Shown: positions 1 through 59,345 of the stretch, one piece after another
How the letters are laid out: every line of letters starts with the position of its first letter
Numbering within the stretch: position 1 is the stretch's first letter
From: a virus
Direction: 5' to 3' (one strand)
Virus record (IMG/VR): IMGVR_UViG_3300009419_000021
Span: 1 to 59,345 of that record
DNA length: 59,345 nt
The notes under the pieces: model-generated
Seen by the model: the letters and a program-made list of their open reading frames with translations, nothing else
Database searches by the model: none
What the model was told of the DNA's origin: nothing
Made by a program: the position numbers and the translations under genes

Positions 1-3
1 CGC

Positions 4-396
4 ATGAACGAATCACGAATGTATTTCTTCGTTATGTATAACCTTTCAGGGATTCAAAAAGGAATCCAAGCAGGTCACGCAGCAATCGAATATCAACTGG
101 AACACGGTAATAAAAAAGTTTATAAGGACTTTGCAAAATATCACAAGACATTCATCATCTTGGATGGTGGTGGGTCAGAAGATATGAAATCGCGCCTGAT
201 TGAATTGGAATATTTCAAAGTTGATCATGCACCATTTTATGAGCCTGATCTGAACAATTCTTTGAGCGCAATCGCTTTTATTGTTCCTGAAAATATCTAT
301 GGTATGGATATTAAAGCAATCGATGATCCTATCTTTGTTACCAGAAATGAAGAATTCGCACGGTATCTCAAATCTTTCAAATTAGCAAGTAATTAA
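4..396 (+). CDS. Peptidyl-tRNA hydrolase II-like protein
   Basis: 130 aa. The N-terminal part reads as a beta strand (YFFVMYNL), then a helix with GIQAGHAAIEY (about residues 19-29), then further strands (TFIILDG, SAIAFIV). This order resembles the PTH2 fold, where a K-x-x-A-Q-x-x-H-A helix follows the first strand. PTH2 enzymes release peptides from prematurely dropped peptidyl-tRNA. The typical basic residue of the active site is not obvious, so the enzymatic role is inference. The gene starts 3 bases into the window, so its promoter cannot be seen. Confidence 0.55.
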   Translation: MNESRMYFFVMYNLSGIQKGIQAGHAAIEYQLEHGNKKVYKDFAKYHKTFIILDGGGSEDMKSRLIELEYFKVDHAPFYEPDLNNSLSAIAFIVPENIYGMDIKAIDDPIFVTRNEEFARYLKSFKLASN

Positions 397-404
397 AAAA
401 TAAA

Positions 405-671
405 ATGAACGTAAAAACAGAACTAAAAAAAATCGGTGGAGAAAAATTTTTAAATGAAAAAGATTTAAAGGATTTTGGGAAAGCAGAGAAAAAAATATAT
501 GAATTGATGTGCGATCTTGAATGGCATTCTGCCACTGAAATAATCAATGTTAGTGGGCAAAGAGAAGGATTGAGAAGACTTCGAAATCTTAGAGATAAAG
601 GATTGATCATAGAAACTAAAAGACAATCTGAAAGCAGAGACTTCTCATACAAAATGTCCTCCAAACTTTAA
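405..671 (+). CDS. Winged-helix DNA-binding protein
   Basis: 88 aa, basic. After a lysine-rich N-terminus, residues about 25-85 look like a winged helix-turn-helix: a helix (KAEKKIYELMCD), WHSATEIINVSG, a recognition helix (REGLRRLRNLRDKG), then a beta wing (LIIETKRQ, FSYKM). A small transcription regulator is the likely role. It follows the first gene by 8 bases and lacks the array motif (only TTAAAAAATAAA before the ATG), so it may be co-transcribed with it. Confidence 0.65.
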   Translation: MNVKTELKKIGGEKFLNEKDLKDFGKAEKKIYELMCDLEWHSATEIINVSGQREGLRRLRNLRDKGLIIETKRQSESRDFSYKMSSKL

Positions 672-709
672 AATGAACTGTAATTAAAAAACTAGAATAC
701 ACTAAACAC

Positions 710-1204
710 ATGTCCAATACAACCAAAACACAATCGCTGACTGCTGAAGAATCTATTGATCGCATTCTCAATGCTACGGGTCAATTTGTAAAAGTAGTCT
801 GGAAATCGAATCCGACTCCTGCTGCTGCTCACAAGAAAGCAGGTATCGTTCTGGAGAAACATACAAGTGCGGTATGCCGTGCTGGTATCAACTTCGCCAA
901 TCTCTCATCGGTGCAACAAGGCATCGCAGAAGGTACCCGTGGTGAAGTGCAGGAACTTCCATGGGGTCAATGGAAAACATTCCCATATATCATTGAGCAT
1001 AAAGATGCTGAATATGTGCGTCTTTATCCAACTGATTCTCGCTGTGAGACTATCTATTTTGTCAACTATGTGAAAGTTGATAAGGAAACTTATGCGAGCT
1101 ATCTGACTCCATCGGAAGCGGCAAAAATGTCCTCTGGTGAAAAACCTGAGTGCTTCACGATCAAGCGTGAAAACATTCTCTCCACTGAAGATTTCGGTGG
1201 CTAA
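710..1204 (+). CDS. Hypothetical protein, first gene with the array motif
   Basis: 164 aa, not recognised. Mixed alpha/beta composition with no signal peptide or membrane segment. AAAAACTAGAATACACTAAACAC leads into the ATG, with 11 bases between TAGAAT and ATG and no ribosome-binding sequence. A strong hairpin follows the stop codon. An early host-takeover role is possible but unsupported. Confidence 0.75.
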   Translation: MSNTTKTQSLTAEESIDRILNATGQFVKVVWKSNPTPAAAHKKAGIVLEKHTSAVCRAGINFANLSSVQQGIAEGTRGEVQELPWGQWKTFPYIIEHKDAEYVRLYPTDSRCETIYFVNYVKVDKETYASYLTPSEAAKMSSGEKPECFTIKRENILSTEDFGG

Positions 1205-1222
1205 TCTGTAGGTCTTGGCTTA

Positions 1223-1266
1223 TTCCCTCTCTCCCATAGCCAAGGGGACTCATATCAGAGAGGGAA
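1223..1266 (+). terminator. Hairpin terminator with an overlapping alternative stem
   Basis: TTCCCTCTCT (1223-1232) pairs perfectly with AGAGAGGGAA (1257-1266), followed by TTACTTTT. A second stem, CTTGGCT (1214-1220) with AGCCAAG (1238-1244), overlaps it, so the two cannot form together unless as a pseudoknot. It sits between the gene ending at 1204 and the next array motif. Confidence 0.6.
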
Positions 1267-1298
1267 TTACTTTTAAAAAACTAGAATAGACTCTTCAC

Positions 1299-1628
1299 AT
1301 GCACGTTGCCGAAGCTATCCAACACCTCAAAAAAGTTCTTCCTTACATTCACACCATCGAGCCGATTGGTAAGAATCTATTCACTGTCAAGTATGCAGCG
1401 TGGGTGATTGATGAAGAGAATATGACTGCTCGCAAATTGATCAAATGGGCGAAAGCACACAGTTCTGAAAACAATCAGAATACCAAAATCAGGAGCATCA
1501 TCAAAAAGACAGACAAAAAGATGAATCGTAGGGAAACCAAAAAAGCTATCAAATCCGAAGACTTTGATAAGATTCCTCAACATGGCAAGGTTGCCATGGA
1601 AGACTCTGGATTGGCACAAGATTTATGA
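1299..1628 (+). CDS. Hypothetical basic protein
   Basis: 109 aa, not recognised. The N-terminal half looks globular (HVAEAIQHLKKVLPYIHTIEPIG). The second half is rich in lysine and arginine (IRSIIKKTDKKMNRRETKKAIK) and may bind nucleic acid. Array motif AAAAACTAGAATAGACTCTTCAC precedes the ATG. Its end overlaps upstream alternative starts of the next frame. Confidence 0.7.
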   Translation: MHVAEAIQHLKKVLPYIHTIEPIGKNLFTVKYAAWVIDEENMTARKLIKWAKAHSSENNQNTKIRSIIKKTDKKMNRRETKKAIKSEDFDKIPQHGKVAMEDSGLAQDL

Positions 1629-1638
1629 AAACAAGATT

Positions 1639-1860
1639 ATGGACAATGTAAAACACTACGACGAAATGAGCGATTGGCAACGTGCAAGCGCAATCCATTC
1701 TGCTCGTTACATTCTGGAAGATGTGAGCATGGAGAAATTGGCAGAAATTACTGGTCTTCCCATGGGTGTGATTTCAGCAGCATTCAAAATCATTTTCGTA
1801 TCGAAAGATGCGGTGGATGAACCGAAGAGAACGACAAGACCAATTAGAATTAAAAACTAG
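1639..1860 (+). CDS. Small protein with HTH-like segment
   Basis: 73 aa from ATG 1639. The frame is open from 1564, but starts at 1564 or 1582 would overlap the previous gene. SMEKLAEITGLPMGVISAAFKI has the spacing of a helix-turn-helix. There is no array motif before it, so it is probably read from the upstream transcript. It ends IRIKN, where the KN and the stop codon are bases of the next motif. Confidence 0.6.
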   Translation: MDNVKHYDEMSDWQRASAIHSARYILEDVSMEKLAEITGLPMGVISAAFKIIFVSKDAVDEPKRTTRPIRIKN

Positions 1861-1874
1861 AATACACTTGAGAC

Positions 1875-1928
1875 ATGACAGTGAAGAGGAAAGACCTTGG
1901 AGAATTTATCAGAAAGACAACCATTTAA
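1875..1928 (+). CDS. 17-residue peptide
   Basis: Starts at the canonical position after AAAAACTAGAATACACTTGAGAC. It encodes MTVKRKDLGEFIRKTTI, which is basic. No function is assigned. It is supported only by the motif-to-ATG spacing, and could be the remnant of a longer cassette. Confidence 0.45.
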   Translation: MTVKRKDLGEFIRKTTI

Positions 1929-1940
1929 AAATGCAACAAT

Positions 1941-2144
1941 ATGATCAAATTTAAAATTATATACAGTATTAATAACGTTACTTACGATGAGTATGGTAGG
2001 TCAACAGGTAACACATTGGAACATGAATTGAATAAATTTTTATGTGATAAAAAAATACAGTTCCTTTCTATCAATCAGGTTGCGAGTGGAAGAAGTGATC
2101 ACCACGTAACAACAACAATCGCGTATAATATAAACGATATTTAA
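1941..2144 (+). CDS. Hypothetical protein
   Basis: 67 aa, mainly beta strands (IKFKIIYSINNVTYDEYG, HHVTTTIAYNI). Not recognised. The stretch before it (CATTTAAAAATGCAACAAT) is a degenerate version of the array element. It probably shares the transcript of the 17-residue peptide. Confidence 0.6.
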   Translation: MIKFKIIYSINNVTYDEYGRSTGNTLEHELNKFLCDKKIQFLSINQVASGRSDHHVTTTIAYNINDI

Positions 2145-2188
2145 CTTCTTTAAATACGACCATTTAAAAACTAAAATATACTAACGAC

Positions 2189-2410
2189 ATGAATGATCGG
2201 GACTACATTCTTAATGGTAATTATCAAAAGCTTGATGCGCTTTATGAACGCTTGAAAAAAGCGGAAGATAAGCTTGAAGATGCTGAAAAAAATGTGATAC
2301 ACAAATATATCCATGTGACACCTGACTTGTGGTATGAAATTATTTCTTCGATTAGCGACAAGGATTTATTGACAAAGGTTGCGAAAGTGAAAACGAACCA
2401 TATTAGATGA
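2189..2410 (+). CDS. Small coiled-coil protein
   Basis: 73 aa. Residues about 12-35 (KLDALYERLKKAEDKLEDAEKN) form a charged amphipathic helix suggestive of a short coiled coil. Motif variant AAAAACTAAAATATACTAACGAC. The stop overlaps an ATGA that opens only a 10-residue frame. Confidence 0.7.
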   Translation: MNDRDYILNGNYQKLDALYERLKKAEDKLEDAEKNVIHKYIHVTPDLWYEIISSISDKDLLTKVAKVKTNHIR

Positions 2411-2469
2411 TCATCGAAGAGAAGAAAAATCATCTTTAACCGATTAAAAAACTAGAATACAATTGAGAC

Positions 2470-2964
2470 ATGACAGACGAACAAAAAGAAAATTTGAATA
2501 CCAAGATCGCAGCAATTCGTGATGAGAATTACAGCAATTATGGACATTCCACTGTCTTCGATTATCATAGTGATACGATTGATAGTCGCGATATCCAAGA
2601 AAGGATCGACGAACTTCAATCCGAATTTGATTCTCATGTGGATGAATACGAAGAATCTGATGGTGAAGAAGATGCAGGAGAAGACCTCCTGAATTGGCTA
2701 GAAGAGAATGGTGACGAATTCGTGACACTTCTGGAAATCAAAGAAGAGGTGGAGCAATATACCAGTGAATGGGATAGCGGAGCTTTTATGATTGCTGATA
2801 ATCACTTCGAATATTATGCGCAAGAATTTGCAGAAGATACAGGTGCAATTGATAGAAACGCAAAATGGCCTCTAACACATATTGATTGGGATGAAGCAGC
2901 AGAAGAATTGAAATGTGATTATTCGGAAGTTACTATTGCTGGTAAATCATATTGGATTCAATAA
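2470..2964 (+). CDS. Acidic protein, ArdA-like antirestriction candidate
   Basis: 164 aa and very acidic, with a DE-rich stretch at about residues 52-68. The C-terminal half (NHFEYYAQEFAEDTGAID, then WPLTHIDWDEAAEELKCDY) has the layout of a family common in phages and plasmids, and loosely recalls the C-terminal part of ArdA antirestriction proteins, which mimic DNA. A DNA-mimic counter-defence role is inference. Array motif present. Confidence 0.5.
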   Translation: MTDEQKENLNTKIAAIRDENYSNYGHSTVFDYHSDTIDSRDIQERIDELQSEFDSHVDEYEESDGEEDAGEDLLNWLEENGDEFVTLLEIKEEVEQYTSEWDSGAFMIADNHFEYYAQEFAEDTGAIDRNAKWPLTHIDWDEAAEELKCDYSEVTIAGKSYWIQ

Positions 2965-2986
2965 AAAACTAGAATACACTTGAGAC

Positions 2987-3745
2987 ATGACAAACAACCT
3001 TACTACCATCGCCAAAGCATTCCGTCACAACACTGGCAAGTCTTTTCTTGACTCTGGTGATCACTATGGTCGTCACTATGAAAAACCTCCCATTACTGAT
3101 GAGACTCCATTGGTATCCATTGATACATGGAGAACGGAAATCAATGCCACAATCGACACTGCTCGCTTTCTGGCTGAAACCTGTGAAGTCGATACTGAAC
3201 TTCAAAATCAATTTGATAAGTGGGTTGAACTGGAAGAGAATTCTGAATTGAATTGGTTCGAAGCGGGAGAGACATTTGCTACAGAAGTGTTAGGTCTAAC
3301 ACAATTGGCGAGAGACAATACTTACAATGGTGAGAATGATTTATCTCAAACGTATGTTTGGGAAGTCTATGCCGATGAGGATGACGGTGATTGGATTTAC
3401 AATGACGATGCTCTGATGGTCGTTTATGCTCACACTGGTTGCGATGTGCGCGGTGGTTATGCTTATCCTTTGTTCCTACGATGCCAAGGAGACTACGCTA
3501 TTCCCATGGATTTGGTAGCTGAATTTTTCATCACCGATGCTCGTTTGAATGGTGAAGACTTGGAAGACGAAGCATGTCGATCATTGGATGAACAATGGCA
3601 ATGTGGCTATACTTCCAATCCTGCTTACCATATGTCCAAGGACATTGAGCGCATCTTCTCATTCACCAAGACAGTGAACACAGTGGTCGTGAAGCTGACA
3701 AGCGGTGAGATTGTCAGAATCATGGCAGGAGCAAGAACATATTAA
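2987..3745 (+). CDS. Hypothetical protein, largest gene of the early array
   Basis: 252 aa, acidic, with no membrane segment. Residues about 118-160 include YVWEVYADEDDGDW and VVYAHTGCDVRGGY, followed by PLFLRCQGDYAIP. This resembles conserved unassigned proteins of phages and plasmids. Motif AAAAACTAGAATACACTTGAGAC before the ATG. Confidence 0.75.
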   Translation: MTNNLTTIAKAFRHNTGKSFLDSGDHYGRHYEKPPITDETPLVSIDTWRTEINATIDTARFLAETCEVDTELQNQFDKWVELEENSELNWFEAGETFATEVLGLTQLARDNTYNGENDLSQTYVWEVYADEDDGDWIYNDDALMVVYAHTGCDVRGGYAYPLFLRCQGDYAIPMDLVAEFFITDARLNGEDLEDEACRSLDEQWQCGYTSNPAYHMSKDIERIFSFTKTVNTVVVKLTSGEIVRIMAGARTY

Positions 3746-3767
3746 AAAACTAGAATACAATTACATT

Positions 3768-4097
3768 ATGGACATTCTACAAATCATTAAAAACCTTAGA
3801 GACAATCTCTGGGCTAAGTATGGCAATCCTCTTGCTAACTATAAAAAGACTCAAGACGATGTTCATATGACTTACTATGTTGGTAAGTTGATGGAAGAGC
3901 AAGGACACGAATATGTGATGCCAGCTGCTATCAAAGGCGAGAACGAAGATCGTGTTTATTACTCTGAGCGCGCTCTACACGATGCGTTCCTTGCTGGTCG
4001 GCTCTTAGCTAGAGCAGACAGGAAAACACTGAAAGCTGAATTGATCATAGAACTGAAAGCGCAATTGCGTGATGCGGTTGATGATATCGAACTCTGA
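3768..4097 (+). CDS. Hypothetical helical protein
   Basis: 109 aa. The frame is open from 3705, but the motif AAAAACTAGAATACAATTACATT points to ATG 3768 (MDILQIIKNL). Largely helical, including a run at the C-terminus (RKTLKAELIIELKAQLRDAVDD). Not recognised. Confidence 0.7.
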   Translation: MDILQIIKNLRDNLWAKYGNPLANYKKTQDDVHMTYYVGKLMEEQGHEYVMPAAIKGENEDRVYYSERALHDAFLAGRLLARADRKTLKAELIIELKAQLRDAVDDIEL

Positions 4098-4109
4098 TAC
4101 AATTACAAT

Positions 4110-4280
4110 ATGCAAATAGGAACAATTGGTAATTATTATGGCTCTTTATATGTGACCACTGATGGTGGAAAATTTTTCTGGAGTATTGAAAATTATAGTG
4201 GAAATAATTGGGAAGAAATTCCTGAAAGTCTTTATAATGAGCTTGTGAAATTTCAAGAATCACTTAAAAAACTAGATTAA
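4110..4280 (+). CDS. 56-residue hypothetical protein
   Basis: MQIGTIGNYYGSLYV... then KFFWSIENYSGNNWEEIPESLYNELVKF, with a beta N-terminus and helical C-terminus. Only a reduced motif (TGATACAATTACAAT) precedes the ATG, which directly follows the previous gene. The last residues (KKLD) and stop lie within the next array motif. Confidence 0.6.
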   Translation: MQIGTIGNYYGSLYVTTDGGKFFWSIENYSGNNWEEIPESLYNELVKFQESLKKLD

Positions 4281-4289
4281 AATTTGGAC

Positions 4290-4487
4290 ATGATGAAGAT
4301 CGTCAAACTCGACATGGAGCATGTCAATAAAGGAACTCCCACACATGAACTTCCTGTTATCTTCAAAGGTAATAAGAAGCAATGTGAAGGTTTACTCAAA
4401 CGCTATCAATTTGTAGAAGAAAGCAATCTCTATGGAGGTTACTGGAACGACGAAGAACAAAACAGTTATTTTATTATACCAGCATGA
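4290..4487 (+). CDS. Hypothetical protein
   Basis: 65 aa from ATG 4290; a second ATG follows directly at 4293. Motif AAAAACTAGATTAAAATTTGGAC. Content is unremarkable (KIVKLDMEHVNKG, NKKQCEGLLKRYQFVEES, GGYWND). Its stop overlaps the next start as ATGA, suggesting translational coupling. Confidence 0.7.
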   Translation: MMKIVKLDMEHVNKGTPTHELPVIFKGNKKQCEGLLKRYQFVEESNLYGGYWNDEEQNSYFIIPA

Positions 4488-4696
4488 AAAGACTCACTAA
4501 AGAAGAAATAGAACGATTCGCAACTGATTCCACAAACAAGGATGCTGTATGGAATTTCCTTGGCACTGCTCATCACTGTGGCAATTATGTCAATGCGGTT
4601 GCCAATCTGTTAGACGATGCGGCATTGTATGGTTGGAACAATTTGACTGTGATGGCAATCTATGAGGGATTGAAATACGCAAATTTAAAAAACTAG
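4484..4696 (+). CDS. Small protein sharing a motif with gene 20885-21088
   Basis: 70 aa, starting within the ATGA overlap with the previous gene. NAVANLLDDAALYGWNNLTVMAI matches the pattern ANL-x2-DA-x2-YGW-x3-TV-x-AI also seen in the 67-aa product of 20885-21088, so the two are related. Similar segments occur in unassigned proteins of other phages. Function unknown. Confidence 0.7.
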   Translation: MKRLTKEEIERFATDSTNKDAVWNFLGTAHHCGNYVNAVANLLDDAALYGWNNLTVMAIYEGLKYANLKN

Positions 4697-4710
4697 ACTA
4701 CACTTGGGAC

Positions 4711-5256
4711 ATGACAACGACACGAAAAGTAATCGAATCAATCGATCTTGAAAAACACGGGCAAGAAGTCCATGGAAATGAGGATCTTTGTAATGTATTT
4801 GGTATCTACGAATACTTATATTTTGATGAACGGATCAAAATGGTGTTTGTTCGCCCTCATCTTTGCACAGACTCTTGGGTTGGTGTTAGAGCATACTTTC
4901 TTGATGGAGAATTCGTAGCAATCTCCTCACAAGTTGGTCGAAAATGGGATGAAGAATTTAAATTCGTCTCCAACGAAGCAGCAATGAAAGTTAAAGATTA
5001 TGTATTGTCTTTCGTAGAACCTCGATACGATATTAGCATTGCTGATGATCTGGATGCCGAAATTGATGATTTTTATACCGTTGAGTATGCTGAACAAATT
5101 CTACACAAGCATGGTATATATCAAGGAGAACGTGTTGCAATCAAACGCAAGCATAGAAATTGGAATGATTTTTACACTGCAACGATTATGGTGAATGTAA
5201 AAGAATGCGATGTGGATTGTCGCGAAATTCAATTGGCTTACGTCGATCTTTCTTGA
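4711..5256 (+). CDS. Hypothetical protein
   Basis: 181 aa, mixed alpha/beta and acidic. The N-terminal part (YLYFDERIKMVFVRPH, SWVGVRAYFLDGEFVAISSQVG) looks like a small beta sheet. The C-terminal part ends ECDVDCREIQLAYVDLS. Not recognised. Motif ACTAGACTACACTTGGGAC. Confidence 0.7.
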   Translation: MTTTRKVIESIDLEKHGQEVHGNEDLCNVFGIYEYLYFDERIKMVFVRPHLCTDSWVGVRAYFLDGEFVAISSQVGRKWDEEFKFVSNEAAMKVKDYVLSFVEPRYDISIADDLDAEIDDFYTVEYAEQILHKHGIYQGERVAIKRKHRNWNDFYTATIMVNVKECDVDCREIQLAYVDLS

Positions 5257-5278
5257 AAAACTAGAATACAATTGAGAT

Positions 5279-5425
5279 ATGACAGCGCAAAGAAATCCAA
5301 TCAATGGTAGTATCACGATCACCACGATTAAATTCAAACGACTGATCACAAGGACTTTCTACGATTATACGATGGACGAAGCATTGGAAGAATTCAAAAG
5401 CTATCTTAAATCTCTGAAAAAATGA
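5279..5425 (+). CDS. 48-residue protein
   Basis: MTAQRNPINGSITITTIKFK, a short beta segment, then an amphipathic helix (MDEALEEFKSYLKSLKK). Motif AAAAACTAGAATACAATTGAGAT abuts the ATG. Its TGA overlaps the next ATG (ATGA). Confidence 0.6.
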   Translation: MTAQRNPINGSITITTIKFKRLITRTFYDYTMDEALEEFKSYLKSLKK

Positions 5426-5661
5426 AAAACAAATTTACAACCCAAGAAGTGTGGCGATACGTGGAAGGATTCATGTCTAGCCAATCGAATAGTCAAGAGC
5501 TATCCATGAATGAAATCCTTTCCATGCTGAAAAATGCGTTGGCATGTATCGAAGATGGTGATGATGGTCTTGTTGCTTATCTTGATCGCATGGAATACTA
5601 CAGGAATATTCAGTTGGAACAGATGGTAAGAGTATCTTCTTCGATAAAAACTAAAGCATAA
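5422..5661 (+). CDS. Helical hypothetical protein
   Basis: 79 aa, largely helical (QEVWRYVEGFM, MNEILSMLKNALACIED, YLDRMEYYRNIQLEQM). No motif of its own; the ATGA overlap makes it the second gene of a pair with 5279-5425. The end (KTKA) and stop use motif bases. Confidence 0.7.
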   Translation: MKNKFTTQEVWRYVEGFMSSQSNSQELSMNEILSMLKNALACIEDGDDGLVAYLDRMEYYRNIQLEQMVRVSSSIKTKA

Positions 5662-5668
5662 TCGGGAC

Positions 5669-5854
5669 ATGGAAAATTATTCAAAGATTGAAAAACCAAT
5701 CGAAGCTACTTTATACAAGAAAAACAAACCACCAGTATCTTGTTGTGTCGTGGGAATCAAATTAACTAGTTTGGGTATTATGTTGGAAGTAATGTCGTCT
5801 TATGGATTAGAAATGGTTAATCCTGATGATGTCATTCAGAATTTTAAAAACTAA
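5669..5854 (+). CDS. Small beta-rich protein
   Basis: 61 aa. KPIEATLYKKNKPPVSCCVVGIKLTS, then GIMLEVMSSYGLEMVNPDDV, an SH3-like run of strands. Not recognised. Motif form AAAAACTAAAGCATAATCGGGAC. The C-terminus NFKN plus stop is encoded by the next motif. Confidence 0.65.
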   Translation: MENYSKIEKPIEATLYKKNKPPVSCCVVGIKLTSLGIMLEVMSSYGLEMVNPDDVIQNFKN

Positions 5855-5868
5855 AGCATAATTAGGAT

Positions 5869-6078
5869 ATGATGACATACTCACTGAATCTTGAAAATTG
5901 GGGACATTATCCTCAAGCTGAAAATATGTTAGGTCGTTACATCGAAGAGCAATCCAATGGTCTTTACAACGAAGAACATCGTAAAGTATTTCATAACAAA
6001 AAAATTAGCAAGCTGAAACAAGAGAAGATACGCGCATTTTCTGATGCATTGCATCGCACTCAATTTGGCGCACCTTAA
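5869..6078 (+). CDS. Hypothetical protein
   Basis: 69 aa. Two adjacent ATGs (5869, 5872) follow AAAAACTAAAGCATAATTAGGAT. Polar and helical (EEQSNGLYNEEHRKVFHNKK, KLKQEKIRAFSDALHR). Function unknown. Confidence 0.65.
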   Translation: MMTYSLNLENWGHYPQAENMLGRYIEEQSNGLYNEEHRKVFHNKKISKLKQEKIRAFSDALHRTQFGAP

Positions 6079-6099
6079 AAACTAGAGCATAATCAACAC

Positions 6100-6318
6100 A
6101 TGACAATTAAAAGCGTTCTCATTTGGCCAGAAGAAATTTGTTTGGGGTGGCATTCATCCGCAGAAAACAAATCAGAAGATACCCACTATTCTCAATCAGC
6201 AGCAGAAGCAATCTGTATGATGCTAATCCGCAAAGGATTTGGTTGTGATGGTAAGGTGTTCCCTCTAAACGCCAGAGTCGAAATCGATGGCGAGGTCGCA
6301 TGGCAGTGGAAAGATTAA
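6100..6318 (+). CDS. Hypothetical protein
   Basis: 72 aa: SVLIWPEEICLGWHSSAENKS, then a helix (SQSAAEAICMMLIRKGFG) and a final strand (ARVEIDGEVAWQW). The compact alpha/beta layout is that of a small soluble protein. Not recognised. Motif ACTAGAGCATAATCAACAC. Confidence 0.65.
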   Translation: MTIKSVLIWPEEICLGWHSSAENKSEDTHYSQSAAEAICMMLIRKGFGCDGKVFPLNARVEIDGEVAWQWKD

Positions 6319-6339
6319 AAACTAGAATATACTTAGGAC

Positions 6340-6690
6340 ATGACAGGACGGGACATGACAGGAGAACAAAATGAATTCATTAAAAATCATTTCTTCAGAA
6401 ATTATGATGATCATGGTTGGGATAATATCGCACAGAAGCTTCTCAAAGATGGGAAATGTATTGTTGCGGGAAATAGCAAATTGTGGCATGGTGGTGTGGG
6501 TAACTTTATCAAATGCACCCCTGCTGAAGATGCTATTGGTTGTTCTTTACTAACATTCGATAAAGAATCTTTTTTACAATCGGTATGGGTCAAAGAGCAA
6601 GTTGAATACTATTTGAAAGAATTGACACATCAAATTGATTCTTTACGAGATGAGCGATATGCAATCGAGAATCTACTATTAAAAAACTAG
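6340..6690 (+). CDS. Hypothetical protein with duplicated start
   Basis: 116 aa. The start region holds two nearly identical units, GGACATGACAGGACG then GGGACATGACAGGAG, giving possible ATGs at 6340 and 6355. The first fits the motif spacing. A helical C-terminus (VEYYLKELTHQIDSLRDERY) suggests a coiled coil. Not recognised. Confidence 0.65.
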   Translation: MTGRDMTGEQNEFIKNHFFRNYDDHGWDNIAQKLLKDGKCIVAGNSKLWHGGVGNFIKCTPAEDAIGCSLLTFDKESFLQSVWVKEQVEYYLKELTHQIDSLRDERYAIENLLLKN

Positions 6691-6704
6691 AATATACTTG
6701 GGAC

Positions 6705-6875
6705 ATGACAAGAGACGAATTACTACCAATCATTGAAAAGATGGAACAATACGGTGGAAGCTTTGCGAAATCGCTGGCAGTTGCCATGCGTTATGCTGAT
6801 TCAAACAATCTTCAGCGCATTGTGAATGCCTTCCCCGAAATGATTGAAAGCTACTCAGAATTTTTAAAAAACTAA
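6705..6875 (+). CDS. 56-residue helical protein
   Basis: MTRDELLPIIEKMEQYGGSFAKSLAVAMRYAD, then NLQRIVNAFPEMIESYSEF. All-helical and acidic at the C-terminus. Ends FLKN from motif bases. Motif AAAAACTAGAATATACTTGGGAC before ATG 6705. Confidence 0.65.
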   Translation: MTRDELLPIIEKMEQYGGSFAKSLAVAMRYADSNNLQRIVNAFPEMIESYSEFLKN

Positions 6876-6889
6876 ATTAGAATAATAAC

Positions 6890-7186
6890 ATGAACATCGA
6901 CAACATCGAAAAAGCATTATTTATCAAACAAAGAATTGACAATAACAACATCGCAATTAAAAAAATTGATTCTCTCCTCGCGAAATATCCTAATGGAAAC
7001 TCCGATGGTAAGTCATTCAATGGAGATGGTAAAATTTACGGTCTTCATTTGGGAGAGTATAAAGATGGTAGTGGAATTTCGATTGAACTTACTGGTTCCT
7101 TGATTCAAACCCAATTATTGGAAAATGCGATGCGATTATTGGAAGCTCAAATCGAAAATGATATCAAAGTTATCGAATCTCTATAA
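6890..7186 (+). CDS. Hypothetical protein, DUF-like phage family
   Basis: 98 aa. Helix (NIEKALFIKQRIDNNNIAIKKIDSLLAKYP), then GDGKIYGLHLGEYKDGSGISIEL, then helix (TQLLENAMRLLEAQIENDIKVIESL). The helix-hairpin-helix layout suggests a dimeric helical protein. No assigned function. Motif AAAAACTAAATTAGAATAATAAC. Confidence 0.65.
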   Translation: MNIDNIEKALFIKQRIDNNNIAIKKIDSLLAKYPNGNSDGKSFNGDGKIYGLHLGEYKDGSGISIELTGSLIQTQLLENAMRLLEAQIENDIKVIESL

Positions 7187-7209
7187 AAACTAGAATACAC
7201 TAAAAGCAC

Positions 7210-7344
7210 ATGAAATACATCTATCGAATCTGGAACTTCTTTTCCCCACCTGCTACTCCCACCTATGGTTGGAAAATCCTTGAACAACGGTCTTGGCTAG
7301 ATAAACAAGTCCAAGAACAATTATTGAAACAAAGAGAATATTGA
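7210..7344 (+). CDS. 44-residue protein
   Basis: MKYIYRIWNFFSPPATPTYGWKIL, then EQRSWLDKQVQEQLLKQREY. An aromatic N-terminus and a glutamine-rich helix. Motif AAAAACTAGAATACACTAAAAGCAC. The stop is 1 base before the next ATG (TGATATG). Confidence 0.55.
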   Translation: MKYIYRIWNFFSPPATPTYGWKILEQRSWLDKQVQEQLLKQREY

Positions 7345-7345
7345 T

Positions 7346-7528
7346 ATGACAAATCAGGCAAAAATAAAACAATTGGTGAAGAATGTGGAAGAACGTTCTC
7401 GTGAATACAATGGTGGAGACATCTGTTATCCTTTCATTGTTGGTTGGTTGGAGAGTGCAATGACAAATATTCTGGAGTATAACAGATCACTTGATTCAGA
7501 ACTGGAAAAATCAAAATTTAAAAACTAA
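7346..7528 (+). CDS. Hypothetical protein coupled to the 44-residue gene
   Basis: 60 aa, helical. No array motif of its own; the start is 1 base after the upstream stop, so it is probably translated by coupling. Ends KFKN from the next motif. Not recognised. Confidence 0.65.
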   Translation: MTNQAKIKQLVKNVEERSREYNGGDICYPFIVGWLESAMTNILEYNRSLDSELEKSKFKN

Positions 7529-7542
7529 AATATAATTACATT

Positions 7543-7923
7543 ATGACAATTGCCAAACAATTAAAGATCAAAGAATTTCCATTTGAAATCAAAGATTCCA
7601 ATGGTAAAGAGATTTACTGGGAGGACTCCAATGGATATTGGTCAAAGCGTGAATTCGATTCCAAGGGTAATCGGATTTACTTCGAGAACTCCTATGGATT
7701 CTGGGAAAAGCGTGAATACGATTCCAAGGGTAATAAGATTTACTTTGAGGACTCCGATGGATATTGGGTAAAACGTGAATTCGATTCCGAGGGTAAAGAG
7801 ATTTACTACGAGGACTCCAAGGGAAAAATCATTGACAATCGTACCAAAACGGAAATCCAAAAAGCCATCGAACTCTTGACAAAAGAAGGATTGCTGGTAG
7901 ATGGAAAGATTCTTAAAAACTAA
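7543..7923 (+). CDS. 21-residue-repeat protein, copy 1
   Basis: 126 aa. Conserved head MTIAKQLKIKEFPFEIK, then about 3.5 tandem repeats of 21 residues (pattern DSxGNxIYxEnSxGYW, then xKREY/F), then a conserved tail TEIQKAIELLTKEGL, VDGKILKN. The 63-base DNA repeats are nearly identical. The repeats recall YD/MORN-type beta-hairpin repeats. Function unknown. The tail residues KN and the stop are motif bases. Confidence 0.8.
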   Translation: MTIAKQLKIKEFPFEIKDSNGKEIYWEDSNGYWSKREFDSKGNRIYFENSYGFWEKREYDSKGNKIYFEDSDGYWVKREFDSEGKEIYYEDSKGKIIDNRTKTEIQKAIELLTKEGLLVDGKILKN

Positions 7924-7937
7924 ATTACAATTACATT

Positions 7938-8318
7938 ATGACAATTGCTAAACAATTAAAAATCAAAGAATTTCCATTTGAAATCAAAGATTCCGATGGT
8001 AATCAGATTTACTGGGAGAACTCCAGTGAATTCTGGGCAAAGCGTGAATTCGATTCCAAGGGTAAAGAGATTTACTGGGAGACATCCGATGGAGCTTGGA
8101 TAAAGCGTGAATTCGATTCCGAGGGTAATCGGATTTACTACGAGAACTTCAAGGGATATTGGGAAAAACGGAAATACGATTCCAATGGTAAAGAGATTTA
8201 CTGGGAGACTTCCAATGGAGTAATCATTGATAATCGTCCTAAAACAGATGTGCAGAAAGCCATCGAACTCCTCACAAAAGAAGGATTGATCGTGGATGGA
8301 AAGATTCTTAAAAACTAG
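7938..8318 (+). CDS. 21-residue-repeat protein, copy 2
   Basis: 126 aa, tandem to copy 1 with 14 bases between. Same head and tail, with repeat variants EFWAKREF, GAWIKREF and GYWEKRKY. The tail differs slightly (TDVQKAIELL). Variation is concentrated in the repeats, as expected if copies exchange by recombination. Confidence 0.8.
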   Translation: MTIAKQLKIKEFPFEIKDSDGNQIYWENSSEFWAKREFDSKGKEIYWETSDGAWIKREFDSEGNRIYYENFKGYWEKRKYDSNGKEIYWETSNGVIIDNRPKTDVQKAIELLTKEGLIVDGKILKN

Positions 8319-8332
8319 CGTAATATAACGAC

Positions 8333-8566
8333 ATGGTAACTGATAAACAGTTGATTCAATGGGCAAGACACAGATGTGCAAGCAAAAATAGCTCTCCTGA
8401 ACACGAACTATTTGCTGAAATTACATCACGATACGAAGCGTCTCTATACATTTTGGATAATGTTTCTCGACATTGTTTGATGTTTAGCAATGATCGCAAG
8501 ATTTTCATGGAAAATCTTATAATTTGGGCTAAAAAATATAATAATATACCACATGCCCAAGATTAA
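8333..8566 (+). CDS. Hypothetical helical protein
   Basis: 77 aa. TDKQLIQWARHRCASKNSS, HELFAEITSRYEASLYILDNVSRHCLMF, ENLIIWAKKY. All-helical, not recognised. Motif ACTAGCGTAATATAACGAC. Its end overlaps the next small frame by 14 bases. Confidence 0.65.
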   Translation: MVTDKQLIQWARHRCASKNSSPEHELFAEITSRYEASLYILDNVSRHCLMFSNDRKIFMENLIIWAKKYNNIPHAQD

Positions 8567-8663
8567 AATATATCTCGATACAAACCGAGCTAAGGGATTC
8601 CCAATCTCTGAAAAGAATCGTAAGCGGTCTTTTTTGTATAGACTTTTACGAAAGATTTGGTAA
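8553..8663 (+). CDS. 36-residue basic peptide
   Basis: MPKIKIYLDTNRAKGFPISE, then KNRKRSFLYRLLRKIW. Strongly basic. Starts after ATAATATACCAC inside the previous gene. It ends 13 bases before a tRNA-like gene. Supported only by a clean start and stop, so a chance frame is possible. Confidence 0.4.
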   Translation: MPKIKIYLDTNRAKGFPISEKNRKRSFLYRLLRKIW

Positions 8664-8676
8664 GTATCATAATAAC

Positions 8677-8771
8677 GAGGGTGTACCAGAACGCACTTCT
8701 AATGCGTGGACGTTTAAATATACTGTAATTGGATATGTCCTATGTAGGTTCGAATCCTATCATCCTCGCCA
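8677..8771 (+). tRNA. tRNA-Arg(TCT)-like gene, aberrant fold
   Basis: Acceptor GAGGGTG pairs with CATCCTC. The anticodon arm ACGCA-CTTCTAA-TGCGT has a perfect loop for TCT, and the T arm is GTAGG-TTCGAAT-CCTAT, followed by G-CCA. The D arm is missing: only CCAGA lies between TA and the anticodon stem. The variable region is about 36 bases with a GGAC/GTCC stem. It may be a defective or highly derived tRNA. No array motif precedes it. Confidence 0.55.
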
Positions 8772-8772
8772 T

Positions 8773-9690
8773 TTATTTCCTGATAAAATATCCTCTAGGT
8801 GGGTAATCTACAATACCATATGATCTACACCACTTTCTAATGGCATTATCAGACACTTCATATTTTTTTCCTATTTTCGTGAATGGTAATTCCCATAGTA
8901 AATTCTCCAATTCTTCTTTACTAGGTTTTATTCGATGTGAATGTTGTTTGATTGCAGCACATTGATTACACCTACAAGCTGTTTTGGATATATCAATACC
9001 ACAATCAATACAACATTTAACCTTCTTTGTTATTGGGATATAATTAAAATAATCAAATTCAACTTTAACATTCGCATTTGATAACTTATCTATAAAATCA
9101 CCCCACTTATCTAAATTGAAACATGCTGAATAATGAATCTCATATACATCCCATCCATTAGCTTCTAACAAATCATGTCTTTCCTGATAGTAAGCTTTCA
9201 ATGTTCCATCTCTTTCATAATGCTGATTACCATTGATTTCTAATGCTATCATCTTATCAGGTAATGCTATATCAATAGAAAACGATCTACTATCAATTTC
9301 TGGTTGATACTCTTCTATATATGATATATTCAATTGTGTTAGAAATTCTTTTACTTTCTCACAAGGTTTTGATTTGAACTTGTCTTTATTTCTCCATGGA
9401 TGTTTATCAGGATTATCTTTTAACCATTGCTTTCTCTTCTCTGATAGATTCCTTTTTGTTTCATCTGTATGTTTTTTTCTTATGTTGATATTTTCATTGA
9501 CGATGAACAATTTTTGTTCTCTCGCATTTTTAAGTGCTGCATATGGTAATTTATATTCTTTCCTTAATTTCGACATTGTAACGCCTCTATCGTGTAACTC
9601 TTGAATATGATTCCAGTCGTATCTATCTTCCAATTTACCCCATCGCAACTCATTCATGATTTTTGCTCTATCTTTATCAATCGAACTCAT
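8773..9690 (-). CDS. Homing-type endonuclease (Vsr/DUF559-like nuclease with HTH ends)
   Basis: 305 aa from ATG 9690, which follows GATAAATAATAAT. The frame is open to 9771, but that extension only reads the complement of an array motif. Layout: N-terminal HTH-like region (GVTMSKLRKEYKLPYAALKN), a KHPWRNKDKFKSK linker, and a Vsr/PD-D/ExK-like core at about residues 110-195 (FSIDIALPDKMIALEINGNQHYE, with D and E-x-N). Then a CxxC zinc knuckle region (CCIDCGID, CRCNQC) and a C-terminal HTH (TKIGKKYEVSDNAIRKWCRSYG). It lies antisense between two tRNA genes, a usual site for free-standing homing endonucleases. Confidence 0.75.
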   Translation of the reverse strand: MSSIDKDRAKIMNELRWGKLEDRYDWNHIQELHDRGVTMSKLRKEYKLPYAALKNAREQKLFIVNENINIRKKHTDETKRNLSEKRKQWLKDNPDKHPWRNKDKFKSKPCEKVKEFLTQLNISYIEEYQPEIDSRSFSIDIALPDKMIALEINGNQHYERDGTLKAYYQERHDLLEANGWDVYEIHYSACFNLDKWGDFIDKLSNANVKVEFDYFNYIPITKKVKCCIDCGIDISKTACRCNQCAAIKQHSHRIKPSKEELENLLWELPFTKIGKKYEVSDNAIRKWCRSYGIVDYPPRGYFIRK

Positions 9691-9753
9691 ATTATTATTT
9701 ATCTCCAATGTTAATATTTTCACTCTATCCAGTAAATAAAGATATTGACATTC

Positions 9754-9783
9754 ATAAAAACTAGAATACACTTTACATACAAT
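9754..9783 (+). promoter_or_regulatory. Array promoter motif in front of a tRNA gene
   Basis: ATAAAAACTAGAATACACTT and a further 10 bases stand before tRNA-Met. TAGAAT (9762-9767) ends 16 bases before the tRNA's first base. As there is no start codon to serve, this copy argues that the element is a transcription promoter and not a translation signal. Confidence 0.7.
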
Positions 9784-9855
9784 GCGCTTGAAGCATATCG
9801 GTCATGCAGCCGTCTCATAAACGGCAGAAAGCAGGTTCAACTCCTGTCGGGCGTA
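9784..9855 (+). tRNA. tRNA-Met(CAT), or Ile if the C is modified
   Basis: Acceptor GCGCTTG with CGGGCGT (three wobble pairs), D arm GCAT-ATCGGTC-ATGC, anticodon arm GCCGT-CTCATAA-ACGGC, T arm GCAGG-TTCAACT-CCTGT, discriminator A. CCA is not encoded (CTA follows). The 1-72 pair is G-T, so it is not initiator-like. Confidence 0.85.
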
Positions 9856-9889
9856 CTAATTTATTAAAAAACTAGATTACAATCAGGAC

Positions 9890-10207
9890 ATGACAATTGC
9901 ACAGCAACTTAAAATCAAAGAATTTCCATTTAAAATCAAAGATTCCGAGGGTAATCTGATTTACTCTGAGAACTTCAGTGGATATTGGGTAAAGAGTGAA
10001 TACGACTCCGATGGTAATAAGATTTACTTTGAGAATTCCGATGGATTCTGGGTAAAACGTGAATACAATTCCGAGGGTAATCGGATTTACTATGAATCTT
10101 CCTATGGAACAATCGTTGATAATCGCCCTAAAACGGAAATCCAAAAAGCCATTGAACTTCTCACGAAAGAGGGATTGATCGTAGATGGTAAGATTCTTAA
10201 AAACTAA
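9890..10207 (+). CDS. 21-residue-repeat protein, copy 3
   Basis: 105 aa, head MTIAQQLKIKEFPFKIK, about 2.5 repeats (GYWVKSEY, GFWVKREY), tail TEIQKAIELLTKEGL. Separated from copies 1 and 2 by the tRNA/endonuclease block, which may have been inserted into an older tandem array. Confidence 0.8.
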   Translation: MTIAQQLKIKEFPFKIKDSEGNLIYSENFSGYWVKSEYDSDGNKIYFENSDGFWVKREYNSEGNRIYYESSYGTIVDNRPKTEIQKAIELLTKEGLIVDGKILKN

Positions 10208-10221
10208 AATATACTTGAGAC

Positions 10222-10401
10222 ATGACAACACAAGAAATTAACGATCTGGAAAGCACATTTGATAATGTGGCAATTGAAATTTTCGATGCTCTACGTGATC
10301 ATCCTGACTATCTTTCGATTAAAGTTAAATTCGATTCAATGCAAACAATGATGCAGAAAGCTATCGGAGAAAAATTTCCTGATAGTTGGATGGCACAATA
10401 A
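10222..10401 (+). CDS. 59-residue helical protein
   Basis: MTTQEINDLESTFDNVAIEIFDALRD, then SMQTMMQKAIGEKFPDSWMAQ. Acidic, with helix content throughout. Not recognised. Motif ACTAAAATATACTTGAGAC. Confidence 0.65.
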   Translation: MTTQEINDLESTFDNVAIEIFDALRDHPDYLSIKVKFDSMQTMMQKAIGEKFPDSWMAQ

Positions 10402-10415
10402 AAAACTAAAATACT

Positions 10416-10769
10416 ATGGGATTATTCAGTTGGAAAACACAAGACACAGATCGCTCAATCCCCTGCGAGGGAGCAAGCAGACCTACTTTCAAAGTGGTGA
10501 TGCACGACAACAACGGTAAAAAATGGATTGAAGATTGTTATGAGGGTTACGGTGTTTTTGGAGGAAAGGATTACTACGAACTTCTAGCAGAAATGAATGG
10601 AGAAGAACGGAGTGATTTAGAATCAAGAGAGGACGGTATCAACATCGCATTTGGGAAAAAACCATTCATTGCGCCCAACCTAACAGAAACTGAGGATTGG
10701 GAATGGATCGACGAGAAACCTAAAAATTGTGAATACCAAGGGTATTTCTACGACGACGAAGATTTTTAA
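10416..10769 (+). CDS. Conserved hypothetical protein
   Basis: 117 aa. MGLFSWKTQDTDRSIPCEGA, then VVMHDNNGKKWIEDCYEGYGVFGGKDYYELLAEMN. This looks like a family found in many phages with no assigned function. The motif is compressed: AAAAACTAAAATACT runs straight into the ATG, 3 bases after TAAAAT. That spacing is too short for a start at the usual distance and suggests upstream read-through. Confidence 0.7.
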   Translation: MGLFSWKTQDTDRSIPCEGASRPTFKVVMHDNNGKKWIEDCYEGYGVFGGKDYYELLAEMNGEERSDLESREDGINIAFGKKPFIAPNLTETEDWEWIDEKPKNCEYQGYFYDDEDF

Positions 10770-10794
10770 TTAAAAACTAATATATCATAATAAC

Positions 10795-10956
10795 ATGCAA
10801 TCTATCATCAAGCTTATTATAGCACCTTCAATTTATGGCGTATTGTCAATCATTCATGCGATTGTTGGCACTCCATACAATTTCCAAAATGTTGCGCTAA
10901 CAATCATTCTATCAATCGTGGTGTTTTTGGCTATTGATAAAATCTTTGGGAATTAA
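10795..10956 (+). CDS. Small two-helix membrane protein
   Basis: 53 aa with two hydrophobic segments (IIKLIIAPSIYGVLSIIHAIVG, then VALTIILSIVVFLAIDKIF), probably both spanning the inner membrane. Motif AAAAACTAATATATCATAATAAC. No family recognised. Confidence 0.65.
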   Translation: MQSIIKLIIAPSIYGVLSIIHAIVGTPYNFQNVALTIILSIVVFLAIDKIFGN

Positions 10957-10978
10957 AAAACTAGAATACAATTGAGAC

Positions 10979-11350
10979 ATGCGATTCAATAACACCGCAG
11001 AATTCCCTCAGTGGGTCAAGGATTACAAATTCTCACAGGATACCTATCCAACAGGGTATCAAGAGATTGCCAACGAATTGAAGGTCAAGGGTAACGAAAT
11101 GGCTAAAAAATGGCGTGGTGTTGGCTTGAAAGAAATGCCTTTCACACGATGTGAAATTGACAACAAGTTGGGATGTGATTACGATACGTATGAGACTTAT
11201 CAAGTCTTTTGTGCATCCAAAGGTTCTCGCCCATCAGAGTGGGATTATTTACATGATTCTGATGATCAGTATGACTTTTGCCGAACTGGTCATTTTGAAG
11301 AGGCACAAATAGGAGAATGGTATCTGGTAGTGGGATTTGATTTTGATTAA
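10979..11350 (+). CDS. Hypothetical protein
   Basis: 123 aa, acidic and aromatic. It contains MRFNNTAEFPQWVKDYKFSQ, ELKVKGNEMAKKWRGVGLKEMPF and a C-terminal GEWYLVVGFDFD strand. Not recognised. Confidence 0.7.
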   Translation: MRFNNTAEFPQWVKDYKFSQDTYPTGYQEIANELKVKGNEMAKKWRGVGLKEMPFTRCEIDNKLGCDYDTYETYQVFCASKGSRPSEWDYLHDSDDQYDFCRTGHFEEAQIGEWYLVVGFDFD

Positions 11351-11373
11351 AAACTAGACTAATATAAACGCAT

Positions 11374-11661
11374 ATGGAATACGAATTTGTAGAAGAAGCT
11401 TTCGCAGCAAAAAAACGGATTGAAAAGAATTCAATATTACATTCTCTATTACTGGAGAGAGTCAACGAAAGTGAGAAATTCTCACCTATAGAAAGAAAAT
11501 ATCAATTTGGACAAGACTTTGGTTCTCTAACAATTAGCGATGGTCACGATTTTCATCTTGATTTGGGTCAAACAGGGTGTAATAAAACAATCATCGACGC
11601 AATTCTGGATATTCTGGAGAAGAAAGTGGTAGAAGACAAGGAATTCATCGAAAATATTTAA
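11374..11661 (+). CDS. Hypothetical protein
   Basis: 95 aa. N-terminal helices (EFVEEAFAAKKRIEKNSILHSLLLERV), a middle FGSLTISDGHDFHLDLG and a C-terminal helix (IIDAILDILEKKVVEDKEFIE). Its length and order resemble gene 6890-7186, so a shared fold is possible. Motif ACTAGACTAATATAAACGCAT. Confidence 0.65.
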   Translation: MEYEFVEEAFAAKKRIEKNSILHSLLLERVNESEKFSPIERKYQFGQDFGSLTISDGHDFHLDLGQTGCNKTIIDAILDILEKKVVEDKEFIENI

Positions 11662-11683
11662 AAAACTAGAATACAATTGAGCC

Positions 11684-11905
11684 ATGACATTACAAGAACA
11701 TATCGCTTACCAAGAAGACAAGATTGATCGCCTTTATGAGCAGTATTATCAGACTCAGGGTTATATTCACAAAGAAACAAGTATCAATTCTCATTTGAAA
11801 GCGGGAACTTTATTGGAATTGGTGAAACAACTCTATTCTTTAGAGATTGAGTTACGCTCTGCCATTGACACTCGCATGACACTTATCAATATTAAAAGCA
11901 AATAA
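11684..11905 (+). CDS. Coiled-coil hypothetical protein
   Basis: 73 aa, helical (LQEHIAYQEDKIDRLYEQYY, LLELVKQLYSLEIELRSAID), consistent with a helical hairpin. Motif ACTAGAATACAATTGAGCC. Confidence 0.65.
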   Translation: MTLQEHIAYQEDKIDRLYEQYYQTQGYIHKETSINSHLKAGTLLELVKQLYSLEIELRSAIDTRMTLINIKSK

Positions 11906-11929
11906 AAACTAGAATACAATTACACCATC

Positions 11930-12265
11930 ATGAAAGTTACTACAGAAAACGTTATCAATGCCATCGTTCACGAACAAATCAGCCATCGTGGAGGTGGAGT
12001 AGAGATTGATCTGAGCCAATTCGGATTCCCCGATGGTTCTCTCATGTCTGCTTATCAAAATTACCTTGGTGGTGGTATGCTGGGAGCAATCCAAAGCGAT
12101 CACAACATGTTCCGCATGGAATTCACCAAAGCACAAGAGAAAAAGATTGAGAACTTGTCAGAGATTCTCAAGCGTTATCTCCATGATCAAACGAATCATG
12201 AGGATGATGAATGGGAAAGCGCAACATATTTCCAAAATCAAATGCGACCAGCATCAGCTTATTAA
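11930..12265 (+). CDS. Hypothetical protein
   Basis: 111 aa: a helix (TTENVINAIVHEQISH), a glycine-rich core (GGGVEIDLSQFGFPDGS, LGGGMLGAIQSDH) and a lysine/glutamate helix (KAQEKKIENLSEILKRYLHD). Not recognised. The extended motif places the ATG 14 bases after TAGAAT. Confidence 0.7.
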   Translation: MKVTTENVINAIVHEQISHRGGGVEIDLSQFGFPDGSLMSAYQNYLGGGMLGAIQSDHNMFRMEFTKAQEKKIENLSEILKRYLHDQTNHEDDEWESATYFQNQMRPASAY

Positions 12266-12289
12266 AAACTAGATTACAATTACACCATC

Positions 12290-12535
12290 ATGAAATACTT
12301 ACCGACTATCGACCTCTGGAATCCCGCTGTGAATTATGCTGTTCGCACAGGACAATTGAAATTGCAGACAGGACAATGGGTAAAATGTGGCAATGAGAAG
12401 AAATCCCGCTTCGTTTGTGTAAAGCCTAAGAGCGGCACAATCTGGGCAAGCCATTGGCAGGGAGATAGCAAAAGCACCAATGAGCGTTTCAAAACGTTGT
12501 TGGAAGCGTCCAAAGGAATTAAAAAACTAGCTTAA
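12290..12535 (+). CDS. Small beta-rich basic protein
   Basis: 81 aa. RTGQLKLQTGQWVKCGNEKKSRFVCVKP then GTIWASHWQGDSKSTNERFK, a likely small beta barrel. Similar short proteins occur in other phages. Function unknown. Confidence 0.65.
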   Translation: MKYLPTIDLWNPAVNYAVRTGQLKLQTGQWVKCGNEKKSRFVCVKPKSGTIWASHWQGDSKSTNERFKTLLEASKGIKKLA

Positions 12536-12544
12536 TATTGAGGC

Positions 12545-12718
12545 ATGACAAAAGAATTAACTGAAAAATACCTTGAAACAGCAATCAGAAGAAAATCTTA
12601 TCTTCTTGATCGTATCTCAAAAGTGAGAGATATTCTTGAAGAATTGGAAAACGATCTGGAAGATGTGGAGAATGAAATCCAAGACTTGCAAAGCGTTTTA
12701 AAAACTAAATTAAAATAA
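12545..12718 (+). CDS. 57-residue coiled-coil protein
   Basis: MTKELTEKYLETAIRRKSYL, then DRISKVRDILEELENDLEDVENEIQDLQSV with heptad spacing of hydrophobic residues. The stop is displaced: the frame reads through the next motif (LKTKLK) before TAA. Motif ACTAGCTTAATATTGAGGC. Confidence 0.65.
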   Translation: MTKELTEKYLETAIRRKSYLLDRISKVRDILEELENDLEDVENEIQDLQSVLKTKLK

Positions 12719-12722
12719 TCAC

Positions 12723-13007
12723 ATGGCAAACAAATACATCGTCGATTTAGAATTGACAAATTGTGGAGTAGAGAAAGTCGCTACTAGACTGGTATCTGCT
12801 AAGGATGAAACGGAAGCATGTATGGAAGCATTGCTGAATGAAATCCACAATGCCATTGGTAATGGAGCAGAATGGGATGAAGATGATGAAGGTGAACCAA
12901 CATACGAAAAAATCCTTGATTTTAATGGTGAATGGGTTTATACTGTATATAAAGTGACTCACATCGAATCAGAAGAAGAATACAAGATTCTGGAAAAGTA
13001 TCTGTAA
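12723..13007 (+). CDS. Hypothetical acidic protein
   Basis: 94 aa. Strand KYIVDLELTNCGVEKVATRLVSA, helix ETEACMEALLNEIHNAIGNG, acidic EWDEDDEGEPTYE, strands EWVYTVYKVTHI. An alpha/beta small protein, not recognised. The start lies 5 bases after the preceding stop. Confidence 0.7.
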   Translation: MANKYIVDLELTNCGVEKVATRLVSAKDETEACMEALLNEIHNAIGNGAEWDEDDEGEPTYEKILDFNGEWVYTVYKVTHIESEEEYKILEKYL

Positions 13008-13032
13008 TTAAAAACTAAATTACAATAATCAC

Positions 13033-13350
13033 ATGACAATCGCCAAACAATTAAAAATTAAAGAATTTCCATTTGAAATCAAAGATTCCAATGGTAATCG
13101 GATTTACTACGAGAACTCCGATGGATATTGGGTAAAGCGTGAATACGATTCCAAGGGTAATAAGATTTACTACGAGGATTCCAAGGGATATTGGGCAAAA
13201 CGGAAATACGATTCCAAGGGTAAAGAGATTTACTTTGAGAACTCCTATGGAACAATCATTGACAATCGCCCCAAAACAGAAATCCAAAAAGCCATCGAAC
13301 TTCTAACGAAAGAGGGATTGATTGTGGATGGTAAGATTCTTAAAAACTAA
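13033..13350 (+). CDS. 21-residue-repeat protein, copy 4
   Basis: 105 aa. Same head (MTIAKQLKIKEFPFEIK), about 2.5 repeats (GYWVKREY, GYWAKRKY), tail TEIQKAIELLTKEGL. The nearest relative by eye is copy 1 (the MTIAKQ head), while copies 5-7 share MTIAQQ. Confidence 0.8.
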   Translation: MTIAKQLKIKEFPFEIKDSNGNRIYYENSDGYWVKREYDSKGNKIYYEDSKGYWAKRKYDSKGKEIYFENSYGTIIDNRPKTEIQKAIELLTKEGLIVDGKILKN

Positions 13351-13364
13351 ATTATAATTTACAC

Positions 13365-13514
13365 ATGGACACGCAAGATATTATTACACGACTGAGAGAC
13401 ATCTCATTGGATGCTGATTGTGCTACAGGTTCATTCAAAAATGATTCTCTGGTAGAAGCATTGGAAGACATTGTTCTCTCTATCGAACTACTGATCAATG
13501 ATATTAAAAACTAA
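13365..13514 (+). CDS. 49-residue helical protein
   Basis: MDTQDIITRLRDISLDADCA, then SLVEALEDIVLSIELLINDI. Acidic, two helices. Ends IKN from the motif. Similar short helical proteins are common in phages. No function assigned. Confidence 0.6.
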   Translation: MDTQDIITRLRDISLDADCATGSFKNDSLVEALEDIVLSIELLINDIKN

Positions 13515-13536
13515 ATTAAAATAACGACACACTATT

Positions 13537-14016
13537 ATGGGACTAGACATGTATATTAAACGCACGAATCGCACCGATCACACAATCGAAGAATTGGAGG
13601 CGATTGACGACAACTGGGACATCAATCCAGAAAGCGAGGAAGTTGCACCTTTCCTACCTCTTCGTGAATATGAATTCTCCAAGGGTGCTTTTAGTATCTT
13701 TCATGAGGAAGCATATTGGCGCAAATTCAATGCTCTCCACAACTGGTTTGTCGAGCGTGTGCAAGATGGTATTGATAAGTGTCAGACATCAGAACTTCAT
13801 AAAGAAACCTTTGTCGAGTTGTTGAACGATATTCAATCCGTCTTGGGTGGTGAAGTTGTCGAGGATTTAGAGCCTGTCTCTGGCTTCTTCTTCGGTTCTA
13901 CTGAGAAAGACGAATGGTATTTTGAGAGTATGCGTAAAGCAAAAGAGAAAATCGAAAGTCTCATCAAGAATACTGACTTCAAGAAGTATCGCTTATTCTA
14001 CCATGCAAGTTGGTGA
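13537..14016 (+). CDS. Conserved phage/bacterial protein of unknown function
   Basis: 159 aa. The opening MGLDMYIKR, the central EEAYWRKFNALHNWFVERVQDGIDKC and the end GFFFGSTEKDEWYFESM, then RLFYHASW, match a widespread family of unassigned proteins with invariant tryptophans. It is full length by that pattern. The motif is followed by a longer leader (ATAACGACACACTATT). Confidence 0.75.
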   Translation: MGLDMYIKRTNRTDHTIEELEAIDDNWDINPESEEVAPFLPLREYEFSKGAFSIFHEEAYWRKFNALHNWFVERVQDGIDKCQTSELHKETFVELLNDIQSVLGGEVVEDLEPVSGFFFGSTEKDEWYFESMRKAKEKIESLIKNTDFKKYRLFYHASW

Positions 14017-14048
14017 TGCTCGATAAAAACTAGATTACAATTGAGCTT

Positions 14049-14258
14049 ATGAAAAAGCAATATATCATAATCCAATTGGAAACCAAAGAGAGTCAAGTTC
14101 CTGATGGTTATCACATGACTACGAGAACAGAGTATTTTGGTGTTACTAATGGTTATCCTATCACTTTCGATACACTGGAAGAGGCGGAAAAAGAATTGGC
14201 AGCGTGGATTGGTAAATGGTCTAAATACACGATCATTCCCCTTTACACTCAAGATTAA
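14049..14258 (+). CDS. Hypothetical protein
   Basis: 69 aa. Strands KKQYIIIQLETKES, then TRTEYFGVTNGYPITF, helix TLEEAEKELAAWIGKW, strand YTIIPLY. A small alpha/beta fold. Not recognised. Confidence 0.7.
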   Translation: MKKQYIIIQLETKESQVPDGYHMTTRTEYFGVTNGYPITFDTLEEAEKELAAWIGKWSKYTIIPLYTQD

Positions 14259-14279
14259 AAACTAGAATAGAATCAGGAC

Positions 14280-14666
14280 ATGCAAAAGATTAGCACAACA
14301 CAATTCGGAGAAGTCAAAGTCACCATGTTTCTCTCCAACACCAAAAAACCTACATGGTCAAACGGTGATCATGATCATTATCGAGTGAAGATTGGACATG
14401 AAGGAAAATCCCACACTTTCGATTTTTGGGGTAGTATTGCCAATAAAGAAAATAATCAATTGGAGAATGTAAAAAATGCTCTGAATTGCTTTGCCAGTGA
14501 TTGCGATCTGGGAGAGGGAGAATTCAAAGACTTCATCTGGAAAACAGGTGGATTCGAAGATTCGAAGAATTTGAAAATCTTCAAAGCTTGTCAGAAATCC
14601 CATAAAGCAATGAAACGCTTGAACATTCCCAACAATGTTTCCCTTGGATGGTTGGACGGAGAATAA
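14280..14666 (+). CDS. Conserved hypothetical protein
   Basis: 128 aa. KVTMFLSNTKKPTWSNGDHDHYRVKIGHEGKSHTFDFWGS is a beta region. ENVKNALNCFASDCDLG and FKACQKSHKAMKRLNIP are helices. Comparable proteins occur in other phage early regions. Function unknown. Motif ACTAGAATAGAATCAGGAC. Confidence 0.7.
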   Translation: MQKISTTQFGEVKVTMFLSNTKKPTWSNGDHDHYRVKIGHEGKSHTFDFWGSIANKENNQLENVKNALNCFASDCDLGEGEFKDFIWKTGGFEDSKNLKIFKACQKSHKAMKRLNIPNNVSLGWLDGE

Positions 14667-14719
14667 AAACTAGATTAGAATTTGTATCACCGCAGGACAC
14701 CAACAACGAAACATAAGAC

Positions 14720-14899
14720 ATGAACATCACCATTACATCGAATGCAATCAATGACGGCAAACAGCACGTTCTTAAAGTGCCTTTTCTTGGGACATTTACC
14801 GTCGATCAAAAAGACCGTAATCGCGCCATCGCTTACGTATTGAGTAATAATAAGAGTGATTCGCTTTACTTTTTACGTAAATTGAGTATTGAATGCTAA
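14720..14899 (+). CDS. 59-residue protein with a long leader
   Basis: MNITITSNAINDGKQHVLKVP, then FTVDQKDRNRAIAYVLSNNK and YFLRKLSIEC. Unusual for the array: the motif ACTAGATTAGAATTTG is about 38 bases upstream, giving a leader rich in A and C (ACACCAACAACGAAAC) with no Shine-Dalgarno sequence. Confidence 0.65.
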   Translation: MNITITSNAINDGKQHVLKVPFLGTFTVDQKDRNRAIAYVLSNNKSDSLYFLRKLSIEC

Positions 14900-14939
14900 T
14901 AGAAAATAACCCAATTAAAAACTAAAATACAATAATCAC

Positions 14940-15383
14940 ATGACAATAGCACAGCAACTTAAAATTGAAGAATTTCCATTTGAAATCAAAGATTCCATGG
15001 GTAATACGATTTACTTGGAGGACTCCAAGGGATATTGGTTTAAGTGTGAATACGATTCTAATGGTAAAGAGATTTACTATGAGCAATCTGATGGATATTG
15101 GGCAAAACGTGAATACGATTCCAAGGGTAATCGGATTTACTGGGAGAACTTTAGTGGAGCTTGGATTAAACATGAATACGATTCCGATGGTAACAATACT
15201 TACTACGAGAACTCCAATGGATATTGGGCAAAGCGTGAATACGATTCTGATGGTAATCAGATTTACTGTGAGAACTCCGATGGAACAATCATTGACAATC
15301 GCCCCAAAACGGAAATCCAAAAAGCTATCGAACTTCTCACGAAAGAAGGATTGATCGTAGATGGAAAGATTCTTAAAAACTAA
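14940..15383 (+). CDS. 21-residue-repeat protein, copy 5 (longest)
   Basis: 147 aa with about 4.5 repeats (GYWFKCEY, GYWAKREY, GAWIKHEY, GYWAKREY), two repeat units longer than copies 3, 4, 6 and 7. Same head and tail. First of three consecutive copies spaced by 14 bases. The difference in unit number suggests slippage or unequal exchange. Confidence 0.8.
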   Translation: MTIAQQLKIEEFPFEIKDSMGNTIYLEDSKGYWFKCEYDSNGKEIYYEQSDGYWAKREYDSKGNRIYWENFSGAWIKHEYDSDGNNTYYENSNGYWAKREYDSDGNQIYCENSDGTIIDNRPKTEIQKAIELLTKEGLIVDGKILKN

Positions 15384-15397
15384 ATTACAATAATCAC

Positions 15398-15715
15398 ATG
15401 ACAATAGCACAGCAACTTAAAATCAAAGAATTTCCTTTTGAAATCAACGATTCCGAGGGTAATGAGATTTACTACGAGGACTCCGATGGATATTGGGTAA
15501 AACGTGAATACAATTCAAAGGGTAATCTGATTTACTTGGAGGACTCCACTGGATATTGGGTAAAACGTGAATACGATTCCAATGGTAATGTGATTTACTA
15601 CGAGAACTCCTATGGAACGATCCACGATAATCACCCCAAGACCGATGTACAGAAAGCTATCGAACTCTTGACAAAAGAGGGATTGATCGTAGATGGTAAG
15701 ATTCTTAAAAACTAA
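15398..15715 (+). CDS. 21-residue-repeat protein, copy 6
   Basis: 105 aa, head MTIAQQLKIKEFPFEIN, repeats GYWVKREY twice, tail HPKTDVQKAIELLTKEGL. Nearly identical to copy 7 over most of its DNA, which points to recent duplication or gene conversion. Confidence 0.8.
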   Translation: MTIAQQLKIKEFPFEINDSEGNEIYYEDSDGYWVKREYNSKGNLIYLEDSTGYWVKREYDSNGNVIYYENSYGTIHDNHPKTDVQKAIELLTKEGLIVDGKILKN

Positions 15716-15729
15716 AATATAATTACATT

Positions 15730-16047
15730 ATGACAATAGCACAACAACTGAAAATCAAACAGTTTCCTTTTGAAATCAAAGATTCCGAGGGTAATCGGAT
15801 TTACTACGAGAACTCCTATGGATATTGGGCAAAACGTGAATACAATTCAAAGGGTAATCTGATTTACTTGGAGGACTCCAAGGGATATTGGGTAAAACGT
15901 GAATACGATTCCAATGGTAATGTGATTTACTACGAGAACTCCGATGGAACGATCCACGATAAACGTCCCAAAACAGATGTGCAAAAAGCCATTGAACTTC
16001 TCACGAAAGAAGGATTGCTGGTGGACGGTAAGATTCTTAAAAACTAG
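15730..16047 (+). CDS. 21-residue-repeat protein, copy 7
   Basis: 105 aa, head MTIAQQLKIKQFPFEIK, repeats GYWAKREY and GYWVKREY, tail RPKTDVQKAIELLTKEGL. Last of the three-gene tandem. Confidence 0.8.
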   Translation: MTIAQQLKIKQFPFEIKDSEGNRIYYENSYGYWAKREYNSKGNLIYLEDSKGYWVKREYDSNGNVIYYENSDGTIHDKRPKTDVQKAIELLTKEGLLVDGKILKN

Positions 16048-16061
16048 AATACAATTAGGAC

Positions 16062-16334
16062 ATGGAAATTACATCCGATACAGATATTCTAACGGTCAAG
16101 AAAATCCTCAAATCAATGGGTTATAAAATGAAGACCAAAAGATTCTCATGGGGTAGAAATGTCATCTATCATCATATAGAATCGGGACAAGATAGAACTG
16201 GTAATGTATATACAAAAGAGACTATAGAAAAGTGGTTGCCATTGAATAGGTGGTTGACTGCGAACCAAGAAAATCTCCTTGTAATTGCTAGGAAAAATTG
16301 TCTTTATGGTATGTTAGAAGGTGCGACAAAATGA
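16062..16334 (+). CDS. Hypothetical basic protein
   Basis: 90 aa. TDILTVKKILKSMGYKMKTKRFSWGRNVIYH, then YTKETIEKWLPLNRWLTANQENLLVIARK. Basic. It ends in GCGACAAAATGA, part of a dispersed GACAAAATGAC repeat. Not recognised. Confidence 0.65.
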   Translation: MEITSDTDILTVKKILKSMGYKMKTKRFSWGRNVIYHHIESGQDRTGNVYTKETIEKWLPLNRWLTANQENLLVIARKNCLYGMLEGATK

Positions 16335-16376
16335 CACAGGTGGAATCGAAATTAAAAACTAGAATACAATTAGGAC

Positions 16377-16553
16377 ATGGATACATTAGACTTTATTATG
16401 GCAGTAGAAGAAGGAAGCATGGACATGGACACTTTCGTGGAGAATGTTCAGGACTTCGTGAACAGTGGAATCTGGAAATCTCTACAGGGATCATGGCAAC
16501 GCATGGTTTATCAATGGGCTGAATCTGGATATTGTAATGTCGATTCTCTCTAG
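16377..16553 (+). CDS. Small acidic protein of a phage-conserved type
   Basis: 58 aa. MDTLDFIMAVEEGSMDMDTF, then VENVQDFVNSGIWKSLQGSWQRMVYQWAESGYC. The TLDFIM opening, the SGIW-x-LQG core and the final GYC are features of a short protein found in many phages with no assigned role. Full length by that pattern. Motif ACTAGAATACAATTAGGAC. Confidence 0.7.
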   Translation: MDTLDFIMAVEEGSMDMDTFVENVQDFVNSGIWKSLQGSWQRMVYQWAESGYCNVDSL

Positions 16554-16802
16554 CAGAAAATGCTTTAGCGGTGGTGAATCAACATGATTAAAAACATTGA
16601 TAAATCAAGGAAAAATGGCGTGACAAAATGACGCACTTACTGCGACAAAATGACACAGGGATAGACGGATATAGAAATAAAATAAAAAATAAATTAAACT
16701 TTTGGTAACATGGTAAAATCCTCTCCCTTGGTGGTTCTTGGGAGAGGTAAACCAATCCACGAAATAAAACACATTTAAAAACTAGCTTAAACTTTTGACA
16801 TC
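16554..16802 (+). other. Intergenic stretch with repeats, a hairpin and a possible peptide
   Basis: It contains two GACAAAATGAC copies (16621-16660) and a motif-like AAATTAAACTTTTGGTAAC before ATG 16710, which opens a 22-residue frame (MVKSSPLVVLGRGKP...). Inside that frame CCTCTCCC (16720-16727) pairs with GGGAGAGG (16740-16747). Whether the product is a peptide or a structured RNA cannot be decided from sequence. Confidence 0.45.
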
Positions 16803-16970
16803 ATGAAAAACATACTCACTATTTTAACATCTGCTGCTATCACATTGTCTCCCACTTTTAGCCTTTGCGCGTTCTTCATCTATGGTGGAAGAAATGCAGT
16901 GTTCGATGCAATCTGCTTTCTGGTATTTGGAGCTACTTGCTACACTCTCGCATTACTCCGACACAAGTGA
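16803..16970 (+). CDS. Small membrane protein
   Basis: 55 aa: MKNILTILTSAAITLSPTFS, then LCAFFIYGGRNAVFDAICFLVFGATCYTLALL. Two hydrophobic segments; the first could be a signal anchor. Motif form ACTAGCTTAAACTTTTGACATC. Confidence 0.65.
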   Translation: MKNILTILTSAAITLSPTFSLCAFFIYGGRNAVFDAICFLVFGATCYTLALLRHK

Positions 16971-17002
16971 AACGCATTTAAAAACTAGCTTAAACTGATA
17001 CC

Positions 17003-17245
17003 ATGCTCAACATCACCATTGATCCGAAAGAAATCCGCGCTGAATATCGTAAAGACCAAGGTGGTCGCGGATGGTTGTATATCTCAGTTCCTAACGGATG
17101 GGATGACGTATCGAAATTGTGCAAGAAAGTTCTCACGTATGATGGGCGAAAATTCCTTTACAGTGGATGGAATTCCGATAGAAACGATTGTTTCTTCAAG
17201 GAAGAACTGGTAGGAAGTTCCACGGTGGTAGCACGAATCAATTAA
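17003..17245 (+). CDS. Hypothetical beta-rich protein
   Basis: 80 aa. IRAEYRKDQGGRGWLYISVPNGWDDVSKLCKKVLTY, then FLYSGWNSDRNDCFFKE. Several strands around a short helix. Similar small proteins are found in other phages. Function unknown. Confidence 0.65.
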   Translation: MLNITIDPKEIRAEYRKDQGGRGWLYISVPNGWDDVSKLCKKVLTYDGRKFLYSGWNSDRNDCFFKEELVGSSTVVARIN

Positions 17246-17266
17246 AAACTAGAGTAAACTGATAAC

Positions 17267-17452
17267 ATGAAGACCTACATTATCACAGTAAAATCAATCG
17301 GATATGACACGATTGTCCTGCGAGTCAATGCATCAAATCTAACATTTGCCAAATCCTATAAAACAGAAGCAATTCAAAAATTTGCAGAAGTGAATGACAT
17401 TTGTTTTGCCGATGCTAAAATGTTAGGTTCCATCTCCATCCTTAAAAACTAG
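17267..17452 (+). CDS. Hypothetical protein
   Basis: 61 aa. MKTYIITVKSIGYDTIVLRVN, helix TFAKSYKTEAIQKFAEVNDI. Ends ILKN from the next motif. Alpha/beta, not recognised. Confidence 0.65.
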   Translation: MKTYIITVKSIGYDTIVLRVNASNLTFAKSYKTEAIQKFAEVNDICFADAKMLGSISILKN

Positions 17453-17466
17453 AATAAACTGATAAC

Positions 17467-17646
17467 ATGACAAGACAATACACCAATCAACTACTGGAAA
17501 TGATCGACAACGGAATCCTTGATGCTGAAACGGTTCTCCGTTCGTGTCTCTCTTATATGTCCGAAGCAGAAGTGCAGGACATGGCAGAATCCGAGGGATT
17601 CATCGAAGAAGAGGAAGAGGACGAAGAAGAGGACGAAGAAGAGTAA
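17467..17646 (+). CDS. 59-residue protein with a poly-acidic tail
   Basis: MTRQYTNQLLEMIDNGILDA, a helical part with SYMSEAEVQDMAESEG, then 17 residues of only E and D after FI, encoded by GAAGAGGAA-type repeats. Such a tail can mimic nucleic acid or bind basic proteins. That role is inference. Confidence 0.65.
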   Translation: MTRQYTNQLLEMIDNGILDAETVLRSCLSYMSEAEVQDMAESEGFIEEEEEDEEEDEEE

Positions 17647-17655
17647 AATCCTCCC

Positions 17656-17746
17656 TCAGTCTCAATAAGGACATTTTCAGAATCCTTGTATCTACAATGA
17701 AAAAAGTCATTTTGCTCTAGGACTATTTGAATCTTATTGAGACTGA
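17656..17746 (+). ncRNA. Perfect 14-bp inverted repeat with a 63-base loop
   Basis: TCAGTCTCAATAAG (17656-17669) is the exact reverse complement of CTTATTGAGACTGA (17733-17746), with an AAGGA/TCCTT stem inside. It lies between a stop codon and the next motif and contains no convincing reading frame. A structured RNA or protein-binding inverted repeat are both possible. Confidence 0.5.
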
Positions 17747-17773
17747 AGTTAAAAACTAGCTTAAACTGATACC

Positions 17774-17944
17774 ATGACCACATCAGAACGCAACAGAGTC
17801 AAAATTCAATTGTATATTAAGAACAAAAAGATGTTTGCGTTGACATATGGAGGAGAAAAACTCTCTCCCATAATCGAAGAAATTCTTACGAATGAACTTG
17901 AAAAGGAAAATCCAAGAGACTTGGACACCTTATTATCCAATTAA
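17774..17944 (+). CDS. 56-residue hypothetical protein
   Basis: MTTSERNRVKIQLYIKNKKM, FALTYGGEKLSPIIEEILTNEL, then KENPRDLDTLLSN. Beta then helix. Not recognised. Motif ACTAGCTTAAACTGATACC. Confidence 0.6.
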   Translation: MTTSERNRVKIQLYIKNKKMFALTYGGEKLSPIIEEILTNELEKENPRDLDTLLSN

Positions 17945-17947
17945 AAA

Positions 17948-18070
17948 CTAGAATAAGATTTCAACAGAGCGTCATCTAAATGCTAGGATTCTGGAACTGG
18001 GAGATATTCGTCTAAATTAGGACACCCGACATCAGACAATGAGAATTTGCAACTCTCCGCTCTACCTTTT
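17948..18070 (+). ncRNA. Motif-led segment without a gene, possible structured RNA
   Basis: A full motif (AAAAACTAGAATAAGATTTC) is followed by about 115 bases holding only 11-residue frames. AGAGCG near 17965 can pair with CGCTCT near 18057, and GAGA/TCTC lies just inside the 3' arm, a loosely tRNA-like closing layout. It could encode a small RNA or be a decayed cassette. Confidence 0.4.
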
Positions 18071-18093
18071 AAAAACTAGAATAAACTGATACC

Positions 18094-18426
18094 ATGACCA
18101 ACACCGACCTACAACAACCAAACGATCTATCAGACAAAGGCAAACAAGCACATGCTGCAATCGTGGCATTTCTTGAGAAGCACAAGCTCACATACACAGG
18201 AGGATGCAAAGCGTTCTATTCCCCCAAAGAGTGGGAGGAAAGGAAAGAGGACTACGGATGCGATAGTGTGCTTGTCGTGGTGCATGATGGCGGCGATCAC
18301 GGAGATGCTTTCTCTTATGATCGTGGGAATTACAAGATTCTTGATAAGATGTATGAACTTCTGAAACCACTGGGATTTTACAGCGAACAATGCACCTGCT
18401 GGTATAGCGCAATCTACCTTGCTTAA
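18094..18426 (+). CDS. Conserved hypothetical protein
   Basis: 110 aa. DKGKQAHAAIVAFLEKHKL is a helix, then FYSPKEWEERKEDYGCDSVLVVVHDGGDHGDAFSYDRG, then a helix and CTCWYSAIYLA. The pattern resembles a family seen in several phages with no known function. The motif is of the right-hand subtype (TAGAATAAACTGATACC). Confidence 0.7.
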   Translation: MTNTDLQQPNDLSDKGKQAHAAIVAFLEKHKLTYTGGCKAFYSPKEWEERKEDYGCDSVLVVVHDGGDHGDAFSYDRGNYKILDKMYELLKPLGFYSEQCTCWYSAIYLA

Positions 18427-18450
18427 AAACTAAAATAAAATCATAACGTC

Positions 18451-18732
18451 ATGAAAACAATCACATTACGCGAAGCATTTGAAATTCTTGAAAACGCCGC
18501 AGCAGTCATCATTGATGACACTGTAACATACCCAACACTTGATGATTTAATTGGATCAGATGAAAACGAGTTCCTTCACATTGGCTGGGAGGTTGATGAC
18601 TTAGGATACACCGCAATTTTTCAAGAAGGGGATAACCAATTCGTCAAAGTATCAGGATCGAGCCTTTTCATGGTAGATGATAGGGGGGAAGAAACACAAG
18701 TTTCTATTTTAATTCCTGCAAATCTTGCTTAA
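18451..18732 (+). CDS. Hypothetical acidic protein
   Basis: 93 aa. Helix TLREAFEILENAAAVIID, then LHIGWEVDDLGYTAIFQEGDN, FVKVSGSSLFMVDD, VSILIPA strands. Not recognised. Confidence 0.7.
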   Translation: MKTITLREAFEILENAAAVIIDDTVTYPTLDDLIGSDENEFLHIGWEVDDLGYTAIFQEGDNQFVKVSGSSLFMVDDRGEETQVSILIPANLA

Positions 18733-18753
18733 AAACTAGACTAACATTGAGCC

Positions 18754-18951
18754 ATGAAAGTTCGACCACTTGAAAATTACCGCCTGTATGGGACTGCTAT
18801 TGTCCTTGACAACACGAAAGTTTACTCTGCTTCTCGTGCGGAGAATCAGCCCAACTGGAAAGAAAAGGGATTGATTTTTGTGCATGAGTCAGATGATGAT
18901 GATTGCGTAGGTATTCTTCTCTGTGCAGGGGAATACGAAGTTAAAAACTAG
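18754..18951 (+). CDS. Hypothetical beta protein
   Basis: 65 aa: RPLENYRLYGTAIVLDNTKVYSASRAENQ, LIFVHESDDDDCVGILLCAGEYEVKN. All strands with an acidic loop. The final VKN is from the next motif. Confidence 0.65.
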   Translation: MKVRPLENYRLYGTAIVLDNTKVYSASRAENQPNWKEKGLIFVHESDDDDCVGILLCAGEYEVKN

Positions 18952-18965
18952 ACTAACATTGAGCC

Positions 18966-19136
18966 ATGACAAAAGAACTACAAGAAAAACTAGAGGCTGC
19001 TCGCGCTGCTCGTGCTGCTGCTTATGCTGCTTATGTTGCTGCTCGCACTGATGCTGATGCTGCTCTTGATGCTTGGGCTGCTGCTGATGCTGCTTATGAT
19101 GCTGCTCTTGCTGCTGCTGATGCTGTTAAAAACTAG
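18966..19136 (+). CDS. Alanine-rich GCT-repeat protein, copy A
   Basis: 56 aa. MTKELQEKLEA is followed by a low-complexity run of A with spaced R, Y, D, L and W, encoded by repeated GCTGCTGAT/CTT/TAT triplets. It should form a single long alanine helix. Its opening nearly matches the related gene at 22565-22768. GCT runs are prone to slippage. Confidence 0.65.
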   Translation: MTKELQEKLEAARAARAAAYAAYVAARTDADAALDAWAAADAAYDAALAAADAVKN

Positions 19137-19150
19137 ACTAACATTGGGAC

Positions 19151-19309
19151 ATGAACCACCTCGTATTTATTATCCACAAAGGATTCGTAGCATATCGCAT
19201 GAATGGTCAACAAGGTTCTCACCCTATCGGTGACGACACAGCGCAAAGCGTCATTGACTATCTCAAGAAAATGATCAAATTCAAAACATTCGAAATCATC
19301 AACCATTAA
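19151..19309 (+). CDS. 52-residue hypothetical protein
   Basis: MNHLVFIIHKGFVAYRMNGQ, then HPIGDDTAQSVIDYLKKMIKF. Alpha/beta, basic. Not recognised. Motif TAGACTAACATTGGGAC. Confidence 0.6.
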   Translation: MNHLVFIIHKGFVAYRMNGQQGSHPIGDDTAQSVIDYLKKMIKFKTFEIINH

Positions 19310-19330
19310 AAACTAGATTAAACTTTAAAC

Positions 19331-19444
19331 ATGCAGGAATTATTTATACCATCACTCATTATGTCTTTCATAGCAATCGGTTCACGCCATATCTTGATCT
19401 ATGCCATCGCAGCAATCATGTGGTATCTGACAATCATCGGGTAA
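19331..19444 (+). CDS. 37-residue membrane peptide
   Basis: MQELFIPSLIMSFIAIGSRH, then ILIYAIAAIMWYLTIIG. Almost wholly hydrophobic, with one or two short membrane segments. Motif ACTAGATTAAACTTTAAAC. Confidence 0.6.
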   Translation: MQELFIPSLIMSFIAIGSRHILIYAIAAIMWYLTIIG

Positions 19445-19491
19445 TTAAAAACTAGACTAAACTGATAACGTAACCAACACCAACATACAAT

Positions 19492-19713
19492 ATGAAATAC
19501 ATCGTCGCTCGCATTCACAATAACTCACTAGGTAGTGTTATTGAAGTTTCTTCTCAAGAAGAAGGAAAAGACATCATTCGCGGTATGGCTGAAGAACAAT
19601 TCAATCGCCCTCTTACGGATGATGAAATTGACCACTTGGAAAACAATCTGGAAATTTACAACGAAGAAGATTCTGATAATATCTTTTGTTTCTCACTCGG
19701 CATCATCGGGTAA
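19492..19713 (+). CDS. Hypothetical protein with CA-rich leader
   Basis: 73 aa. Strand KYIVARIHNNSLGSVIEV, helix EGKDIIRGMAEEQF, TDDEIDHLENNLEIYNEED, strand IFCFSLGII. Between motif and ATG lies a leader containing CGTAACCAACACCAAC, shared with two other genes and lacking a Shine-Dalgarno sequence. Confidence 0.7.
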   Translation: MKYIVARIHNNSLGSVIEVSSQEEGKDIIRGMAEEQFNRPLTDDEIDHLENNLEIYNEEDSDNIFCFSLGIIG

Positions 19714-19764
19714 TTAAAAACTAGAATAGACTGATAACGTAACCAACACCAACTACTGACCACC

Positions 19765-20007
19765 ATGACAAACCAACAAATCATTACAAAATTCGTAAAT
19801 GGAGCAACCACTGGCAAGAACTCCAATCGCTCTCTCTTTATTGAGGGTGATACCATCTACTCATATGGGTATCACTTCCCCCTCGCTCGTCGGAATAGCG
19901 ATGGCACTTTCTGGGTAAATCCCGACAAGTATAGCGTCACCACCAGCAAGCAACAAGGCATGGTGCGCTACACAATCACCCGAAACGGGTCAAAATTTTC
20001 GGTGTAG
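19765..20007 (+). CDS. Conserved phage protein of unknown function
   Basis: 80 aa. SLFIEGDTIYSYGYHFPLARR, then VNPDKYSVTTSKQQGMVR. The pattern of a glycine-rich start, IEG-D-x-IYSY, ARR and YS-x-TTSK-x-Q marks a small family widespread in phage genomes. Full length by that pattern. It has the CA-rich leader and a strong hairpin after its stop. Confidence 0.75.
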   Translation: MTNQQIITKFVNGATTGKNSNRSLFIEGDTIYSYGYHFPLARRNSDGTFWVNPDKYSVTTSKQQGMVRYTITRNGSKFSV

Positions 20008-20018
20008 TCATGGCAAGT

Positions 20019-20057
20019 CCCCTCTCTTTCGTGGTAGGAAGAGAGGGGCAACCTTTT
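20019..20057 (+). terminator. Rho-independent terminator-like hairpin
   Basis: CCCCTCTCTT (20019-20028) pairs with AAGAGAGGGG (20039-20048), followed by CAACCTTTTT. The same CUCUC-type stem recurs at 1223, 16720 and 24204. Confidence 0.65.
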
Positions 20058-20081
20058 TAAAAACTAGACTAGAATAACACC

Positions 20082-20390
20082 ATGACGCTAGAAGAACTTA
20101 CCAAAAAACGAGATGATTTATATGTCAAAATCGCAGATGCTAAAGGCGATGAGTTGGATGGTTATTTCGATGAAGTGTGGAAAATTGAAGATCAGATCGA
20201 AGAGATCGAAAATCCCCCAATCCCCCCCTTGTCGATTGAATCTTTCGAGAGTGCATACAATGTCGAGCGAGAGTATGAACGTTTTCGGGATGAATATGGT
20301 GATGCCGCTGCACTTTATAGCGGGTATTTACGATATCATTACGACACCTATTGCTTATTCCACAAGAAAGGCACTCGGTTCAGCTTTTAA
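20082..20390 (+). CDS. Hypothetical protein with coiled-coil start
   Basis: 102 aa. Residues 1-42 are a charged helix (LTKKRDDLYVKIADAKGDEL, FDEVWKIEDQIEEIE), then PPIPPL and an aromatic C-terminal region (LYSGYLRYHYDTYCLFHKK). Not recognised. Confidence 0.65.
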   Translation: MTLEELTKKRDDLYVKIADAKGDELDGYFDEVWKIEDQIEEIENPPIPPLSIESFESAYNVEREYERFRDEYGDAAALYSGYLRYHYDTYCLFHKKGTRFSF

Positions 20391-20411
20391 AAACTAGACT
20401 AAACTGTTACC

Positions 20412-20486
20412 ATGCCTGACATCACTGACCTATCCGACAACGACATCCAAGACCTGATTGACTTCATGCAAGGTGTGACAAAATGA
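20412..20486 (+). CDS. 24-residue acidic peptide
   Basis: MPDITDLSDNDIQDLIDFMQ, then GVTK. Clear motif (TAGACTAAACTGTTACC) and start. Its end uses the repeat GTGACAAAATGACGCAC also found near 16330 and 16620. Confidence 0.5.
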   Translation: MPDITDLSDNDIQDLIDFMQGVTK

Positions 20487-20536
20487 CGCACCTGAAAAAG
20501 CAATCCATTTAAAAACTAGCTTAAACTCTTACTACC

Positions 20537-20860
20537 ATGAAAAACAATTGGAAACCAGTAATTAAATCGTTCTTCGCAATCGCTCTCAACCGTGGGTTCA
20601 CTCTCCATACAGTGGACAATGGCGGGGGAGAGGATGTTCTCATGAACAGCATCAAAGAAGCTGTGGAAGAAGTCACTGCCACAGATGAGTCTCACGTGGT
20701 TCTAAAAGACCCTACTGGCAAGCGTGTGTGGTTCTATCTGGTTCTCGGCAATGAGCCATATGAAACGATCTGCAACTATTCCGTGCATGATCTAGCAGAC
20801 AAGGTGCAAGAAGAGTTCTCAGACAAGTGGGAAGACAAACGATGCCCCCAGATCGCTTAA
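20537..20860 (+). CDS. Conserved hypothetical protein
   Basis: 107 aa. WKPVIKSFFAIALNRGFTLHTVDNGGGED, a helix, HVVLKDPTGKRVWFYLVLGNEPYETICNY, and a helix (VHDLADKVQEEFSDKW). The pattern resembles a family known from phage genomes, with no assigned role. Confidence 0.7.
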   Translation: MKNNWKPVIKSFFAIALNRGFTLHTVDNGGGEDVLMNSIKEAVEEVTATDESHVVLKDPTGKRVWFYLVLGNEPYETICNYSVHDLADKVQEEFSDKWEDKRCPQIA

Positions 20861-20884
20861 AAACTAGACTAAAATCTTACTACC

Positions 20885-21088
20885 ATGACAGAACACACAC
20901 AAGCAGTTGACAAAGCAATGGCTAAGTATCCAAAGGCAAAACGCATCGCGGTGGAGAACTTCACCTTTGGGCAACAAGGGAAGGGGATGCCTTTCGGGGT
21001 CGCCATGAATCTGGATGCGGATGCCCGTTGCTATGGGTGGAAGCCCGACACCGTGAAAGCCATCAAGATGGTCTTGAATGGTCGATAA
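20885..21088 (+). CDS. Small protein related to gene 4484-4696
   Basis: 67 aa. FGVAMNLDADARCYGWKPDT then VKAIKMVL matches the NL-x2-DA-x2-YGW-x3-TV-x-AI pattern of the 70-aa product of 4484-4696. A shared small domain is likely. Function unknown. Confidence 0.7.
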   Translation: MTEHTQAVDKAMAKYPKAKRIAVENFTFGQQGKGMPFGVAMNLDADARCYGWKPDTVKAIKMVLNGR

Positions 21089-21112
21089 AAACTAGACTAA
21101 ACTGATTGCACC

Positions 21113-21277
21113 ATGACAAACCAATCACGCTACTCAATCCAAGTCACCTATCCAAGTGGAGTAATTGCCTACATGTCCTTTCGTGGACGAACGGAATGGT
21201 GCTATTCACAAGCCCGTCACCATCTGAAAACTTGGGTACATGTTCACGGGATCACCCCAAAGATTGTTAAAAACTAG
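21113..21277 (+). CDS. 54-residue basic protein
   Basis: SRYSIQVTYPSGVIAYMSFR, then GRTEWCYSQARHHLKTWVHV. A three-strand plus helix layout. Ends KIVKN from motif bases. Not recognised. Confidence 0.6.
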   Translation: MTNQSRYSIQVTYPSGVIAYMSFRGRTEWCYSQARHHLKTWVHVHGITPKIVKN

Positions 21278-21294
21278 AATAAACTGTTACTACC

Positions 21295-21582
21295 ATGACC
21301 ACTAAAAAAGAAATCAAATTAAAAGACGGTTCAACGCTCGCCAAAGGCTTGCCAGTATCATTCATCGCTGGCAAGGATAGCCGTTGCCTAGTGCATTCTC
21401 CCGCTCATCCTGAGCCATTGCAAGTGCGCATCACAAGCGCATTCAAAGCACCTTCCATGGCTTCTCTGGAACGCTGGGGAATGGATGGCGTGTGCAAGAC
21501 TCCCACGGGTAAGCGTGTCGAGCCTGATGGATATGGCAGCGATGGTAGCCCATCATGGCTGCTGGTTTTCGGACTCATCTAA
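21295..21582 (+). CDS. Conserved hypothetical beta protein
   Basis: 95 aa. IKLKDGSTLAKGLPVSFIAG, CLVHSPAHPEPLQVRITSAF, SMASLERWGMDGVC. A small beta barrel with a GKRVEPDGYGSDGSPSWLL end, similar to unassigned phage and plasmid proteins. Confidence 0.7.
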   Translation: MTTKKEIKLKDGSTLAKGLPVSFIAGKDSRCLVHSPAHPEPLQVRITSAFKAPSMASLERWGMDGVCKTPTGKRVEPDGYGSDGSPSWLLVFGLI

Positions 21583-21630
21583 AAACTAGGGGGGAGCGCA
21601 TCCCACACGCTCATTTAAAAACTAGAGTAA
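21583..21630 (+). repeat. G6 element with GAGCG hairpin, copy 1
   Basis: AAAAACTAGGGGGGAGCGCA continues into TCCCACACGCTCATTT and then a normal motif. GAGCG (21594-21598) can pair with CGCTC (21608-21612). It is a motif head whose -10 has been replaced by G-runs. A nearly identical copy is at 23594-23639. Confidence 0.6.
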
Positions 21631-21642
21631 GCTGTTACTACC

Positions 21643-21807
21643 ATGAAATACAACGTAACTAACATTCAATGGGATACTGATGGTATCCCTAACAAATCCC
21701 TTCCGACAAGCATCACCATTGAAGTGGAAGATGAAGATGATGTGATAGATGATCTTTCCGATGAATATGGCTTCTGCATATTCTCTGCTGACATTGAAGA
21801 AGCGTAA
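21643..21807 (+). CDS. 54-residue acidic protein
   Basis: MKYNVTNIQWDTDGIPNKSL, SITIEVEDEDDVIDDLSDEY, GFCIFSADIEEA. Beta sheet with an acidic loop. Not recognised. Confidence 0.6.
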   Translation: MKYNVTNIQWDTDGIPNKSLPTSITIEVEDEDDVIDDLSDEYGFCIFSADIEEA

Positions 21808-21835
21808 TTAAAAACTAGACTAGACTGTTACTACC

Positions 21836-22108
21836 ATGACAACCACACTTATTACTGGCAATACATATCCCGTCAAAGACCAAATCAAAGCTCTGGGAGG
21901 GCGATGGAACTCAGTCCGCAAAGGCTGGGAAGTCCCCTCAGATAACGCTGGGGAAGCGCAAGCACTGGTCGATGGCGCACCACGCTCCAGCCGTAGCAGT
22001 GGCAACCGCTACGTGTCATACGAAGTCCGCACCAGCGGTGGCACGTTCTATCGCAATTACAACGGACGTTGCGAGGATGCACCGTGCTGCGGATGCTGCA
22101 CCTTTTAA
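21836..22108 (+). CDS. DUF5710-like small protein with a cysteine tail
   Basis: 90 aa. ITGNTYPVKDQIKALGGRWN, then RKGWEVPSDNAGEAQAL recalls the K-x2-A-K-x-LGG-RW-N / W-x-VP pattern of DUF5710-type domains. The C-terminal CEDAPCCGCCTF holds five cysteines and may bind zinc. Function unknown. Confidence 0.65.
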   Translation: MTTTLITGNTYPVKDQIKALGGRWNSVRKGWEVPSDNAGEAQALVDGAPRSSRSSGNRYVSYEVRTSGGTFYRNYNGRCEDAPCCGCCTF

Positions 22109-22132
22109 AAACTAGACTAGACTGATCGTGTT

Positions 22133-22342
22133 ATGAAAATTCACCTCGTTAAAAAAAGACATTGCTGGTTGGAATATCCACTTTTTGCTTTACAAGGTCT
22201 TTTCACTATTTTAGATGGTTTGATTATGTTGTTCTCTATGGGTTTTTTAATTTCCTCGTTTGCTCTCACTATCTGCAAAGTAAGAACTGAATTTCATTTC
22301 AAGCGACTGAAAAAGGAAAGGAAATTCCTTTCAAAACATTGA
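22133..22342 (+). CDS. Small membrane protein
   Basis: 69 aa. A basic N-terminus, then a long hydrophobic stretch (EYPLFALQGLFTILDGLIML and FSMGFLISSFALTI), then a basic tail (HFKRLKKERKFLSKH). One long or two short membrane segments. AT-rich compared with its neighbours, and followed by about 50 non-coding bases. Confidence 0.65.
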   Translation: MKIHLVKKRHCWLEYPLFALQGLFTILDGLIMLFSMGFLISSFALTICKVRTEFHFKRLKKERKFLSKH

Positions 22343-22396
22343 ACTGCGACTGATACACACTGCTGCACCTTTTAAAAACTAGAATAGACTGATACC

Positions 22397-22540
22397 ATGA
22401 CCACTAACACTTTATTCACTGTGGGCGGGATGGTTCTCGCCTACGCAGTCACGCGAGACGCTGCCATTGCGATCTGCACCTTCGCTCGTCGCCCCGTTCG
22501 CTGGGGCGATGAATTGATCGGGGGAGAATACGCCATTTAA
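22397..22540 (+). CDS. 47-residue membrane-associated protein
   Basis: TLFTVGGMVLAYAVTRDAAI, AICTFARRPVRWGDELIGGEYAI. One likely membrane segment followed by a basic turn. Not recognised. Confidence 0.6.
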   Translation: MTTNTLFTVGGMVLAYAVTRDAAIAICTFARRPVRWGDELIGGEYAI

Positions 22541-22564
22541 AAACTAGCTTAAACTGATTACGTT

Positions 22565-22768
22565 ATGAAAAAAGAACTACAAGAAAAACTAGAGGCTGCT
22601 GCTTATGCTGCTTGGGCTGATGCTCTTGCTACTTATGATGCTGCTGATGATGATGCTGCTGATGCTGCTCGTGCTGCTCGTGCCGCTTATGCTGCTTCTC
22701 GTGCTGCTTCTCTTGCTGCTCTTGCTGCTGCTCGTGATGCTGCTGATGCTGCTCTTGCTGCGGTCTAA
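22565..22768 (+). CDS. Alanine-rich GCT-repeat protein, copy B
   Basis: 67 aa. MKKELQEKLEAAAYAAWADA, then runs of AAD, AAR and AAL units encoded by GCT triplets. Paralogue of 18966-19136 with more repeat units. Its end runs into CGGTCTAACAGATCGTGGGC, a copy of part of the terminator at 24786. Confidence 0.65.
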   Translation: MKKELQEKLEAAAYAAWADALATYDAADDDAADAARAARAAYAASRAASLAALAAARDAADAALAAV

Positions 22769-22810
22769 CAGATCGTGGGCTTTTAAAAACTAGCTTAAAC
22801 TGATACTACC

Positions 22811-22906
22811 ATGACACTTGATACCAACAAATGCAAGGGACTTCCGATGGGAGTCCGCAACCGCAAGCGCACAATCCTAACCAAGATCATCCGCTGGTTC
22901 GTTTAA
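22811..22906 (+). CDS. 31-residue basic peptide
   Basis: MTLDTNKCKGLPMGVRNRKR, then TILTKIIRWFV. A basic, amphipathic C-terminal helix that could bind a membrane or nucleic acid. Motif ACTAGCTTAAACTGATACTACC. Confidence 0.5.
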   Translation: MTLDTNKCKGLPMGVRNRKRTILTKIIRWFV

Positions 22907-22930
22907 AAACTAGACTAAACTGTTACTACC

Positions 22931-23137
22931 ATGAGACTTCAAACCATCATCAATCAATTCAGTCTTCTCACGCGCATCTCCACCAGCGGCTGCACCATCG
23001 TGGAAGCACCTATCGGCACGGAGTATCGCCGCTATCTGTTTAACCTTCAGGACTACGTGGTGACAGGCTGCGCTGGAGATATGGTGTGGCTTAGTCCGCG
23101 CCAAGGTTTCGGTGGTGGTGTCCCATATGGCAATTAA
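22931..23137 (+). CDS. Hypothetical protein
   Basis: 68 aa. MRLQTIINQFSLLTRISTSG, CTIVEAPIGTEYRRYLFNLQDYVVTG, MVWLSPRQGFGGGVPYGN. Beta-rich, with a glycine-rich tail. Not recognised. Confidence 0.65.
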   Translation: MRLQTIINQFSLLTRISTSGCTIVEAPIGTEYRRYLFNLQDYVVTGCAGDMVWLSPRQGFGGGVPYGN

Positions 23138-23161
23138 AAACTAGCTTAAACTGTTACTACC

Positions 23162-23317
23162 ATGAAAGTATATATTGCTTATGTCTGTGGCTACGCTTCC
23201 ATCCGCGAGATGGGAACTGATAGCATTCTCCACACCTTCAATGGCAAGCGTTCTTTTGAACAGCATCTTGCCGAAGCGAAAAACATTGCCAGTTCCCGCC
23301 AGTGGGAACTGGTTTAA
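23162..23317 (+). CDS. 51-residue hypothetical protein
   Basis: MKVYIAYVCGYASIREMGTD, HTFNGKRSFEQHLAEAKNIA, SSRQWELV. Alpha/beta. Near its end GCCAGTTCCC and GCCAGTGGGAACTGG form a short inverted repeat. Confidence 0.6.
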   Translation: MKVYIAYVCGYASIREMGTDSILHTFNGKRSFEQHLAEAKNIASSRQWELV

Positions 23318-23354
23318 AAACTAGCTTAAACTGATTACGCAACCAATACCAATT

Positions 23355-23591
23355 ATGAGAAAAGGATACGGACCAACACACGTCAGCTACCACCTCCCCC
23401 TTGAGAGATTCACCGAGATGGTGAAGAACGGCATCAACATCGCTCAGGGAGTTGATGACAACAACAAGGTGCTTTACACCGCACTGCCAAAGAATTTATC
23501 GGAAAATTCAATTAAAAGAATTTTCGACGATGCGGATTGCGTCTGCTACCACGGAGGTGTTCAGATGATCATCCCCCGTCATCTTGCTTAA
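23355..23591 (+). CDS. Hypothetical protein
   Basis: 78 aa. YGPTHVSYHLPLERFTEMVKNG, KVLYTALPKNLSENSIKRIFDDADCVCYHGGVQMIIP. Not recognised. CA-rich leader (ACGCAACCAATACCAATT) like those of 19492 and 19765. Confidence 0.65.
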   Translation: MRKGYGPTHVSYHLPLERFTEMVKNGINIAQGVDDNNKVLYTALPKNLSENSIKRIFDDADCVCYHGGVQMIIPRHLA

Positions 23592-23593
23592 AG

Positions 23594-23639
23594 ACTAGGG
23601 GGGAGCGCATCCTACACGCTCATTTAAAAACTAGAGTAA
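23594..23639 (+). repeat. G6 element with GAGCG hairpin, copy 2
   Basis: GACTAGGGGGGAGCGCATCC and on to the next motif. GAGCG (23603-23607) pairs with CGCTC (23617-23621). It differs from the copy at 21583 by a base in the head (AAAGACTAG for AAAAACTAG) and one in the loop. Confidence 0.6.
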
Positions 23640-23651
23640 ACTGTTACTACC

Positions 23652-23864
23652 ATGATTACTGTATTGACCATCGAAGACCTTAAAGCAATCGTCGCCAAAA
23701 CATCCCCGCGCCTTAGTGCGCTCGGAATCGTGTACGCAATCATCAATGATGATACTGATGAAGAAGTCACAAGCCGATATCCCACAATTGAAGAAGCGTG
23801 GGATGAGTTCAAAAAAACTTGGGTTGTCGGGACGTTCACCGTTCTCACAATCTATAGATCCTGA
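23652..23864 (+). CDS. Hypothetical protein
   Basis: 70 aa. VLTIEDLKAIVAKTSPRLSA, LGIVYAIINDDTDEEVTSRYPTIEEAWDEFKKTWVVG, TVLTIYRS. Alpha/beta. Not recognised. Confidence 0.65.
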   Translation: MITVLTIEDLKAIVAKTSPRLSALGIVYAIINDDTDEEVTSRYPTIEEAWDEFKKTWVVGTFTVLTIYRS

Positions 23865-23893
23865 TTAAAAAACTAGACTAAACTGTTACTACC

Positions 23894-24133
23894 ATGAATA
23901 CCATGACACACACCGCCACCACCGCCGACAAGAACTTCATCGTTGCCTTCCACGACTGGCAAGGCAATCGCCATACAGTGCAAGTCAAAGCTTCCGATAA
24001 AACGTCCGCATACGATGCGGCGTGGAAATGGATTGAGGAAAATCGCGGCGACCAACTCGAAATTGAGTTTGCGGGTGTTAAAGAGATTTTCTATCTCAAG
24101 GACATCATCGCAGAAGCACTGGCTGCAAATTAA
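23894..24133 (+). CDS. Hypothetical protein
   Basis: 79 aa. Two in-frame ATGs (23894, 23903). FIVAFHDWQGNRHTVQVKASDKTSAYDAAWKWIEENRGD, then EIEFAGVKEIFYLKDIIAEAL. Strand-helix-strand order. Not recognised. Confidence 0.65.
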   Translation: MNTMTHTATTADKNFIVAFHDWQGNRHTVQVKASDKTSAYDAAWKWIEENRGDQLEIEFAGVKEIFYLKDIIAEALAAN

Positions 24134-24254
24134 AAAACTAGAGTAAACTAGCTCTGTCAACCCCTTCCAACTATCGCGAAGGGTCAACCTGAACCATCAA
24201 CTACCCCGTCTCTCCCGACTACAGGGAGGGGCGGGGCAACCAATCTGCTTTTAA
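24134..24254 (+). ncRNA. Motif-led non-coding unit with two hairpins
   Basis: The motif AAAAAACTAGAGTAAACTAG is followed by no usable start codon. CCCTTC (24162-24167) pairs with GAAGGG (24178-24183), and a second, 13-bp stem (two G-U pairs) joins 24204-24216 to 24224-24236. A small structured RNA or a double terminator. Confidence 0.5.
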
Positions 24255-24279
24255 AAAACTAGAGTAGACTGCTACTACC

Positions 24280-24498
24280 ATGAATTACATCACTCCAGAA
24301 TACGACTTCACAGGACGCTGCACTCCATCGGAGGAAGCACAACGCAAGGAAGCGCAAGCGTTCGCCGCCTATCGCGAAAAGGAAGAAGCTAAAAAATTCA
24401 AGGTGCGCGATGCCTTCGGGTTCTCCCGCTACGCCACCTTGGAAGAAGCGCAAGCGTTCGCCGCCACCCTCAAGAATGCAGAGATCATCATCCTATAA
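24280..24498 (+). CDS. Alanine/glutamate-rich protein
   Basis: 72 aa. Internal repeat of EAQAFAA (about residues 25-31 and 56-62) separated by YREKEEAKKFKVRDAFGFSRYA. Mainly helical. Not recognised. Confidence 0.65.
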   Translation: MNYITPEYDFTGRCTPSEEAQRKEAQAFAAYREKEEAKKFKVRDAFGFSRYATLEEAQAFAATLKNAEIIIL

Positions 24499-24527
24499 TT
24501 AAAAAACTAGACTAAACTCTTACTACC

Positions 24528-24773
24528 ATGACCACCATGAACACCACCTGCCTTATCAATCGTGCCGTTCTCGACGGATCATCAGGGTATCAAACTCAAG
24601 AAGTGATTGCCGAAGTCAATCATCTCGGACATCTTGTAGAGATTGTCTTCGAGTCGGGATGCTTCACTCGACTTCTGCCTGATGAAGTTTATGACCTTAT
24701 TGATGACGGTGAAGTTCACTTCACTGATGCGAACCACGGTGGTTCGCGAGTCATCACACTCGGTTGGATCTAA
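24528..24773 (+). CDS. Last gene of the early array
   Basis: 81 aa. NTTCLINRAVLDGSSGYQTQ, EVIAEVNHLGHLVEIVFESGCFTRLLPDEVYDLI, HFTDANHGGSRVITLGW. Beta-rich; ATGs at 24528 and 24534. Function unknown. Directly followed by the strong terminator. Confidence 0.65.
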   Translation: MTTMNTTCLINRAVLDGSSGYQTQEVIAEVNHLGHLVEIVFESGCFTRLLPDEVYDLIDDGEVHFTDANHGGSRVITLGWI

Positions 24774-24785
24774 CATCTAACATCT

Positions 24786-24822
24786 AACGCCCACGGTCTA
24801 ACAGATCGTGGGCGTTTTTTTT
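24786..24822 (+). terminator. Strong intrinsic terminator closing the early array
   Basis: CGCCCACG (24788-24795) pairs with CGTGGGCG (24807-24814), with an inner TCT/AGA stem and eight T residues after. It ends rightward transcription before the leftward genes. Confidence 0.85.
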
Positions 24823-25056
24823 GCGTACTGATAGTCTAGTTTTTTAATTAAACTTTTTAAAAACTAGGGGGGTCTGTTTGGATTTGCTTTAGTTTTTAAA
24901 AACTAGGGTAGGGGGGGTGTATGCCATGGCTAAATAATTTTTTATATAATTCTTGGAAATTCGCCCATTGAAAAAAATTTTTTTTATATGAAATTTTCCA
25001 ATTTTCCTATATTCGCGCCCTCCTCAAAAAATTTTTTTTGGGTATTTTTTAGCGAA
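24823..25056. other. AT-rich non-coding junction
   Basis: No gene is seen. It holds a reversed motif (CTAGTTTTTTAATT), an ACTAGGGGGG element, the perfect palindrome TAGTTTTTAAAAACTA, a G7 run, and two A-tract/T-tract blocks (AAAAAAATTTTTTTT and AAAAAATTTTTTTT). This is where the rightward array meets leftward genes. Curved DNA, back-to-back terminators or an origin are all possible. Confidence 0.5.
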
Positions 25057-25911
25057 TCACATAATGGACATTGTTCTCATATGCTTACCAATCATGACAT
25101 TGAACATTTCATCTAGAGCATATTTGAATTGATTAATATATTCCCTAGCTTCGTCTTCATCTTCCAATCGATAATTACGTGCTGTCGATTTACCCCATGC
25201 TTGTTTGTTACTGTCTTGTAGAATTTTTGGGGGATCATTGAAGTCCAATTCTCCATCATGTAGTAACCAATAGGCAAATGCTTCGTGATAGAATTCTGCG
25301 GGTCTTACGAGCTTACCCATTCTTGCGCTACGGAACTTACCGATCTTTTGGAAGAAGTCTCTTACATAATAATCAGATGAATAGCGTAAATCTCTGGAAT
25401 TACTTGTGTTTATATTATAAGCTTGTTCAAAAAGATTTTTGAGGATGTTTGATATGTTTCTATTAATATAATTTAAATCATTATTCCTTCTAAATGTCGC
25501 TGCAAAGCTATGACCGATTCTATGAGCGATTGTCCATGGTGTCAGAGGGACTTTTTCTGCTGCTGCGTTATTGGTGAAGAATACTGTGATTTGGTCGTTC
25601 TGTGGTTCGGGGAAATCTTTACCTACTTCCAGACCCAAATGTTCTTTTACAAATTCGGGAGTCACTAGACCTTTTTCTGCTTCTTTCCATGCATTGGGTA
25701 ACTTTACGAAATATAAATTAAAATCCCAATTACCAATTCGATTGAAAGTATTTTCCAATTTCTTCAGACCAGCAGGAGATGACAAAATACCAATGGATGC
25801 TTTGTCATAACCGTGTCTGTTCTTTCTGTCCTCCCACTTACCAATCTTTTGGAGATTGGTCAGAGCCATTTCTTGGTAGATTTGTTGTAGGGAGATTTCG
25901 TCTCTATTCAT
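25057..25911 (-). CDS. Hypothetical protein with a degenerate metallopeptidase-like motif
   Basis: 284 aa. Residues about 130-140 (PWTIAHRIGHSFAAT) show an H-x3-H arrangement in a helix like the HExxH of zinc peptidases, but without the catalytic glutamate. A later FYHEAFAYWLLHDGE could hold a third ligand. Similar large unassigned proteins occur in other T4-like phages. Start follows TTAAATAATAGA, a late-type box. Confidence 0.6.
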   Translation of the reverse strand: MNRDEISLQQIYQEMALTNLQKIGKWEDRKNRHGYDKASIGILSSPAGLKKLENTFNRIGNWDFNLYFVKLPNAWKEAEKGLVTPEFVKEHLGLEVGKDFPEPQNDQITVFFTNNAAAEKVPLTPWTIAHRIGHSFAATFRRNNDLNYINRNISNILKNLFEQAYNINTSNSRDLRYSSDYYVRDFFQKIGKFRSARMGKLVRPAEFYHEAFAYWLLHDGELDFNDPPKILQDSNKQAWGKSTARNYRLEDEDEAREYINQFKYALDEMFNVMIGKHMRTMSIM

Positions 25912-25950
25912 TCTATTATTTAATCAATAGACCATTCATCTTCTTTCATT

Positions 25951-27054
25951 TTAAGGGAATAGCTGTTCTTGGTGGAAAAAATAATAAAGCCCAACCTGTG
26001 AAATAGTCAAAATGATGAATGCTGCAATGACCCATCCCGTAGGAATCAGGAAATCTGTGTCTTTATACATTGTCCATTCATGGGATTGGAAGTCTTTGCG
26101 AACAATCGCTTTCAATTCTTTTAGGATATCATCGTTTACGGGATTTGTTAAGAACAGGGTTTGGATATTTTGTTTCACCAATTCACTCTTCGACCAACCA
26201 AAGACATAGCACCAATCAGCGGAAGCGTTTTTAGTTCCTCCATGACAGATCACCAGATCATTCTTTTTACCGTTTTGCCAGTGAGCCTGAATATATTTTG
26301 CTTTTTCAATACTATCTGTCTTTACTAGAATGAGGTTGACATGTTTCTGCGGTCCGAGCGCACTGTTCATTTTGTCCCAATTCCAGATATCAATGGCAGT
26401 GTCACCAATGATTCTTGATGAACTGAATGTGGCATTGTCGGGATAATTTGGTAGTCCCATTTTTTGAGCCTCTTCTTTGGAGATCTTTTGATAATTGTGT
26501 AGTGTTTTACTATTTTTCAGAGGGTTCATCCATGTTCTGATTTCCGTCACAGGGTAATCACAAAATTCAGGATCATCATTCACATAAGAAATATAATCGT
26601 TTCTATCACCGCTATCATAATCAGGACGATAACCCTTTTCCACGGAGATTCCGTGCTTTTTAGAAATCTGATCAAAGAACCAAGGCTCGATATCATACCT
26701 ACCCAAAGTCGTTTCCACCCACCATTTGGGGTAATGTGTCTCCCGTTTTGTTTCAGGGACTGTGTATGATGTGGTGTTGCCTTTGCTGTCAGTAGAATAA
26801 TGTGTTACCAATTCTATCCACTCTGCTTCCCACTTGGGAATATGAACTGCTTTTTCAACCTTTCCTGAATGAGTCTCTGTATCTCTTTGATTGGAACACT
26901 TTGACAAACCCAAGACCATCGAAATTGTCACCAGAGCAGCGGCGATTCCCACACCGCTTTCTCTGATATCAATCGTATGGAATTTAATCCATGCGAAAAC
27001 CCCCGCCGCAACGGGGATAATCATCAATAAGAATAACCAATATCCGAATGTCAT
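25951..27054 (-). CDS. Membrane protein coupled to the LemA-like gene
   Basis: 367 aa. Two N-terminal membrane segments (FGYWLFLLMIIPVAAGVFAW, and IAAALVTISMVLGLS), a large soluble domain of about 270 residues, and a C-terminal membrane segment (WVIAAFIILTISQVGLYYFF). Its ATG overlaps the stop of the LemA-like gene (TAATG), so the two are translated together. The central domain was not recognised. Confidence 0.7.
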   Translation of the reverse strand: MTFGYWLFLLMIIPVAAGVFAWIKFHTIDIRESGVGIAAALVTISMVLGLSKCSNQRDTETHSGKVEKAVHIPKWEAEWIELVTHYSTDSKGNTTSYTVPETKRETHYPKWWVETTLGRYDIEPWFFDQISKKHGISVEKGYRPDYDSGDRNDYISYVNDDPEFCDYPVTEIRTWMNPLKNSKTLHNYQKISKEEAQKMGLPNYPDNATFSSSRIIGDTAIDIWNWDKMNSALGPQKHVNLILVKTDSIEKAKYIQAHWQNGKKNDLVICHGGTKNASADWCYVFGWSKSELVKQNIQTLFLTNPVNDDILKELKAIVRKDFQSHEWTMYKDTDFLIPTGWVIAAFIILTISQVGLYYFFHQEQLFP

Positions 27055-27614
27055 TACTTGATCCAGTTGGAGTTATCTTCCCCTGTTTGGAAATTCTCTT
27101 TGGTTTCCGCACTTGTCACGATCACGACTTGGATTTCCTGTTTACCAAACATCTTGAGAATGATGCCTGATGGGAATTGAGTGATCATATCGTCTCCTTG
27201 TCTTTTGATTTCCAAAAGACGGGTTTGAGAGAATTGCCAATCCTTACGACCAGCCACAATGATATTCTGTAGATTAGTCAAAGTCTTGACTTCCGTAATC
27301 GTCGGAACCGCTTCTTGAACCATACCCACAGTCACCAATTGACCTTCTCCTGCTGTGTTACCCCCTCTTGCCTTAGCGTAACCAGTAATAATATTCGTCA
27401 GAGCTTCCACTTCCTTATCGGATACAGATGCTGCTTCTCGAATCGCCTTTCGTGTATTATCCAACACGTTCTTATTATCTTCCTGTGTAGCTTTCGCCAA
27501 ATTCTCCAATTTCGTGTAGCCATTGAAGCTACCGATAGCGGAGAACAAGAAGATAAGACCAAGGAAGACAACGCTTCCACCTACGACCAATGATGTAATT
27601 AATGTTTTATTCAT
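27054..27614 (-). CDS. LemA family protein
   Basis: 186 aa. An N-terminal membrane anchor (SLVVGGSVVFLGLIFLFSAI), then FNGYTKLENLAKATQEDNKNVL and a four-helix region (ETLTNLQN-like segments, REDWQFSQTRLLEIK), as in LemA proteins. The usual YN-x-LV dipeptide order is altered. The protein should sit in the inner membrane with the helical domain outside. It is driven by an early-type motif on the minus strand. Confidence 0.7.
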   Translation of the reverse strand: MNKTLITSLVVGGSVVFLGLIFLFSAIGSFNGYTKLENLAKATQEDNKNVLDNTRKAIREAASVSDKEVEALTNIITGYAKARGGNTAGEGQLVTVGMVQEAVPTITEVKTLTNLQNIIVAGRKDWQFSQTRLLEIKRQGDDMITQFPSGIILKMFGKQEIQVVIVTSAETKENFQTGEDNSNWIK

Positions 27615-27645
27615 TTCGCAAGTATCTTACCCTAGTTTTTTATTT
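27615..27645 (-). promoter_or_regulatory. Early-type motif on the minus strand
   Basis: Read on the minus strand: AAAAACTAGGGTAAGATACT, then TGCGAA before the LemA-like ATG. Apart from a gene-less reversed motif near 24833, it is the only copy of the array element seen to the left and the only one driving a gene there, so the LemA pair probably belongs to the early genes. Confidence 0.6.
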
Positions 27646-27695
27646 TGTCAATAGGGTTGACAAATCAGAATCTTGTGGTTAAATACTTACTCAAT

Positions 27696-27767
27696 TGCGG
27701 GGTAGAGCAGTGGTAGCTCGTCTGGCTCATAACCAGAAGGTCGTCAGTTCAATCCTGACCCCCGCTA
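27696..27767 (+). tRNA. Initiator-like tRNA-fMet(CAT)
   Basis: Acceptor TGCGGGG with CCCCGCT leaves T1:T72 unpaired, the mark of bacterial initiator tRNA (C1:A72 in E. coli). D arm GAGC-AGTGGTA-GCTC, anticodon arm TCTGG-CTCATAA-CCAGA, variable AGGTC and T arm GTCAG-TTCAATC-CTGAC closely follow bacterial tRNA-fMet. The anticodon stem has two G-C pairs instead of three. CCA is not encoded. Confidence 0.85.
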
Positions 27768-27773
27768 CAGAAA

Positions 27774-27844
27774 GCGTCTTTGATGTAATGGTAACATGCC
27801 TTCCTTCCAAGTAGGTTACGTGGGTTCGAGTCCCACAAGACGCT
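27774..27844 (+). tRNA. tRNA-Gly(TCC)
   Basis: Acceptor GCGTCTT/AAGACGC, anticodon loop CTTCCAA (TCC), T arm GTGGG-TTCGAGT-CCCAC, discriminator T. The anticodon stem has one mismatch. CCA is not encoded (CAT follows). Confidence 0.85.
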
Positions 27845-27899
27845 CATTTAATAAAAAAACTTGAAAAAGTTGAACTAAATGCTAAATACTAATAACAAC

Positions 27900-27962
27900 A
27901 TGAAATACGAACAATATAATCAAGAGAAGGCAGCGACACCGAATAGGTGGCGGCGTGAATGA
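27900..27962 (+). CDS. Possible 20-residue peptide
   Basis: MKYEQYNQEKAATPNRWRRE. It starts after CTAAATACTAATAACAAC, which resembles the late box with extra spacing, and is followed 30 bases later by a perfect terminator. It could be a real peptide or the 5' part of a small RNA. Confidence 0.35.
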   Translation: MKYEQYNQEKAATPNRWRRE

Positions 27963-27992
27963 TTATGTTTTAAATACATATTGGATTTCGCG

Positions 27993-28018
27993 CCTCATCT
28001 GAAAAGATGAGGTTTTTT
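27993..28018 (+). terminator. Intrinsic terminator with GAAA tetraloop
   Basis: CCTCATCT-GAAA-AGATGAGG-TTTTTT: perfect 8-bp stem, GNRA loop and T6 run. It ends whatever transcript covers 27900-27990. Confidence 0.85.
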
Positions 28019-28094
28019 ATTTTAGAGGTGAACGAAGCAACCTGAATGGCTAGAGAGTGGTGAAAGACTAATAGAAAATGAAATATATTTTAAT

Positions 28095-28167
28095 TCCCAA
28101 GTAGCTCAGTTGGTAGAGCGCGTGACTGTTAATCACGTTGTCGTAGGTTCGATCCCTACCTTGGGAG
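28095..28167 (+). tRNA. tRNA-Asn(GTT)
   Basis: Acceptor TCCCAAG/CTTGGGA, D arm GCTC-AGTTGGTA-GAGC, anticodon loop CTGTTAA (GTT), T arm GTAGG-TTCGATC-CCTAC, discriminator G. CCA not encoded. Confidence 0.95.
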
Positions 28168-28172
28168 CAGAA

Positions 28173-28248
28173 GGGTGTGTAGCTCAGTTGGTAGAGCAAG
28201 AAGCTTTTAACTTCGTGGTCATAGGTTCAAATCCTGTCACACCCACCA
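28173..28248 (+). tRNA. tRNA-Lys(TTT)
   Basis: Acceptor GGGTGTG/CACACCC, D arm GCTC/GAGC, anticodon loop CTTTTAA (TTT), T loop TTCAAAT, discriminator A with encoded CCA. Confidence 0.95.
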
Positions 28249-28249
28249 T

Positions 28250-28324
28250 GCTTCTATCGTCTAATGGTTAGGACAGGTGGTTTTCATCCACCAAATAAGG
28301 GTTCGATTCCCTTTAGAAGTGCCA
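28250..28324 (+). tRNA. tRNA-Glu(TTC)
   Basis: Acceptor GCTTCTA/TAGAAGT, anticodon arm GGTGG-TTTTCAT-CCACC (TTC), T loop TTCGATT, discriminator G with encoded CCA. One base after tRNA-Lys. Confidence 0.95.
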
Positions 28325-28326
28325 AT

Positions 28327-28397
28327 GCCTCCATAGTTCAATGGTAGAACCCCCGATTTGTAATCGGGAGATACAGATTCGAATTCTGTTGGAGGCT
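28327..28397 (+). tRNA. tRNA-Thr(TGT)
   Basis: Acceptor GCCTCCA/TGGAGGC, anticodon arm CCCGA-TTTGTAA-TCGGG (TGT), T loop TTCGAAT, discriminator T, CCA not encoded. Confidence 0.95.
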
Positions 28398-28415
28398 CTT
28401 GACAAAATAATTTTT

Positions 28416-28958
28416 ATGATAAGATTGGGCATGAAGAAAACAAATTTGATATTATTACATGCATATGAGATTGGATATAGATGTGATGAACAGGGGAACG
28501 TTAGTTCAAAAAAAGGAATCATAAATCCTTATATCAATAGTAATGGATACTTATCTTTTTCAGTGAAAGTGAGTCCACCAATCCATCACAAATTGGCATC
28601 TAAAGCTGTGCCTGTTCACAGACTACAAGCATATCAAAAACATGGTGATGAAATTTTCGGTGAAAACATTCATGTGAGACATCTGAATGGGAATCCTCTA
28701 GACAATTCATACGATAATATTTTAATTGGTAGTGTATCAGAAAATTCTTTGGACAGACCAAAACATTCAAGAATAAAAAACGCTATCAATGCATCCAATA
28801 AAATTAGAAGATTCACAGATTCTGAGATATTGGAAATCAAAAAATTTCATAAAGAAAACAAATCAACGTATAAAGAAACGATGAGTAAATTTAATATTAG
28901 CAGTAAAGGATCATTACATTACATATTGAATACTGAATACGTAACAAACAAAGGGTAG
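28416..28958 (+). CDS. HNH homing endonuclease
   Basis: 180 aa from ATG 28416 (28431 is the alternative); earlier starts would lie inside tRNA-Thr. The HNH core is HRLQAYQKHGDEIFGENIHV, then RHLNGNPLDNSYDNILIGS, with H, N and N-x3-DN-x3-NL in the expected order. The C-terminal part (SEILEIKKFHKENKSTYKETMSKFNIS) looks like a DNA-binding HTH. The stop codon lies inside the next tRNA gene. A mobile element of the tRNA cluster, by analogy with other phages. Confidence 0.8.
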   Translation: MIRLGMKKTNLILLHAYEIGYRCDEQGNVSSKKGIINPYINSNGYLSFSVKVSPPIHHKLASKAVPVHRLQAYQKHGDEIFGENIHVRHLNGNPLDNSYDNILIGSVSENSLDRPKHSRIKNAINASNKIRRFTDSEILEIKKFHKENKSTYKETMSKFNISSKGSLHYILNTEYVTNKG

Positions 28959-29037
28959 GTAAAGCCAGTGGCTCTGGCAGTCAGACTGTAAATCTGATCT
29001 CTTCTGAGGGGTGGATCGATACCACACCTGCCCACCA
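28953..29037 (+). tRNA. tRNA-Tyr(GTA)
   Basis: Acceptor GGGTAGG/CCTGCCC, anticodon arm TCAGA-CTGTAAA-TCTGA (GTA), long variable arm, T loop ATCGATA-like (variant), discriminator A and encoded CCA. Its first six bases are also the last codons of the HNH gene. Confidence 0.9.
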
Positions 29038-29040
29038 TAT

Positions 29041-29116
29041 CGGGAGTTGATGTAACTTGGTAGCATGAGGCATTTGGATTGCTTTCGTCAGAGTTCAAAT
29101 CTCTGGCTCCCGACCA
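29041..29116 (+). tRNA. tRNA-Pro(TGG)
   Basis: Acceptor CGGGAGT/GCTCCCG, anticodon loop TTTGGAT (TGG), T loop TTCAAAT, discriminator A with encoded CCA. The C1:G72 pair is usual for bacterial tRNA-Pro. Confidence 0.9.
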
Positions 29117-29125
29117 TTTTTCAAA

Positions 29126-29198
29126 GGGTCATTAGCTCAATTGGTAGAGCGGCTGTTTTGCAAACAGCGGGTTGTGGGTTCGAGTCCCACATGTATCC
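29126..29198 (+). tRNA. tRNA-Ala(TGC) with a damaged acceptor stem
   Basis: D arm GCTC/GAGC, anticodon arm GCTGT-TTTGCAA-ACAGC (TGC) and T arm GTGGG-TTCGAGT-CCCAC are intact. The acceptor GGGTCAT against ATGTATC has mismatches at G3:A70 and T4:T69, so the G3-U70 alanine identity pair is missing. CCA not encoded. Possibly decaying or edited. Confidence 0.8.
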
Positions 29199-29208
29199 AC
29201 ATTTTAAT

Positions 29209-29282
29209 TGGGCGTTAGTGTAATGGTAGCACCGCAGATTTTGATTCTGTTAGTAGAGGTTCGAGTCCTCTACGCCCTACCA
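29209..29282 (+). tRNA. tRNA-Gln(TTG)
   Basis: Acceptor TGGGCGT/ACGCCCT with an open T1:T72 end (glutaminyl-tRNA usually has a weak 1-72 pair), anticodon loop TTTTGAT (TTG), T loop TTCGAGT, discriminator A with encoded CCA. Confidence 0.9.
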
Positions 29283-29308
29283 CAATAACTCCAATTTCTC
29301 AAGTCAAT

Positions 29309-29323
29309 AGATTAAATAATATT
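29309..29323 (+). promoter_or_regulatory. Late-type box abutting an ATG (type example)
   Basis: GATTAAATAATATT runs straight into ATG 29324. The same box (TAAATAATA plus 2-4 bases) precedes the starts at 9690, 25911, 31295, 34786, 36473, 38581, 38630, 44321, 44849, 45402, 47911, 48401, 49075, 57888, 57917 and 58222. It resembles the T4 late -10 TATAAATA. Confidence 0.65.
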
Positions 29324-29698
29324 ATGATAACATTTTCAAAATTTTTCGAATTGTTTTTAGAAAATTACAATGAAGTTCGAATATATAATAGTATGGTTCG
29401 TCTCCCTATGGATAAACCTTATGGCTTTTGGATGGATAAGCACGGTAATTTCGCAGTCGTTAAAGGTGGAATGGGATCACATGAAAAAATTGGTAAATTG
29501 ATTTTGGATCAACTTGATATAGATTCAGGGGGGAGTGTATATGAAACATTATTCGAAAATGGTTGGGTTCGTGTCATGTTAGACAGGAATAAAACATATT
29601 ATGAAAAATCTCACATGAGATCATTAACTCCTATTCAAAAACGTAATTTATCTTTTATTAACGAATTCTACGAATTAAAAGGAGTGGAAGAAGGTTAA
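29324..29698 (+). CDS. Putative internal head protein with capsid-targeting-like N-terminus
   Basis: 124 aa. The N-terminus MITFSKFFELFLE resembles the T4 capsid-targeting sequence MKTYQEFIAE. The rest (MDKPYGFWMDKHGNFAVVKG, GWVRVMLDRNKTYYE) is not recognised. Late-type box directly upstream. Packaging into the head and cleavage by the gp21-like protease are inferred. Confidence 0.55.
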   Translation: MITFSKFFELFLENYNEVRIYNSMVRLPMDKPYGFWMDKHGNFAVVKGGMGSHEKIGKLILDQLDIDSGGSVYETLFENGWVRVMLDRNKTYYEKSHMRSLTPIQKRNLSFINEFYELKGVEEG

Positions 29699-29705
29699 TA
29701 TTTTT

Positions 29706-30179
29706 ATGAGAACATTCTTAGAATCCTTTTATGATATCCAAGAGCTATCTCCGAATAGTAAGCTACAGGATATCTTGAATACTCACTATCTCAAAGTCTA
29801 TCGTTCATCGGCTCGTCCCAATAAGAGTGATTATACTTCAGGTTCTCATGCAGGAACTAAACAACAAGCTCTAATTCGTGCCGATTATATGATCAATGAT
29901 GAAGGGAAATACGACAAGTATTATCTTTATGAATTGACGATTCGAATTGATAAAGTGTATCCCAAGTTACTATCTGATGATGGAACAGATCATGGATATG
30001 ATTATGTAAAAGATTTAGGTGATTATGATATTGCTTTCTATAAAAATACAGGAGAAGGTGATATCAGAAACGAAAATCTTTCCATTATCATCATCAATCC
30101 TGATAGCGTGGTTGAATCTAAAATGGTCGAAGAGATCGATGGAGAGTATTTAACAGCAATGCAAGACGAATTATATTAA
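29706..30179 (+). CDS. Putative ADP-ribosyltransferase-fold protein with capsid-targeting-like N-terminus
   Basis: 157 aa. N-terminus MRTFLESFYDIQEL is like a head-targeting sequence. Then LKVYRSSARPNKSDYTSGSH, AGTKQQALIRADYM, YLYELTIRIDKVYPKL and a final strand resemble the opening R, the H-x-GT and the beta strands of ADP-ribosyltransferases. T4 packages such an enzyme (Alt) in its head. The catalytic glutamate is not certain, so the enzyme call is weak. Confidence 0.45.
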   Translation: MRTFLESFYDIQELSPNSKLQDILNTHYLKVYRSSARPNKSDYTSGSHAGTKQQALIRADYMINDEGKYDKYYLYELTIRIDKVYPKLLSDDGTDHGYDYVKDLGDYDIAFYKNTGEGDIRNENLSIIIINPDSVVESKMVEEIDGEYLTAMQDELY

Positions 30180-31295
30180 TTATTTAAATTTTATTCTGGA
30201 TTTAGCTTCTTTATCACCCAACTCATAACCCATTTTAGGAAGTGCTAAGTGTTCTTTACCAATTTCATAACCACCATAAGGATCGACACCATCTTTACTA
30301 ACGCTTCTTAAATGTTCCGCATACTCTTTATCTTTGTTGGTCGCATTTGTATATGTCGGCATCATAACGCTTCTACCGTCAACTAAAACAAATCTTATTC
30401 TCTTACCTTTAAAAATAGCTTTGGCTGCTGCTAATTGCACCCAATCATCCCATAGTCTTTGAGACGCATCTGTTTTAGTAAACTCGCCAATTTCTTTAAT
30501 AAAATTAATATAATCTTTCAATATCTGTTCGCCTTTTGGTGTTAAAATATCAGTTTTAACTTTCTTTATATTTCTGAAACCAGGGGATTCTACTTGTTTT
30601 CCACTTTTATTAGTTATAGATAATGGGAATCCATAAACATCTGCGTTGATATTATCAATACATCCTATTTTTCCTGCCAATAGTTGAACTGAGAATCCAG
30701 CTTTAATGGTGGCAGCACCTTGAAAATATCTATTTAAAAATCTATACAATTCAAATTCATCATTGATGAGTCCTTCGCCATATATTTTTTTGTATAAAAA
30801 TTCTCTATTTCTCCATAAAGCTCTGATATGATTAGCTGCTCCTCTATAAAACCAAGCTTTTACTGGTTCTTTTTTACCATCTAATCCAACTATAAATTCA
30901 ATATCTTTTTCAGAAGCATCTGTAGCTTTCACATAAGCAGCATAAACAGGGTATAAATTTCTAAATCTCGGCCAACTTGAACCTATCGTCCCAACAACAA
31001 GTCCCAAAACATAAAACATGTTTTCTGGACTCTCACTTGCAAATTTTTTAATACCAGGAATTATATTACAAAATGAAGAATCCGCCAACATTAAATCTGA
31101 TTGATTAATTGTTATAGTGTCTTCTTCACTTTTATCAGTGTTTTTTTTATTGATTGGTATAACAACATCAACACCCGCGACTTTAGTAACCATGTGATTC
31201 GGGTTTTTTTCAGCAGCGACAGCAGGGTCAAATGCTTCTAAAACAATTTTATATTTTTTATTTCTTTTTTCGAAGAATTGACTAAAATTTATCAT
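30180..31295 (-). CDS. Putative internal head protein
   Basis: 371 aa. Opens MINFSQFFEKRNKKYKIVLE, the pattern M-x2-F-x2-FF-E found in several neighbours. The remainder (WFYRGAANHIRALWRNREFL, RFLNRYFQGAATIKAGFSVQLLAGKIG) is helical and not recognised. Late-type box (TTAAATAATGAT) before the ATG. Converges on the gene ending at 30179 with no gap. Confidence 0.6.
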   Translation of the reverse strand: MINFSQFFEKRNKKYKIVLEAFDPAVAAEKNPNHMVTKVAGVDVVIPINKKNTDKSEEDTITINQSDLMLADSSFCNIIPGIKKFASESPENMFYVLGLVVGTIGSSWPRFRNLYPVYAAYVKATDASEKDIEFIVGLDGKKEPVKAWFYRGAANHIRALWRNREFLYKKIYGEGLINDEFELYRFLNRYFQGAATIKAGFSVQLLAGKIGCIDNINADVYGFPLSITNKSGKQVESPGFRNIKKVKTDILTPKGEQILKDYINFIKEIGEFTKTDASQRLWDDWVQLAAAKAIFKGKRIRFVLVDGRSVMMPTYTNATNKDKEYAEHLRSVSKDGVDPYGGYEIGKEHLALPKMGYELGDKEAKSRIKFK

Positions 31296-31326
31296 ATCAT
31301 TATTTAACCTTTTATTAAATATTCAC
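31296..31326. promoter_or_regulatory. Divergent late-type boxes
   Basis: In 31 bases the minus strand has TTAAATAATGAT before ATG 31295 and the plus strand has TTAAATATTCAC before ATG 31327. Neither gene has room for a leader longer than a few bases. Confidence 0.55.
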
Positions 31327-32847
31327 ATGGAAAAATTTCATAAATTATATCGTCAACTCATGCGCGAGTATGTGGAAGACTTCGATCAGAAATGGGATAA
31401 AGCTGTTTCCGAATCGGAGGAGCTTCAGGTAGCTCTTGATTTGATGAAAAATATCAAAGCAAAATTAAAAGGTGAAATTTATATCGTCGGTGGTGTTCCT
31501 CGTGATTTGCTCATGGGTAACGCAATTGATGATGTGGATTTGGCTACCAATATTCCTGTAGAACAATTGGAGAAACATTTTGAATTGAGAAATATTTCTA
31601 AGAACGATTCTCAACCAGTCTATGCTATCCTATGGAAAGGATATGTTTATGATTTGGCAAAATTTAGAACTGATTCTGGTGATATTGGTAGGCAAGCGAA
31701 TGTCTCAACTGAGACTGATTCCTTTCAAGCTGATACAGAACGCAGAGATTTAACAATCAATTCTTTCGGGTTGGATGAGAATGGTAAGATCGTAGATTAT
31801 CAAGGTGGTCTGGATGATTTGAAAAACAAAATCGTTCGTGCTGTAGGTGATGCCAAGAAGAGATTCATGGAAGATGCTACAAGGATTCTTCGCGTTTTCC
31901 GATTCGCTGCCAAGATGGATTTTGAAATTGAAGACGATACTAAAAAAGCAGCAATCGAATTGAAATATTTGCTTCAAGATCCGAAAGCTATTTCCAAAGA
32001 AAGTATCTCGAAAGAATTTTATAAGTCTGCCAAGACTGGTAGAACTCTTGCCAACTTCTTGAAAAAATTACAAGACACCAAAATTCTCCATGACATTCTT
32101 CCTGAATTTACAGAGATGGAAGGTTTCGATCACGATCCTCAACATCACCCTGAAGGAGATTCTCAAGTATTGGGACACATCTATGAGTGTCTGAATGCTT
32201 CTCCCTACAAAGATCCTATTATTAATCTTGCTGTATTATTCCATGACTTTGGGAAAGCTACGACTAGAGGGAAAAAAGATAATGGATTTAGTAGCTATCA
32301 TGGTCACGAAGCTGCTGGTGTTCCCATTGTCGAAGGGATATTTGAGAGACTAAGATTCAATGAATTGTCTCAACAAGATAAAAAGAATATCTTAGCGGCA
32401 GTGGATAAACACATGCTCGTTCATAATCTAGACAAACTCAATATTAAAACACTGACTAGACTGATCCAAAATCCTGCATGGGAAACCATCAAAGCAGTTG
32501 GTTATTGCGATGAAGCATCGAGAGGCTCTGGTCTTTTCAATGAAAAAGAATTTTGGGATAAAGTTAAAAGAGCAGAAGAAAAAGTATCCAACATCGGTGG
32601 ATCGGAAGATGAAACAAGAAAACGTCTCAAGCAATATTTCAGTGGAAATAAATTGATGGAATGGTTTCCAGTTCTCATCAAAGACAAATCCAAGTTCAAA
32701 GATATTACAGCAGCACTGCAAGAATATACTCTTGAAGAGTTGAATGCTGGTAGGGAACCAGATGATTCGGAAATGAAGACAATCGTTGCTGGTATTCTAA
32801 AGAAGAATCAATTTAATGAATGGTATAATTATTACCAGAAAAATTAA
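31327..32847 (+). CDS. CCA-adding enzyme / poly(A) polymerase family protein with HD domain
   Basis: 506 aa. Class II nucleotidyltransferase signature: YIVGGVPRDLLMGNAIDDVDLAT at about residues 55-77 (GG-x2-RD and D-x-D), then ERRDLTINSFGL, then RFMEDATRILRVFRFAAKM. An HD domain follows (HPEGD, AVLFHDFGKATTR, SYHGHEAAG), as in E. coli-type tRNA nucleotidyltransferases. It could add or repair the CCA ends of the phage tRNAs, half of which lack encoded CCA. The N-terminus MEKFHKLYRQLMREYVEDFD is target-sequence-like. Confidence 0.85.
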   Translation: MEKFHKLYRQLMREYVEDFDQKWDKAVSESEELQVALDLMKNIKAKLKGEIYIVGGVPRDLLMGNAIDDVDLATNIPVEQLEKHFELRNISKNDSQPVYAILWKGYVYDLAKFRTDSGDIGRQANVSTETDSFQADTERRDLTINSFGLDENGKIVDYQGGLDDLKNKIVRAVGDAKKRFMEDATRILRVFRFAAKMDFEIEDDTKKAAIELKYLLQDPKAISKESISKEFYKSAKTGRTLANFLKKLQDTKILHDILPEFTEMEGFDHDPQHHPEGDSQVLGHIYECLNASPYKDPIINLAVLFHDFGKATTRGKKDNGFSSYHGHEAAGVPIVEGIFERLRFNELSQQDKKNILAAVDKHMLVHNLDKLNIKTLTRLIQNPAWETIKAVGYCDEASRGSGLFNEKEFWDKVKRAEEKVSNIGGSEDETRKRLKQYFSGNKLMEWFPVLIKDKSKFKDITAALQEYTLEELNAGREPDDSEMKTIVAGILKKNQFNEWYNYYQKN

Positions 32848-33068
32848 TCTTTGTGCCATTTCTCCATCTTGGAGTAATATTCTGGATCTTCTTCCACATG
32901 TTGTTTAGCAATCGTTTTTGCTAACTTCTTTCCTAACTTTGTTTTTCTCTTAGAAGGATTGATATGCTCTTGTTCTACTTCTTCCCCTTTGGAAACCTCT
33001 GGTTTAGGGAGATCTTTTTTCTTAACTTTTTTGAAGTAGTCATTAAAGAAATCTTGGAATTTTTTCAT
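32844..33068 (-). CDS. Small lysine-rich protein
   Basis: 74 aa, about a third lysine. MKKFQDFFNDYFKKVKK fits the head-targeting-like pattern. The rest (SKRKTKLGKKLAKTIAKQHV) is very basic, as in T4 internal proteins. Last gene of a leftward run from 34786. TAATAAT before the ATG. Confidence 0.6.
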   Translation of the reverse strand: MKKFQDFFNDYFKKVKKKDLPKPEVSKGEEVEQEHINPSKRKTKLGKKLAKTIAKQHVEEDPEYYSKMEKWHKD

Positions 33069-33072
33069 ATTA

Positions 33073-33891
33073 TTAGTGTTCAGTGTTCTCGCTTAATTTT
33101 TTACGATATCCATATTCAGCAACAGATGGGTATCCACCTGTAACGTGTTTAACTTCTAATGGATCAACTCCTCTAAATTCCCACACCACTTTTTTCTCAA
33201 ATGGTGTCATGTTGAATCCAGTATGCGCTCTCATTAGAATATCAACAATCTCATCATGTGACAATTCTGGATAGATTCTACTCTTCAATTCTTTAATTTC
33301 ACCAGAAGAAGAATCTCTATAGGTGTCTCCATCATAATTAAATTTGGAAGAATCGGAAGCAACCCAAAAAAGATCAGTTGCTTTAAAACATTTTTTTAAT
33401 TCTTGGATATATTCAGGGGTGATATCTTTTTCTCTACACCAGAAAGCAATGACTGAGACATTTTTTTTAAGTGTTTCACTTTCAATACTTTTCCAGATTC
33501 TCCCTGATTGACTTTTTATTCTCGTTTCTCCCATCGCTTGAGAACGTTGGTTCTGATTGTAGAAATCTAAATCAGACTTATTCATTTTGCCACACACTTT
33601 AACATCATAAGACTTCAACACATTTTTAGTATTATCAGGATATTGAAGTGCTTCTTTCAACCCATTGAAAATGAATAAGTGAGTTGCTCCAGTGTGTAGG
33701 ATAACATTTCCAATTTTAGAAAAGGCATAACCATCGGAATGATCATAAACACCACCGTCAAATTTCAAAGAATCGGGATTGGATTTGTTCGATGGAATTG
33801 TGACATTTTCAAATAATACAACACCTCTGGTAGCTGCACGTTCCTCCAGAATTTTATTATAAAGTTCTCTGATGTTTAATTCGTCTCTCAT
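33073..33891 (-). CDS. Hypothetical protein
   Basis: 272 aa from ATG 33891, which overlaps the upstream stop as ATGA. It includes DGGVYDHSDGYAFSKIGNVILHTG, VSVIAFWCREKDITPEYIQELKKC and a C-terminal GGYPSVAEYGYRKKL. Not recognised. Part of a coupled run of four genes. Confidence 0.65.
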   Translation of the reverse strand: MRDELNIRELYNKILEERAATRGVVLFENVTIPSNKSNPDSLKFDGGVYDHSDGYAFSKIGNVILHTGATHLFIFNGLKEALQYPDNTKNVLKSYDVKVCGKMNKSDLDFYNQNQRSQAMGETRIKSQSGRIWKSIESETLKKNVSVIAFWCREKDITPEYIQELKKCFKATDLFWVASDSSKFNYDGDTYRDSSSGEIKELKSRIYPELSHDEIVDILMRAHTGFNMTPFEKKVVWEFRGVDPLEVKHVTGGYPSVAEYGYRKKLSENTEH

Positions 33892-34175
33892 GTCAACCAA
33901 ATTTCTTCTGTTTGTTTAAATTTATCTATCAATAATTCCAAATTTTTAGATTGAAAATTACAATCAATCATGGTCTTTACAGTGTGCCTATTGTTGTTAT
34001 TACAGAATGATAATTTGTAATTCAAATCAGCCATTTTAGGCTCGTGTTCAACGATCATCAGGAATGTATCATACATTCCTGATGGAAGGGGAATTGGATC
34101 GCCTGTAAAAATAACTTCCACTCCATCACTATTTGGAGCATTACTCATATATTCTTTAGGATAAATTACTATCAT
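33888..34175 (-). CDS. Hypothetical protein
   Basis: 95 aa. IVIYPKEYMSNAPNSDGVEV, SGMYDTFLMIVEHEPKMAD, LELLIDKFKQTEEIWLT. Coupled at both ends by ATGA overlaps. Not recognised. Confidence 0.65.
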   Translation of the reverse strand: MIVIYPKEYMSNAPNSDGVEVIFTGDPIPLPSGMYDTFLMIVEHEPKMADLNYKLSFCNNNNRHTVKTMIDCNFQSKNLELLIDKFKQTEEIWLT

Positions 34176-34786
34176 CGTGCTAATTTCATGTAAACAACCA
34201 CTGTTTCAGCATTTCGGTCAATGTTGCCATCGTCGTCAAGAGAATAGGAAATACCATTGAACACTGGATAAGGCATTGTATCATCGTTTTTATCTTTGTC
34301 AATAACAAAACCATTTCGACTGTAGAGTCTGAATAATTTTTTTGGTATGATATTGCCATCACCATCTTGTTCCGCAAAACAATCCAAACGTCTAGCACCA
34401 TTTTTAATAGCACTTTTTACTGCCGCATCTCCCGAAGATTCTATGCCAGAAAAAACCGAAACCAATTCATCACCCTTTTTGATGCAATATCCGCTGGTAT
34501 TGTTTGGTCCGATAAAACATTTCATCTCTGCGTATTCTTCGGGATCATAAATGGTGATGTTATTTTTAATATCTTTAAACCATTCATGTTCTTTATGTTC
34601 GGGGTCAGCACGTTTAGTATCCGATTCCATGTAAGCATTGATGATTTTATAAAATGATCTCCAATCAACTTTTTTAAATTTTTCAGAATCTTCAGGTGTT
34701 AGTTTTCTACTGATTTTTAATTGTTCAGGAGATAATTTACCAATGTCTGAGAATGCTTCCCAGAAAAAATTATAGAATGTCTTCAT
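34172..34786 (-). CDS. GNAT-like acetyltransferase with capsid-targeting-like N-terminus
   Basis: 204 aa. N-terminus MKTFYNFFWEAFSDIGKLS is the closest match in the window to T4 MKTYQEFIAEA. The body has GYCIKKGDELVSVFSG, then a helix after SGDAAVKSAIKNGARRLDCFA and LFRLYSRNGFV, in the order of a GNAT fold, but the Q/R-x2-G-x-G/A signature is weak. First gene of a leftward run; late-type box TTAAATAATAAA. Confidence 0.55.
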   Translation of the reverse strand: MKTFYNFFWEAFSDIGKLSPEQLKISRKLTPEDSEKFKKVDWRSFYKIINAYMESDTKRADPEHKEHEWFKDIKNNITIYDPEEYAEMKCFIGPNNTSGYCIKKGDELVSVFSGIESSGDAAVKSAIKNGARRLDCFAEQDGDGNIIPKKLFRLYSRNGFVIDKDKNDDTMPYPVFNGISYSLDDDGNIDRNAETVVVYMKLAR

Positions 34787-34807
34787 TTTATTATTTAATA
34801 AAAATTT

Positions 34808-35086
34808 TCAACTATCTAGGTATTTGTCAATCACCATGGTGAAATAATCCGCAAACCAACAAATAGATGATGCGTAAAATCCCCAAAGAGGGATTAGGAA
34901 AGGTGTGCCTGACCAGAACATCCCGAAGAAACATCCTACCCAAAAACCGAGACACATGCAACACTTAAATAATTTTTCAAAGAAATCATTTTTAGATAAA
35001 TGCTCACGAATAGGATTTAGAATTGATCCGTATTTCAGGATCAGACAAGCACCAATTAATACAAAAGATTGAAACCAAAGACTCAT
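34808..35086 (-). CDS. DUF1360-like membrane protein
   Basis: 92 aa. Membrane segments FQSFVLIGACLILKYGSI, CMCLGFWVGCFFGMFW and FLIPLWGFYASSICWFADYF. The CCMCLGFWVG motif is the C-x2-C-x-GFW of DUF1360 proteins. Its ATG overlaps the upstream stop. Confidence 0.7.
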   Translation of the reverse strand: MSLWFQSFVLIGACLILKYGSILNPIREHLSKNDFFEKLFKCCMCLGFWVGCFFGMFWSGTPFLIPLWGFYASSICWFADYFTMVIDKYLDS

Positions 35087-35283
35087 CCTAGAATAAGTTT
35101 TTGGTCATCAATCGTTTTCACACCATCTGAAATCAGGAGTGCTTCTTCTTTTCTCACGATAATTTTGTTTCCAAAATCATCTGTGATTTCTACCATGCCG
35201 TCTGTAAGTTCAGTTACTACTGGGCAACCTTGCTTTTGTTTGCAGCACAACTTAACACTATTATTTGTTAATACTTTAATCAT
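35083..35283 (-). CDS. Small beta-rich protein
   Basis: 66 aa. IKVLTNNSVKLCCKQKQGCPVVTELTDGMVEITDDFGNKIIVRKEEALLISD. An SH3-like arrangement of strands. Forms a coupled pair with the DUF1360-like gene. GATAAATAATTTTGTT before the ATG. Confidence 0.65.
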   Translation of the reverse strand: MIKVLTNNSVKLCCKQKQGCPVVTELTDGMVEITDDFGNKIIVRKEEALLISDGVKTIDDQKLILG

Positions 35284-35361
35284 AACAAAATTATTTATCC
35301 AAAGATTTGAGAAATCAATGATTTTTTATCTTTCAAATTATAAACAAATACTTTTTTCATA

Positions 35362-36042
35362 TTAATAGCCCCATGCTTTCAGAGTATGTTCGAATGGATT
35401 ACCGTCGATGTTTTTCACAAGCTGTAGCATTTCGTCAGCAATATCGCGAATTTCTTTTTGAGCATGTTCGCTGCGACGAAGCTTGATGAAGTTGGCGAAA
35501 GAACGCATGTTGAACATAACGTCTCCTTCAATTTGACTGTTGTAAGTCTTGAAGAAACGAGCGGATTCTTTTGCGCGTTTGCGTCCAAGAACAGGCTCAA
35601 GGTCTTTTAGACAAGAATGATAGAGCTTATTACCTAATTCCGTATACCCTTCGAGAATTTGCTTCCACGTTTCATAACCACCAATAAATTCTTCAACATC
35701 TTTAGGTTGAGATAGAGACGCATTGATACCAATCCAGTCATCAGGAAGATAAAATTTATCTTCTTTTAGTTCTTTGTATCGAGCGGACTCAGCATTGATG
35801 GATGCAATACGATGTTTAAGCAAATGAATGTGACTAGCGATTTCCGTATCAACTAGGAAGTGAACCACTCCCTTTTCAAACGGTGTCTCATGACCATTGT
35901 TCCATAGCATGTCAATTAGTTTTGGGATTCGAGATTTCTTATCCTCTGTCAAATCGCGACTCGTAGATGTCCATGCACTGCAAGCAATAATTTCGTCGCT
36001 TCCATAATGCCCTAGTAAGGTTACTTTATTTTTATTATTCAT
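35362..36042 (-). CDS. thyX: Flavin-dependent thymidylate synthase
   Basis: 226 aa. The ThyX signature R-H-R-x3-S-x-N-x2-S-x-RY appears as KHRIASINAESARYKEL at about residues 77-93. The upstream TPFEKGVVHFLVDTEIASHIHLLKHR and the late RRSEHAQKEIRDIADEM also fit. It makes dTMP from dUMP with FAD and methylenetetrahydrofolate. It pairs functionally with the ribonucleotide reductase 3-6 kb away. Full length. Confidence 0.95.
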   Translation of the reverse strand: MNNKNKVTLLGHYGSDEIIACSAWTSTSRDLTEDKKSRIPKLIDMLWNNGHETPFEKGVVHFLVDTEIASHIHLLKHRIASINAESARYKELKEDKFYLPDDWIGINASLSQPKDVEEFIGGYETWKQILEGYTELGNKLYHSCLKDLEPVLGRKRAKESARFFKTYNSQIEGDVMFNMRSFANFIKLRRSEHAQKEIRDIADEMLQLVKNIDGNPFEHTLKAWGY

Positions 36043-36045
36043 ATT

Positions 36046-36423
36046 TTATTTTTTCTCAACAATAACTTTCATAAACATTGGATAATTCTTGATCCGTTGT
36101 TGTGCGATTTTGAAATTAGCACAAAAAACATCGATTACAATATTATTTTTACCTAATTTTTTAGAAGCAGATCTAGCTTTCACTGAACTACCAGTATCAA
36201 TAGCAGTTGTAGTTAGACCCATTTGTGGTATTTTTACTTTACTACCATATGAAATAATTCTAGGATCAACTGCCACTGTTTTACCACAGATCGGTTTTTT
36301 TCCAGTAGCGGTTTGATAACCAACTTGACCACCATTGTTTGGCCAATAGTATGTAATTCTCGCCATATATTCTTCTGAATAGCAGAATGTGGTTAATAAT
36401 GATGCGATAATTATTTTCAACAT
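36046..36423 (-). CDS. Secreted 3D-domain protein (MltA-like catalytic fold)
   Basis: 125 aa. A signal peptide (MLKIIIASLLTTFCYS) is followed by ARITYYWPNNGG, then GKTVAVDPRIISYGSKVKIP and AIDTGSSVKA, then NIVIDVFCAN: the three-aspartate 3D domain of murein-cleaving lytic transglycosylases and stationary-phase muralytic proteins. A role in lysis or cell-wall entry is likely. Neighbour of the M15 endolysin. Confidence 0.75.
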   Translation of the reverse strand: MLKIIIASLLTTFCYSEEYMARITYYWPNNGGQVGYQTATGKKPICGKTVAVDPRIISYGSKVKIPQMGLTTTAIDTGSSVKARSASKKLGKNNIVIDVFCANFKIAQQRIKNYPMFMKVIVEKK

Positions 36424-36472
36424 GTTTCCAACTTAACATATTTTTTTAATTTGTCAAGTACTAAATAATAAT

Positions 36473-36880
36473 ATGGGTGAATTAAATAAAAATGTTTTTC
36501 CAGATACCATTAAATTAGAAGATTTGGGCATCATTAAAGGAACGAGAAAATTTCGTCTTTTGGCAGATTTTCGTTGTTATTTTAAAGGTAAATTACTTAC
36601 TATCCCTAAAGGATTTATCACAGATGGAATTTCCGCTCCTAAATTTGCATGGCCTATTATCGGACCTTACGGACCTGCTTTCCCCGCTGCTTTGATTCAC
36701 GATTGGTGTTTCTCTCCATTTAATAAAGAATATAATTGGAAAGAATCGAATTGGCTCTTTTTAGAATTGATGAAGGAAGCTGGTGTCGGTTTTACTATGA
36801 GATGGACTATCTATTCTGCTGTTGTGGCAGGATCATATCCCATATGGTTAAAACGGATTGAAAGTTACGGTGATAAGTAA
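36473..36880 (+). CDS. DUF1353 family protein
   Basis: 135 aa. FRLLADFRCYFKGKLLTIPK, GFITDGISAPKFAWPIIGPYGPAFPAALIHDWCF is the DUF1353 signature (TDGxS-xP, HDW). Often found near phage lysis or tail genes; function not established. A late-type box (ACTAAATAATAAT) abuts the ATG. Confidence 0.8.
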   Translation: MGELNKNVFPDTIKLEDLGIIKGTRKFRLLADFRCYFKGKLLTIPKGFITDGISAPKFAWPIIGPYGPAFPAALIHDWCFSPFNKEYNWKESNWLFLELMKEAGVGFTMRWTIYSAVVAGSYPIWLKRIESYGDK

Positions 36881-36884
36881 TAAT

Positions 36885-37460
36885 ATGAATAGCGAAGAAA
36901 TTAAAAAAATGCAGAAAAAAATCGGTGTTGTTGCTGATGGATTCTGGGGTCCGAAATCGCAAGATGCTTGTAAAAAATATTTGCGTTCATTGATGCCTAA
37001 AAACAATCCATGGCCAAAAAGCGATCAAGCATCTCTAAGAAAATTTTACGGAAATCCAGGAGATGAATCAAATCTTGTAACGGTCACTTTACCATATCCT
37101 ATGTATTACGATGGCAAATTAGTCACCAAAACTCGCGTCAATAAAAAATGTGCTGATTCTTTATTGAGAATACTCACTAATATTAAAAATATAATCCCAA
37201 AATATCCTGATATTAAAAATGAAGCTGAAGATTATGGTGGCATTTACAATTTTCGTTTGAAGCGTGGTGGTTCTTCTTATTCCCTACATGCTTACGGTGC
37301 TGCCATCGATTTAGATGCTGATGAAAATACTTTCCGCGATAGTTGGCCGATGAAAGCGGATATGCCGCTGGAAATCATGGAAGAATTTGCAAAAGAAGGT
37401 TGGATATCTGCTGGTGCGTTTTGGGGATATGATGCTATGCATTTCCAGGGGACTCAATGA
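36885..37460 (+). CDS. Endolysin: M15 D,D- or L,D-peptidase with binding domain
   Basis: 191 aa from ATG 36885. Residues 1-35 (IKKMQKKIGVVADGFWGPKSQDACKKYL) look like a peptidoglycan-binding domain. The catalytic part has SLHAYGAAIDLDAD (the S-x-H-x2-G-x-A-x-D zinc site) and GYDAMHFQ (third ligand), as in M15 peptidases. It should cut peptide cross-links at lysis. No signal peptide, so it needs a holin. Confidence 0.85.
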   Translation: MNSEEIKKMQKKIGVVADGFWGPKSQDACKKYLRSLMPKNNPWPKSDQASLRKFYGNPGDESNLVTVTLPYPMYYDGKLVTKTRVNKKCADSLLRILTNIKNIIPKYPDIKNEAEDYGGIYNFRLKRGGSSYSLHAYGAAIDLDADENTFRDSWPMKADMPLEIMEEFAKEGWISAGAFWGYDAMHFQGTQ

Positions 37461-37463
37461 TAT

Positions 37464-38174
37464 TCATTTATCTTTGGGATACCAATTGATATCAGGACTT
37501 AACACACTATCAACTCGTAATCCTTCTGCGTATTCTTCATCCCACGCTTCTCTATTCATACAAGAATCATCGTCATCATGATCCCAATGATGAGGTGGTT
37601 TAAATTTACCTTCAACTGGAACAATCCACATGTAGAAAGGATTCACGCTCACTCTTTTAACTATTGCTGGTTCTCCATTGTATTCAATTTTTCTACCCTC
37701 GATTTCTTCTCGCCAAAATCTAGAATGAAAATTAATCGGTCCTTCTGTGAATTCGATTAGAGATGCTTTAGCTTTATGGTAAGCATAATCTTCCGATCCT
37801 CCAAATTCGAAAAAGGGGACACCGTTTCTACTAATCACAGTATTACAAGTAAATCTAACACTGGTTTCATCCCATTTGGTTTTAGTCCACGCCTTTTTTG
37901 TTTGTGAAATTTCCCAATTTGGAGCATTCCCCCTTACACCATAACAATTAATGACTTCGATATCTAAATCATCGGGAACGAAATAATCCTTTATTTTTTT
38001 GTAGCGTGGTTTAATTTCATAACAAGCATAATTCTCATTATTATAACCATCATATCTTACGATTTGATACGGTTTGTCATACAATTCAAAATCCCAATCG
38101 ATGTAGCTTGGATTTTTTTCCAATAGTTCTCTATAAGTCATGAATGAACTTACTACGGAAGTATCATTTGTCAA
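37464..38174 (-). CDS. Hypothetical protein
   Basis: 236 aa. DWDFELYDKPYQIVRYDGYN, FEFGGSEDYAYHKAKASLIE, HHWDHDDDDSCMN. Not recognised. GATAAATAATTGACAA before the ATG is a late-type box with longer spacing; ATG 38141 is an alternative start. Confidence 0.65.
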   Translation of the reverse strand: MTNDTSVVSSFMTYRELLEKNPSYIDWDFELYDKPYQIVRYDGYNNENYACYEIKPRYKKIKDYFVPDDLDIEVINCYGVRGNAPNWEISQTKKAWTKTKWDETSVRFTCNTVISRNGVPFFEFGGSEDYAYHKAKASLIEFTEGPINFHSRFWREEIEGRKIEYNGEPAIVKRVSVNPFYMWIVPVEGKFKPPHHWDHDDDDSCMNREAWDEEYAEGLRVDSVLSPDINWYPKDK

Positions 38175-38216
38175 TTATTTATCATCAATCACCATTGGTG
38201 CTAAATTATAAAAAAT

Positions 38217-38255
38217 ACCCGCCAAAGTGTGCTTACAAGTAGAGGCATGGCGGGT
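38217..38255 (-). terminator. 8-bp inverted repeat downstream of gene 38264-38581
   Basis: ACCCGCCA (38217-38224) pairs with TGGCGGGT (38248-38255). There is no strong T run, so it may stabilise the RNA 3' end more than terminate. Confidence 0.45.
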
Positions 38256-38263
38256 CTGCTAAA

Positions 38264-38581
38264 TTATTTAGTTGGGTTTAATCTTTCCTTTAATTTTGCA
38301 AATGCGTTTCTTATGGCATTATCAATATTATCGGAATTTCCCGTGCATTCATCTTCAACATCTTGGATGATTTTTAAAATTCCTTCCAATTCTTCTTCTT
38401 GTTCACCATAAACGTGGGAAGTCACCATTGGAGGTGCTATTCCAATTATTTGTTTATTATAAGATAATTTATTACCAGCTTCTTGGGGGACTTCTTGCTT
38501 CGGAACTCTTTGAGGTGGATTGAAACCACTTTGATATTCCAGAATCAAATCAGCATAGACTTGTTGTAAAAATTTATCCAT
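38264..38581 (-). CDS. Hypothetical protein
   Basis: 105 aa from ATG 38581 (MDKFLQQVYADLILEYQSGF), directly after ATTAAATAATATC. A longer in-frame start at 38614 lies upstream of that box and is less likely. The middle is proline- and glutamate-rich, and the C-terminus helical (NIDNAIRNAFAKLKERL). Confidence 0.65.
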   Translation of the reverse strand: MDKFLQQVYADLILEYQSGFNPPQRVPKQEVPQEAGNKLSYNKQIIGIAPPMVTSHVYGEQEEELEGILKIIQDVEDECTGNSDNIDNAIRNAFAKLKERLNPTK

Positions 38582-38629
38582 GATATTATTTAATTTGATA
38601 ACATAGATTTCCATGTTAAATAATGATAT
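38582..38629. promoter_or_regulatory. Divergent late-type boxes
   Basis: Minus strand ATTAAATAATATC abuts ATG 38581. Plus strand GTTAAATAATGATAT abuts ATG 38630. The two boxes stand back to back within 48 bases. Confidence 0.6.
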
Positions 38630-39268
38630 ATGAAAAGATGGGGATATCGAAACGAGGAGGAGAAAGAGGAAAACAACTCAAATATACCGAATATCATCAT
38701 AACATCTGCGAATGAAGAGCAAACCGTTGTTAATAGTGGTATTCGAGTCATTAATAATAAAATTTTGTTTTATGCTGATATTGATGAAGGGTCTGTTTTG
38801 GAATTGAACCGTGTTTTGCTTGAACTGGATTGTAAATTACAGAGCATTAAAAGCTTTGATGATAATTATGAACCTATTATCCATCTCCACCTTAATACCT
38901 TTGGAGGTGTTATTTTTGCAGCATTTTCTACTGTCGATACAATCCGTAGATTGAAATCCAAAGTCTATACGTATGTTGATGGTAACACCGCATCTGCTGG
39001 AACTCTGATTAGTCTGAGTGGTTCTAAAAGATATATGGGACAACATGCTCATTTCCTCATTCACCAATTAAGTTCTGGTGTCTATGGTAAGTTTTCGGAA
39101 ATGGAGGATGAAATCGCCACATGTACCAAATTGATGAAGGTTCTGAAAGATTTTTATAAAAAACACACCAAAGTTCCAATGAAAAAATTGGATGAGCTTA
39201 TGAAGCGAGATATTTGGTTGGATGCTCAAGAATGTCTTGATTATGGAATCATCGATGAAATTCTCTAA
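38630..39268 (+). CDS. ClpP-like serine protease
   Basis: 212 aa. ClpP fold with LNTFGGVIFAAFSTVDTIRR, the nucleophile region DGNTASAGTLISLSG (Ser), the AHFLIHQLSSG histidine, and a likely Asp in KRDIWLDAQECLDYGIIDEI. N-terminal 40 residues are polar and not part of the fold. ClpP-like proteases occur in several phages and may act in head maturation or host proteolysis. Confidence 0.85.
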   Translation: MKRWGYRNEEEKEENNSNIPNIIITSANEEQTVVNSGIRVINNKILFYADIDEGSVLELNRVLLELDCKLQSIKSFDDNYEPIIHLHLNTFGGVIFAAFSTVDTIRRLKSKVYTYVDGNTASAGTLISLSGSKRYMGQHAHFLIHQLSSGVYGKFSEMEDEIATCTKLMKVLKDFYKKHTKVPMKKLDELMKRDIWLDAQECLDYGIIDEIL

Positions 39269-39372
39269 AAAAGGGGGTTGATTTTTTATCGGCTCGTGGC
39301 ATATTTAGCGAAACGAACGATAAAAAAATAAAAGAAAAACGAGGAAAAGTAGAGGATAAGTAATAGACGATT

Positions 39373-40347
39373 ATGAGCATTTTTGACGAGCAAGTTAGTA
39401 GAAAACCGAACAAATATCCATGGACAACACAATTTATTGAGGCTATGCATCAAGGATTTTGGACTGATAAGGAATTTAGTTTTAAAGCAGATTACCATCA
39501 ATTCAAAACGATTTTGGATGATAAAGAACGAGAAATTATTGTCCGCACACTGTCGGCAATCGGACAGATTGAAGTAGCAGTGAAAACATTCTGGTCAAAG
39601 CTTGGGGAAAATCTTCCCCATCCATCTTTGTCTGATTTGGGATTTGTCATGGCAAATGTTGAAGTGATCCACAATAATGCCTATGAGCGTCTTTTGGATG
39701 AACTCAACATGGAAGATATTTTTGAAGAAAACCTTAAACTTGAATGGATTCAAGGTCGTGTGAAGTATCTCAAGAAATATACGCATCGTTTTTATAAAGA
39801 TTCCAAGAAACAATATCTTTATGCTTTGATTCTTTTCACTTTATTTGTCGAGAATGTTTCCCTGTTTAGCCAATTTTATGTGATCAATTGGTTTGCTAAA
39901 AATAAAAATGTTCTCAAAGACACTGATCAACAAGTCCGTTATACACGGAATGAAGAAGCAATTCATGCAATGGTCGGTATGAAAATTATCGATACAATTC
40001 GCGAAGAGCATCCAGAATTATTTGACAAAGAGCTAGAAGAGCGTATACTACACGAAGCAGAACAAGCTTTCATTGCTGAAAGTAAGATCATTGACTGGAT
40101 GGTTAATGGTATTGAAGAAAAAGGTCTGTCAGCACCAATTTTGAAAGAATTTATCAAGAACAGAATAAATGAATCTTTGGTTGGAATTGGATTCCCTAAA
40201 GTATTTGAAATTGATACTGATCTTCTCGATGAGACATTTTGGTTCGATGAGCAAGTTCTCGCTCCAAACATGACAGACTTTTTCCACTCAAGACCTGTTG
40301 AATACGCTAAAAACACACAATCTTACGACGAAGACGATTTATTTTAA
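39373..40347 (+). CDS. nrdB: Ribonucleotide reductase class Ia small subunit
   Basis: 324 aa. Di-iron and radical residues are in place: the E-x2-H and tyrosine of NVEVIHNNAYERLL (Y seven residues after E), a glutamate in LFVENVSLFSQF, and RNEEAIHAM (E-x2-H). The acidic C-terminus (SYDEDDLF) would dock the large subunit. Preceded by an 80-base A/G-rich stretch without a gene. Confidence 0.95.
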   Translation: MSIFDEQVSRKPNKYPWTTQFIEAMHQGFWTDKEFSFKADYHQFKTILDDKEREIIVRTLSAIGQIEVAVKTFWSKLGENLPHPSLSDLGFVMANVEVIHNNAYERLLDELNMEDIFEENLKLEWIQGRVKYLKKYTHRFYKDSKKQYLYALILFTLFVENVSLFSQFYVINWFAKNKNVLKDTDQQVRYTRNEEAIHAMVGMKIIDTIREEHPELFDKELEERILHEAEQAFIAESKIIDWMVNGIEEKGLSAPILKEFIKNRINESLVGIGFPKVFEIDTDLLDETFWFDEQVLAPNMTDFFHSRPVEYAKNTQSYDEDDLF

Positions 40348-40350
40348 TAT

Positions 40351-42003
40351 ATGACAAGAGAAAAATACTACTGGTTAAACGAGGATTCCATTAAATTCTT
40401 GGAACAAGGTTATCTCCGCGAGGGACAATCTCCATTTGAGAGAATTCAAGAAATTGCTAATACTGCACAAAAAATACTCGGTATTGACGGGTTCGCTGAT
40501 AAATTTATTGATTACATGTCTCGTGGCTTTTATAGCCTTTCTACCCCTGTATGGATGAATTTTGGTAACGAAAGAGGTAATCCTATTTCTTGTTTCAATT
40601 CTCATATTGGTGATAGTGTTGAAGATTTCCTAATTAAACAAGCTGAAGTGGGAATGATGACTAAAGTTGGCGGTGGAACGTCTGGATATTTTGGAGACAT
40701 TCGCCCAAGAGGATCTAAAATTTCTACTGGTGGCGTTGCAGAGGGTTCAATTCGATGCATGGAACTATTTGATAATGTGGCTAAGATCATTAGCCAAGGG
40801 AGCGCACGTAGAGGCAGTTTTGCGGCATACTTGCCGATTGACCATGGAGACTTCGATGAGTTGATGAAGATTCGCTCTGAGGGGCATTCTATTCAAGAGA
40901 TGTCTATTGGTGTTACGATTCCAGAAGGATGGATGCAATCCATGGTTGATGGTGATAAAGAGAAAAGACGCAGATGGGCTTCAGTAATTAAGAAACGTTC
41001 TGAGACTGGTTATCCTTATGTGTTCTTCACTGATAATGCCAATAATCAAGCTCCACAGGTTTACAAAGATAAAAAATATAAAATCAATGCAAGTAACCTT
41101 TGTTCAGAGATTTTTCTACCATCGACTAAAGACGAATCTTTTGTTTGTTGCCTTTCCTCTTTGAATTTGCTGTGGTGGGATGAAATTGAAAAGACAGATG
41201 CTGTTGAAACAATGGTGATGTTTTTGGATGCCGTTATGACGGAATTCATCGAAAAAACAAAAGGCAATCGCTTGATGGAAGCTGCTCATAATTTCGCTAA
41301 GAATCATCGTGCATTGGGCATGGGTGTTTTGGGTTATCATAGCTATCTTCAATCTAAAATGATTGCATGGGAAAGTATGGACGCTCATTTCGAGAATATC
41401 GACATCTTCCACAAAATCCGCTTACGTGCTGATGAAGCAACGAAAGAACTCGCTACGATGTTTGGTGAGCCTGAAGTATTGAAAGGTTATGGTCGTCGTA
41501 ATACAACGACTATCGCTATTGCTCCTACTACAAGCTCCAGCTTTATTCTTGGTCAAGTGAGTCCTAGCATTGAACCTCTTAACAGTAATTACTTCGTCAA
41601 GAATCTTGCCAAAGGTCAATTCACTTATCGCAATCCAAAACTCGAAGAATTATTGAAATCTAAAGGTAAAGATGATAAAGAAATTTGGAAGAGTATTTTG
41701 ATTCATGGTGGTAGCGTTCAACATCTCGACTTCCTCACAGAACATGAAAAGGATGTTTTCAAAACATTTGCAGAACTTTCCCAGAAAGAAGTTGTAACCC
41801 ATGCTGCTCAAAGACAACCACATATCGATCAAGGGCAATCTCTCAATTTGATGATTCCTGCTGGCACAAAACCAAAAGAAATTAATGAATTGATGATCTT
41901 CGCATGGGAGCAAGGAATCAAATCTTTGTATTACCAACGTTCATCAAATCCTTCACAGGAATTATCTAGATCGATTATGACATGTAAATCTTGCGAGGGT
42001 TAA
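40351..42003 (+). CDS. nrdA: Ribonucleotide reductase class I large subunit, short form
   Basis: 550 aa against about 760 for host enzymes; the N-terminal ATP cone is absent, so the usual dATP feedback site is missing. The catalytic residues are seen: the cysteine of NPISCFN, N-x-C-x-E in SNLCSEI, a partner cysteine in VCCLSSLNL, the tyrosine pair in SLYYQRS, and a C-terminal CKSCEG for re-reduction. 3 bases after nrdB. Confidence 0.95.
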   Translation: MTREKYYWLNEDSIKFLEQGYLREGQSPFERIQEIANTAQKILGIDGFADKFIDYMSRGFYSLSTPVWMNFGNERGNPISCFNSHIGDSVEDFLIKQAEVGMMTKVGGGTSGYFGDIRPRGSKISTGGVAEGSIRCMELFDNVAKIISQGSARRGSFAAYLPIDHGDFDELMKIRSEGHSIQEMSIGVTIPEGWMQSMVDGDKEKRRRWASVIKKRSETGYPYVFFTDNANNQAPQVYKDKKYKINASNLCSEIFLPSTKDESFVCCLSSLNLLWWDEIEKTDAVETMVMFLDAVMTEFIEKTKGNRLMEAAHNFAKNHRALGMGVLGYHSYLQSKMIAWESMDAHFENIDIFHKIRLRADEATKELATMFGEPEVLKGYGRRNTTTIAIAPTTSSSFILGQVSPSIEPLNSNYFVKNLAKGQFTYRNPKLEELLKSKGKDDKEIWKSILIHGGSVQHLDFLTEHEKDVFKTFAELSQKEVVTHAAQRQPHIDQGQSLNLMIPAGTKPKEINELMIFAWEQGIKSLYYQRSSNPSQELSRSIMTCKSCEG

Positions 42004-43593
42004 TTAACCCTTGACAGGTGTTTTCTTCTCATGTAATTGCGCATAGGACTGAGCAACAGTGTTATGCGCATTTATTTTATTTTTATGAGCATCTTTACGA
42101 ACGTCTTCGTTTGATTCCATGAGTTTAAGAGGAATATTATTGAAATGGTGACTATGTGGATAAGTCACGATCAAATCATGAGTTGCTTTAGCATAGACTG
42201 GATAAAATTCTCCAGCGATGTTACATTCACCGATTACCAATTGTCTGTCTTGATCGATAGCAAATTTACCAAACACTACTGTATTTTCAGTTTGCTGCAC
42301 TTCTAATGGCGCAGTAACGTGTTGAAGGTATGTTTCACCCTCTACTGCCAACCCACCCCCTACAATTAAATTATTTTTAATTCCCATGGAAGATTCGACA
42401 TACACTTGTCTATTTGTCCGAAGAATGATTGTCTTGAGGGATTGTATCTCGACATTACTCTCCGATGCAAGATGAACACCATGGGAAGCATTCAAATTAA
42501 TTTGTTTGAAACCACCTCGTAAAACAGTTCCTCCCATTTCAAAAGAACCAGTGGTTTTCATAGAAATACCACCAGAACCCACGATTCTATTGAAAGAATT
42601 TCCGACAATTACGTGATCCTTACCACAAGGAAAATTAGAAGAATTATCAACTTCTTCGACTAGAGGAACATAATCATGATTTTTATAAATCCCTTTATCG
42701 GATACTAACATTTCAAATGGTTGACTTCTACCCTTTTCATCAATACGAACTGATGGGAAATCATTGAAGACTGCTCCAATTGTTTCAAATTTATTTCTTT
42801 TGGTGATAAGATGTTCATCCCCACCATCACCCATTTTTTCTTCAATCTTGGTTAATTGTTCCTGAGCATCTAAAAATTGTTTATCGATGTCCAATGCATC
42901 TTGATCTTTATCCCATTCGCCATTTTCCGTTGCAGCAGATTTGGAAGCACCAAATTCTAAAACACCTGGAGCTTGAGATCCAGCACCACCAGCACTCTTT
43001 TCGATATTTTCAAGAGTAATTGATTCTTCTTTTGCTGATTTTCCACTTCGCTCAGTAACAGGAACATACGTAGCCACTTCATCAAATTTTGATGTTCTAT
43101 AAGGTGTTTTGGTATATCCTTTGAATTTATTCTCTACTACAAATACCTTGGAACCGATGACAGGGTTATCATCGCGACTTCCCGATGGAGAATTGGACAC
43201 ACCATTAGGCAATGATAAACCACCTCTTTTTATTTTAAATTTTGAATTGTTATCAGCAATAGGTTTAACCAAATCTTTCCACTCTTGGAATGCTTGAATT
43301 TCTGATTCATCTATAAATCCTTTGTAATTATAAACCGTGCCACCAACTCTTTCATTTTTTCCACCTACTACGAATTCACTGGAATCTCCTTTTATGGTAT
43401 CAAATTTATCATTCAATACTAAAGTTTGTTTATTATTTGTCGCAAATTCAGAATTCGATACATTGTTCAGCAGAATATTACTACCCGATCTTTGAGAAAT
43501 ATGTAGAGATTCATTATCAGTTGTATTGTTGATAACAATCGCTCCACCTCTTTGGTTTAATACTGTGCGGTTTCTATATTTCTTTTTAGACAT
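42004..43593 (-). CDS. gp5-like baseplate spike, beta-helix part
   Basis: 529 aa. The final third has the repetitive short strands of a spike needle: GNSFNRIVGSGGISMKTTG, HGVHLASESNVEIQSLKTII, then PHSHHFNNIPLKL. This is like the C-terminal beta helix of T4 gp5 or VgrG. No lysozyme domain is seen in either part. It starts 2 bases after the previous gene, so the spike is probably made as two chains. Confidence 0.7.
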   Translation of the reverse strand: MSKKKYRNRTVLNQRGGAIVINNTTDNESLHISQRSGSNILLNNVSNSEFATNNKQTLVLNDKFDTIKGDSSEFVVGGKNERVGGTVYNYKGFIDESEIQAFQEWKDLVKPIADNNSKFKIKRGGLSLPNGVSNSPSGSRDDNPVIGSKVFVVENKFKGYTKTPYRTSKFDEVATYVPVTERSGKSAKEESITLENIEKSAGGAGSQAPGVLEFGASKSAATENGEWDKDQDALDIDKQFLDAQEQLTKIEEKMGDGGDEHLITKRNKFETIGAVFNDFPSVRIDEKGRSQPFEMLVSDKGIYKNHDYVPLVEEVDNSSNFPCGKDHVIVGNSFNRIVGSGGISMKTTGSFEMGGTVLRGGFKQINLNASHGVHLASESNVEIQSLKTIILRTNRQVYVESSMGIKNNLIVGGGLAVEGETYLQHVTAPLEVQQTENTVVFGKFAIDQDRQLVIGECNIAGEFYPVYAKATHDLIVTYPHSHHFNNIPLKLMESNEDVRKDAHKNKINAHNTVAQSYAQLHEKKTPVKG

Positions 43594-43595
43594 AA

Positions 43596-44321
43596 TTAAT
43601 TTTCAAAATCGGAAGGGTAGTAAGGGGAGATGTTGGATTCGTTATCGGTTCTATTGATAAGTGTAAGGCTTCTATAATCTTGAATAACTCCGAAATAAAC
43701 GGGGAAATTCAAATCACCCATATAATGGAAAACCCATACTTTAGAACCAACTTCAGGAACGCCCATTAGTCCTTTTGTTTTATTACTAAATTTTTGTGAT
43801 TTGTAACCAAATGAATATGTATTACACTTCACAGAAAATACATCAATTGGTTTGTTGAAAGCGTCTCCCATGATAGTATCTTTGTTTTCATAGATAAATG
43901 CTGGTGAGAATGATCCTGTTTGTAATGTTGGGGGTTCTTCATCATTCACTTGAAATCCTTCTTCATAATTACAATCAGAAATAGTTGAAATACTATCTTC
44001 GTCGTTTTGGTAATATCGAGCATTTCCCGATTCACCGATTATTGGATAACATGGTTCTGCCCATGGGATAGTATTGGCTATTTCTTTGAATATTGCAATG
44101 TCATTCCAATTATCAGTTGGATTATTGACACCTGCAATTTTAACATTGATCTCATCGTATTCTTCAAACCAATTATCAAAAGGTTGGTTGGATAATTCGG
44201 GAATATAAATTTTTACTCTATTCAATTTCAAAGGGTCATCGTTCTTTACGACAATACCACTATAAAATGATTCATCAGTTCTTTTAGATTCTACACCAGA
44301 ACCACTACCCCTATTAAACAT
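43596..44321 (-). CDS. gp5-like baseplate hub N-terminal OB-fold protein
   Basis: 241 aa. YSGIVVKNDDPLKLNRVKIYIP matches the opening of the OB-fold in T4 gp5 (G-x-VED-x-x-DP-KLGR-V). Later GVPEVGSKVWVFHYMGDLNFPVYFG continues the OB fold. Late-type box TTAAATAATAAT before the ATG. Confidence 0.75.
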   Translation of the reverse strand: MFNRGSGSGVESKRTDESFYSGIVVKNDDPLKLNRVKIYIPELSNQPFDNWFEEYDEINVKIAGVNNPTDNWNDIAIFKEIANTIPWAEPCYPIIGESGNARYYQNDEDSISTISDCNYEEGFQVNDEEPPTLQTGSFSPAFIYENKDTIMGDAFNKPIDVFSVKCNTYSFGYKSQKFSNKTKGLMGVPEVGSKVWVFHYMGDLNFPVYFGVIQDYRSLTLINRTDNESNISPYYPSDFEN

Positions 44322-44337
44322 ATTATTATTTAAGAGA

Positions 44338-44364
44338 AAAGCACACGAATCAACCGTGTGCTTT
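44338..44364 (-). terminator. Terminator-like hairpin
   Basis: AAAGCACACG (44338-44347) pairs with CGTGTGCTTT (44355-44364), a 10-bp stem after the gene ending at 44397 on the minus strand. Confidence 0.65.
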
Positions 44365-44396
44365 CATATATAAATAAAGAATAAGAGTGCTTATTA

Positions 44397-44849
44397 TTAA
44401 TATCCTAACAATCTCTTTCTACGAGTATCAGGAGTAGATACAGAGAATGTTTCAGAGAATGATGCTGTTGGAACATTTGTAACGGTACTCAAGAACGTGA
44501 ACACAGAATATGAATTATCAGTATTCACGATAGCCATTTGAGTATTGTGAAGCGATGCTGGAATATTAAATCTCGAACCGAGAACATTCACTGTGACATT
44601 TGGATAAGCAGCAAGTGAGAATGCAGATGCAGTGTTAATGGTAGAACCTACTGAAAATTCAACAGGATCGAATGCAATACCCACATCAGTAGTGGACAGA
44701 GAAACCACACCTAATTGTCTAGTGGCGACGACCACATTAGCACCAGAGAGGAATGTAACACCTGTTGCAGAGAGTATTGTGTTGGTAAGATTAGGATTAC
44801 CAGTTTTTGCAGCGGACAGAAGGTTTTGTTGGAACGTAAAAATGCTCAT
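44397..44849 (-). CDS. Putative structural protein
   Basis: 150 aa from ATG 44849 (MSIFTFQQNLLSAAKTGNPN), which directly follows GCTAAATAATAAC. Beta-rich and low in charge (FLSGANVVVATRQLGVVSLS, PNVTVNVLGSRFNIPASLHN). It may be a capsid decoration or tail protein; not recognised. Confidence 0.55.
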   Translation of the reverse strand: MSIFTFQQNLLSAAKTGNPNLTNTILSATGVTFLSGANVVVATRQLGVVSLSTTDVGIAFDPVEFSVGSTINTASAFSLAAYPNVTVNVLGSRFNIPASLHNTQMAIVNTDNSYSVFTFLSTVTNVPTASFSETFSVSTPDTRRKRLLGY

Positions 44850-44877
44850 GTTATTATTTAGCAAAATTGATCAAATT

Positions 44878-45402
44878 TTAGAAATTACGTTGAAGATGGA
44901 TTTCCGTTTCATCACCATTTTTCTGTTCATCAGATATTTCAAAATTTTCAATTCGGGGAACTAGATATTTTTTATAAAGAGATGTTCGGTTATTACCTTT
45001 AGATGAAAAGGTTAAATTTTGAACTTCATAATTATCTCCATCATATTCCACGAAATAATTTGTAATTTCAATTACTGTAGCGAATACGCGAAATGCATTA
45101 CCTGTTCCCGTTTTTTCAATATTTGTCTCGTAGCCACCATCTCCTTTATCTTTTTCAACAACCCCGAATGCAATTTCCCAGTATTTGTCATTGTATCTGT
45201 TTTGCTTTGCATACCAAATGTATGGAACACCTTCATCTGTTTTGAAATGTATTATTTGAGTTGGTGTAAGAACATCTTTGGGATATTCATCTCCACTATC
45301 ATCCCAATCATCTACGACTTCTTCGGTTTTGAACGTATTCTTCCAAGGGTATGGATTATCAAGACTTTCGTGGATTTGGAAAAATTGATTGAATAATTGC
45401 AT
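44878..45402 (-). CDS. Hypothetical protein with capsid-targeting-like N-terminus
   Basis: 174 aa. MQLFNQFFQIHESLDNPYPW is another M-x2-F-x2-FF start. The C-terminal part (GTGNAFRVFATVIEITNYFV, YEVQNLTFSSKGNNRTSLYKKYLVPRI) resembles a domain in unassigned proteins of T4-like marine phages. Late box TTAAATAATATCA. Confidence 0.65.
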   Translation of the reverse strand: MQLFNQFFQIHESLDNPYPWKNTFKTEEVVDDWDDSGDEYPKDVLTPTQIIHFKTDEGVPYIWYAKQNRYNDKYWEIAFGVVEKDKGDGGYETNIEKTGTGNAFRVFATVIEITNYFVEYDGDNYEVQNLTFSSKGNNRTSLYKKYLVPRIENFEISDEQKNGDETEIHLQRNF

Positions 45403-45428
45403 TGATATTATTTAACGTATAAACGAGG

Positions 45429-45458
45429 AAACCCGATGCTCTTCGGTGCATCGGGTTT
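45429..45458 (-). terminator. Terminator downstream of the capsid gene
   Basis: AAACCCGATGC (45429-45439) pairs with GCATCGGGTTT (45448-45458), an 11-bp stem with a small loop. It could work in both directions. Confidence 0.75.
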
Positions 45459-45494
45459 CATAAATTTGATTAGCGTGTCTGCTAAGAGTTAGAC

Positions 45495-46964
45495 TTACAG
45501 GTAAGTGCTAACAGAACCAGGAGTAAACGCAGTACCAAGACCTTTGACAATGATCAGGTGATAATAAAGATTAGCACCGAAGATATTGTTTACGATACCA
45601 TAACGGGTCATGAGTCCAACGCGAGGAGCGAAATCATTCGGTCCAATTGTGCGTTGCACCATAATCGGGATGTATGGGCAGTAAATAATACCTGTGTCAT
45701 AGTATTCAGAACCTTTGTAACCCAACAGAGCATACTCAACACCGCCACCACCGTTAGGAGGATTGGTGTAGTAGTTATTATCTCTATAGAGTGAAGTGTT
45801 CTGAACTTCAGTCCGAGTATCACGATAAACCGTCCAGCGGCTACCAACCGTACCAACTTTAGCAATACCTACACCAGCCGTGGAAACAGTTCCATTAACT
45901 TCAAAAACTTTGAAGTCAGGAAGCATTTCGAGGATGCTGCAAACACGAGGAGTTGCGATAACAAAGTTAGCAGCACCTCTACGGTTACGAGCAGCCATAC
46001 GACCACTTTCGATAAGCAAACGTTGATAGAAGGTAAGGTTTCTTTCAGCAGTCCAACGACCATCCGCACTAACAGGACTCCAGATGGAGAAACCTGCGCC
46101 AGCACCAGCATTGAAAGCAGTTTGGATCATACGCATCACAACTTCACGGTCGATCTCAGCTTGGATCTCATACGACATTGCATTCGTAAGTTCTCCATCG
46201 ATATCGATACCGTTCATGTTTTTGATGTCTTGTTCCAACTCTACACTCCAACGAGTTGCAAGTCTACGTGTTCCAGCTTCAACAGCAGTTTTGTCAAACT
46301 TGAGTTCGATTTGAGGGATTTTACCCGTCAATTCGTAGTTGCTCAAGAGTTCAGCAATACCACGGTCTTGATCTGCGAATGTCCATTCGGCATGACCCGA
46401 AAGGAAACCAGCAGATGTGCCAGTGAAACGTGTGTCCAGAAGTTGATAACCAAGTTCGTCGTTCGGAAGACCAGTGCTACCTTCGTAGGCACTAGAACCG
46501 TTTGAACGGTAGTTAGTTCCGTTCGATCCTGCACTCTTACCGTCGATATCCATATTGCTAAGGGTATCGCCTTGATAAGCGTAACGAAGAGCGAAAGCAA
46601 GACCAACAGGACCGCCCATAGGCTGAACGCCTACGATCTCATTGGAAATCAATTCAGGGAAAGTGCGTCGAATCATAGGAATCAGAATCTTTGGAAGACG
46701 AGCATCACCAGTAGCATAGGAGTCGCTGTTAGCGATACCATTGCCAATGTTAGTCGTTGCACCAAACACACCACCGCTAGCGGCAGTATTGGATTCTTGA
46801 AAGCACCACTGTTCTTGGTTCTCAAGCAGCATAGCGGTAGTCTTGTAAACGTGTTCGTTCTGGATAGCAGGAATCGAGTTCGAGCTATAGTCCAGCACTT
46901 TACGCCATTTAGCGACTGCGCGTTGCATTTTTGAGCCATTTAAATCAGTTTGTGGGATATTCAT
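45495..46964 (-). CDS. Major capsid protein, gp23-like
   Basis: 489 aa. ARLPKILIPMIRRTFPELIS, NEIVGVQPMGGPVGLAFALRY is the well-known T4 gp23 region. A likely protease cut site lies before SNTAASGGVFGATTN (after FQE), as in T4 where gp21 removes the N-terminus. RRGAANFVIATPRVCSILEMLPDF also fits. AAATATAT before the ATG. Confidence 0.92.
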   Translation of the reverse strand: MNIPQTDLNGSKMQRAVAKWRKVLDYSSNSIPAIQNEHVYKTTAMLLENQEQWCFQESNTAASGGVFGATTNIGNGIANSDSYATGDARLPKILIPMIRRTFPELISNEIVGVQPMGGPVGLAFALRYAYQGDTLSNMDIDGKSAGSNGTNYRSNGSSAYEGSTGLPNDELGYQLLDTRFTGTSAGFLSGHAEWTFADQDRGIAELLSNYELTGKIPQIELKFDKTAVEAGTRRLATRWSVELEQDIKNMNGIDIDGELTNAMSYEIQAEIDREVVMRMIQTAFNAGAGAGFSIWSPVSADGRWTAERNLTFYQRLLIESGRMAARNRRGAANFVIATPRVCSILEMLPDFKVFEVNGTVSTAGVGIAKVGTVGSRWTVYRDTRTEVQNTSLYRDNNYYTNPPNGGGGVEYALLGYKGSEYYDTGIIYCPYIPIMVQRTIGPNDFAPRVGLMTRYGIVNNIFGANLYYHLIIVKGLGTAFTPGSVSTYL

Positions 46965-47026
46965 ATATATTTGACTTTCTATTCACATTTGTTCAGGAAT
47001 TAATTCCTCATAGTGCGGGGTGGAAA

Positions 47027-47911
47027 TTATCTTCTGAATTCCATCGTTTGAAGGATACTCAGATAAGGATCATTCTCCTCTACATCATTACTTACCTTTT
47101 CCGTGATAATTTTTTGATTTTTCACGAAATCTGGCTTATGTTTACGGTTTTGGAGAGCTTCTTCCTTGATTACTTCAAGTTGTTTCTTCTCTTGTTTTTC
47201 AAAAAGACGCACTGTGTAATCGAAATTTTCTTTGATAAAGGTAAGAGACTTGTCACCAAGAGCTTTCTTAATGAAGTTCTTTTTAGATTCAGGATACTTG
47301 GAAGTCTTACCTTCGAGGAAGAGTTTAACTTGTGTGTTATTTTTCTCTTCAGTGATAACTTTGAGATTGCTCTTCAAAGAAGCGTTCTCATTACGAAGTT
47401 TGTCCAATTCAGTTTTACCTTGAAGAATTGCATCGGAAACGGATTCTTTCATGACAGCAGAATCAATTGCAAACACTTTGCGAAGATTCTCCAACACATT
47501 CATAGCGGTTTTATTCTTAACTGCTTGCTCAATATCTTTAGCAGGAATGGATTCATTCAAAAATTCTTCCAAATATGCACTAACAGACTCAGTGAGTTGT
47601 TTTTTGAATCTAATCAAATCACCTTGTTGTTCTCTTTCGTATTTCTTAACAACTTTAACCAATTTGGTGGTCTTATCTCTGTCAAAAGCTTCCATCAATT
47701 TTTTCATTTTGATGGTGCGATCTTTATCAAGCGATTCCATGACCGATCCCAATTTAGCAGCATACACTTCATCCTGTTCAACCAATGCAGCTTCAACTGC
47801 AAGATCTACTTTAGCTTCCAATGCTTTTTGGATAGCACTAACGGATTCGTCGGAAAGACCGAGACTTTTTTGAACGTCTTCAGAGAAAAGATTCTGTTTG
47901 TTTTTCTTCAT
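47027..47911 (-). CDS. Prohead scaffold protein, gp22-like
   Basis: 294 aa, helical, rich in K and E. ALEAKVDLAVEAALVEQDEV, KLMEAFDRDKTTKLVKVVKK, YEREQQGDLIRFKKQLTESV. Its place between the protease and the capsid gene matches T4 gp22. It should be degraded by the gp21-like protease. A late box abuts the ATG. Confidence 0.8.
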   Translation of the reverse strand: MKKNKQNLFSEDVQKSLGLSDESVSAIQKALEAKVDLAVEAALVEQDEVYAAKLGSVMESLDKDRTIKMKKLMEAFDRDKTTKLVKVVKKYEREQQGDLIRFKKQLTESVSAYLEEFLNESIPAKDIEQAVKNKTAMNVLENLRKVFAIDSAVMKESVSDAILQGKTELDKLRNENASLKSNLKVITEEKNNTQVKLFLEGKTSKYPESKKNFIKKALGDKSLTFIKENFDYTVRLFEKQEKKQLEVIKEEALQNRKHKPDFVKNQKIITEKVSNDVEENDPYLSILQTMEFRR

Positions 47912-47948
47912 AATATTATTTAGAGATTTGATATAACTTTTTTATGTT

Positions 47949-48401
47949 TTAGAACAAAGGTTTTTCAATTTCTTGAGAAATTTTCTCTTGAATCTTGTTA
48001 TTGATGGTATCTTTCAGATATTTATGAGCGTTTGCATGATCATCAGTCATGATAGCTTCGATAAATTTGATGATAGATGCGGACTCGTTGAGTCCTTCGG
48101 GTTTTTTACGATCATAAGAACCTTTACCTTTTTTGGGTTTCTCAACTTTAGTTGCTGGTGCAAATCGTTTACGGTCTTCCACTTTAGGTCCTTCGAAAAC
48201 AGTTTTGCCACCTCCCTGTTTCATTTTTTTAGTCACAGATTGTTCATCTTCTTCTTTTTCAGTCTTGAGGAATTTTTTAATTTCTTTTTTTGGCATTTCT
48301 TTGGCTACTTTTTTAGCTTCACCTGATACACCTTTTTGTCCTTTTTTGGCTCCCATTACAGCACCAAAAAATTTTTTTTGTTTTTCCGTTTTAGATGGCA
48401 T
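47949..48401 (-). CDS. DUF3008-like core protein
   Basis: 150 aa, strongly basic. MPSKTEKQKKFFGAVMGAKK, then GEAKKVAKEMPKKEIKKFL: the MPS-K-x2-KQ-x-FF start of a family found in many phages. Its place between the protease and scaffold corresponds to prohead core gp67/68, so a core role is likely. Confidence 0.7.
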   Translation of the reverse strand: MPSKTEKQKKFFGAVMGAKKGQKGVSGEAKKVAKEMPKKEIKKFLKTEKEEDEQSVTKKMKQGGGKTVFEGPKVEDRKRFAPATKVEKPKKGKGSYDRKKPEGLNESASIIKFIEAIMTDDHANAHKYLKDTINNKIQEKISQEIEKPLF

Positions 48402-48409
48402 ATTATTAT

Positions 48410-49075
48410 TTAGATACTATTGATAAATTTTATGATTTGTTGACGGAGATACGACTCGATATCATGTTTCGGGAGAGTTTTAATGGTCTTTTCAAAATTT
48501 TCATATACTTCTTCAAAAGAACCGTCTTGTTCAACAACGTATGTTTTACTTTCCAAAATACCATTAACGAATGCTTTTGGATAAGATGGATCTGCAACAG
48601 CATCAATAGCTACCAAGTGCATATTTTGAACTAGATTGTAATCATTATTTTCCATCAATTGTCCCAATGCACGAGTGGACATACCGACTTTAACGCCATC
48701 ATTGATAAGCGCACGGAGGATCTGACCAGTAGGTGTTGACAAGACTTTCGCTTTACCAACAAAATAATCATTAACTTCAGTCAATTCTGTTACCAAATGG
48801 CAAGCTCTCTCCAGATTAACATCAGCACTAGTAGGGTGATTCAACTCACCCATCGCTCTACCTGGAAGAACCATCTCATTGATATATCTTTGAACTTCAG
48901 TTCTCGTATCATCAAGTTTATACATTCTTTTATTTTTATTCACGCTATTGCAACCGATGAACGGTCCTTTAACATAAAGATTGGATGTACTGTTTCGATT
49001 GGATTGTTCTTCGATAACTTCAAAGTTATCAAACACATCAGGATTCTCAGCAATTAATTTAAGTTTCAACGCCAT
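48410..49075 (-). CDS. Prohead core protease, gp21-like
   Basis: 221 aa. VLPGRAMGELNHPTSADVNL is the conserved histidine region of T4 gp21, followed by VGMSTRALGQL with the likely catalytic serine. It processes scaffold and capsid proteins and, in T4, internal proteins after the targeting sequence. Late-type box ATAAATAATATC before the ATG. Confidence 0.88.
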   Translation of the reverse strand: MALKLKLIAENPDVFDNFEVIEEQSNRNSTSNLYVKGPFIGCNSVNKNKRMYKLDDTRTEVQRYINEMVLPGRAMGELNHPTSADVNLERACHLVTELTEVNDYFVGKAKVLSTPTGQILRALINDGVKVGMSTRALGQLMENNDYNLVQNMHLVAIDAVADPSYPKAFVNGILESKTYVVEQDGSFEEVYENFEKTIKTLPKHDIESYLRQQIIKFINSI

Positions 49076-49108
49076 GATATTATTTATGTTTAGTGATTGT
49101 AAATTCTA

Positions 49109-49570
49109 TTAATTTAATTCTTTTTCTGTAATAATAATAAAATCCATGCCATGCTTCTTCGCGAATTCTTTGGCAAATGCCCATTTATCACAATTATTCT
49201 TCCATGCTACTTGTTCATAAAGCAGATTGGATTTCTTTTTATTTTTAGTAGCTTTTGGTTCTTGGGTCTGTTTCCAAGGTTTAACCTCTATGAGATATTT
49301 TTTAATTTTATCGCCTTCTTTTATTTTTACATAAGCATCAATAAAATACTTACGATTTTTCCTTTGAACACTATCGAAATAAGGAATAGTAATTTCTTCG
49401 CTATTCCATTCCAAAACATTCACATTATTATCTGCCCATCGAAACAATTTCAATTCTAAACCAGATCGAAAAATTATATTATCTAATTTACCAATATACT
49501 TTTGAGGATTTTTAGGGGCAAAAAATCCTTGTTTAAATCTCGAATCTTTTTTTAAAGGTAGATTACCCAT
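49109..49570 (-). CDS. Head completion protein, gp4-like
   Basis: 153 aa. KQGFFAPKNPQKYIGKLDNI, FRSGLELKLFRWADNNVNVLEW, SEEITIPYFDSV, KYFIDAYVKIKEGD, KKYLIEVKPWKQ: the order and motifs of T4 gp4 (50/65), which has a nuclease-like fold (E, D-x, E-x-K). It is needed for completion of full heads. Its ATG overlaps the upstream stop (TAATG). Confidence 0.88.
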   Translation of the reverse strand: MGNLPLKKDSRFKQGFFAPKNPQKYIGKLDNIIFRSGLELKLFRWADNNVNVLEWNSEEITIPYFDSVQRKNRKYFIDAYVKIKEGDKIKKYLIEVKPWKQTQEPKATKNKKKSNLLYEQVAWKNNCDKWAFAKEFAKKHGMDFIIITEKELN

Positions 49571-49920
49571 TATACCATATGATCAGGCTCCACAATCTGA
49601 GGCAACAAAGCAATAAGCTCTTCCTGTGTCAATTCTTGAACATCAGGAAATAATCCTTGTCCGATTGCCTCAAGTAGTCTTAATGACCATAGAGCGGTAT
49701 ATGCCTTTCTTCCGTCAGCGAGATCAGTAAGAGAAGCTGTTTCAGGAAATCTCAAAGCTCTTAATCTTGTATGCTCAGAGTCATCCCAACCACATGCTAT
49801 AGTCGTTACTGTTAAAAGTCCATCTGTTGCTTGTTCACCATACTGCTCATTGAGTGTTGGTAATTGTGCTACTAGTGCTTCCTGAAAAGCGAATGTTTTG
49901 AATTCTGTTGAGTATTTCAT
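49570..49920 (-). CDS. Hypothetical helical protein
   Basis: 116 aa. EFKTFAFQEALVAQLPTLNE, TTIACGWDDSEHTRLRALRFPE, LWSLRLLEAIGQGLFPDVQE. Mainly helical. Next to fibre-like genes, so it may be a fibre assembly factor; not recognised. Confidence 0.6.
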   Translation of the reverse strand: MKYSTEFKTFAFQEALVAQLPTLNEQYGEQATDGLLTVTTIACGWDDSEHTRLRALRFPETASLTDLADGRKAYTALWSLRLLEAIGQGLFPDVQELTQEELIALLPQIVEPDHMV

Positions 49921-49950
49921 AATGTTATTTTAGCTTATTAATTGGATATG

Positions 49951-50739
49951 TCAATATACCCACTGAAACAATCTATCTTCGAATAGTGTATTTCTCAATA
50001 AAGTTTCTATCGTTTTATAATCAGATTGCTGAAAAATATTGTTATTTATATGCATCAAAAATGAATTTATACCACCAGCCATATAAGAAGAACTGGAATT
50101 TGATGTTAGCCCTGTAAGTGTTTGTGTTGTTGTGCTATAATTTAATCCGATTGTATTTGGGTTTGAAATGTAGGCTGTTGTAGCACCAGCAACGTTTCTG
50201 GAAAATCCAGTAAATGCTACGAAATCTCTGTTATTAAAAGTTCCTATGTTACCTCTAAAAGCGGTAGTACCCTTACCTACATCGAAATAATCAAACCAAG
50301 TAGTGTTAGTTGATACAGTTCCGATTAACCAGCCACCAGCATCGACATTGTGACCAATTAAACGTTGATTTGATGTAGAAAATAAACCACCGACACAACA
50401 CATAGTGCCAGAAAAATTATTAGGCACATAAGTCAAACTTGTAAAATCGACACGAGTGGTTATACCATTCTGTGTCCACCCTAAAGCATTTGAAACAGAC
50501 CCATTATAAACACCTAAACCTCCAAGACCGTATATAACATTACCTTTACCAGCATTATGAATGCTTCTCATAGGATAACACACCATTGAATTCCATAGAC
50601 CAATCTTTTTAATTTCAACGACAAACTTATTAATCTGCTTTAAATTTTCAGGTAAAATAGTAACTCCACTACCTGCCTTAACTCTAGCAGCATAAGCAAT
50701 AGTATCTTTATCTAATCCATATGTTCTTGTTTTTGGCAT
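49951..50739 (-). CDS. Fibre/adhesin-like protein, paralogue 4
   Basis: 262 aa. The N-terminal domain (TYGLDKDTIAYAARVKAGSG, INKFVVEIKKIGLWNSMVCY, RSIHNAGKGNVIYGLGGLG) is shared by three genes to its right. The middle reads as a concanavalin-like jelly roll (lectin-type). The C-terminus does not end in GLGLP like the others, so it may be truncated. Likely a virion adhesin. Confidence 0.7.
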   Translation of the reverse strand: MPKTRTYGLDKDTIAYAARVKAGSGVTILPENLKQINKFVVEIKKIGLWNSMVCYPMRSIHNAGKGNVIYGLGGLGVYNGSVSNALGWTQNGITTRVDFTSLTYVPNNFSGTMCCVGGLFSTSNQRLIGHNVDAGGWLIGTVSTNTTWFDYFDVGKGTTAFRGNIGTFNNRDFVAFTGFSRNVAGATTAYISNPNTIGLNYSTTTQTLTGLTSNSSSSYMAGGINSFLMHINNNIFQQSDYKTIETLLRNTLFEDRLFQWVY

Positions 50740-50783
50740 ATTATGGCAATCCTAATCCTTTCCCAATTGTTGTTTTAATTAAA
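50735..50783 (-). repeat. 49-bp direct repeat between fibre paralogues, copy 1
   Basis: From GGCATATTATGGCAATCC to TTTTAATTAAA, covering the end of one fibre gene and the spacer before the next. Copy 2 at 51579-51627 differs at a single base. Confidence 0.85.
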
Positions 50784-51583
50784 CGATACAAGTTAGCATC
50801 CTGTATATCTGAAACTAGACTATTTGTTAAAAATGCAAAAGAAGCTGTTAAGTTTAGAGGTGTATTATATCCTCCAAATCTTACAAAACTTGGAGTGGAG
50901 GTATTCCAATCGTTGCTCGCTGATCCCTGACTTACTTGATTGGTATTAAGCGTGAAACGACCTGTTGTACCCGAGGTAAGTCTTATAGAAAAGTAATGCC
51001 GCCCTGTTCTAGTAAATGGAGTAGATGCACCACCGCCAACATTTTGCACACTTACTGAAGCTTGAAACCATGTTCCTATATATGTGCTTATGTTTTGAGC
51101 AGACGGAACTGACGATGTGCCAATAGCAAACTGCCTTCCATTAATAGAGGTTTGAGCAGTAGCCCAATACCCAGCATTATTACCTATATCGGTATCGAGT
51201 TTTAATACTGCTCCATGAGCAACAGGAGCTACACCAATATCTCTTATAGGGGTACTAAACAACGGATTACCTGCTGTTGATCTAACAATGCCGTCTACAC
51301 TCCAAGTAGCAGCATTTAATAGGGTAGCATCAGCACCTACTTGCTGACCTCCACCTAAACTTAGAGCATTAGCTCCTGATCCTATATTATGAATGGATCT
51401 AAAAAGGTAGCATACCATAGTATGCCATAGCCCTAAATCTTTTAATCCGATAATAAAATTATCAATATCTACAGCATCACTATTAGTTATTGGACTCAAT
51501 CCAATAAGTGATCTATATGTATCAACTTTATTGAGATAACGTTTGGTATCTATATCAAATGTATATTTTCTTTCTGTTGGCAT
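50741..51583 (-). CDS. Fibre/adhesin-like protein, paralogue 3
   Basis: 280 aa. Shared N-terminal domain (DNFIIGLKDLGLWHTMVCYL, FRSIHNIGSGANALSLGGGQ), a jelly-roll centre (GRHYFSIRLTSGTTGRFTLN) and the ending IKTTIGKGLGLP. Only 1 base separates it from paralogue 4. Confidence 0.7.
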   Translation of the reverse strand: MPTERKYTFDIDTKRYLNKVDTYRSLIGLSPITNSDAVDIDNFIIGLKDLGLWHTMVCYLFRSIHNIGSGANALSLGGGQQVGADATLLNAATWSVDGIVRSTAGNPLFSTPIRDIGVAPVAHGAVLKLDTDIGNNAGYWATAQTSINGRQFAIGTSSVPSAQNISTYIGTWFQASVSVQNVGGGASTPFTRTGRHYFSIRLTSGTTGRFTLNTNQVSQGSASNDWNTSTPSFVRFGGYNTPLNLTASFAFLTNSLVSDIQDANLYRLIKTTIGKGLGLP

Positions 51584-51627
51584 ATTATGGCAATCCTAAT
51601 CCTTTCCCAATTGTCGTTTTAATTAAA
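51579..51627 (-). repeat. 49-bp direct repeat between fibre paralogues, copy 2
   Basis: Same sequence as 50735-50783 with one T/C difference, 844 bases away. It joins the end of paralogue 2 to the start of paralogue 3. Confidence 0.85.
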
Positions 51628-52463
51628 TTGTAGACACCTGAATATTCTGTTGTAGTAATAGCTCTATTAGCTAAAATCATGAGACTCATAGTCCCTTGAA
51701 AATAGTCGCCTGAACCTGTCTGTCCGTTTCTAGCACCTATTCCCATAGTAGGAAAAGTTGTATTATTAAAAAACGGTAAAGTCTTATTACTGATTGTAGT
51801 ACTTGCATTAAGAGAAGTTGCTAATCCAGATGTTGTAGCTTGACCAAATGCGAGGTAATTAACATGCATTTGTGCTGTATTGTAAGTTAAAAGTGTTCCA
51901 GCCGCTGCATCACCTGTAGCACTTGTAGGCGACGAATTAAAAGTAAAATAATACCTCTCAGCAACGCCAGTACCAGTCAAATAAGAATGGTTTTGTACAT
52001 TAATGCGCAAACCTCTTGTAGACACAGTAGCTCCATCATTACCGAGTAACGCTCTACCTGTGGTTGTGAAATCTGGTTGGTGTAAGCAGATCATGCTAAA
52101 TCCTGTAACTACAGGACTATTTAAAAAGTTGGGAATTCTTATATATTGAGAACTAGCAGCAGTGAAGCTTATACCAGATAGCCCCCATGTAGGGCTATTC
52201 TGCGCGATCCCATCAAACTTACCTATACCGCCTAAACTTAATACATTTGATGTGCTTCCTATATTATGCTGACTACGTAAGGGATAAGCAATAATGTTTT
52301 GCCATAAATTTAACTGCTTTAATCCCTTAACAAAATTGTCTACATCTGCTACATCAGTAGGAGCTAATTCTCTACCATAGGTGTATAACTTTTGAAGGTA
52401 TTGCTTTGTCTCATTTTGTAACCCATATGATCTTTTCTCTGTATTATAATATCTTTTTGCCAT
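51585..52463 (-). CDS. Fibre/adhesin-like protein, paralogue 2
   Basis: 292 aa. N-terminal domain VDNFVKGLKQLNLWQNIIAY, PLRSQHNIGSTSNVLSLGGI; jelly-roll strands (GFSMICLHQPDFTTTGRALL), ending IKTTIGKGLGLP. Likely a virion adhesin. Confidence 0.7.
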   Translation of the reverse strand: MAKRYYNTEKRSYGLQNETKQYLQKLYTYGRELAPTDVADVDNFVKGLKQLNLWQNIIAYPLRSQHNIGSTSNVLSLGGIGKFDGIAQNSPTWGLSGISFTAASSQYIRIPNFLNSPVVTGFSMICLHQPDFTTTGRALLGNDGATVSTRGLRINVQNHSYLTGTGVAERYYFTFNSSPTSATGDAAAGTLLTYNTAQMHVNYLAFGQATTSGLATSLNASTTISNKTLPFFNNTTFPTMGIGARNGQTGSGDYFQGTMSLMILANRAITTTEYSGVYNLIKTTIGKGLGLP

Positions 52464-52466
52464 ATA

Positions 52467-53411
52467 TTAGGGTAGTCCGAGGTTTGAGCCGAGGGTTGAT
52501 TTGTATAAGGAGAAAAATAAGATTTGATCTGAAATTGTTATTCTCTTAGTTATTAGACCATTAAATGATATGTTACCATAATAGGGTACAGTATTTGATC
52601 CTCTATTTCCAATTTTATATGCGCCTGTTGGGAATGGTCTAGGACCAGCACCTGGTGTGACAGTCAAATTGACTCCGTTTAAATTGATAATGGTGTCAGT
52701 ATTATCTGTAGATGTTCCAATATAATAATAATTGCTACTAGATAATGTTGCTCCAGCAGTAGTATATCCAGTAACATAATTAGTAGCACCTCCGTCATCC
52801 CCTAGTGAAGTATACCACGTTATAATCTCATTTGTTAATCCTGCCGTACTCGATCCTAATGTTATTCCTGAGAACGACTTACACCCAACAACTGATTGAG
52901 CATTACTCGAAGCAGTTATTGTAGACAATGGAGAAATGATAGTCAATGTCGTGGCGATTGAAGGTAATGTACCAACATCAATAACACCTGTAGTAGAAGT
53001 ATTTGGAAATGTTATACTATTTGCTCCCCATGTTGGACCATTAGCTATTGTACCATTATAAGTTCCCAATCCACCTAAACTATATACGGTTGATCCAGTT
53101 CCAATATTCTGGTAATTTCTCAGCGACCAGCAGACCATATCTTTCCATAGATTAAGAGATTTTACACCTCTTGTAAACCAAAGCACTTCACATCTTCCTA
53201 AAGGATCAGTTACTCCTGCTCTTGTAAGATAAGCATCACCATCAGTATCATTAAATCCTAGACTAAATCTTGACCAAACACCAGATCTCTTCAAGCTCTC
53301 TACTCTATCATTGATAGTTTTTATAGTAGAAGGAGATACATTGATACCATTCTCAGCCTGAAGACGGTTGATATATGCTTTAACTTCATTTTGTATCCCG
53401 TAGTATTTCAT
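52467..53411 (-). CDS. Fibre/adhesin-like protein, paralogue 1
   Basis: 314 aa. The same domain with a duplication or insertion: VESLKRSGVWSRFSLGFNDT, about 20 residues more (DGDAYLTRAGVTDPLGRCEV), then GVKSLNLWKDMVCWSLRNYQ. Jelly-roll centre, ending STLGSNLGLP. Its ATG overlaps the stop of the C1q-like gene. Confidence 0.7.
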   Translation of the reverse strand: MKYYGIQNEVKAYINRLQAENGINVSPSTIKTINDRVESLKRSGVWSRFSLGFNDTDGDAYLTRAGVTDPLGRCEVLWFTRGVKSLNLWKDMVCWSLRNYQNIGTGSTVYSLGGLGTYNGTIANGPTWGANSITFPNTSTTGVIDVGTLPSIATTLTIISPLSTITASSNAQSVVGCKSFSGITLGSSTAGLTNEIITWYTSLGDDGGATNYVTGYTTAGATLSSSNYYYIGTSTDNTDTIINLNGVNLTVTPGAGPRPFPTGAYKIGNRGSNTVPYYGNISFNGLITKRITISDQILFFSLYKSTLGSNLGLP

Positions 53412-53947
53412 TAATTAATCTTATATACTTCGACTTTAGACCAAGCACCATCAGGTGTACCAACGATTACTTGCGCGGAATTAGACGAATACGCTTGAAA
53501 GGTGAGATAATCAGTGGAACCATTTAAGTATACAATAGCATTAGCGTTTAAAAATGTATTGACCGATGCCGTGCCATTGATTGGCTGTTGAGTCAAAGCA
53601 ACCGCTGATCCCGTTCTTAAAATTTGTATATTATTTTGATTGCCGCTACCTGCTGTACCTGATTGCCAAGCTATTTGATAACTAATAAAATAATAACCTG
53701 GCACTGTCGGTGTTATTCTTGTTGCAGATAATCCAAACACTGATACCCATAAATTAGGGTCGTTTTTAATATAATCAAATAGTATAGGAGTATCTGAAGC
53801 GTTATTAGCAGTTTTATTAGCTGATAACGATGCTGTTACAACATAGTCTGTATTTGATGCTATATCACCTGAAACATTAAGCGATCCATTGACACTTAAA
53901 CTTGTAGTTCTAGTAATACTTGGTGAACCTGAAAAGTTAATAGGCAT
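53411..53947 (-). CDS. C1q/TNF-like domain virion protein
   Basis: 178 aa from ATG 53947. PGYYFISYQIAWQSGTAGSGN, then IQILRTGSAVALTQQPI, DYLTFQAYSSNSAQVIVG and WSKVEVYKI follow the strand order of C1q-like jelly rolls, often the tip of phage fibres. One of the few genes with a purine-rich GGGAGGGAG upstream (Shine-Dalgarno-like). Confidence 0.7.
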   Translation of the reverse strand: MPINFSGSPSITRTTSLSVNGSLNVSGDIASNTDYVVTASLSANKTANNASDTPILFDYIKNDPNLWVSVFGLSATRITPTVPGYYFISYQIAWQSGTAGSGNQNNIQILRTGSAVALTQQPINGTASVNTFLNANAIVYLNGSTDYLTFQAYSSNSAQVIVGTPDGAWSKVEVYKIN

Positions 53948-53949
53948 AA

Positions 53950-54690
53950 TTAAACTCCCTCCCAAAAAATGTATTGATTCGATAATCCAGATAATGTATT
54001 AACTGAAATATCCCCTTTGTATCTATCATCAGAAAACTTCTCTCCTCTACCATCAAATGCTGCTGATCCTGGATATAGTATAAAGTTAAATGAGTTTTGG
54101 TTACATCCTAGACCATATTTAACATATAGTGGTTGTGTTCCTAGATTTTGTCCGAATAGTGTGATTCTATTTGAGTTTGCTGAAAGAACCTGAGTACCTA
54201 CTCCTGTTAGAGCAGTCCCTAGAGTCGCACCACTAAGATAGTTGGAAACTGAACCATAGCCAATATCAAATGTAGTAACACTATCAATATCTTTATCTAA
54301 GTCTCCTTGTAGTGCCATTGCCCCACCTGTCTGCGCATCAATAGTAATAAATGCATTTGTGCCTGTTAATGCTGGTATAGCAGATACAGAAGTGACAGGT
54401 GAGTATGAAGTTGCATCAAAATATTTTGCATAGACTGGTGATGTTAAATCATCGATAAATATCTGAAGTCTATCAGTACTCAACATTGAGGTTGTTGTAG
54501 CACTGAGAGTGAGAACATTACCTGTTAGATATCCACCCTTGGTTGGATCTGCAAAATTATAAATTATAGTATTACGTGTTACATTGGTGATCAACAAAAT
54601 TTGATCTAATGTAATATTTGGATAGCTAGTAATCTGCACTCTTCCTATTGGAGATGCTGAAAAGGCATATGTTGTTGTTAAGGTCTTCAT
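53950..54690 (-). CDS. Virion structural protein
   Basis: 246 aa, beta-rich. PIGRVQITSYPNITLDQILL, DRLQIFIDDLTSPVYAKYFD, NSFNFILYPGSAAFDGRGEK. A fibre adaptor is possible. Starts after CTAAATAACGAAAGATA. It precedes the C1q-like gene without a gap. Confidence 0.6.
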   Translation of the reverse strand: MKTLTTTYAFSASPIGRVQITSYPNITLDQILLITNVTRNTIIYNFADPTKGGYLTGNVLTLSATTTSMLSTDRLQIFIDDLTSPVYAKYFDATSYSPVTSVSAIPALTGTNAFITIDAQTGGAMALQGDLDKDIDSVTTFDIGYGSVSNYLSGATLGTALTGVGTQVLSANSNRITLFGQNLGTQPLYVKYGLGCNQNSFNFILYPGSAAFDGRGEKFSDDRYKGDISVNTLSGLSNQYIFWEGV

Positions 54691-54714
54691 TATCTTTCGT
54701 TATTTAGTATGATA

Positions 54715-56703
54715 TTATCCAACTGCAATAGCCATTGCAATAGCAAATGTTTCAGCAGCAAGTTTCGCCCCATTCGAGTATACATTACCACTGGCACTAA
54801 TATTTCCAGATACAGTAAATCTCTCATTAGGTGTAGATGTATGTACTCCAACATTAGGAAAATTTGAATTGACCCCTCCTACATGTAAAACTTCTATGTT
54901 TTGGTCAATATCGTAAAACGATGCAATATCGCCTGTTCCGCTATTACCTACCCACATAGCTGGACCAGCACCTATATGAACAACACTTAATGCGCTGGTT
55001 ACAGAGAATATAGTATTGTTAAAGGTAGTTGTTCCAGTTGCAGTTAGATTACCTTGAATAGTAACGTTGTTGTTGAATATCGTAGAACCTGTTACAGTTC
55101 CGCCAGATAGAGGAAAGAACTTAGAATTTGTGAAATTTACAGTAGCGTAGTTTGCGCTGTTAGACTGATATATAACACTGGTGTTATAAGCATCATCCCA
55201 GTTAGCACTATTAGATCTTACTAAAGTATTAACATAAGTATCATCACCACCACCGCCGCTTGAAAATATCGTTAAAAGATCTACACCAGCAGACAAATAC
55301 TGACCAGTCACATTTAGATCACCATTTATCGTGCCGCCATCTTGGTATTGAGTAGCATTTGTTCCACCACCAGAAGCATAAACCGCTACATATTTTCTTA
55401 AATCGGTTTTATAATTTTCAAATTTATCGTGAATTTTTTTATTCCAATCCTTTTCAATAGAGTCCCAATCTTTAACAATTGGTTCACCTTTTTTGGATTC
55501 TAAAATATATTCAACTGGTTTTTCATTTTTGATTTTACGAATCTCAGAAAGCAATCCATTTCTACTTTCTTGAATAAGATCTTGAAAATATTTTCTCGCT
55601 TCATCTGTAATATCTAAAGTTTCTTCCTTTACTAAGGATAATTTTTCATTGAAATATTGTGTGATTTCTTGTTCTGTTTCTGAGATTTTATTATCAAATT
55701 TCTCAGAAATCTCTAAAATTTTCTTATCGACATTTCCTACACGAGAAAGAGCTTTTTGGACACCTTTGTTCAAGGAATTATTAAGTTCAATATTGGCATC
55801 ACGAATTGCATCCAATTCCTTATTAACACCTTCAATTAAAGAAACATCAGCTTTTTCATTCAATTTATTGTTGAGATTTTTATCAATTTCTGATACCTTT
55901 TCAACAATTTCTTCTGCAATATCTTTTAATTCTTTATCAACTTTCGGGTTGATATTACTTTCGTATAATTCTTTGACTAATTTTTTAACAGACTTATCGA
56001 TCAGCTTGGAAGAATTTTGAAAGTTCTTGCCAAGAGATTCATTTAGATTGTCAGCAATATCTTGAATTTTAAGATCAATACTTTCACGAATCTCATCAAA
56101 TTTATAATCATTATCTGAAATTAATTCATTTTTAATTTTTCCAGAAATGATAGTAAATTCATCTACAAGATTTTCTCTTGCCGATTCCAAATATTCCTTG
56201 AGAGCTTTTTCTTTTTTTCTACTCTCATTTTTAATATCTTGAATATTTTTCGCTTTATTATGTTCCAAAATTTCAAGAGATTTCTTTACAGCATTTCTCT
56301 TTACTCTTTTTATTTCTTCAAGAATTTCTTGTTTTTTATCTTCGATAATTTCAGAATTATCAAAATTTTCTTCGATAAGCTCTTTGACATCTAAATCTTC
56401 ATCTTCTTCATTCTCAATATTTGATTCAAAGATTTCAACTGGTTCGCTTTCTGAATTAAAATAAATTTCTTGTTTCCCTTTCAGAAGTAAGAAAGGATAT
56501 TGTGCTTTTTCGTTTCCTTCCTCTACAAGAATAGATACGATTGGATTTCCGTTTTCTTCGGAAATCTTTTCAGCCACATATTTATTTTCGTTTATCTGCA
56601 CCTCAAAAACACCGAAAAAGACTTCTTGAAAATCTTTAACTTGAAGGATGTTCAGAGGAGAGTTAGACGAGGTAATTTTTACCTCTTCGCTAAACAGTCT
56701 CAT
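54715..56703 (-). CDS. Long coiled-coil fibre protein
   Basis: 662 aa. N-terminal domain of about 90 residues (FQEVFFGVFEVQINENKYVA, YPFLLLKGKQEIYF), then about 340 residues of charged coiled coil (KKQEILEEIKRVKRNAVKKS and on), then beta-rich repeats (YQDGGTINGDLNVTGQYLSA, NVTIQGNLTATGTTTFNN, NISASGNVYSNGAKLAAETF) as at the end of tail or head fibres. Probably trimeric. Late-type box CTAAATATAAAAG before the ATG. Confidence 0.8.
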   Translation of the reverse strand: MRLFSEEVKITSSNSPLNILQVKDFQEVFFGVFEVQINENKYVAEKISEENGNPIVSILVEEGNEKAQYPFLLLKGKQEIYFNSESEPVEIFESNIENEEDEDLDVKELIEENFDNSEIIEDKKQEILEEIKRVKRNAVKKSLEILEHNKAKNIQDIKNESRKKEKALKEYLESARENLVDEFTIISGKIKNELISDNDYKFDEIRESIDLKIQDIADNLNESLGKNFQNSSKLIDKSVKKLVKELYESNINPKVDKELKDIAEEIVEKVSEIDKNLNNKLNEKADVSLIEGVNKELDAIRDANIELNNSLNKGVQKALSRVGNVDKKILEISEKFDNKISETEQEITQYFNEKLSLVKEETLDITDEARKYFQDLIQESRNGLLSEIRKIKNEKPVEYILESKKGEPIVKDWDSIEKDWNKKIHDKFENYKTDLRKYVAVYASGGGTNATQYQDGGTINGDLNVTGQYLSAGVDLLTIFSSGGGGDDTYVNTLVRSNSANWDDAYNTSVIYQSNSANYATVNFTNSKFFPLSGGTVTGSTIFNNNVTIQGNLTATGTTTFNNTIFSVTSALSVVHIGAGPAMWVGNSGTGDIASFYDIDQNIEVLHVGGVNSNFPNVGVHTSTPNERFTVSGNISASGNVYSNGAKLAAETFAIAMAIAVG

Positions 56704-56745
56704 CTTTTATATTTAGTCAAATGATTATTATGTCAATTATAATTA

Positions 56746-57888
56746 TTAAAAAACTGAAAAACCAACAGGATCGAAATCTCCGTAACCACCTTCGATTAAG
56801 AACTGTTCCAATTCTTTCTTTTCTGCGACACCTTCTGACAAAATGGAATCACCATTGATAGAACCACCACCAGGTAAATTCACACCATTAATTTTAGTGA
56901 GAATCCTTCCCCACATGACTTTACACAAAGCAGTGGAGTATTCCAATACCCATTTTTCTTTTACCAAATCTCGAAGCGGTTTTTCCACATAACATTCCAA
57001 TAAACCATAGAATGTGGTGTTTTTCGGCTGTGGTATCAAGCGTAAATATTGTGTTCTAGGATCGAAATGAATATCTCTTCTTGTGGCAAACATTTTTTCT
57101 CTGGTATCGATCCAATCTTTGACAGTATGCCAAGAAAGAATATCGAAACCATAATTCCCAAGAGAATATGCGTGATATGATTGTTGTGCCATAGTTTGCT
57201 CCACGGAGAACAATGTATTCACACCAGTCGTAGAACCTTCTTCAAACGATACGACATCAACAACTTTTCGATAATCCATGATGTCATAATCGAACATATT
57301 GTTGTATGTGCGAACATCTGCTTGTGGTTCACATTGAATAGTGAAAGGTTTTTGATAAGATTGTTGAAACAAGGAACTTAAAGAAGGATTGAATCCAACG
57401 AATAAGTCATAGGTAGCTTTATCAATAATTTGCATGGATGTAATACCATCGGATGGAACTACAGCACTCAAAGACGATGAAGAAGCAAAATAAGAATTTG
57501 GTATGGTAGACAAGGAAACATACAACACATCAGGAATTTTCACTTCATAATCAGGATTAGGTCCGAGTTTCTTATCATTTAATTTTTCCGATGGTGTGTA
57601 TCCAGAATTTGCCACGGTGAAGAGAGTGTCCAATCTGATTCCTTTACCACTTTCATACAAGTTACTATCAAAAATTATATATTCTTTTGAATATCCAGCG
57701 TATTTCGTATAAAAATCTGTTGCCATTGAAATCGCTTCATGAAGTTGGTCATAATGCAATTCAACATTGATCATCGGATGTCCTAATAATCTCAAGATTC
57801 TTTCTCCCAAACGTTGATAACACTCGATCTTTGAATTAAGATTAGTGGACATGAAAGCTGAAATCGGTTCTATTTGACAGAGACTCAT
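56746..57888 (-). CDS. Neck protein, gp13-like
   Basis: 380 aa from ATG 57888 (MSLCQIEPISAFMSTNLNSK), directly after TTAAATAATAAT; a longer frame from 57933 begins upstream of that box. CYQRLGERILRLLGHPMINV, ELHYDQLHEAISMATDFY and, later, WVLEYSTALCKVMWGRILTK, GVNLPGGGSINGDSILSEGV fit T4 gp13, which closes the filled head before tail joining. Confidence 0.85.
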   Translation of the reverse strand: MSLCQIEPISAFMSTNLNSKIECYQRLGERILRLLGHPMINVELHYDQLHEAISMATDFYTKYAGYSKEYIIFDSNLYESGKGIRLDTLFTVANSGYTPSEKLNDKKLGPNPDYEVKIPDVLYVSLSTIPNSYFASSSSLSAVVPSDGITSMQIIDKATYDLFVGFNPSLSSLFQQSYQKPFTIQCEPQADVRTYNNMFDYDIMDYRKVVDVVSFEEGSTTGVNTLFSVEQTMAQQSYHAYSLGNYGFDILSWHTVKDWIDTREKMFATRRDIHFDPRTQYLRLIPQPKNTTFYGLLECYVEKPLRDLVKEKWVLEYSTALCKVMWGRILTKINGVNLPGGGSINGDSILSEGVAEKKELEQFLIEGGYGDFDPVGFSVF

Positions 57889-57916
57889 ATTATTATTTAA
57901 TAAGCTAAATAATATT
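57889..57916. promoter_or_regulatory. Back-to-back late-type boxes
   Basis: Only 28 bases separate ATG 57888 (minus) and ATG 57917 (plus). Each side shows TAAATAAT: TTAAATAATAAT leftward and CTAAATAATATT rightward. Neither message can have a leader unless it starts inside the opposite gene. Confidence 0.7.
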
Positions 57917-58213
57917 ATGTCATTTGAATCCAATAATGGTTCTATTTATTATCAACTTTCTTGCGGTGTCCCCACTGTTTCAGGGTGGAACGCTAATACT
58001 AATGATGGTTCCAAATATTATTACCTATCTTCCAACGATTTCATACTTTGGGGTCAAAGCACTGTTTTCACTCATCCATCAGCTAATAATGGTAGTCAAT
58101 ATTATTTTTATGTGTGTAATAAATCGACTGATACTGGTTGGTCTGCATTGTCTAACAATGGGACTAAATTTTATTATAATTCAGCATTTAATTGTGTCAG
58201 CTTTTGCGAATAA
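57917..58213 (+). CDS. Small repeat protein
   Basis: 98 aa. Three related segments: NNGSIYYQLSCGVPTVSGWN, NDGSKYYYLSSNDFILWGQS and NNGSQYYFYVCNKSTDTGWS, then NNGTKFYYNSAFNCVSFCE, an aromatic beta repeat of about 25-30 residues. A virion surface protein is possible; not recognised. Confidence 0.65.
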   Translation: MSFESNNGSIYYQLSCGVPTVSGWNANTNDGSKYYYLSSNDFILWGQSTVFTHPSANNGSQYYFYVCNKSTDTGWSALSNNGTKFYYNSAFNCVSFCE

Positions 58214-58221
58214 ATAATATC

Positions 58222-58896
58222 ATGGATTTATGGATTTTCCTAATGCAGAACGCGCAAACTATTTCAATTGTTATTGGATTGGTAAGCACCTTTTTGGTTT
58301 TTTTCAAAAAAATTAAAAAATTTATTATTAAAAAATATGAACAACATAAAATTTATAGTAAATCTAAACATGAAATACCAGAAATTTTACAAGAAATTAA
58401 ATTAGGAATCGGTAATTTAGATACTCGAATGAAGAATGTTGAATATGAAATCTCCCCTAATGGTGGTGGTTCCATGAAAGATTCTCTGAAAATTATCAAA
58501 GCAGAAATAGAAGCAATGTTTTGGTTGAACCCAAAACCATCTTTCCGAACTACTTCCAAAGCAATGAATATTCAAGTTAATGAAGCATATTGTCATTTGT
58601 GTGCGACATCATCGGAAGAATTACTTCGTTTGAATTGGAAAAATTTCATAGAAGATGAAAGTCAATTGGACGATTACATGCGTAGATGGGAAGAATCTAC
58701 CGATGCCTTTTCACAATTTGCTGGTAAATTAAAATTTAAAAATTCTCGTGGAGAATCTATGGGGGAATGGCTAGTAAAAGTTCGCCCTCTCGGATCAATA
58801 GAAGAAGGACGGGATTATTTGTGGAACGGTTCAATTTATCCGTTTGATCAGAAATCAAAAGAATGTGCTAGGAATTTTAATATTCCTCTGAATTAA
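58222..58896 (+). CDS. Membrane-anchored PAS-domain protein
   Basis: 224 aa from ATG 58222, directly after GAATAAATAATATC. N-terminal membrane segment (ISIVIGLVSTFLVFFKK), a basic and helical linker, then a PAS-like domain at about residues 105-205 (MNIQVNEAYCHLCATSSEELLRLNW, then GRDYLWNGSIYPF). It has no kinase or output domain. A sensor or membrane lysis-timing role is speculative. Confidence 0.65.
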   Translation: MDLWIFLMQNAQTISIVIGLVSTFLVFFKKIKKFIIKKYEQHKIYSKSKHEIPEILQEIKLGIGNLDTRMKNVEYEISPNGGGSMKDSLKIIKAEIEAMFWLNPKPSFRTTSKAMNIQVNEAYCHLCATSSEELLRLNWKNFIEDESQLDDYMRRWEESTDAFSQFAGKLKFKNSRGESMGEWLVKVRPLGSIEEGRDYLWNGSIYPFDQKSKECARNFNIPLN

Positions 58897-59345
58897 ACTG
58901 GTGGTGCTTCTTCTGCTGGAGGTGCTTCTTCTGCTGGAGGTGCTTCTCCACCGCCCAAATCAGCTTCTTCGCCACCTCCTATAGCGGCTCCACCACCTCC
59001 GAAGTCTGGAGGCATACCGCCTCCACCGCCTCCACCGCCACCTAAGTCGCCGCCTTCTCCTCCCGCAGCACCTTCAGCTTGTTGCGCTGCAAGTTCTTTC
59101 CAGTTAGGCCCGTTAGCTTTAATTTGTTCAATTTCGTATAGGAACTCTGCTTCGTTTCTCAAGAAGTGACGATTAGCAAGAATATCTGAATCTTTCCAAT
59201 CCAAATATTTTTTCATGGCAAAGGTTTTGGAAACGAATTCACTGTTTGTAATACTGGTAAAGGTGTTAATTTTTAGTTCAAGCTTTTGACTTTCTCTCAT
59301 GTCATAGAAATTCGTCGGAACATTAAATTCCACTTGAATATTATC
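58893..59345 (-). CDS. Portal protein, gp20-like, C-terminal part (runs off the window)
   Basis: The frame is open to the right edge: 150 codons are seen. DNIQVEFNVPTNFYDMRESQKLEL is the gp20 C-terminal region, followed by FVSKTFAMKKYLDWKDSDIL. It ends in a Gly/Pro/Glu-rich tail of about 60 residues (GGGGGGGGGMPPDF, EAPPAEEAPPAEEAPP), not typical of T4. It overlaps the convergent PAS gene by 4 bases. Confidence 0.8.
   Translation of the reverse strand, partial: DNIQVEFNVPTNFYDMRESQKLELKINTFTSITNSEFVSKTFAMKKYLDWKDSDILANRHFLRNEAEFLYEIEQIKANGPNWKELAAQQAEGAAGGEGGDLGGGGGGGGGMPPDFGGGGAAIGGGEEADLGGGEAPPAEEAPPAEEAPPV

Follow-up and report, generated by a model that had tools for sequence, protein, structure and literature searches.

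The stretch of DNA analysed here, hereafter the window, is a 59,345-base IMG/VR virus record from an uncultured T4-like phage, the major head protein of which is approximately 32% identical to cyanophage gp23. The window also encodes a ribonucleotide reductase and a CCA-adding tRNA nucleotidyltransferase, and it carries ten tRNA genes according to ARAGORN and eleven according to Rfam. The gene at 27696-27767 is the first of a tRNA array, and is followed by tRNA genes for Gly, Asn, Lys, Glu and Thr and then by those for Pro, Ala and Gln. The features of the array, its surroundings and the second CAU tRNA are as follows:

27657..27685, plus strand: promoter of the tRNA array (TTGACA, 17 nt, TAAATA), the sole match to this pattern in the window, with 0.03 expected
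27686..27695, plus strand: spacer, and the very short 5' leader predicted for the tRNA precursor, with a conserved ACTCAAT
27696..27767, plus strand: initiator-type tRNA(CAU), ending at discriminator A73 (ARAGORN, Rfam, features, trained models)
27774..27845, plus strand: tRNA-Gly(UCC), in second place in the array (ARAGORN) and likewise in relatives
28095..28398, plus strand: tRNA-Asn(GUU), tRNA-Lys(UUU), tRNA-Glu(UUC) and tRNA-Thr(UGU) (ARAGORN, Rfam)
28341..28958, plus strand: HNH endonuclease ORF within the tRNA array (PF13392, phrog_59), the true start of which is probably near 28432
29041..29282, plus strand: tRNA-Pro(UGG), tRNA-Ala(UGC) and tRNA-Gln(UUG) (ARAGORN, Rfam)
31327..32847, plus strand: CCA-adding tRNA nucleotidyltransferase (phrog_2244, E 1.4e-61; PF01743, E 5e-25), which probably matures the tRNAs that lack an encoded CCA
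9784..9856, plus strand: second tRNA(CAU), of elongator type (G1:U72, C11:G24, U31:A39), scored against both trained models

Two other stretches of the window resemble tRNAs. At 8677-8768, a 35-bit Rfam match that ARAGORN missed has the anticodon loop CUUCUAA, and was read as a tRNA-Arg(UCU) whose variable region is long. At 28954-29037, adjoining the HNH endonuclease ORF, a weak tRNA-like match occupies the place where relatives have tRNA-Tyr(GUA); it may be a tRNA-Tyr that was disrupted when that ORF inserted.

The initial annotation had described the 27696-27767 gene as an initiator-type tRNA with an unpaired T:T at 1-72. The tRNA was called at 27696-27767/8 by both ARAGORN and Rfam RF00005 (64.8 bits, E 8e-12), and the mismatch was confirmed; U1xU72 leaves position 1:72 without a Watson-Crick pair. 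The two major marks of bacterial initiators are a 1:72 mismatch and three G:C pairs, and G2:C71, C3:G70 and A11:U24 aid formylation (2020 review, PMC7949028). All three formylation determinants are present, the acceptor stem containing G2:C71, C3:G70 and G4:C69, and the D-arm A11:U24. The anticodon arm reads UCUGG-CUCAUAA-CCAGA (anticodon CAU); G30:C40 and G31:C39 are present and 29:41 is U:A, giving two of the three G:C pairs. This U29:A41 pair and a D-loop of 7 nt are the departures from a textbook initiator. The discriminator is A73, and the gene lacks an encoded CCA. Among a baseline of 1111 non-CAU tRNAs from viral loci, a 1:72 mismatch was found in 16, A11:U24 in 22, and G30:C40 plus G31:C39 in 70; because these features are individually rare, finding them all in one tRNA goes far beyond chance.

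U29:A41 and U1xU72 were both found in initiator tRNAs of bacterial genomes, and since bacterial initiators with U:U exist, U1xU72 was ruled out as a phage oddity. The anticodon arm was also considered as a pointer to the host, approximately three quarters of 25 genome matches being Patescibacteria; the pattern required a D-loop of 9 nt, whereas that of the phage tRNA has 7, and these matches were therefore not used.

For structure-based classification, two covariance models of equal information content were trained as a stand-in for TFAM, one on 30 initiators from outside the clade and the other on 30 elongator-type CAU tRNAs. The 27696-27767 tRNA scored 87.4 bits with the initiator model versus 59.3 bits with the elongator model, 28 bits to the initiator side. 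E. coli metT/metU scored 64.2 versus 88.4 bits, a control that is not independent because one metU copy was in the elongator training set, and the window tRNA at 9784 scored 41.3 versus 53.0 bits, 12 bits to the elongator side. A separate elongator-type CAU tRNA is present not only in the window but also in the related records G001, G002 and G003. A reading of the 27696-27767 gene as an elongator tRNA-Met or a tRNA-Ile2 would draw on the CAU anticodon only, and the model preference, the 1:72 mismatch and A11:U24 make it exceedingly improbable. Sequence features and model scores together rule out an artefact or an elongator; with conservation in relatives they bear out the initiator type first proposed, and the existence of an initiator-type tRNA at this position is confirmed.

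The promoter in front of the array combines a sigma70-like -35 with a T4-late-like -10 element. Judged from the TAAATA-N5-ATG spacing of the phage's late genes, the tRNA precursor would start at approximately 27691. The orthologous tRNAs are likewise preceded by TTGACA-N17-TAAATA, and across relatives the promoter is more conserved than the tRNA body. The close relatives of the neighbouring proteins lie on uncultured contigs of up to 207 kb, and the head of the array is present in ten contigs found via the CCA enzyme. In nine of these ten, the tRNA stands directly behind the same promoter; in the tenth, L015, a U1xU72 CAU tRNA stands behind a different upstream sequence. A search with the promoter edge and the first tRNA bases yielded 12 stretches, 11 of which precede the tRNA of this slot, the other (on L066) being a chance match to the promoter pattern.

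The bodies of the slot tRNAs have strongly diverged, with the 1:72 mismatch retained. Across 11 distinct slot tRNAs, three irregular members of which were paired by eye, position 1 is U or C and position 72 is U or A, in the combinations U:U, C:U and C:A and never U:A, such that all 11 are mismatched; C3:G70 is present in 11/11 and G2:C71 in 10/11. Five gap-free clade sequences were 98% paired, with nine compensatory pairs, changed on both sides. A mismatch kept amid compensatory pairs is the pattern that selection for an initiator would leave. We also considered that the gene could be a captured host gene or a decoy without a role in initiation, as might be suggested by the degenerate appearance of the L062 ortholog and the lack of a normal T-loop in L067; however, compensatory changes and retained identity elements show that the tRNA is under selection, the promoter dedicated to it is conserved, and we regard this explanation as quite improbable.

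With the two trained models (initiator/elongator bits), initiator scores were the higher for L018 (86.7/58.1), L017 (85.9/55.6), L010 (65.8/46.8), L012 (36.5/21.8), L067 (37.6/24.6) and L569 (43.8/21.0). L009 (36.2/33.0), L015 (66.5/63.2) and L533 (29.6/34.1) were ambiguous; together with the degenerate L062, they suggest that some members of the clade may have lost initiator function or modified it. The L012 tRNA has a long variable region, the D-arm is rebuilt in L009, L062, L067 and L533, and the abnormal T-loop of L067 is missing the usual UUC motif.

The initiator-like tRNAs with irregular D-arms (L067:7428-7507, L533:1727-1806 and L062:5383-5458) suggest a relaxed constraint on the tRNA elbow. 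Further features were seen in two relatives: on L533, the initiator-like tRNA is immediately followed by a phage-encoded tmRNA (1823-2189; Rfam, 78.4 bits), and on L569 two successive CAU tRNAs, both 1:72-mismatched, lie behind the same promoter (1302-1490), perhaps two initiator-type tRNAs in one phage.

The phage's gene starts provide the setting in which the tRNA would act. The premise that its genes have leaderless starts was upheld by two recurrent arrangements, in each of which the ATG lies at a fixed distance from a promoter element:

689..22399, plus strand: early starts, AAACTA-N3-TANNNT-N6-ATG, 43 found with 0.01 expected in the window
25909..58224, both strands: late starts, TAAATA-N5-ATG, 15 of the 16 matches in the window, the remaining one being at 9688

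The 16 matches to the late arrangement compare with 1.4 expected, and TAAATA is a T4-late-like -10 element. The usual distance from a -10 element to the transcript start is 6-8 nt, which would place the first nucleotide of early and late transcripts on the A of the ATG or beside it. Shine-Dalgarno motifs are at background in nine clade records (0.04-0.11, versus 0.01-0.08 at control positions), and both spacing peaks recur in G001, G002, G003, G008, G014, G017, G025 and G028. One other record, G016, was dropped; its match to the early motif was by chance, and it is a Shine-Dalgarno user (0.75). Reading of most phage genes from leaderless mRNAs, early and late, is strongly supported at the level of sequence. 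The start block is near-identical among the 43 early genes, and AAACTAG, conserved immediately before the -10, points to a promoter element dedicated to early genes.

We consider it probable that 27696-27767 is a working phage-encoded initiator tRNA, and from its sequence we infer that it would be expressed, charged, formylated and used in initiation. Transcription by the host RNA polymerase, or by a phage-modified form of it, would begin from TTGACA-N17-TAAATA with the initiator tRNA first in the operon, yielding a precursor whose leader is only a few nucleotides long. The 3' end would be completed by the phage CCA-adding enzyme, encoded 3.6 kb downstream, or by that of the host. The host methionyl-tRNA synthetase would charge the tRNA, and the host methionyl-tRNA formyltransferase would formylate it, a step proposed on the strength of the open 1:72 and of G2:C71, C3:G70 and A11:U24. 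The phage initiator tRNA would then enter the P site and initiate phage proteins at a time when the host's own supply is limiting, damaged or outcompeted. Searches of the relatives' records found no formyltransferase, deformylase, IF3 or bS21, and these must therefore come from the host.

The advantage of such a tRNA to the phage may be a general one, without particular relevance to leaderless mRNAs: the whole array would make up for host tRNAs depleted by host shut-off, decay or tRNA-cleaving defences such as VapC, and the initiator would be just one of its members. The tRNA complement is consistent with this, as the window, G001, G002 and G003 hold ten to 20 tRNAs of many isotypes, an RNA ligase 1 family is present in four of seven records, a CCA-adding enzyme is encoded, and the initiator body diverges fast within the clade. 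The initiator tRNA is, moreover, a target of VapC toxins, which cleave it according to work cited in PMC10264068. Mutations of the anticodon loop have been reported for nuclease evasion (PMC10264068), whereas the CUCAUAA loop is unchanged here; the promoter-proximal place of the initiator wherever the slot was seen also counts against replacement in general. We judge general replacement a serious contender that falls somewhat short of probable.

Alternatively, the phage may raise fMet-tRNA and thereby make ribosomes prefer its own leaderless mRNAs over the Shine-Dalgarno-led mRNAs of its host. Such a boost is favoured by the constant promoter-to-ATG spacing of 43 early and 16 late starts, and by Shine-Dalgarno motifs at background throughout the nine clade records. 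A mechanism is supplied by a review, in which more fMet-tRNA brought a strong rise in leaderless and only a mild one in canonical translation (PMC9031893), and which makes a link between initiator and leaderless starts plausible. Three phage loci outside the clade (L201, L335 and L380) also combine leaderless-like starts, no Shine-Dalgarno enrichment and an initiator tRNA, but as they were collected by the initiator pattern they are not independent support. Against this link, two initiator-bearing phages, phiM12 and phi-Grn1, use Shine-Dalgarno sites, and among multi-tRNA viral loci a lack of such sites was seen in 10/54 with an initiator and 7/42 without, giving no association and no support for a general tie. 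Compared with an Asn control, Shine-Dalgarno sites were only slightly less frequent in the full U29:A41 initiator set. Furthermore, no initiator tRNA was found in the leaderless-type records G014, G017, G025 and G028 (88-154 kb), although all four are incomplete. We regard a leaderless boost as possible, if rather doubtful.

To say that the purpose of the initiator tRNA is specifically to promote the phage's leaderless mRNAs goes one step further and is less certain. In its fullest form, a T4-like clade with nearly all starts leaderless, early and late alike, would use a specialised, fast-evolving initiator tRNA, encoded first in the tRNA operon, to turn host ribosomes to leaderless starts, a translational takeover via initiator supply that we think unlikely. 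A literature search, with most subscription journals outside its scope, returned no report joining an initiator tRNA with leaderless phage genes. Were the link true, the phage would steer the ribosome's choice of mRNA class by its own initiator tRNA supply, and the effect that fMet-tRNA is reported to have on leaderless mRNAs in vitro would turn out to be exploited in nature. The clade is informative whether or not the link holds, since its initiator tRNAs form a natural series with diverged bodies and few identity elements kept, which shows the minimal needs of an initiator tRNA.

Phage-encoded initiator tRNAs are already known, and the 27696-27767 tRNA adds another; it is the setting, a phage with predicted leaderless genes, that is unusual. 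Nor are such tRNAs rare in phages. Two initiator anticodon-arm patterns each gave at least 120 matches in IMG/VR, some of which may be host or prophage DNA, and blastn with the 27696-27767 tRNA matched 204 phage records, not all of them with initiators. Many viral contigs carry a lone initiator tRNA as their sole tRNA (within L099-L214 and L331-L450); some of these may be integration sites or host DNA, and others phage genes. Genes for tRNA-fMet are also found in Sinorhizobium prophages (PMC12429752), and according to an eLife study phages tended to avoid carrying tRNA-fMet in the presence of a VapC able to cut it (PMC10264068).

Among individual phages, Caulobacter phage CcrSC (MH588547) has an annotated tRNA-fMet with the same UCUGG-CUCAUAA-CCAGA arm, adjoining another tRNA-Met; CcrSC is unrelated to the window phage and shows no fixed promoter-to-ATG spacing. 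In two T4-related phages, Sinorhizobium phage phiM12 and Vibrio phage phi-Grn1, a tRNA-Met scores as an initiator (80.4/67.7 and 74.4/58.4 bits, respectively), but unlike the window phage they have Shine-Dalgarno sites at 0.33 and 0.52 of ORFs. The tRNA-fMet published for the Erwinia jumbo phage pEa_SNUABM_47 (PMC7760394) has been proposed as a phage translational initiator (PMC9686651), in a role that concerns kasugamycin and not leaderless mRNAs. Compared with bacterial tRNA-fMet, the phage tRNA shares the 1:72 mismatch, G2:C71, C3:G70, A11:U24, G30:C40, G31:C39, the CUCAUAA loop and A73; it differs in having U29:A41 and U1xU72 in place of G29:C41 and C1xA72, a D-loop of 7 nt, no encoded CCA, and a place in a phage array.
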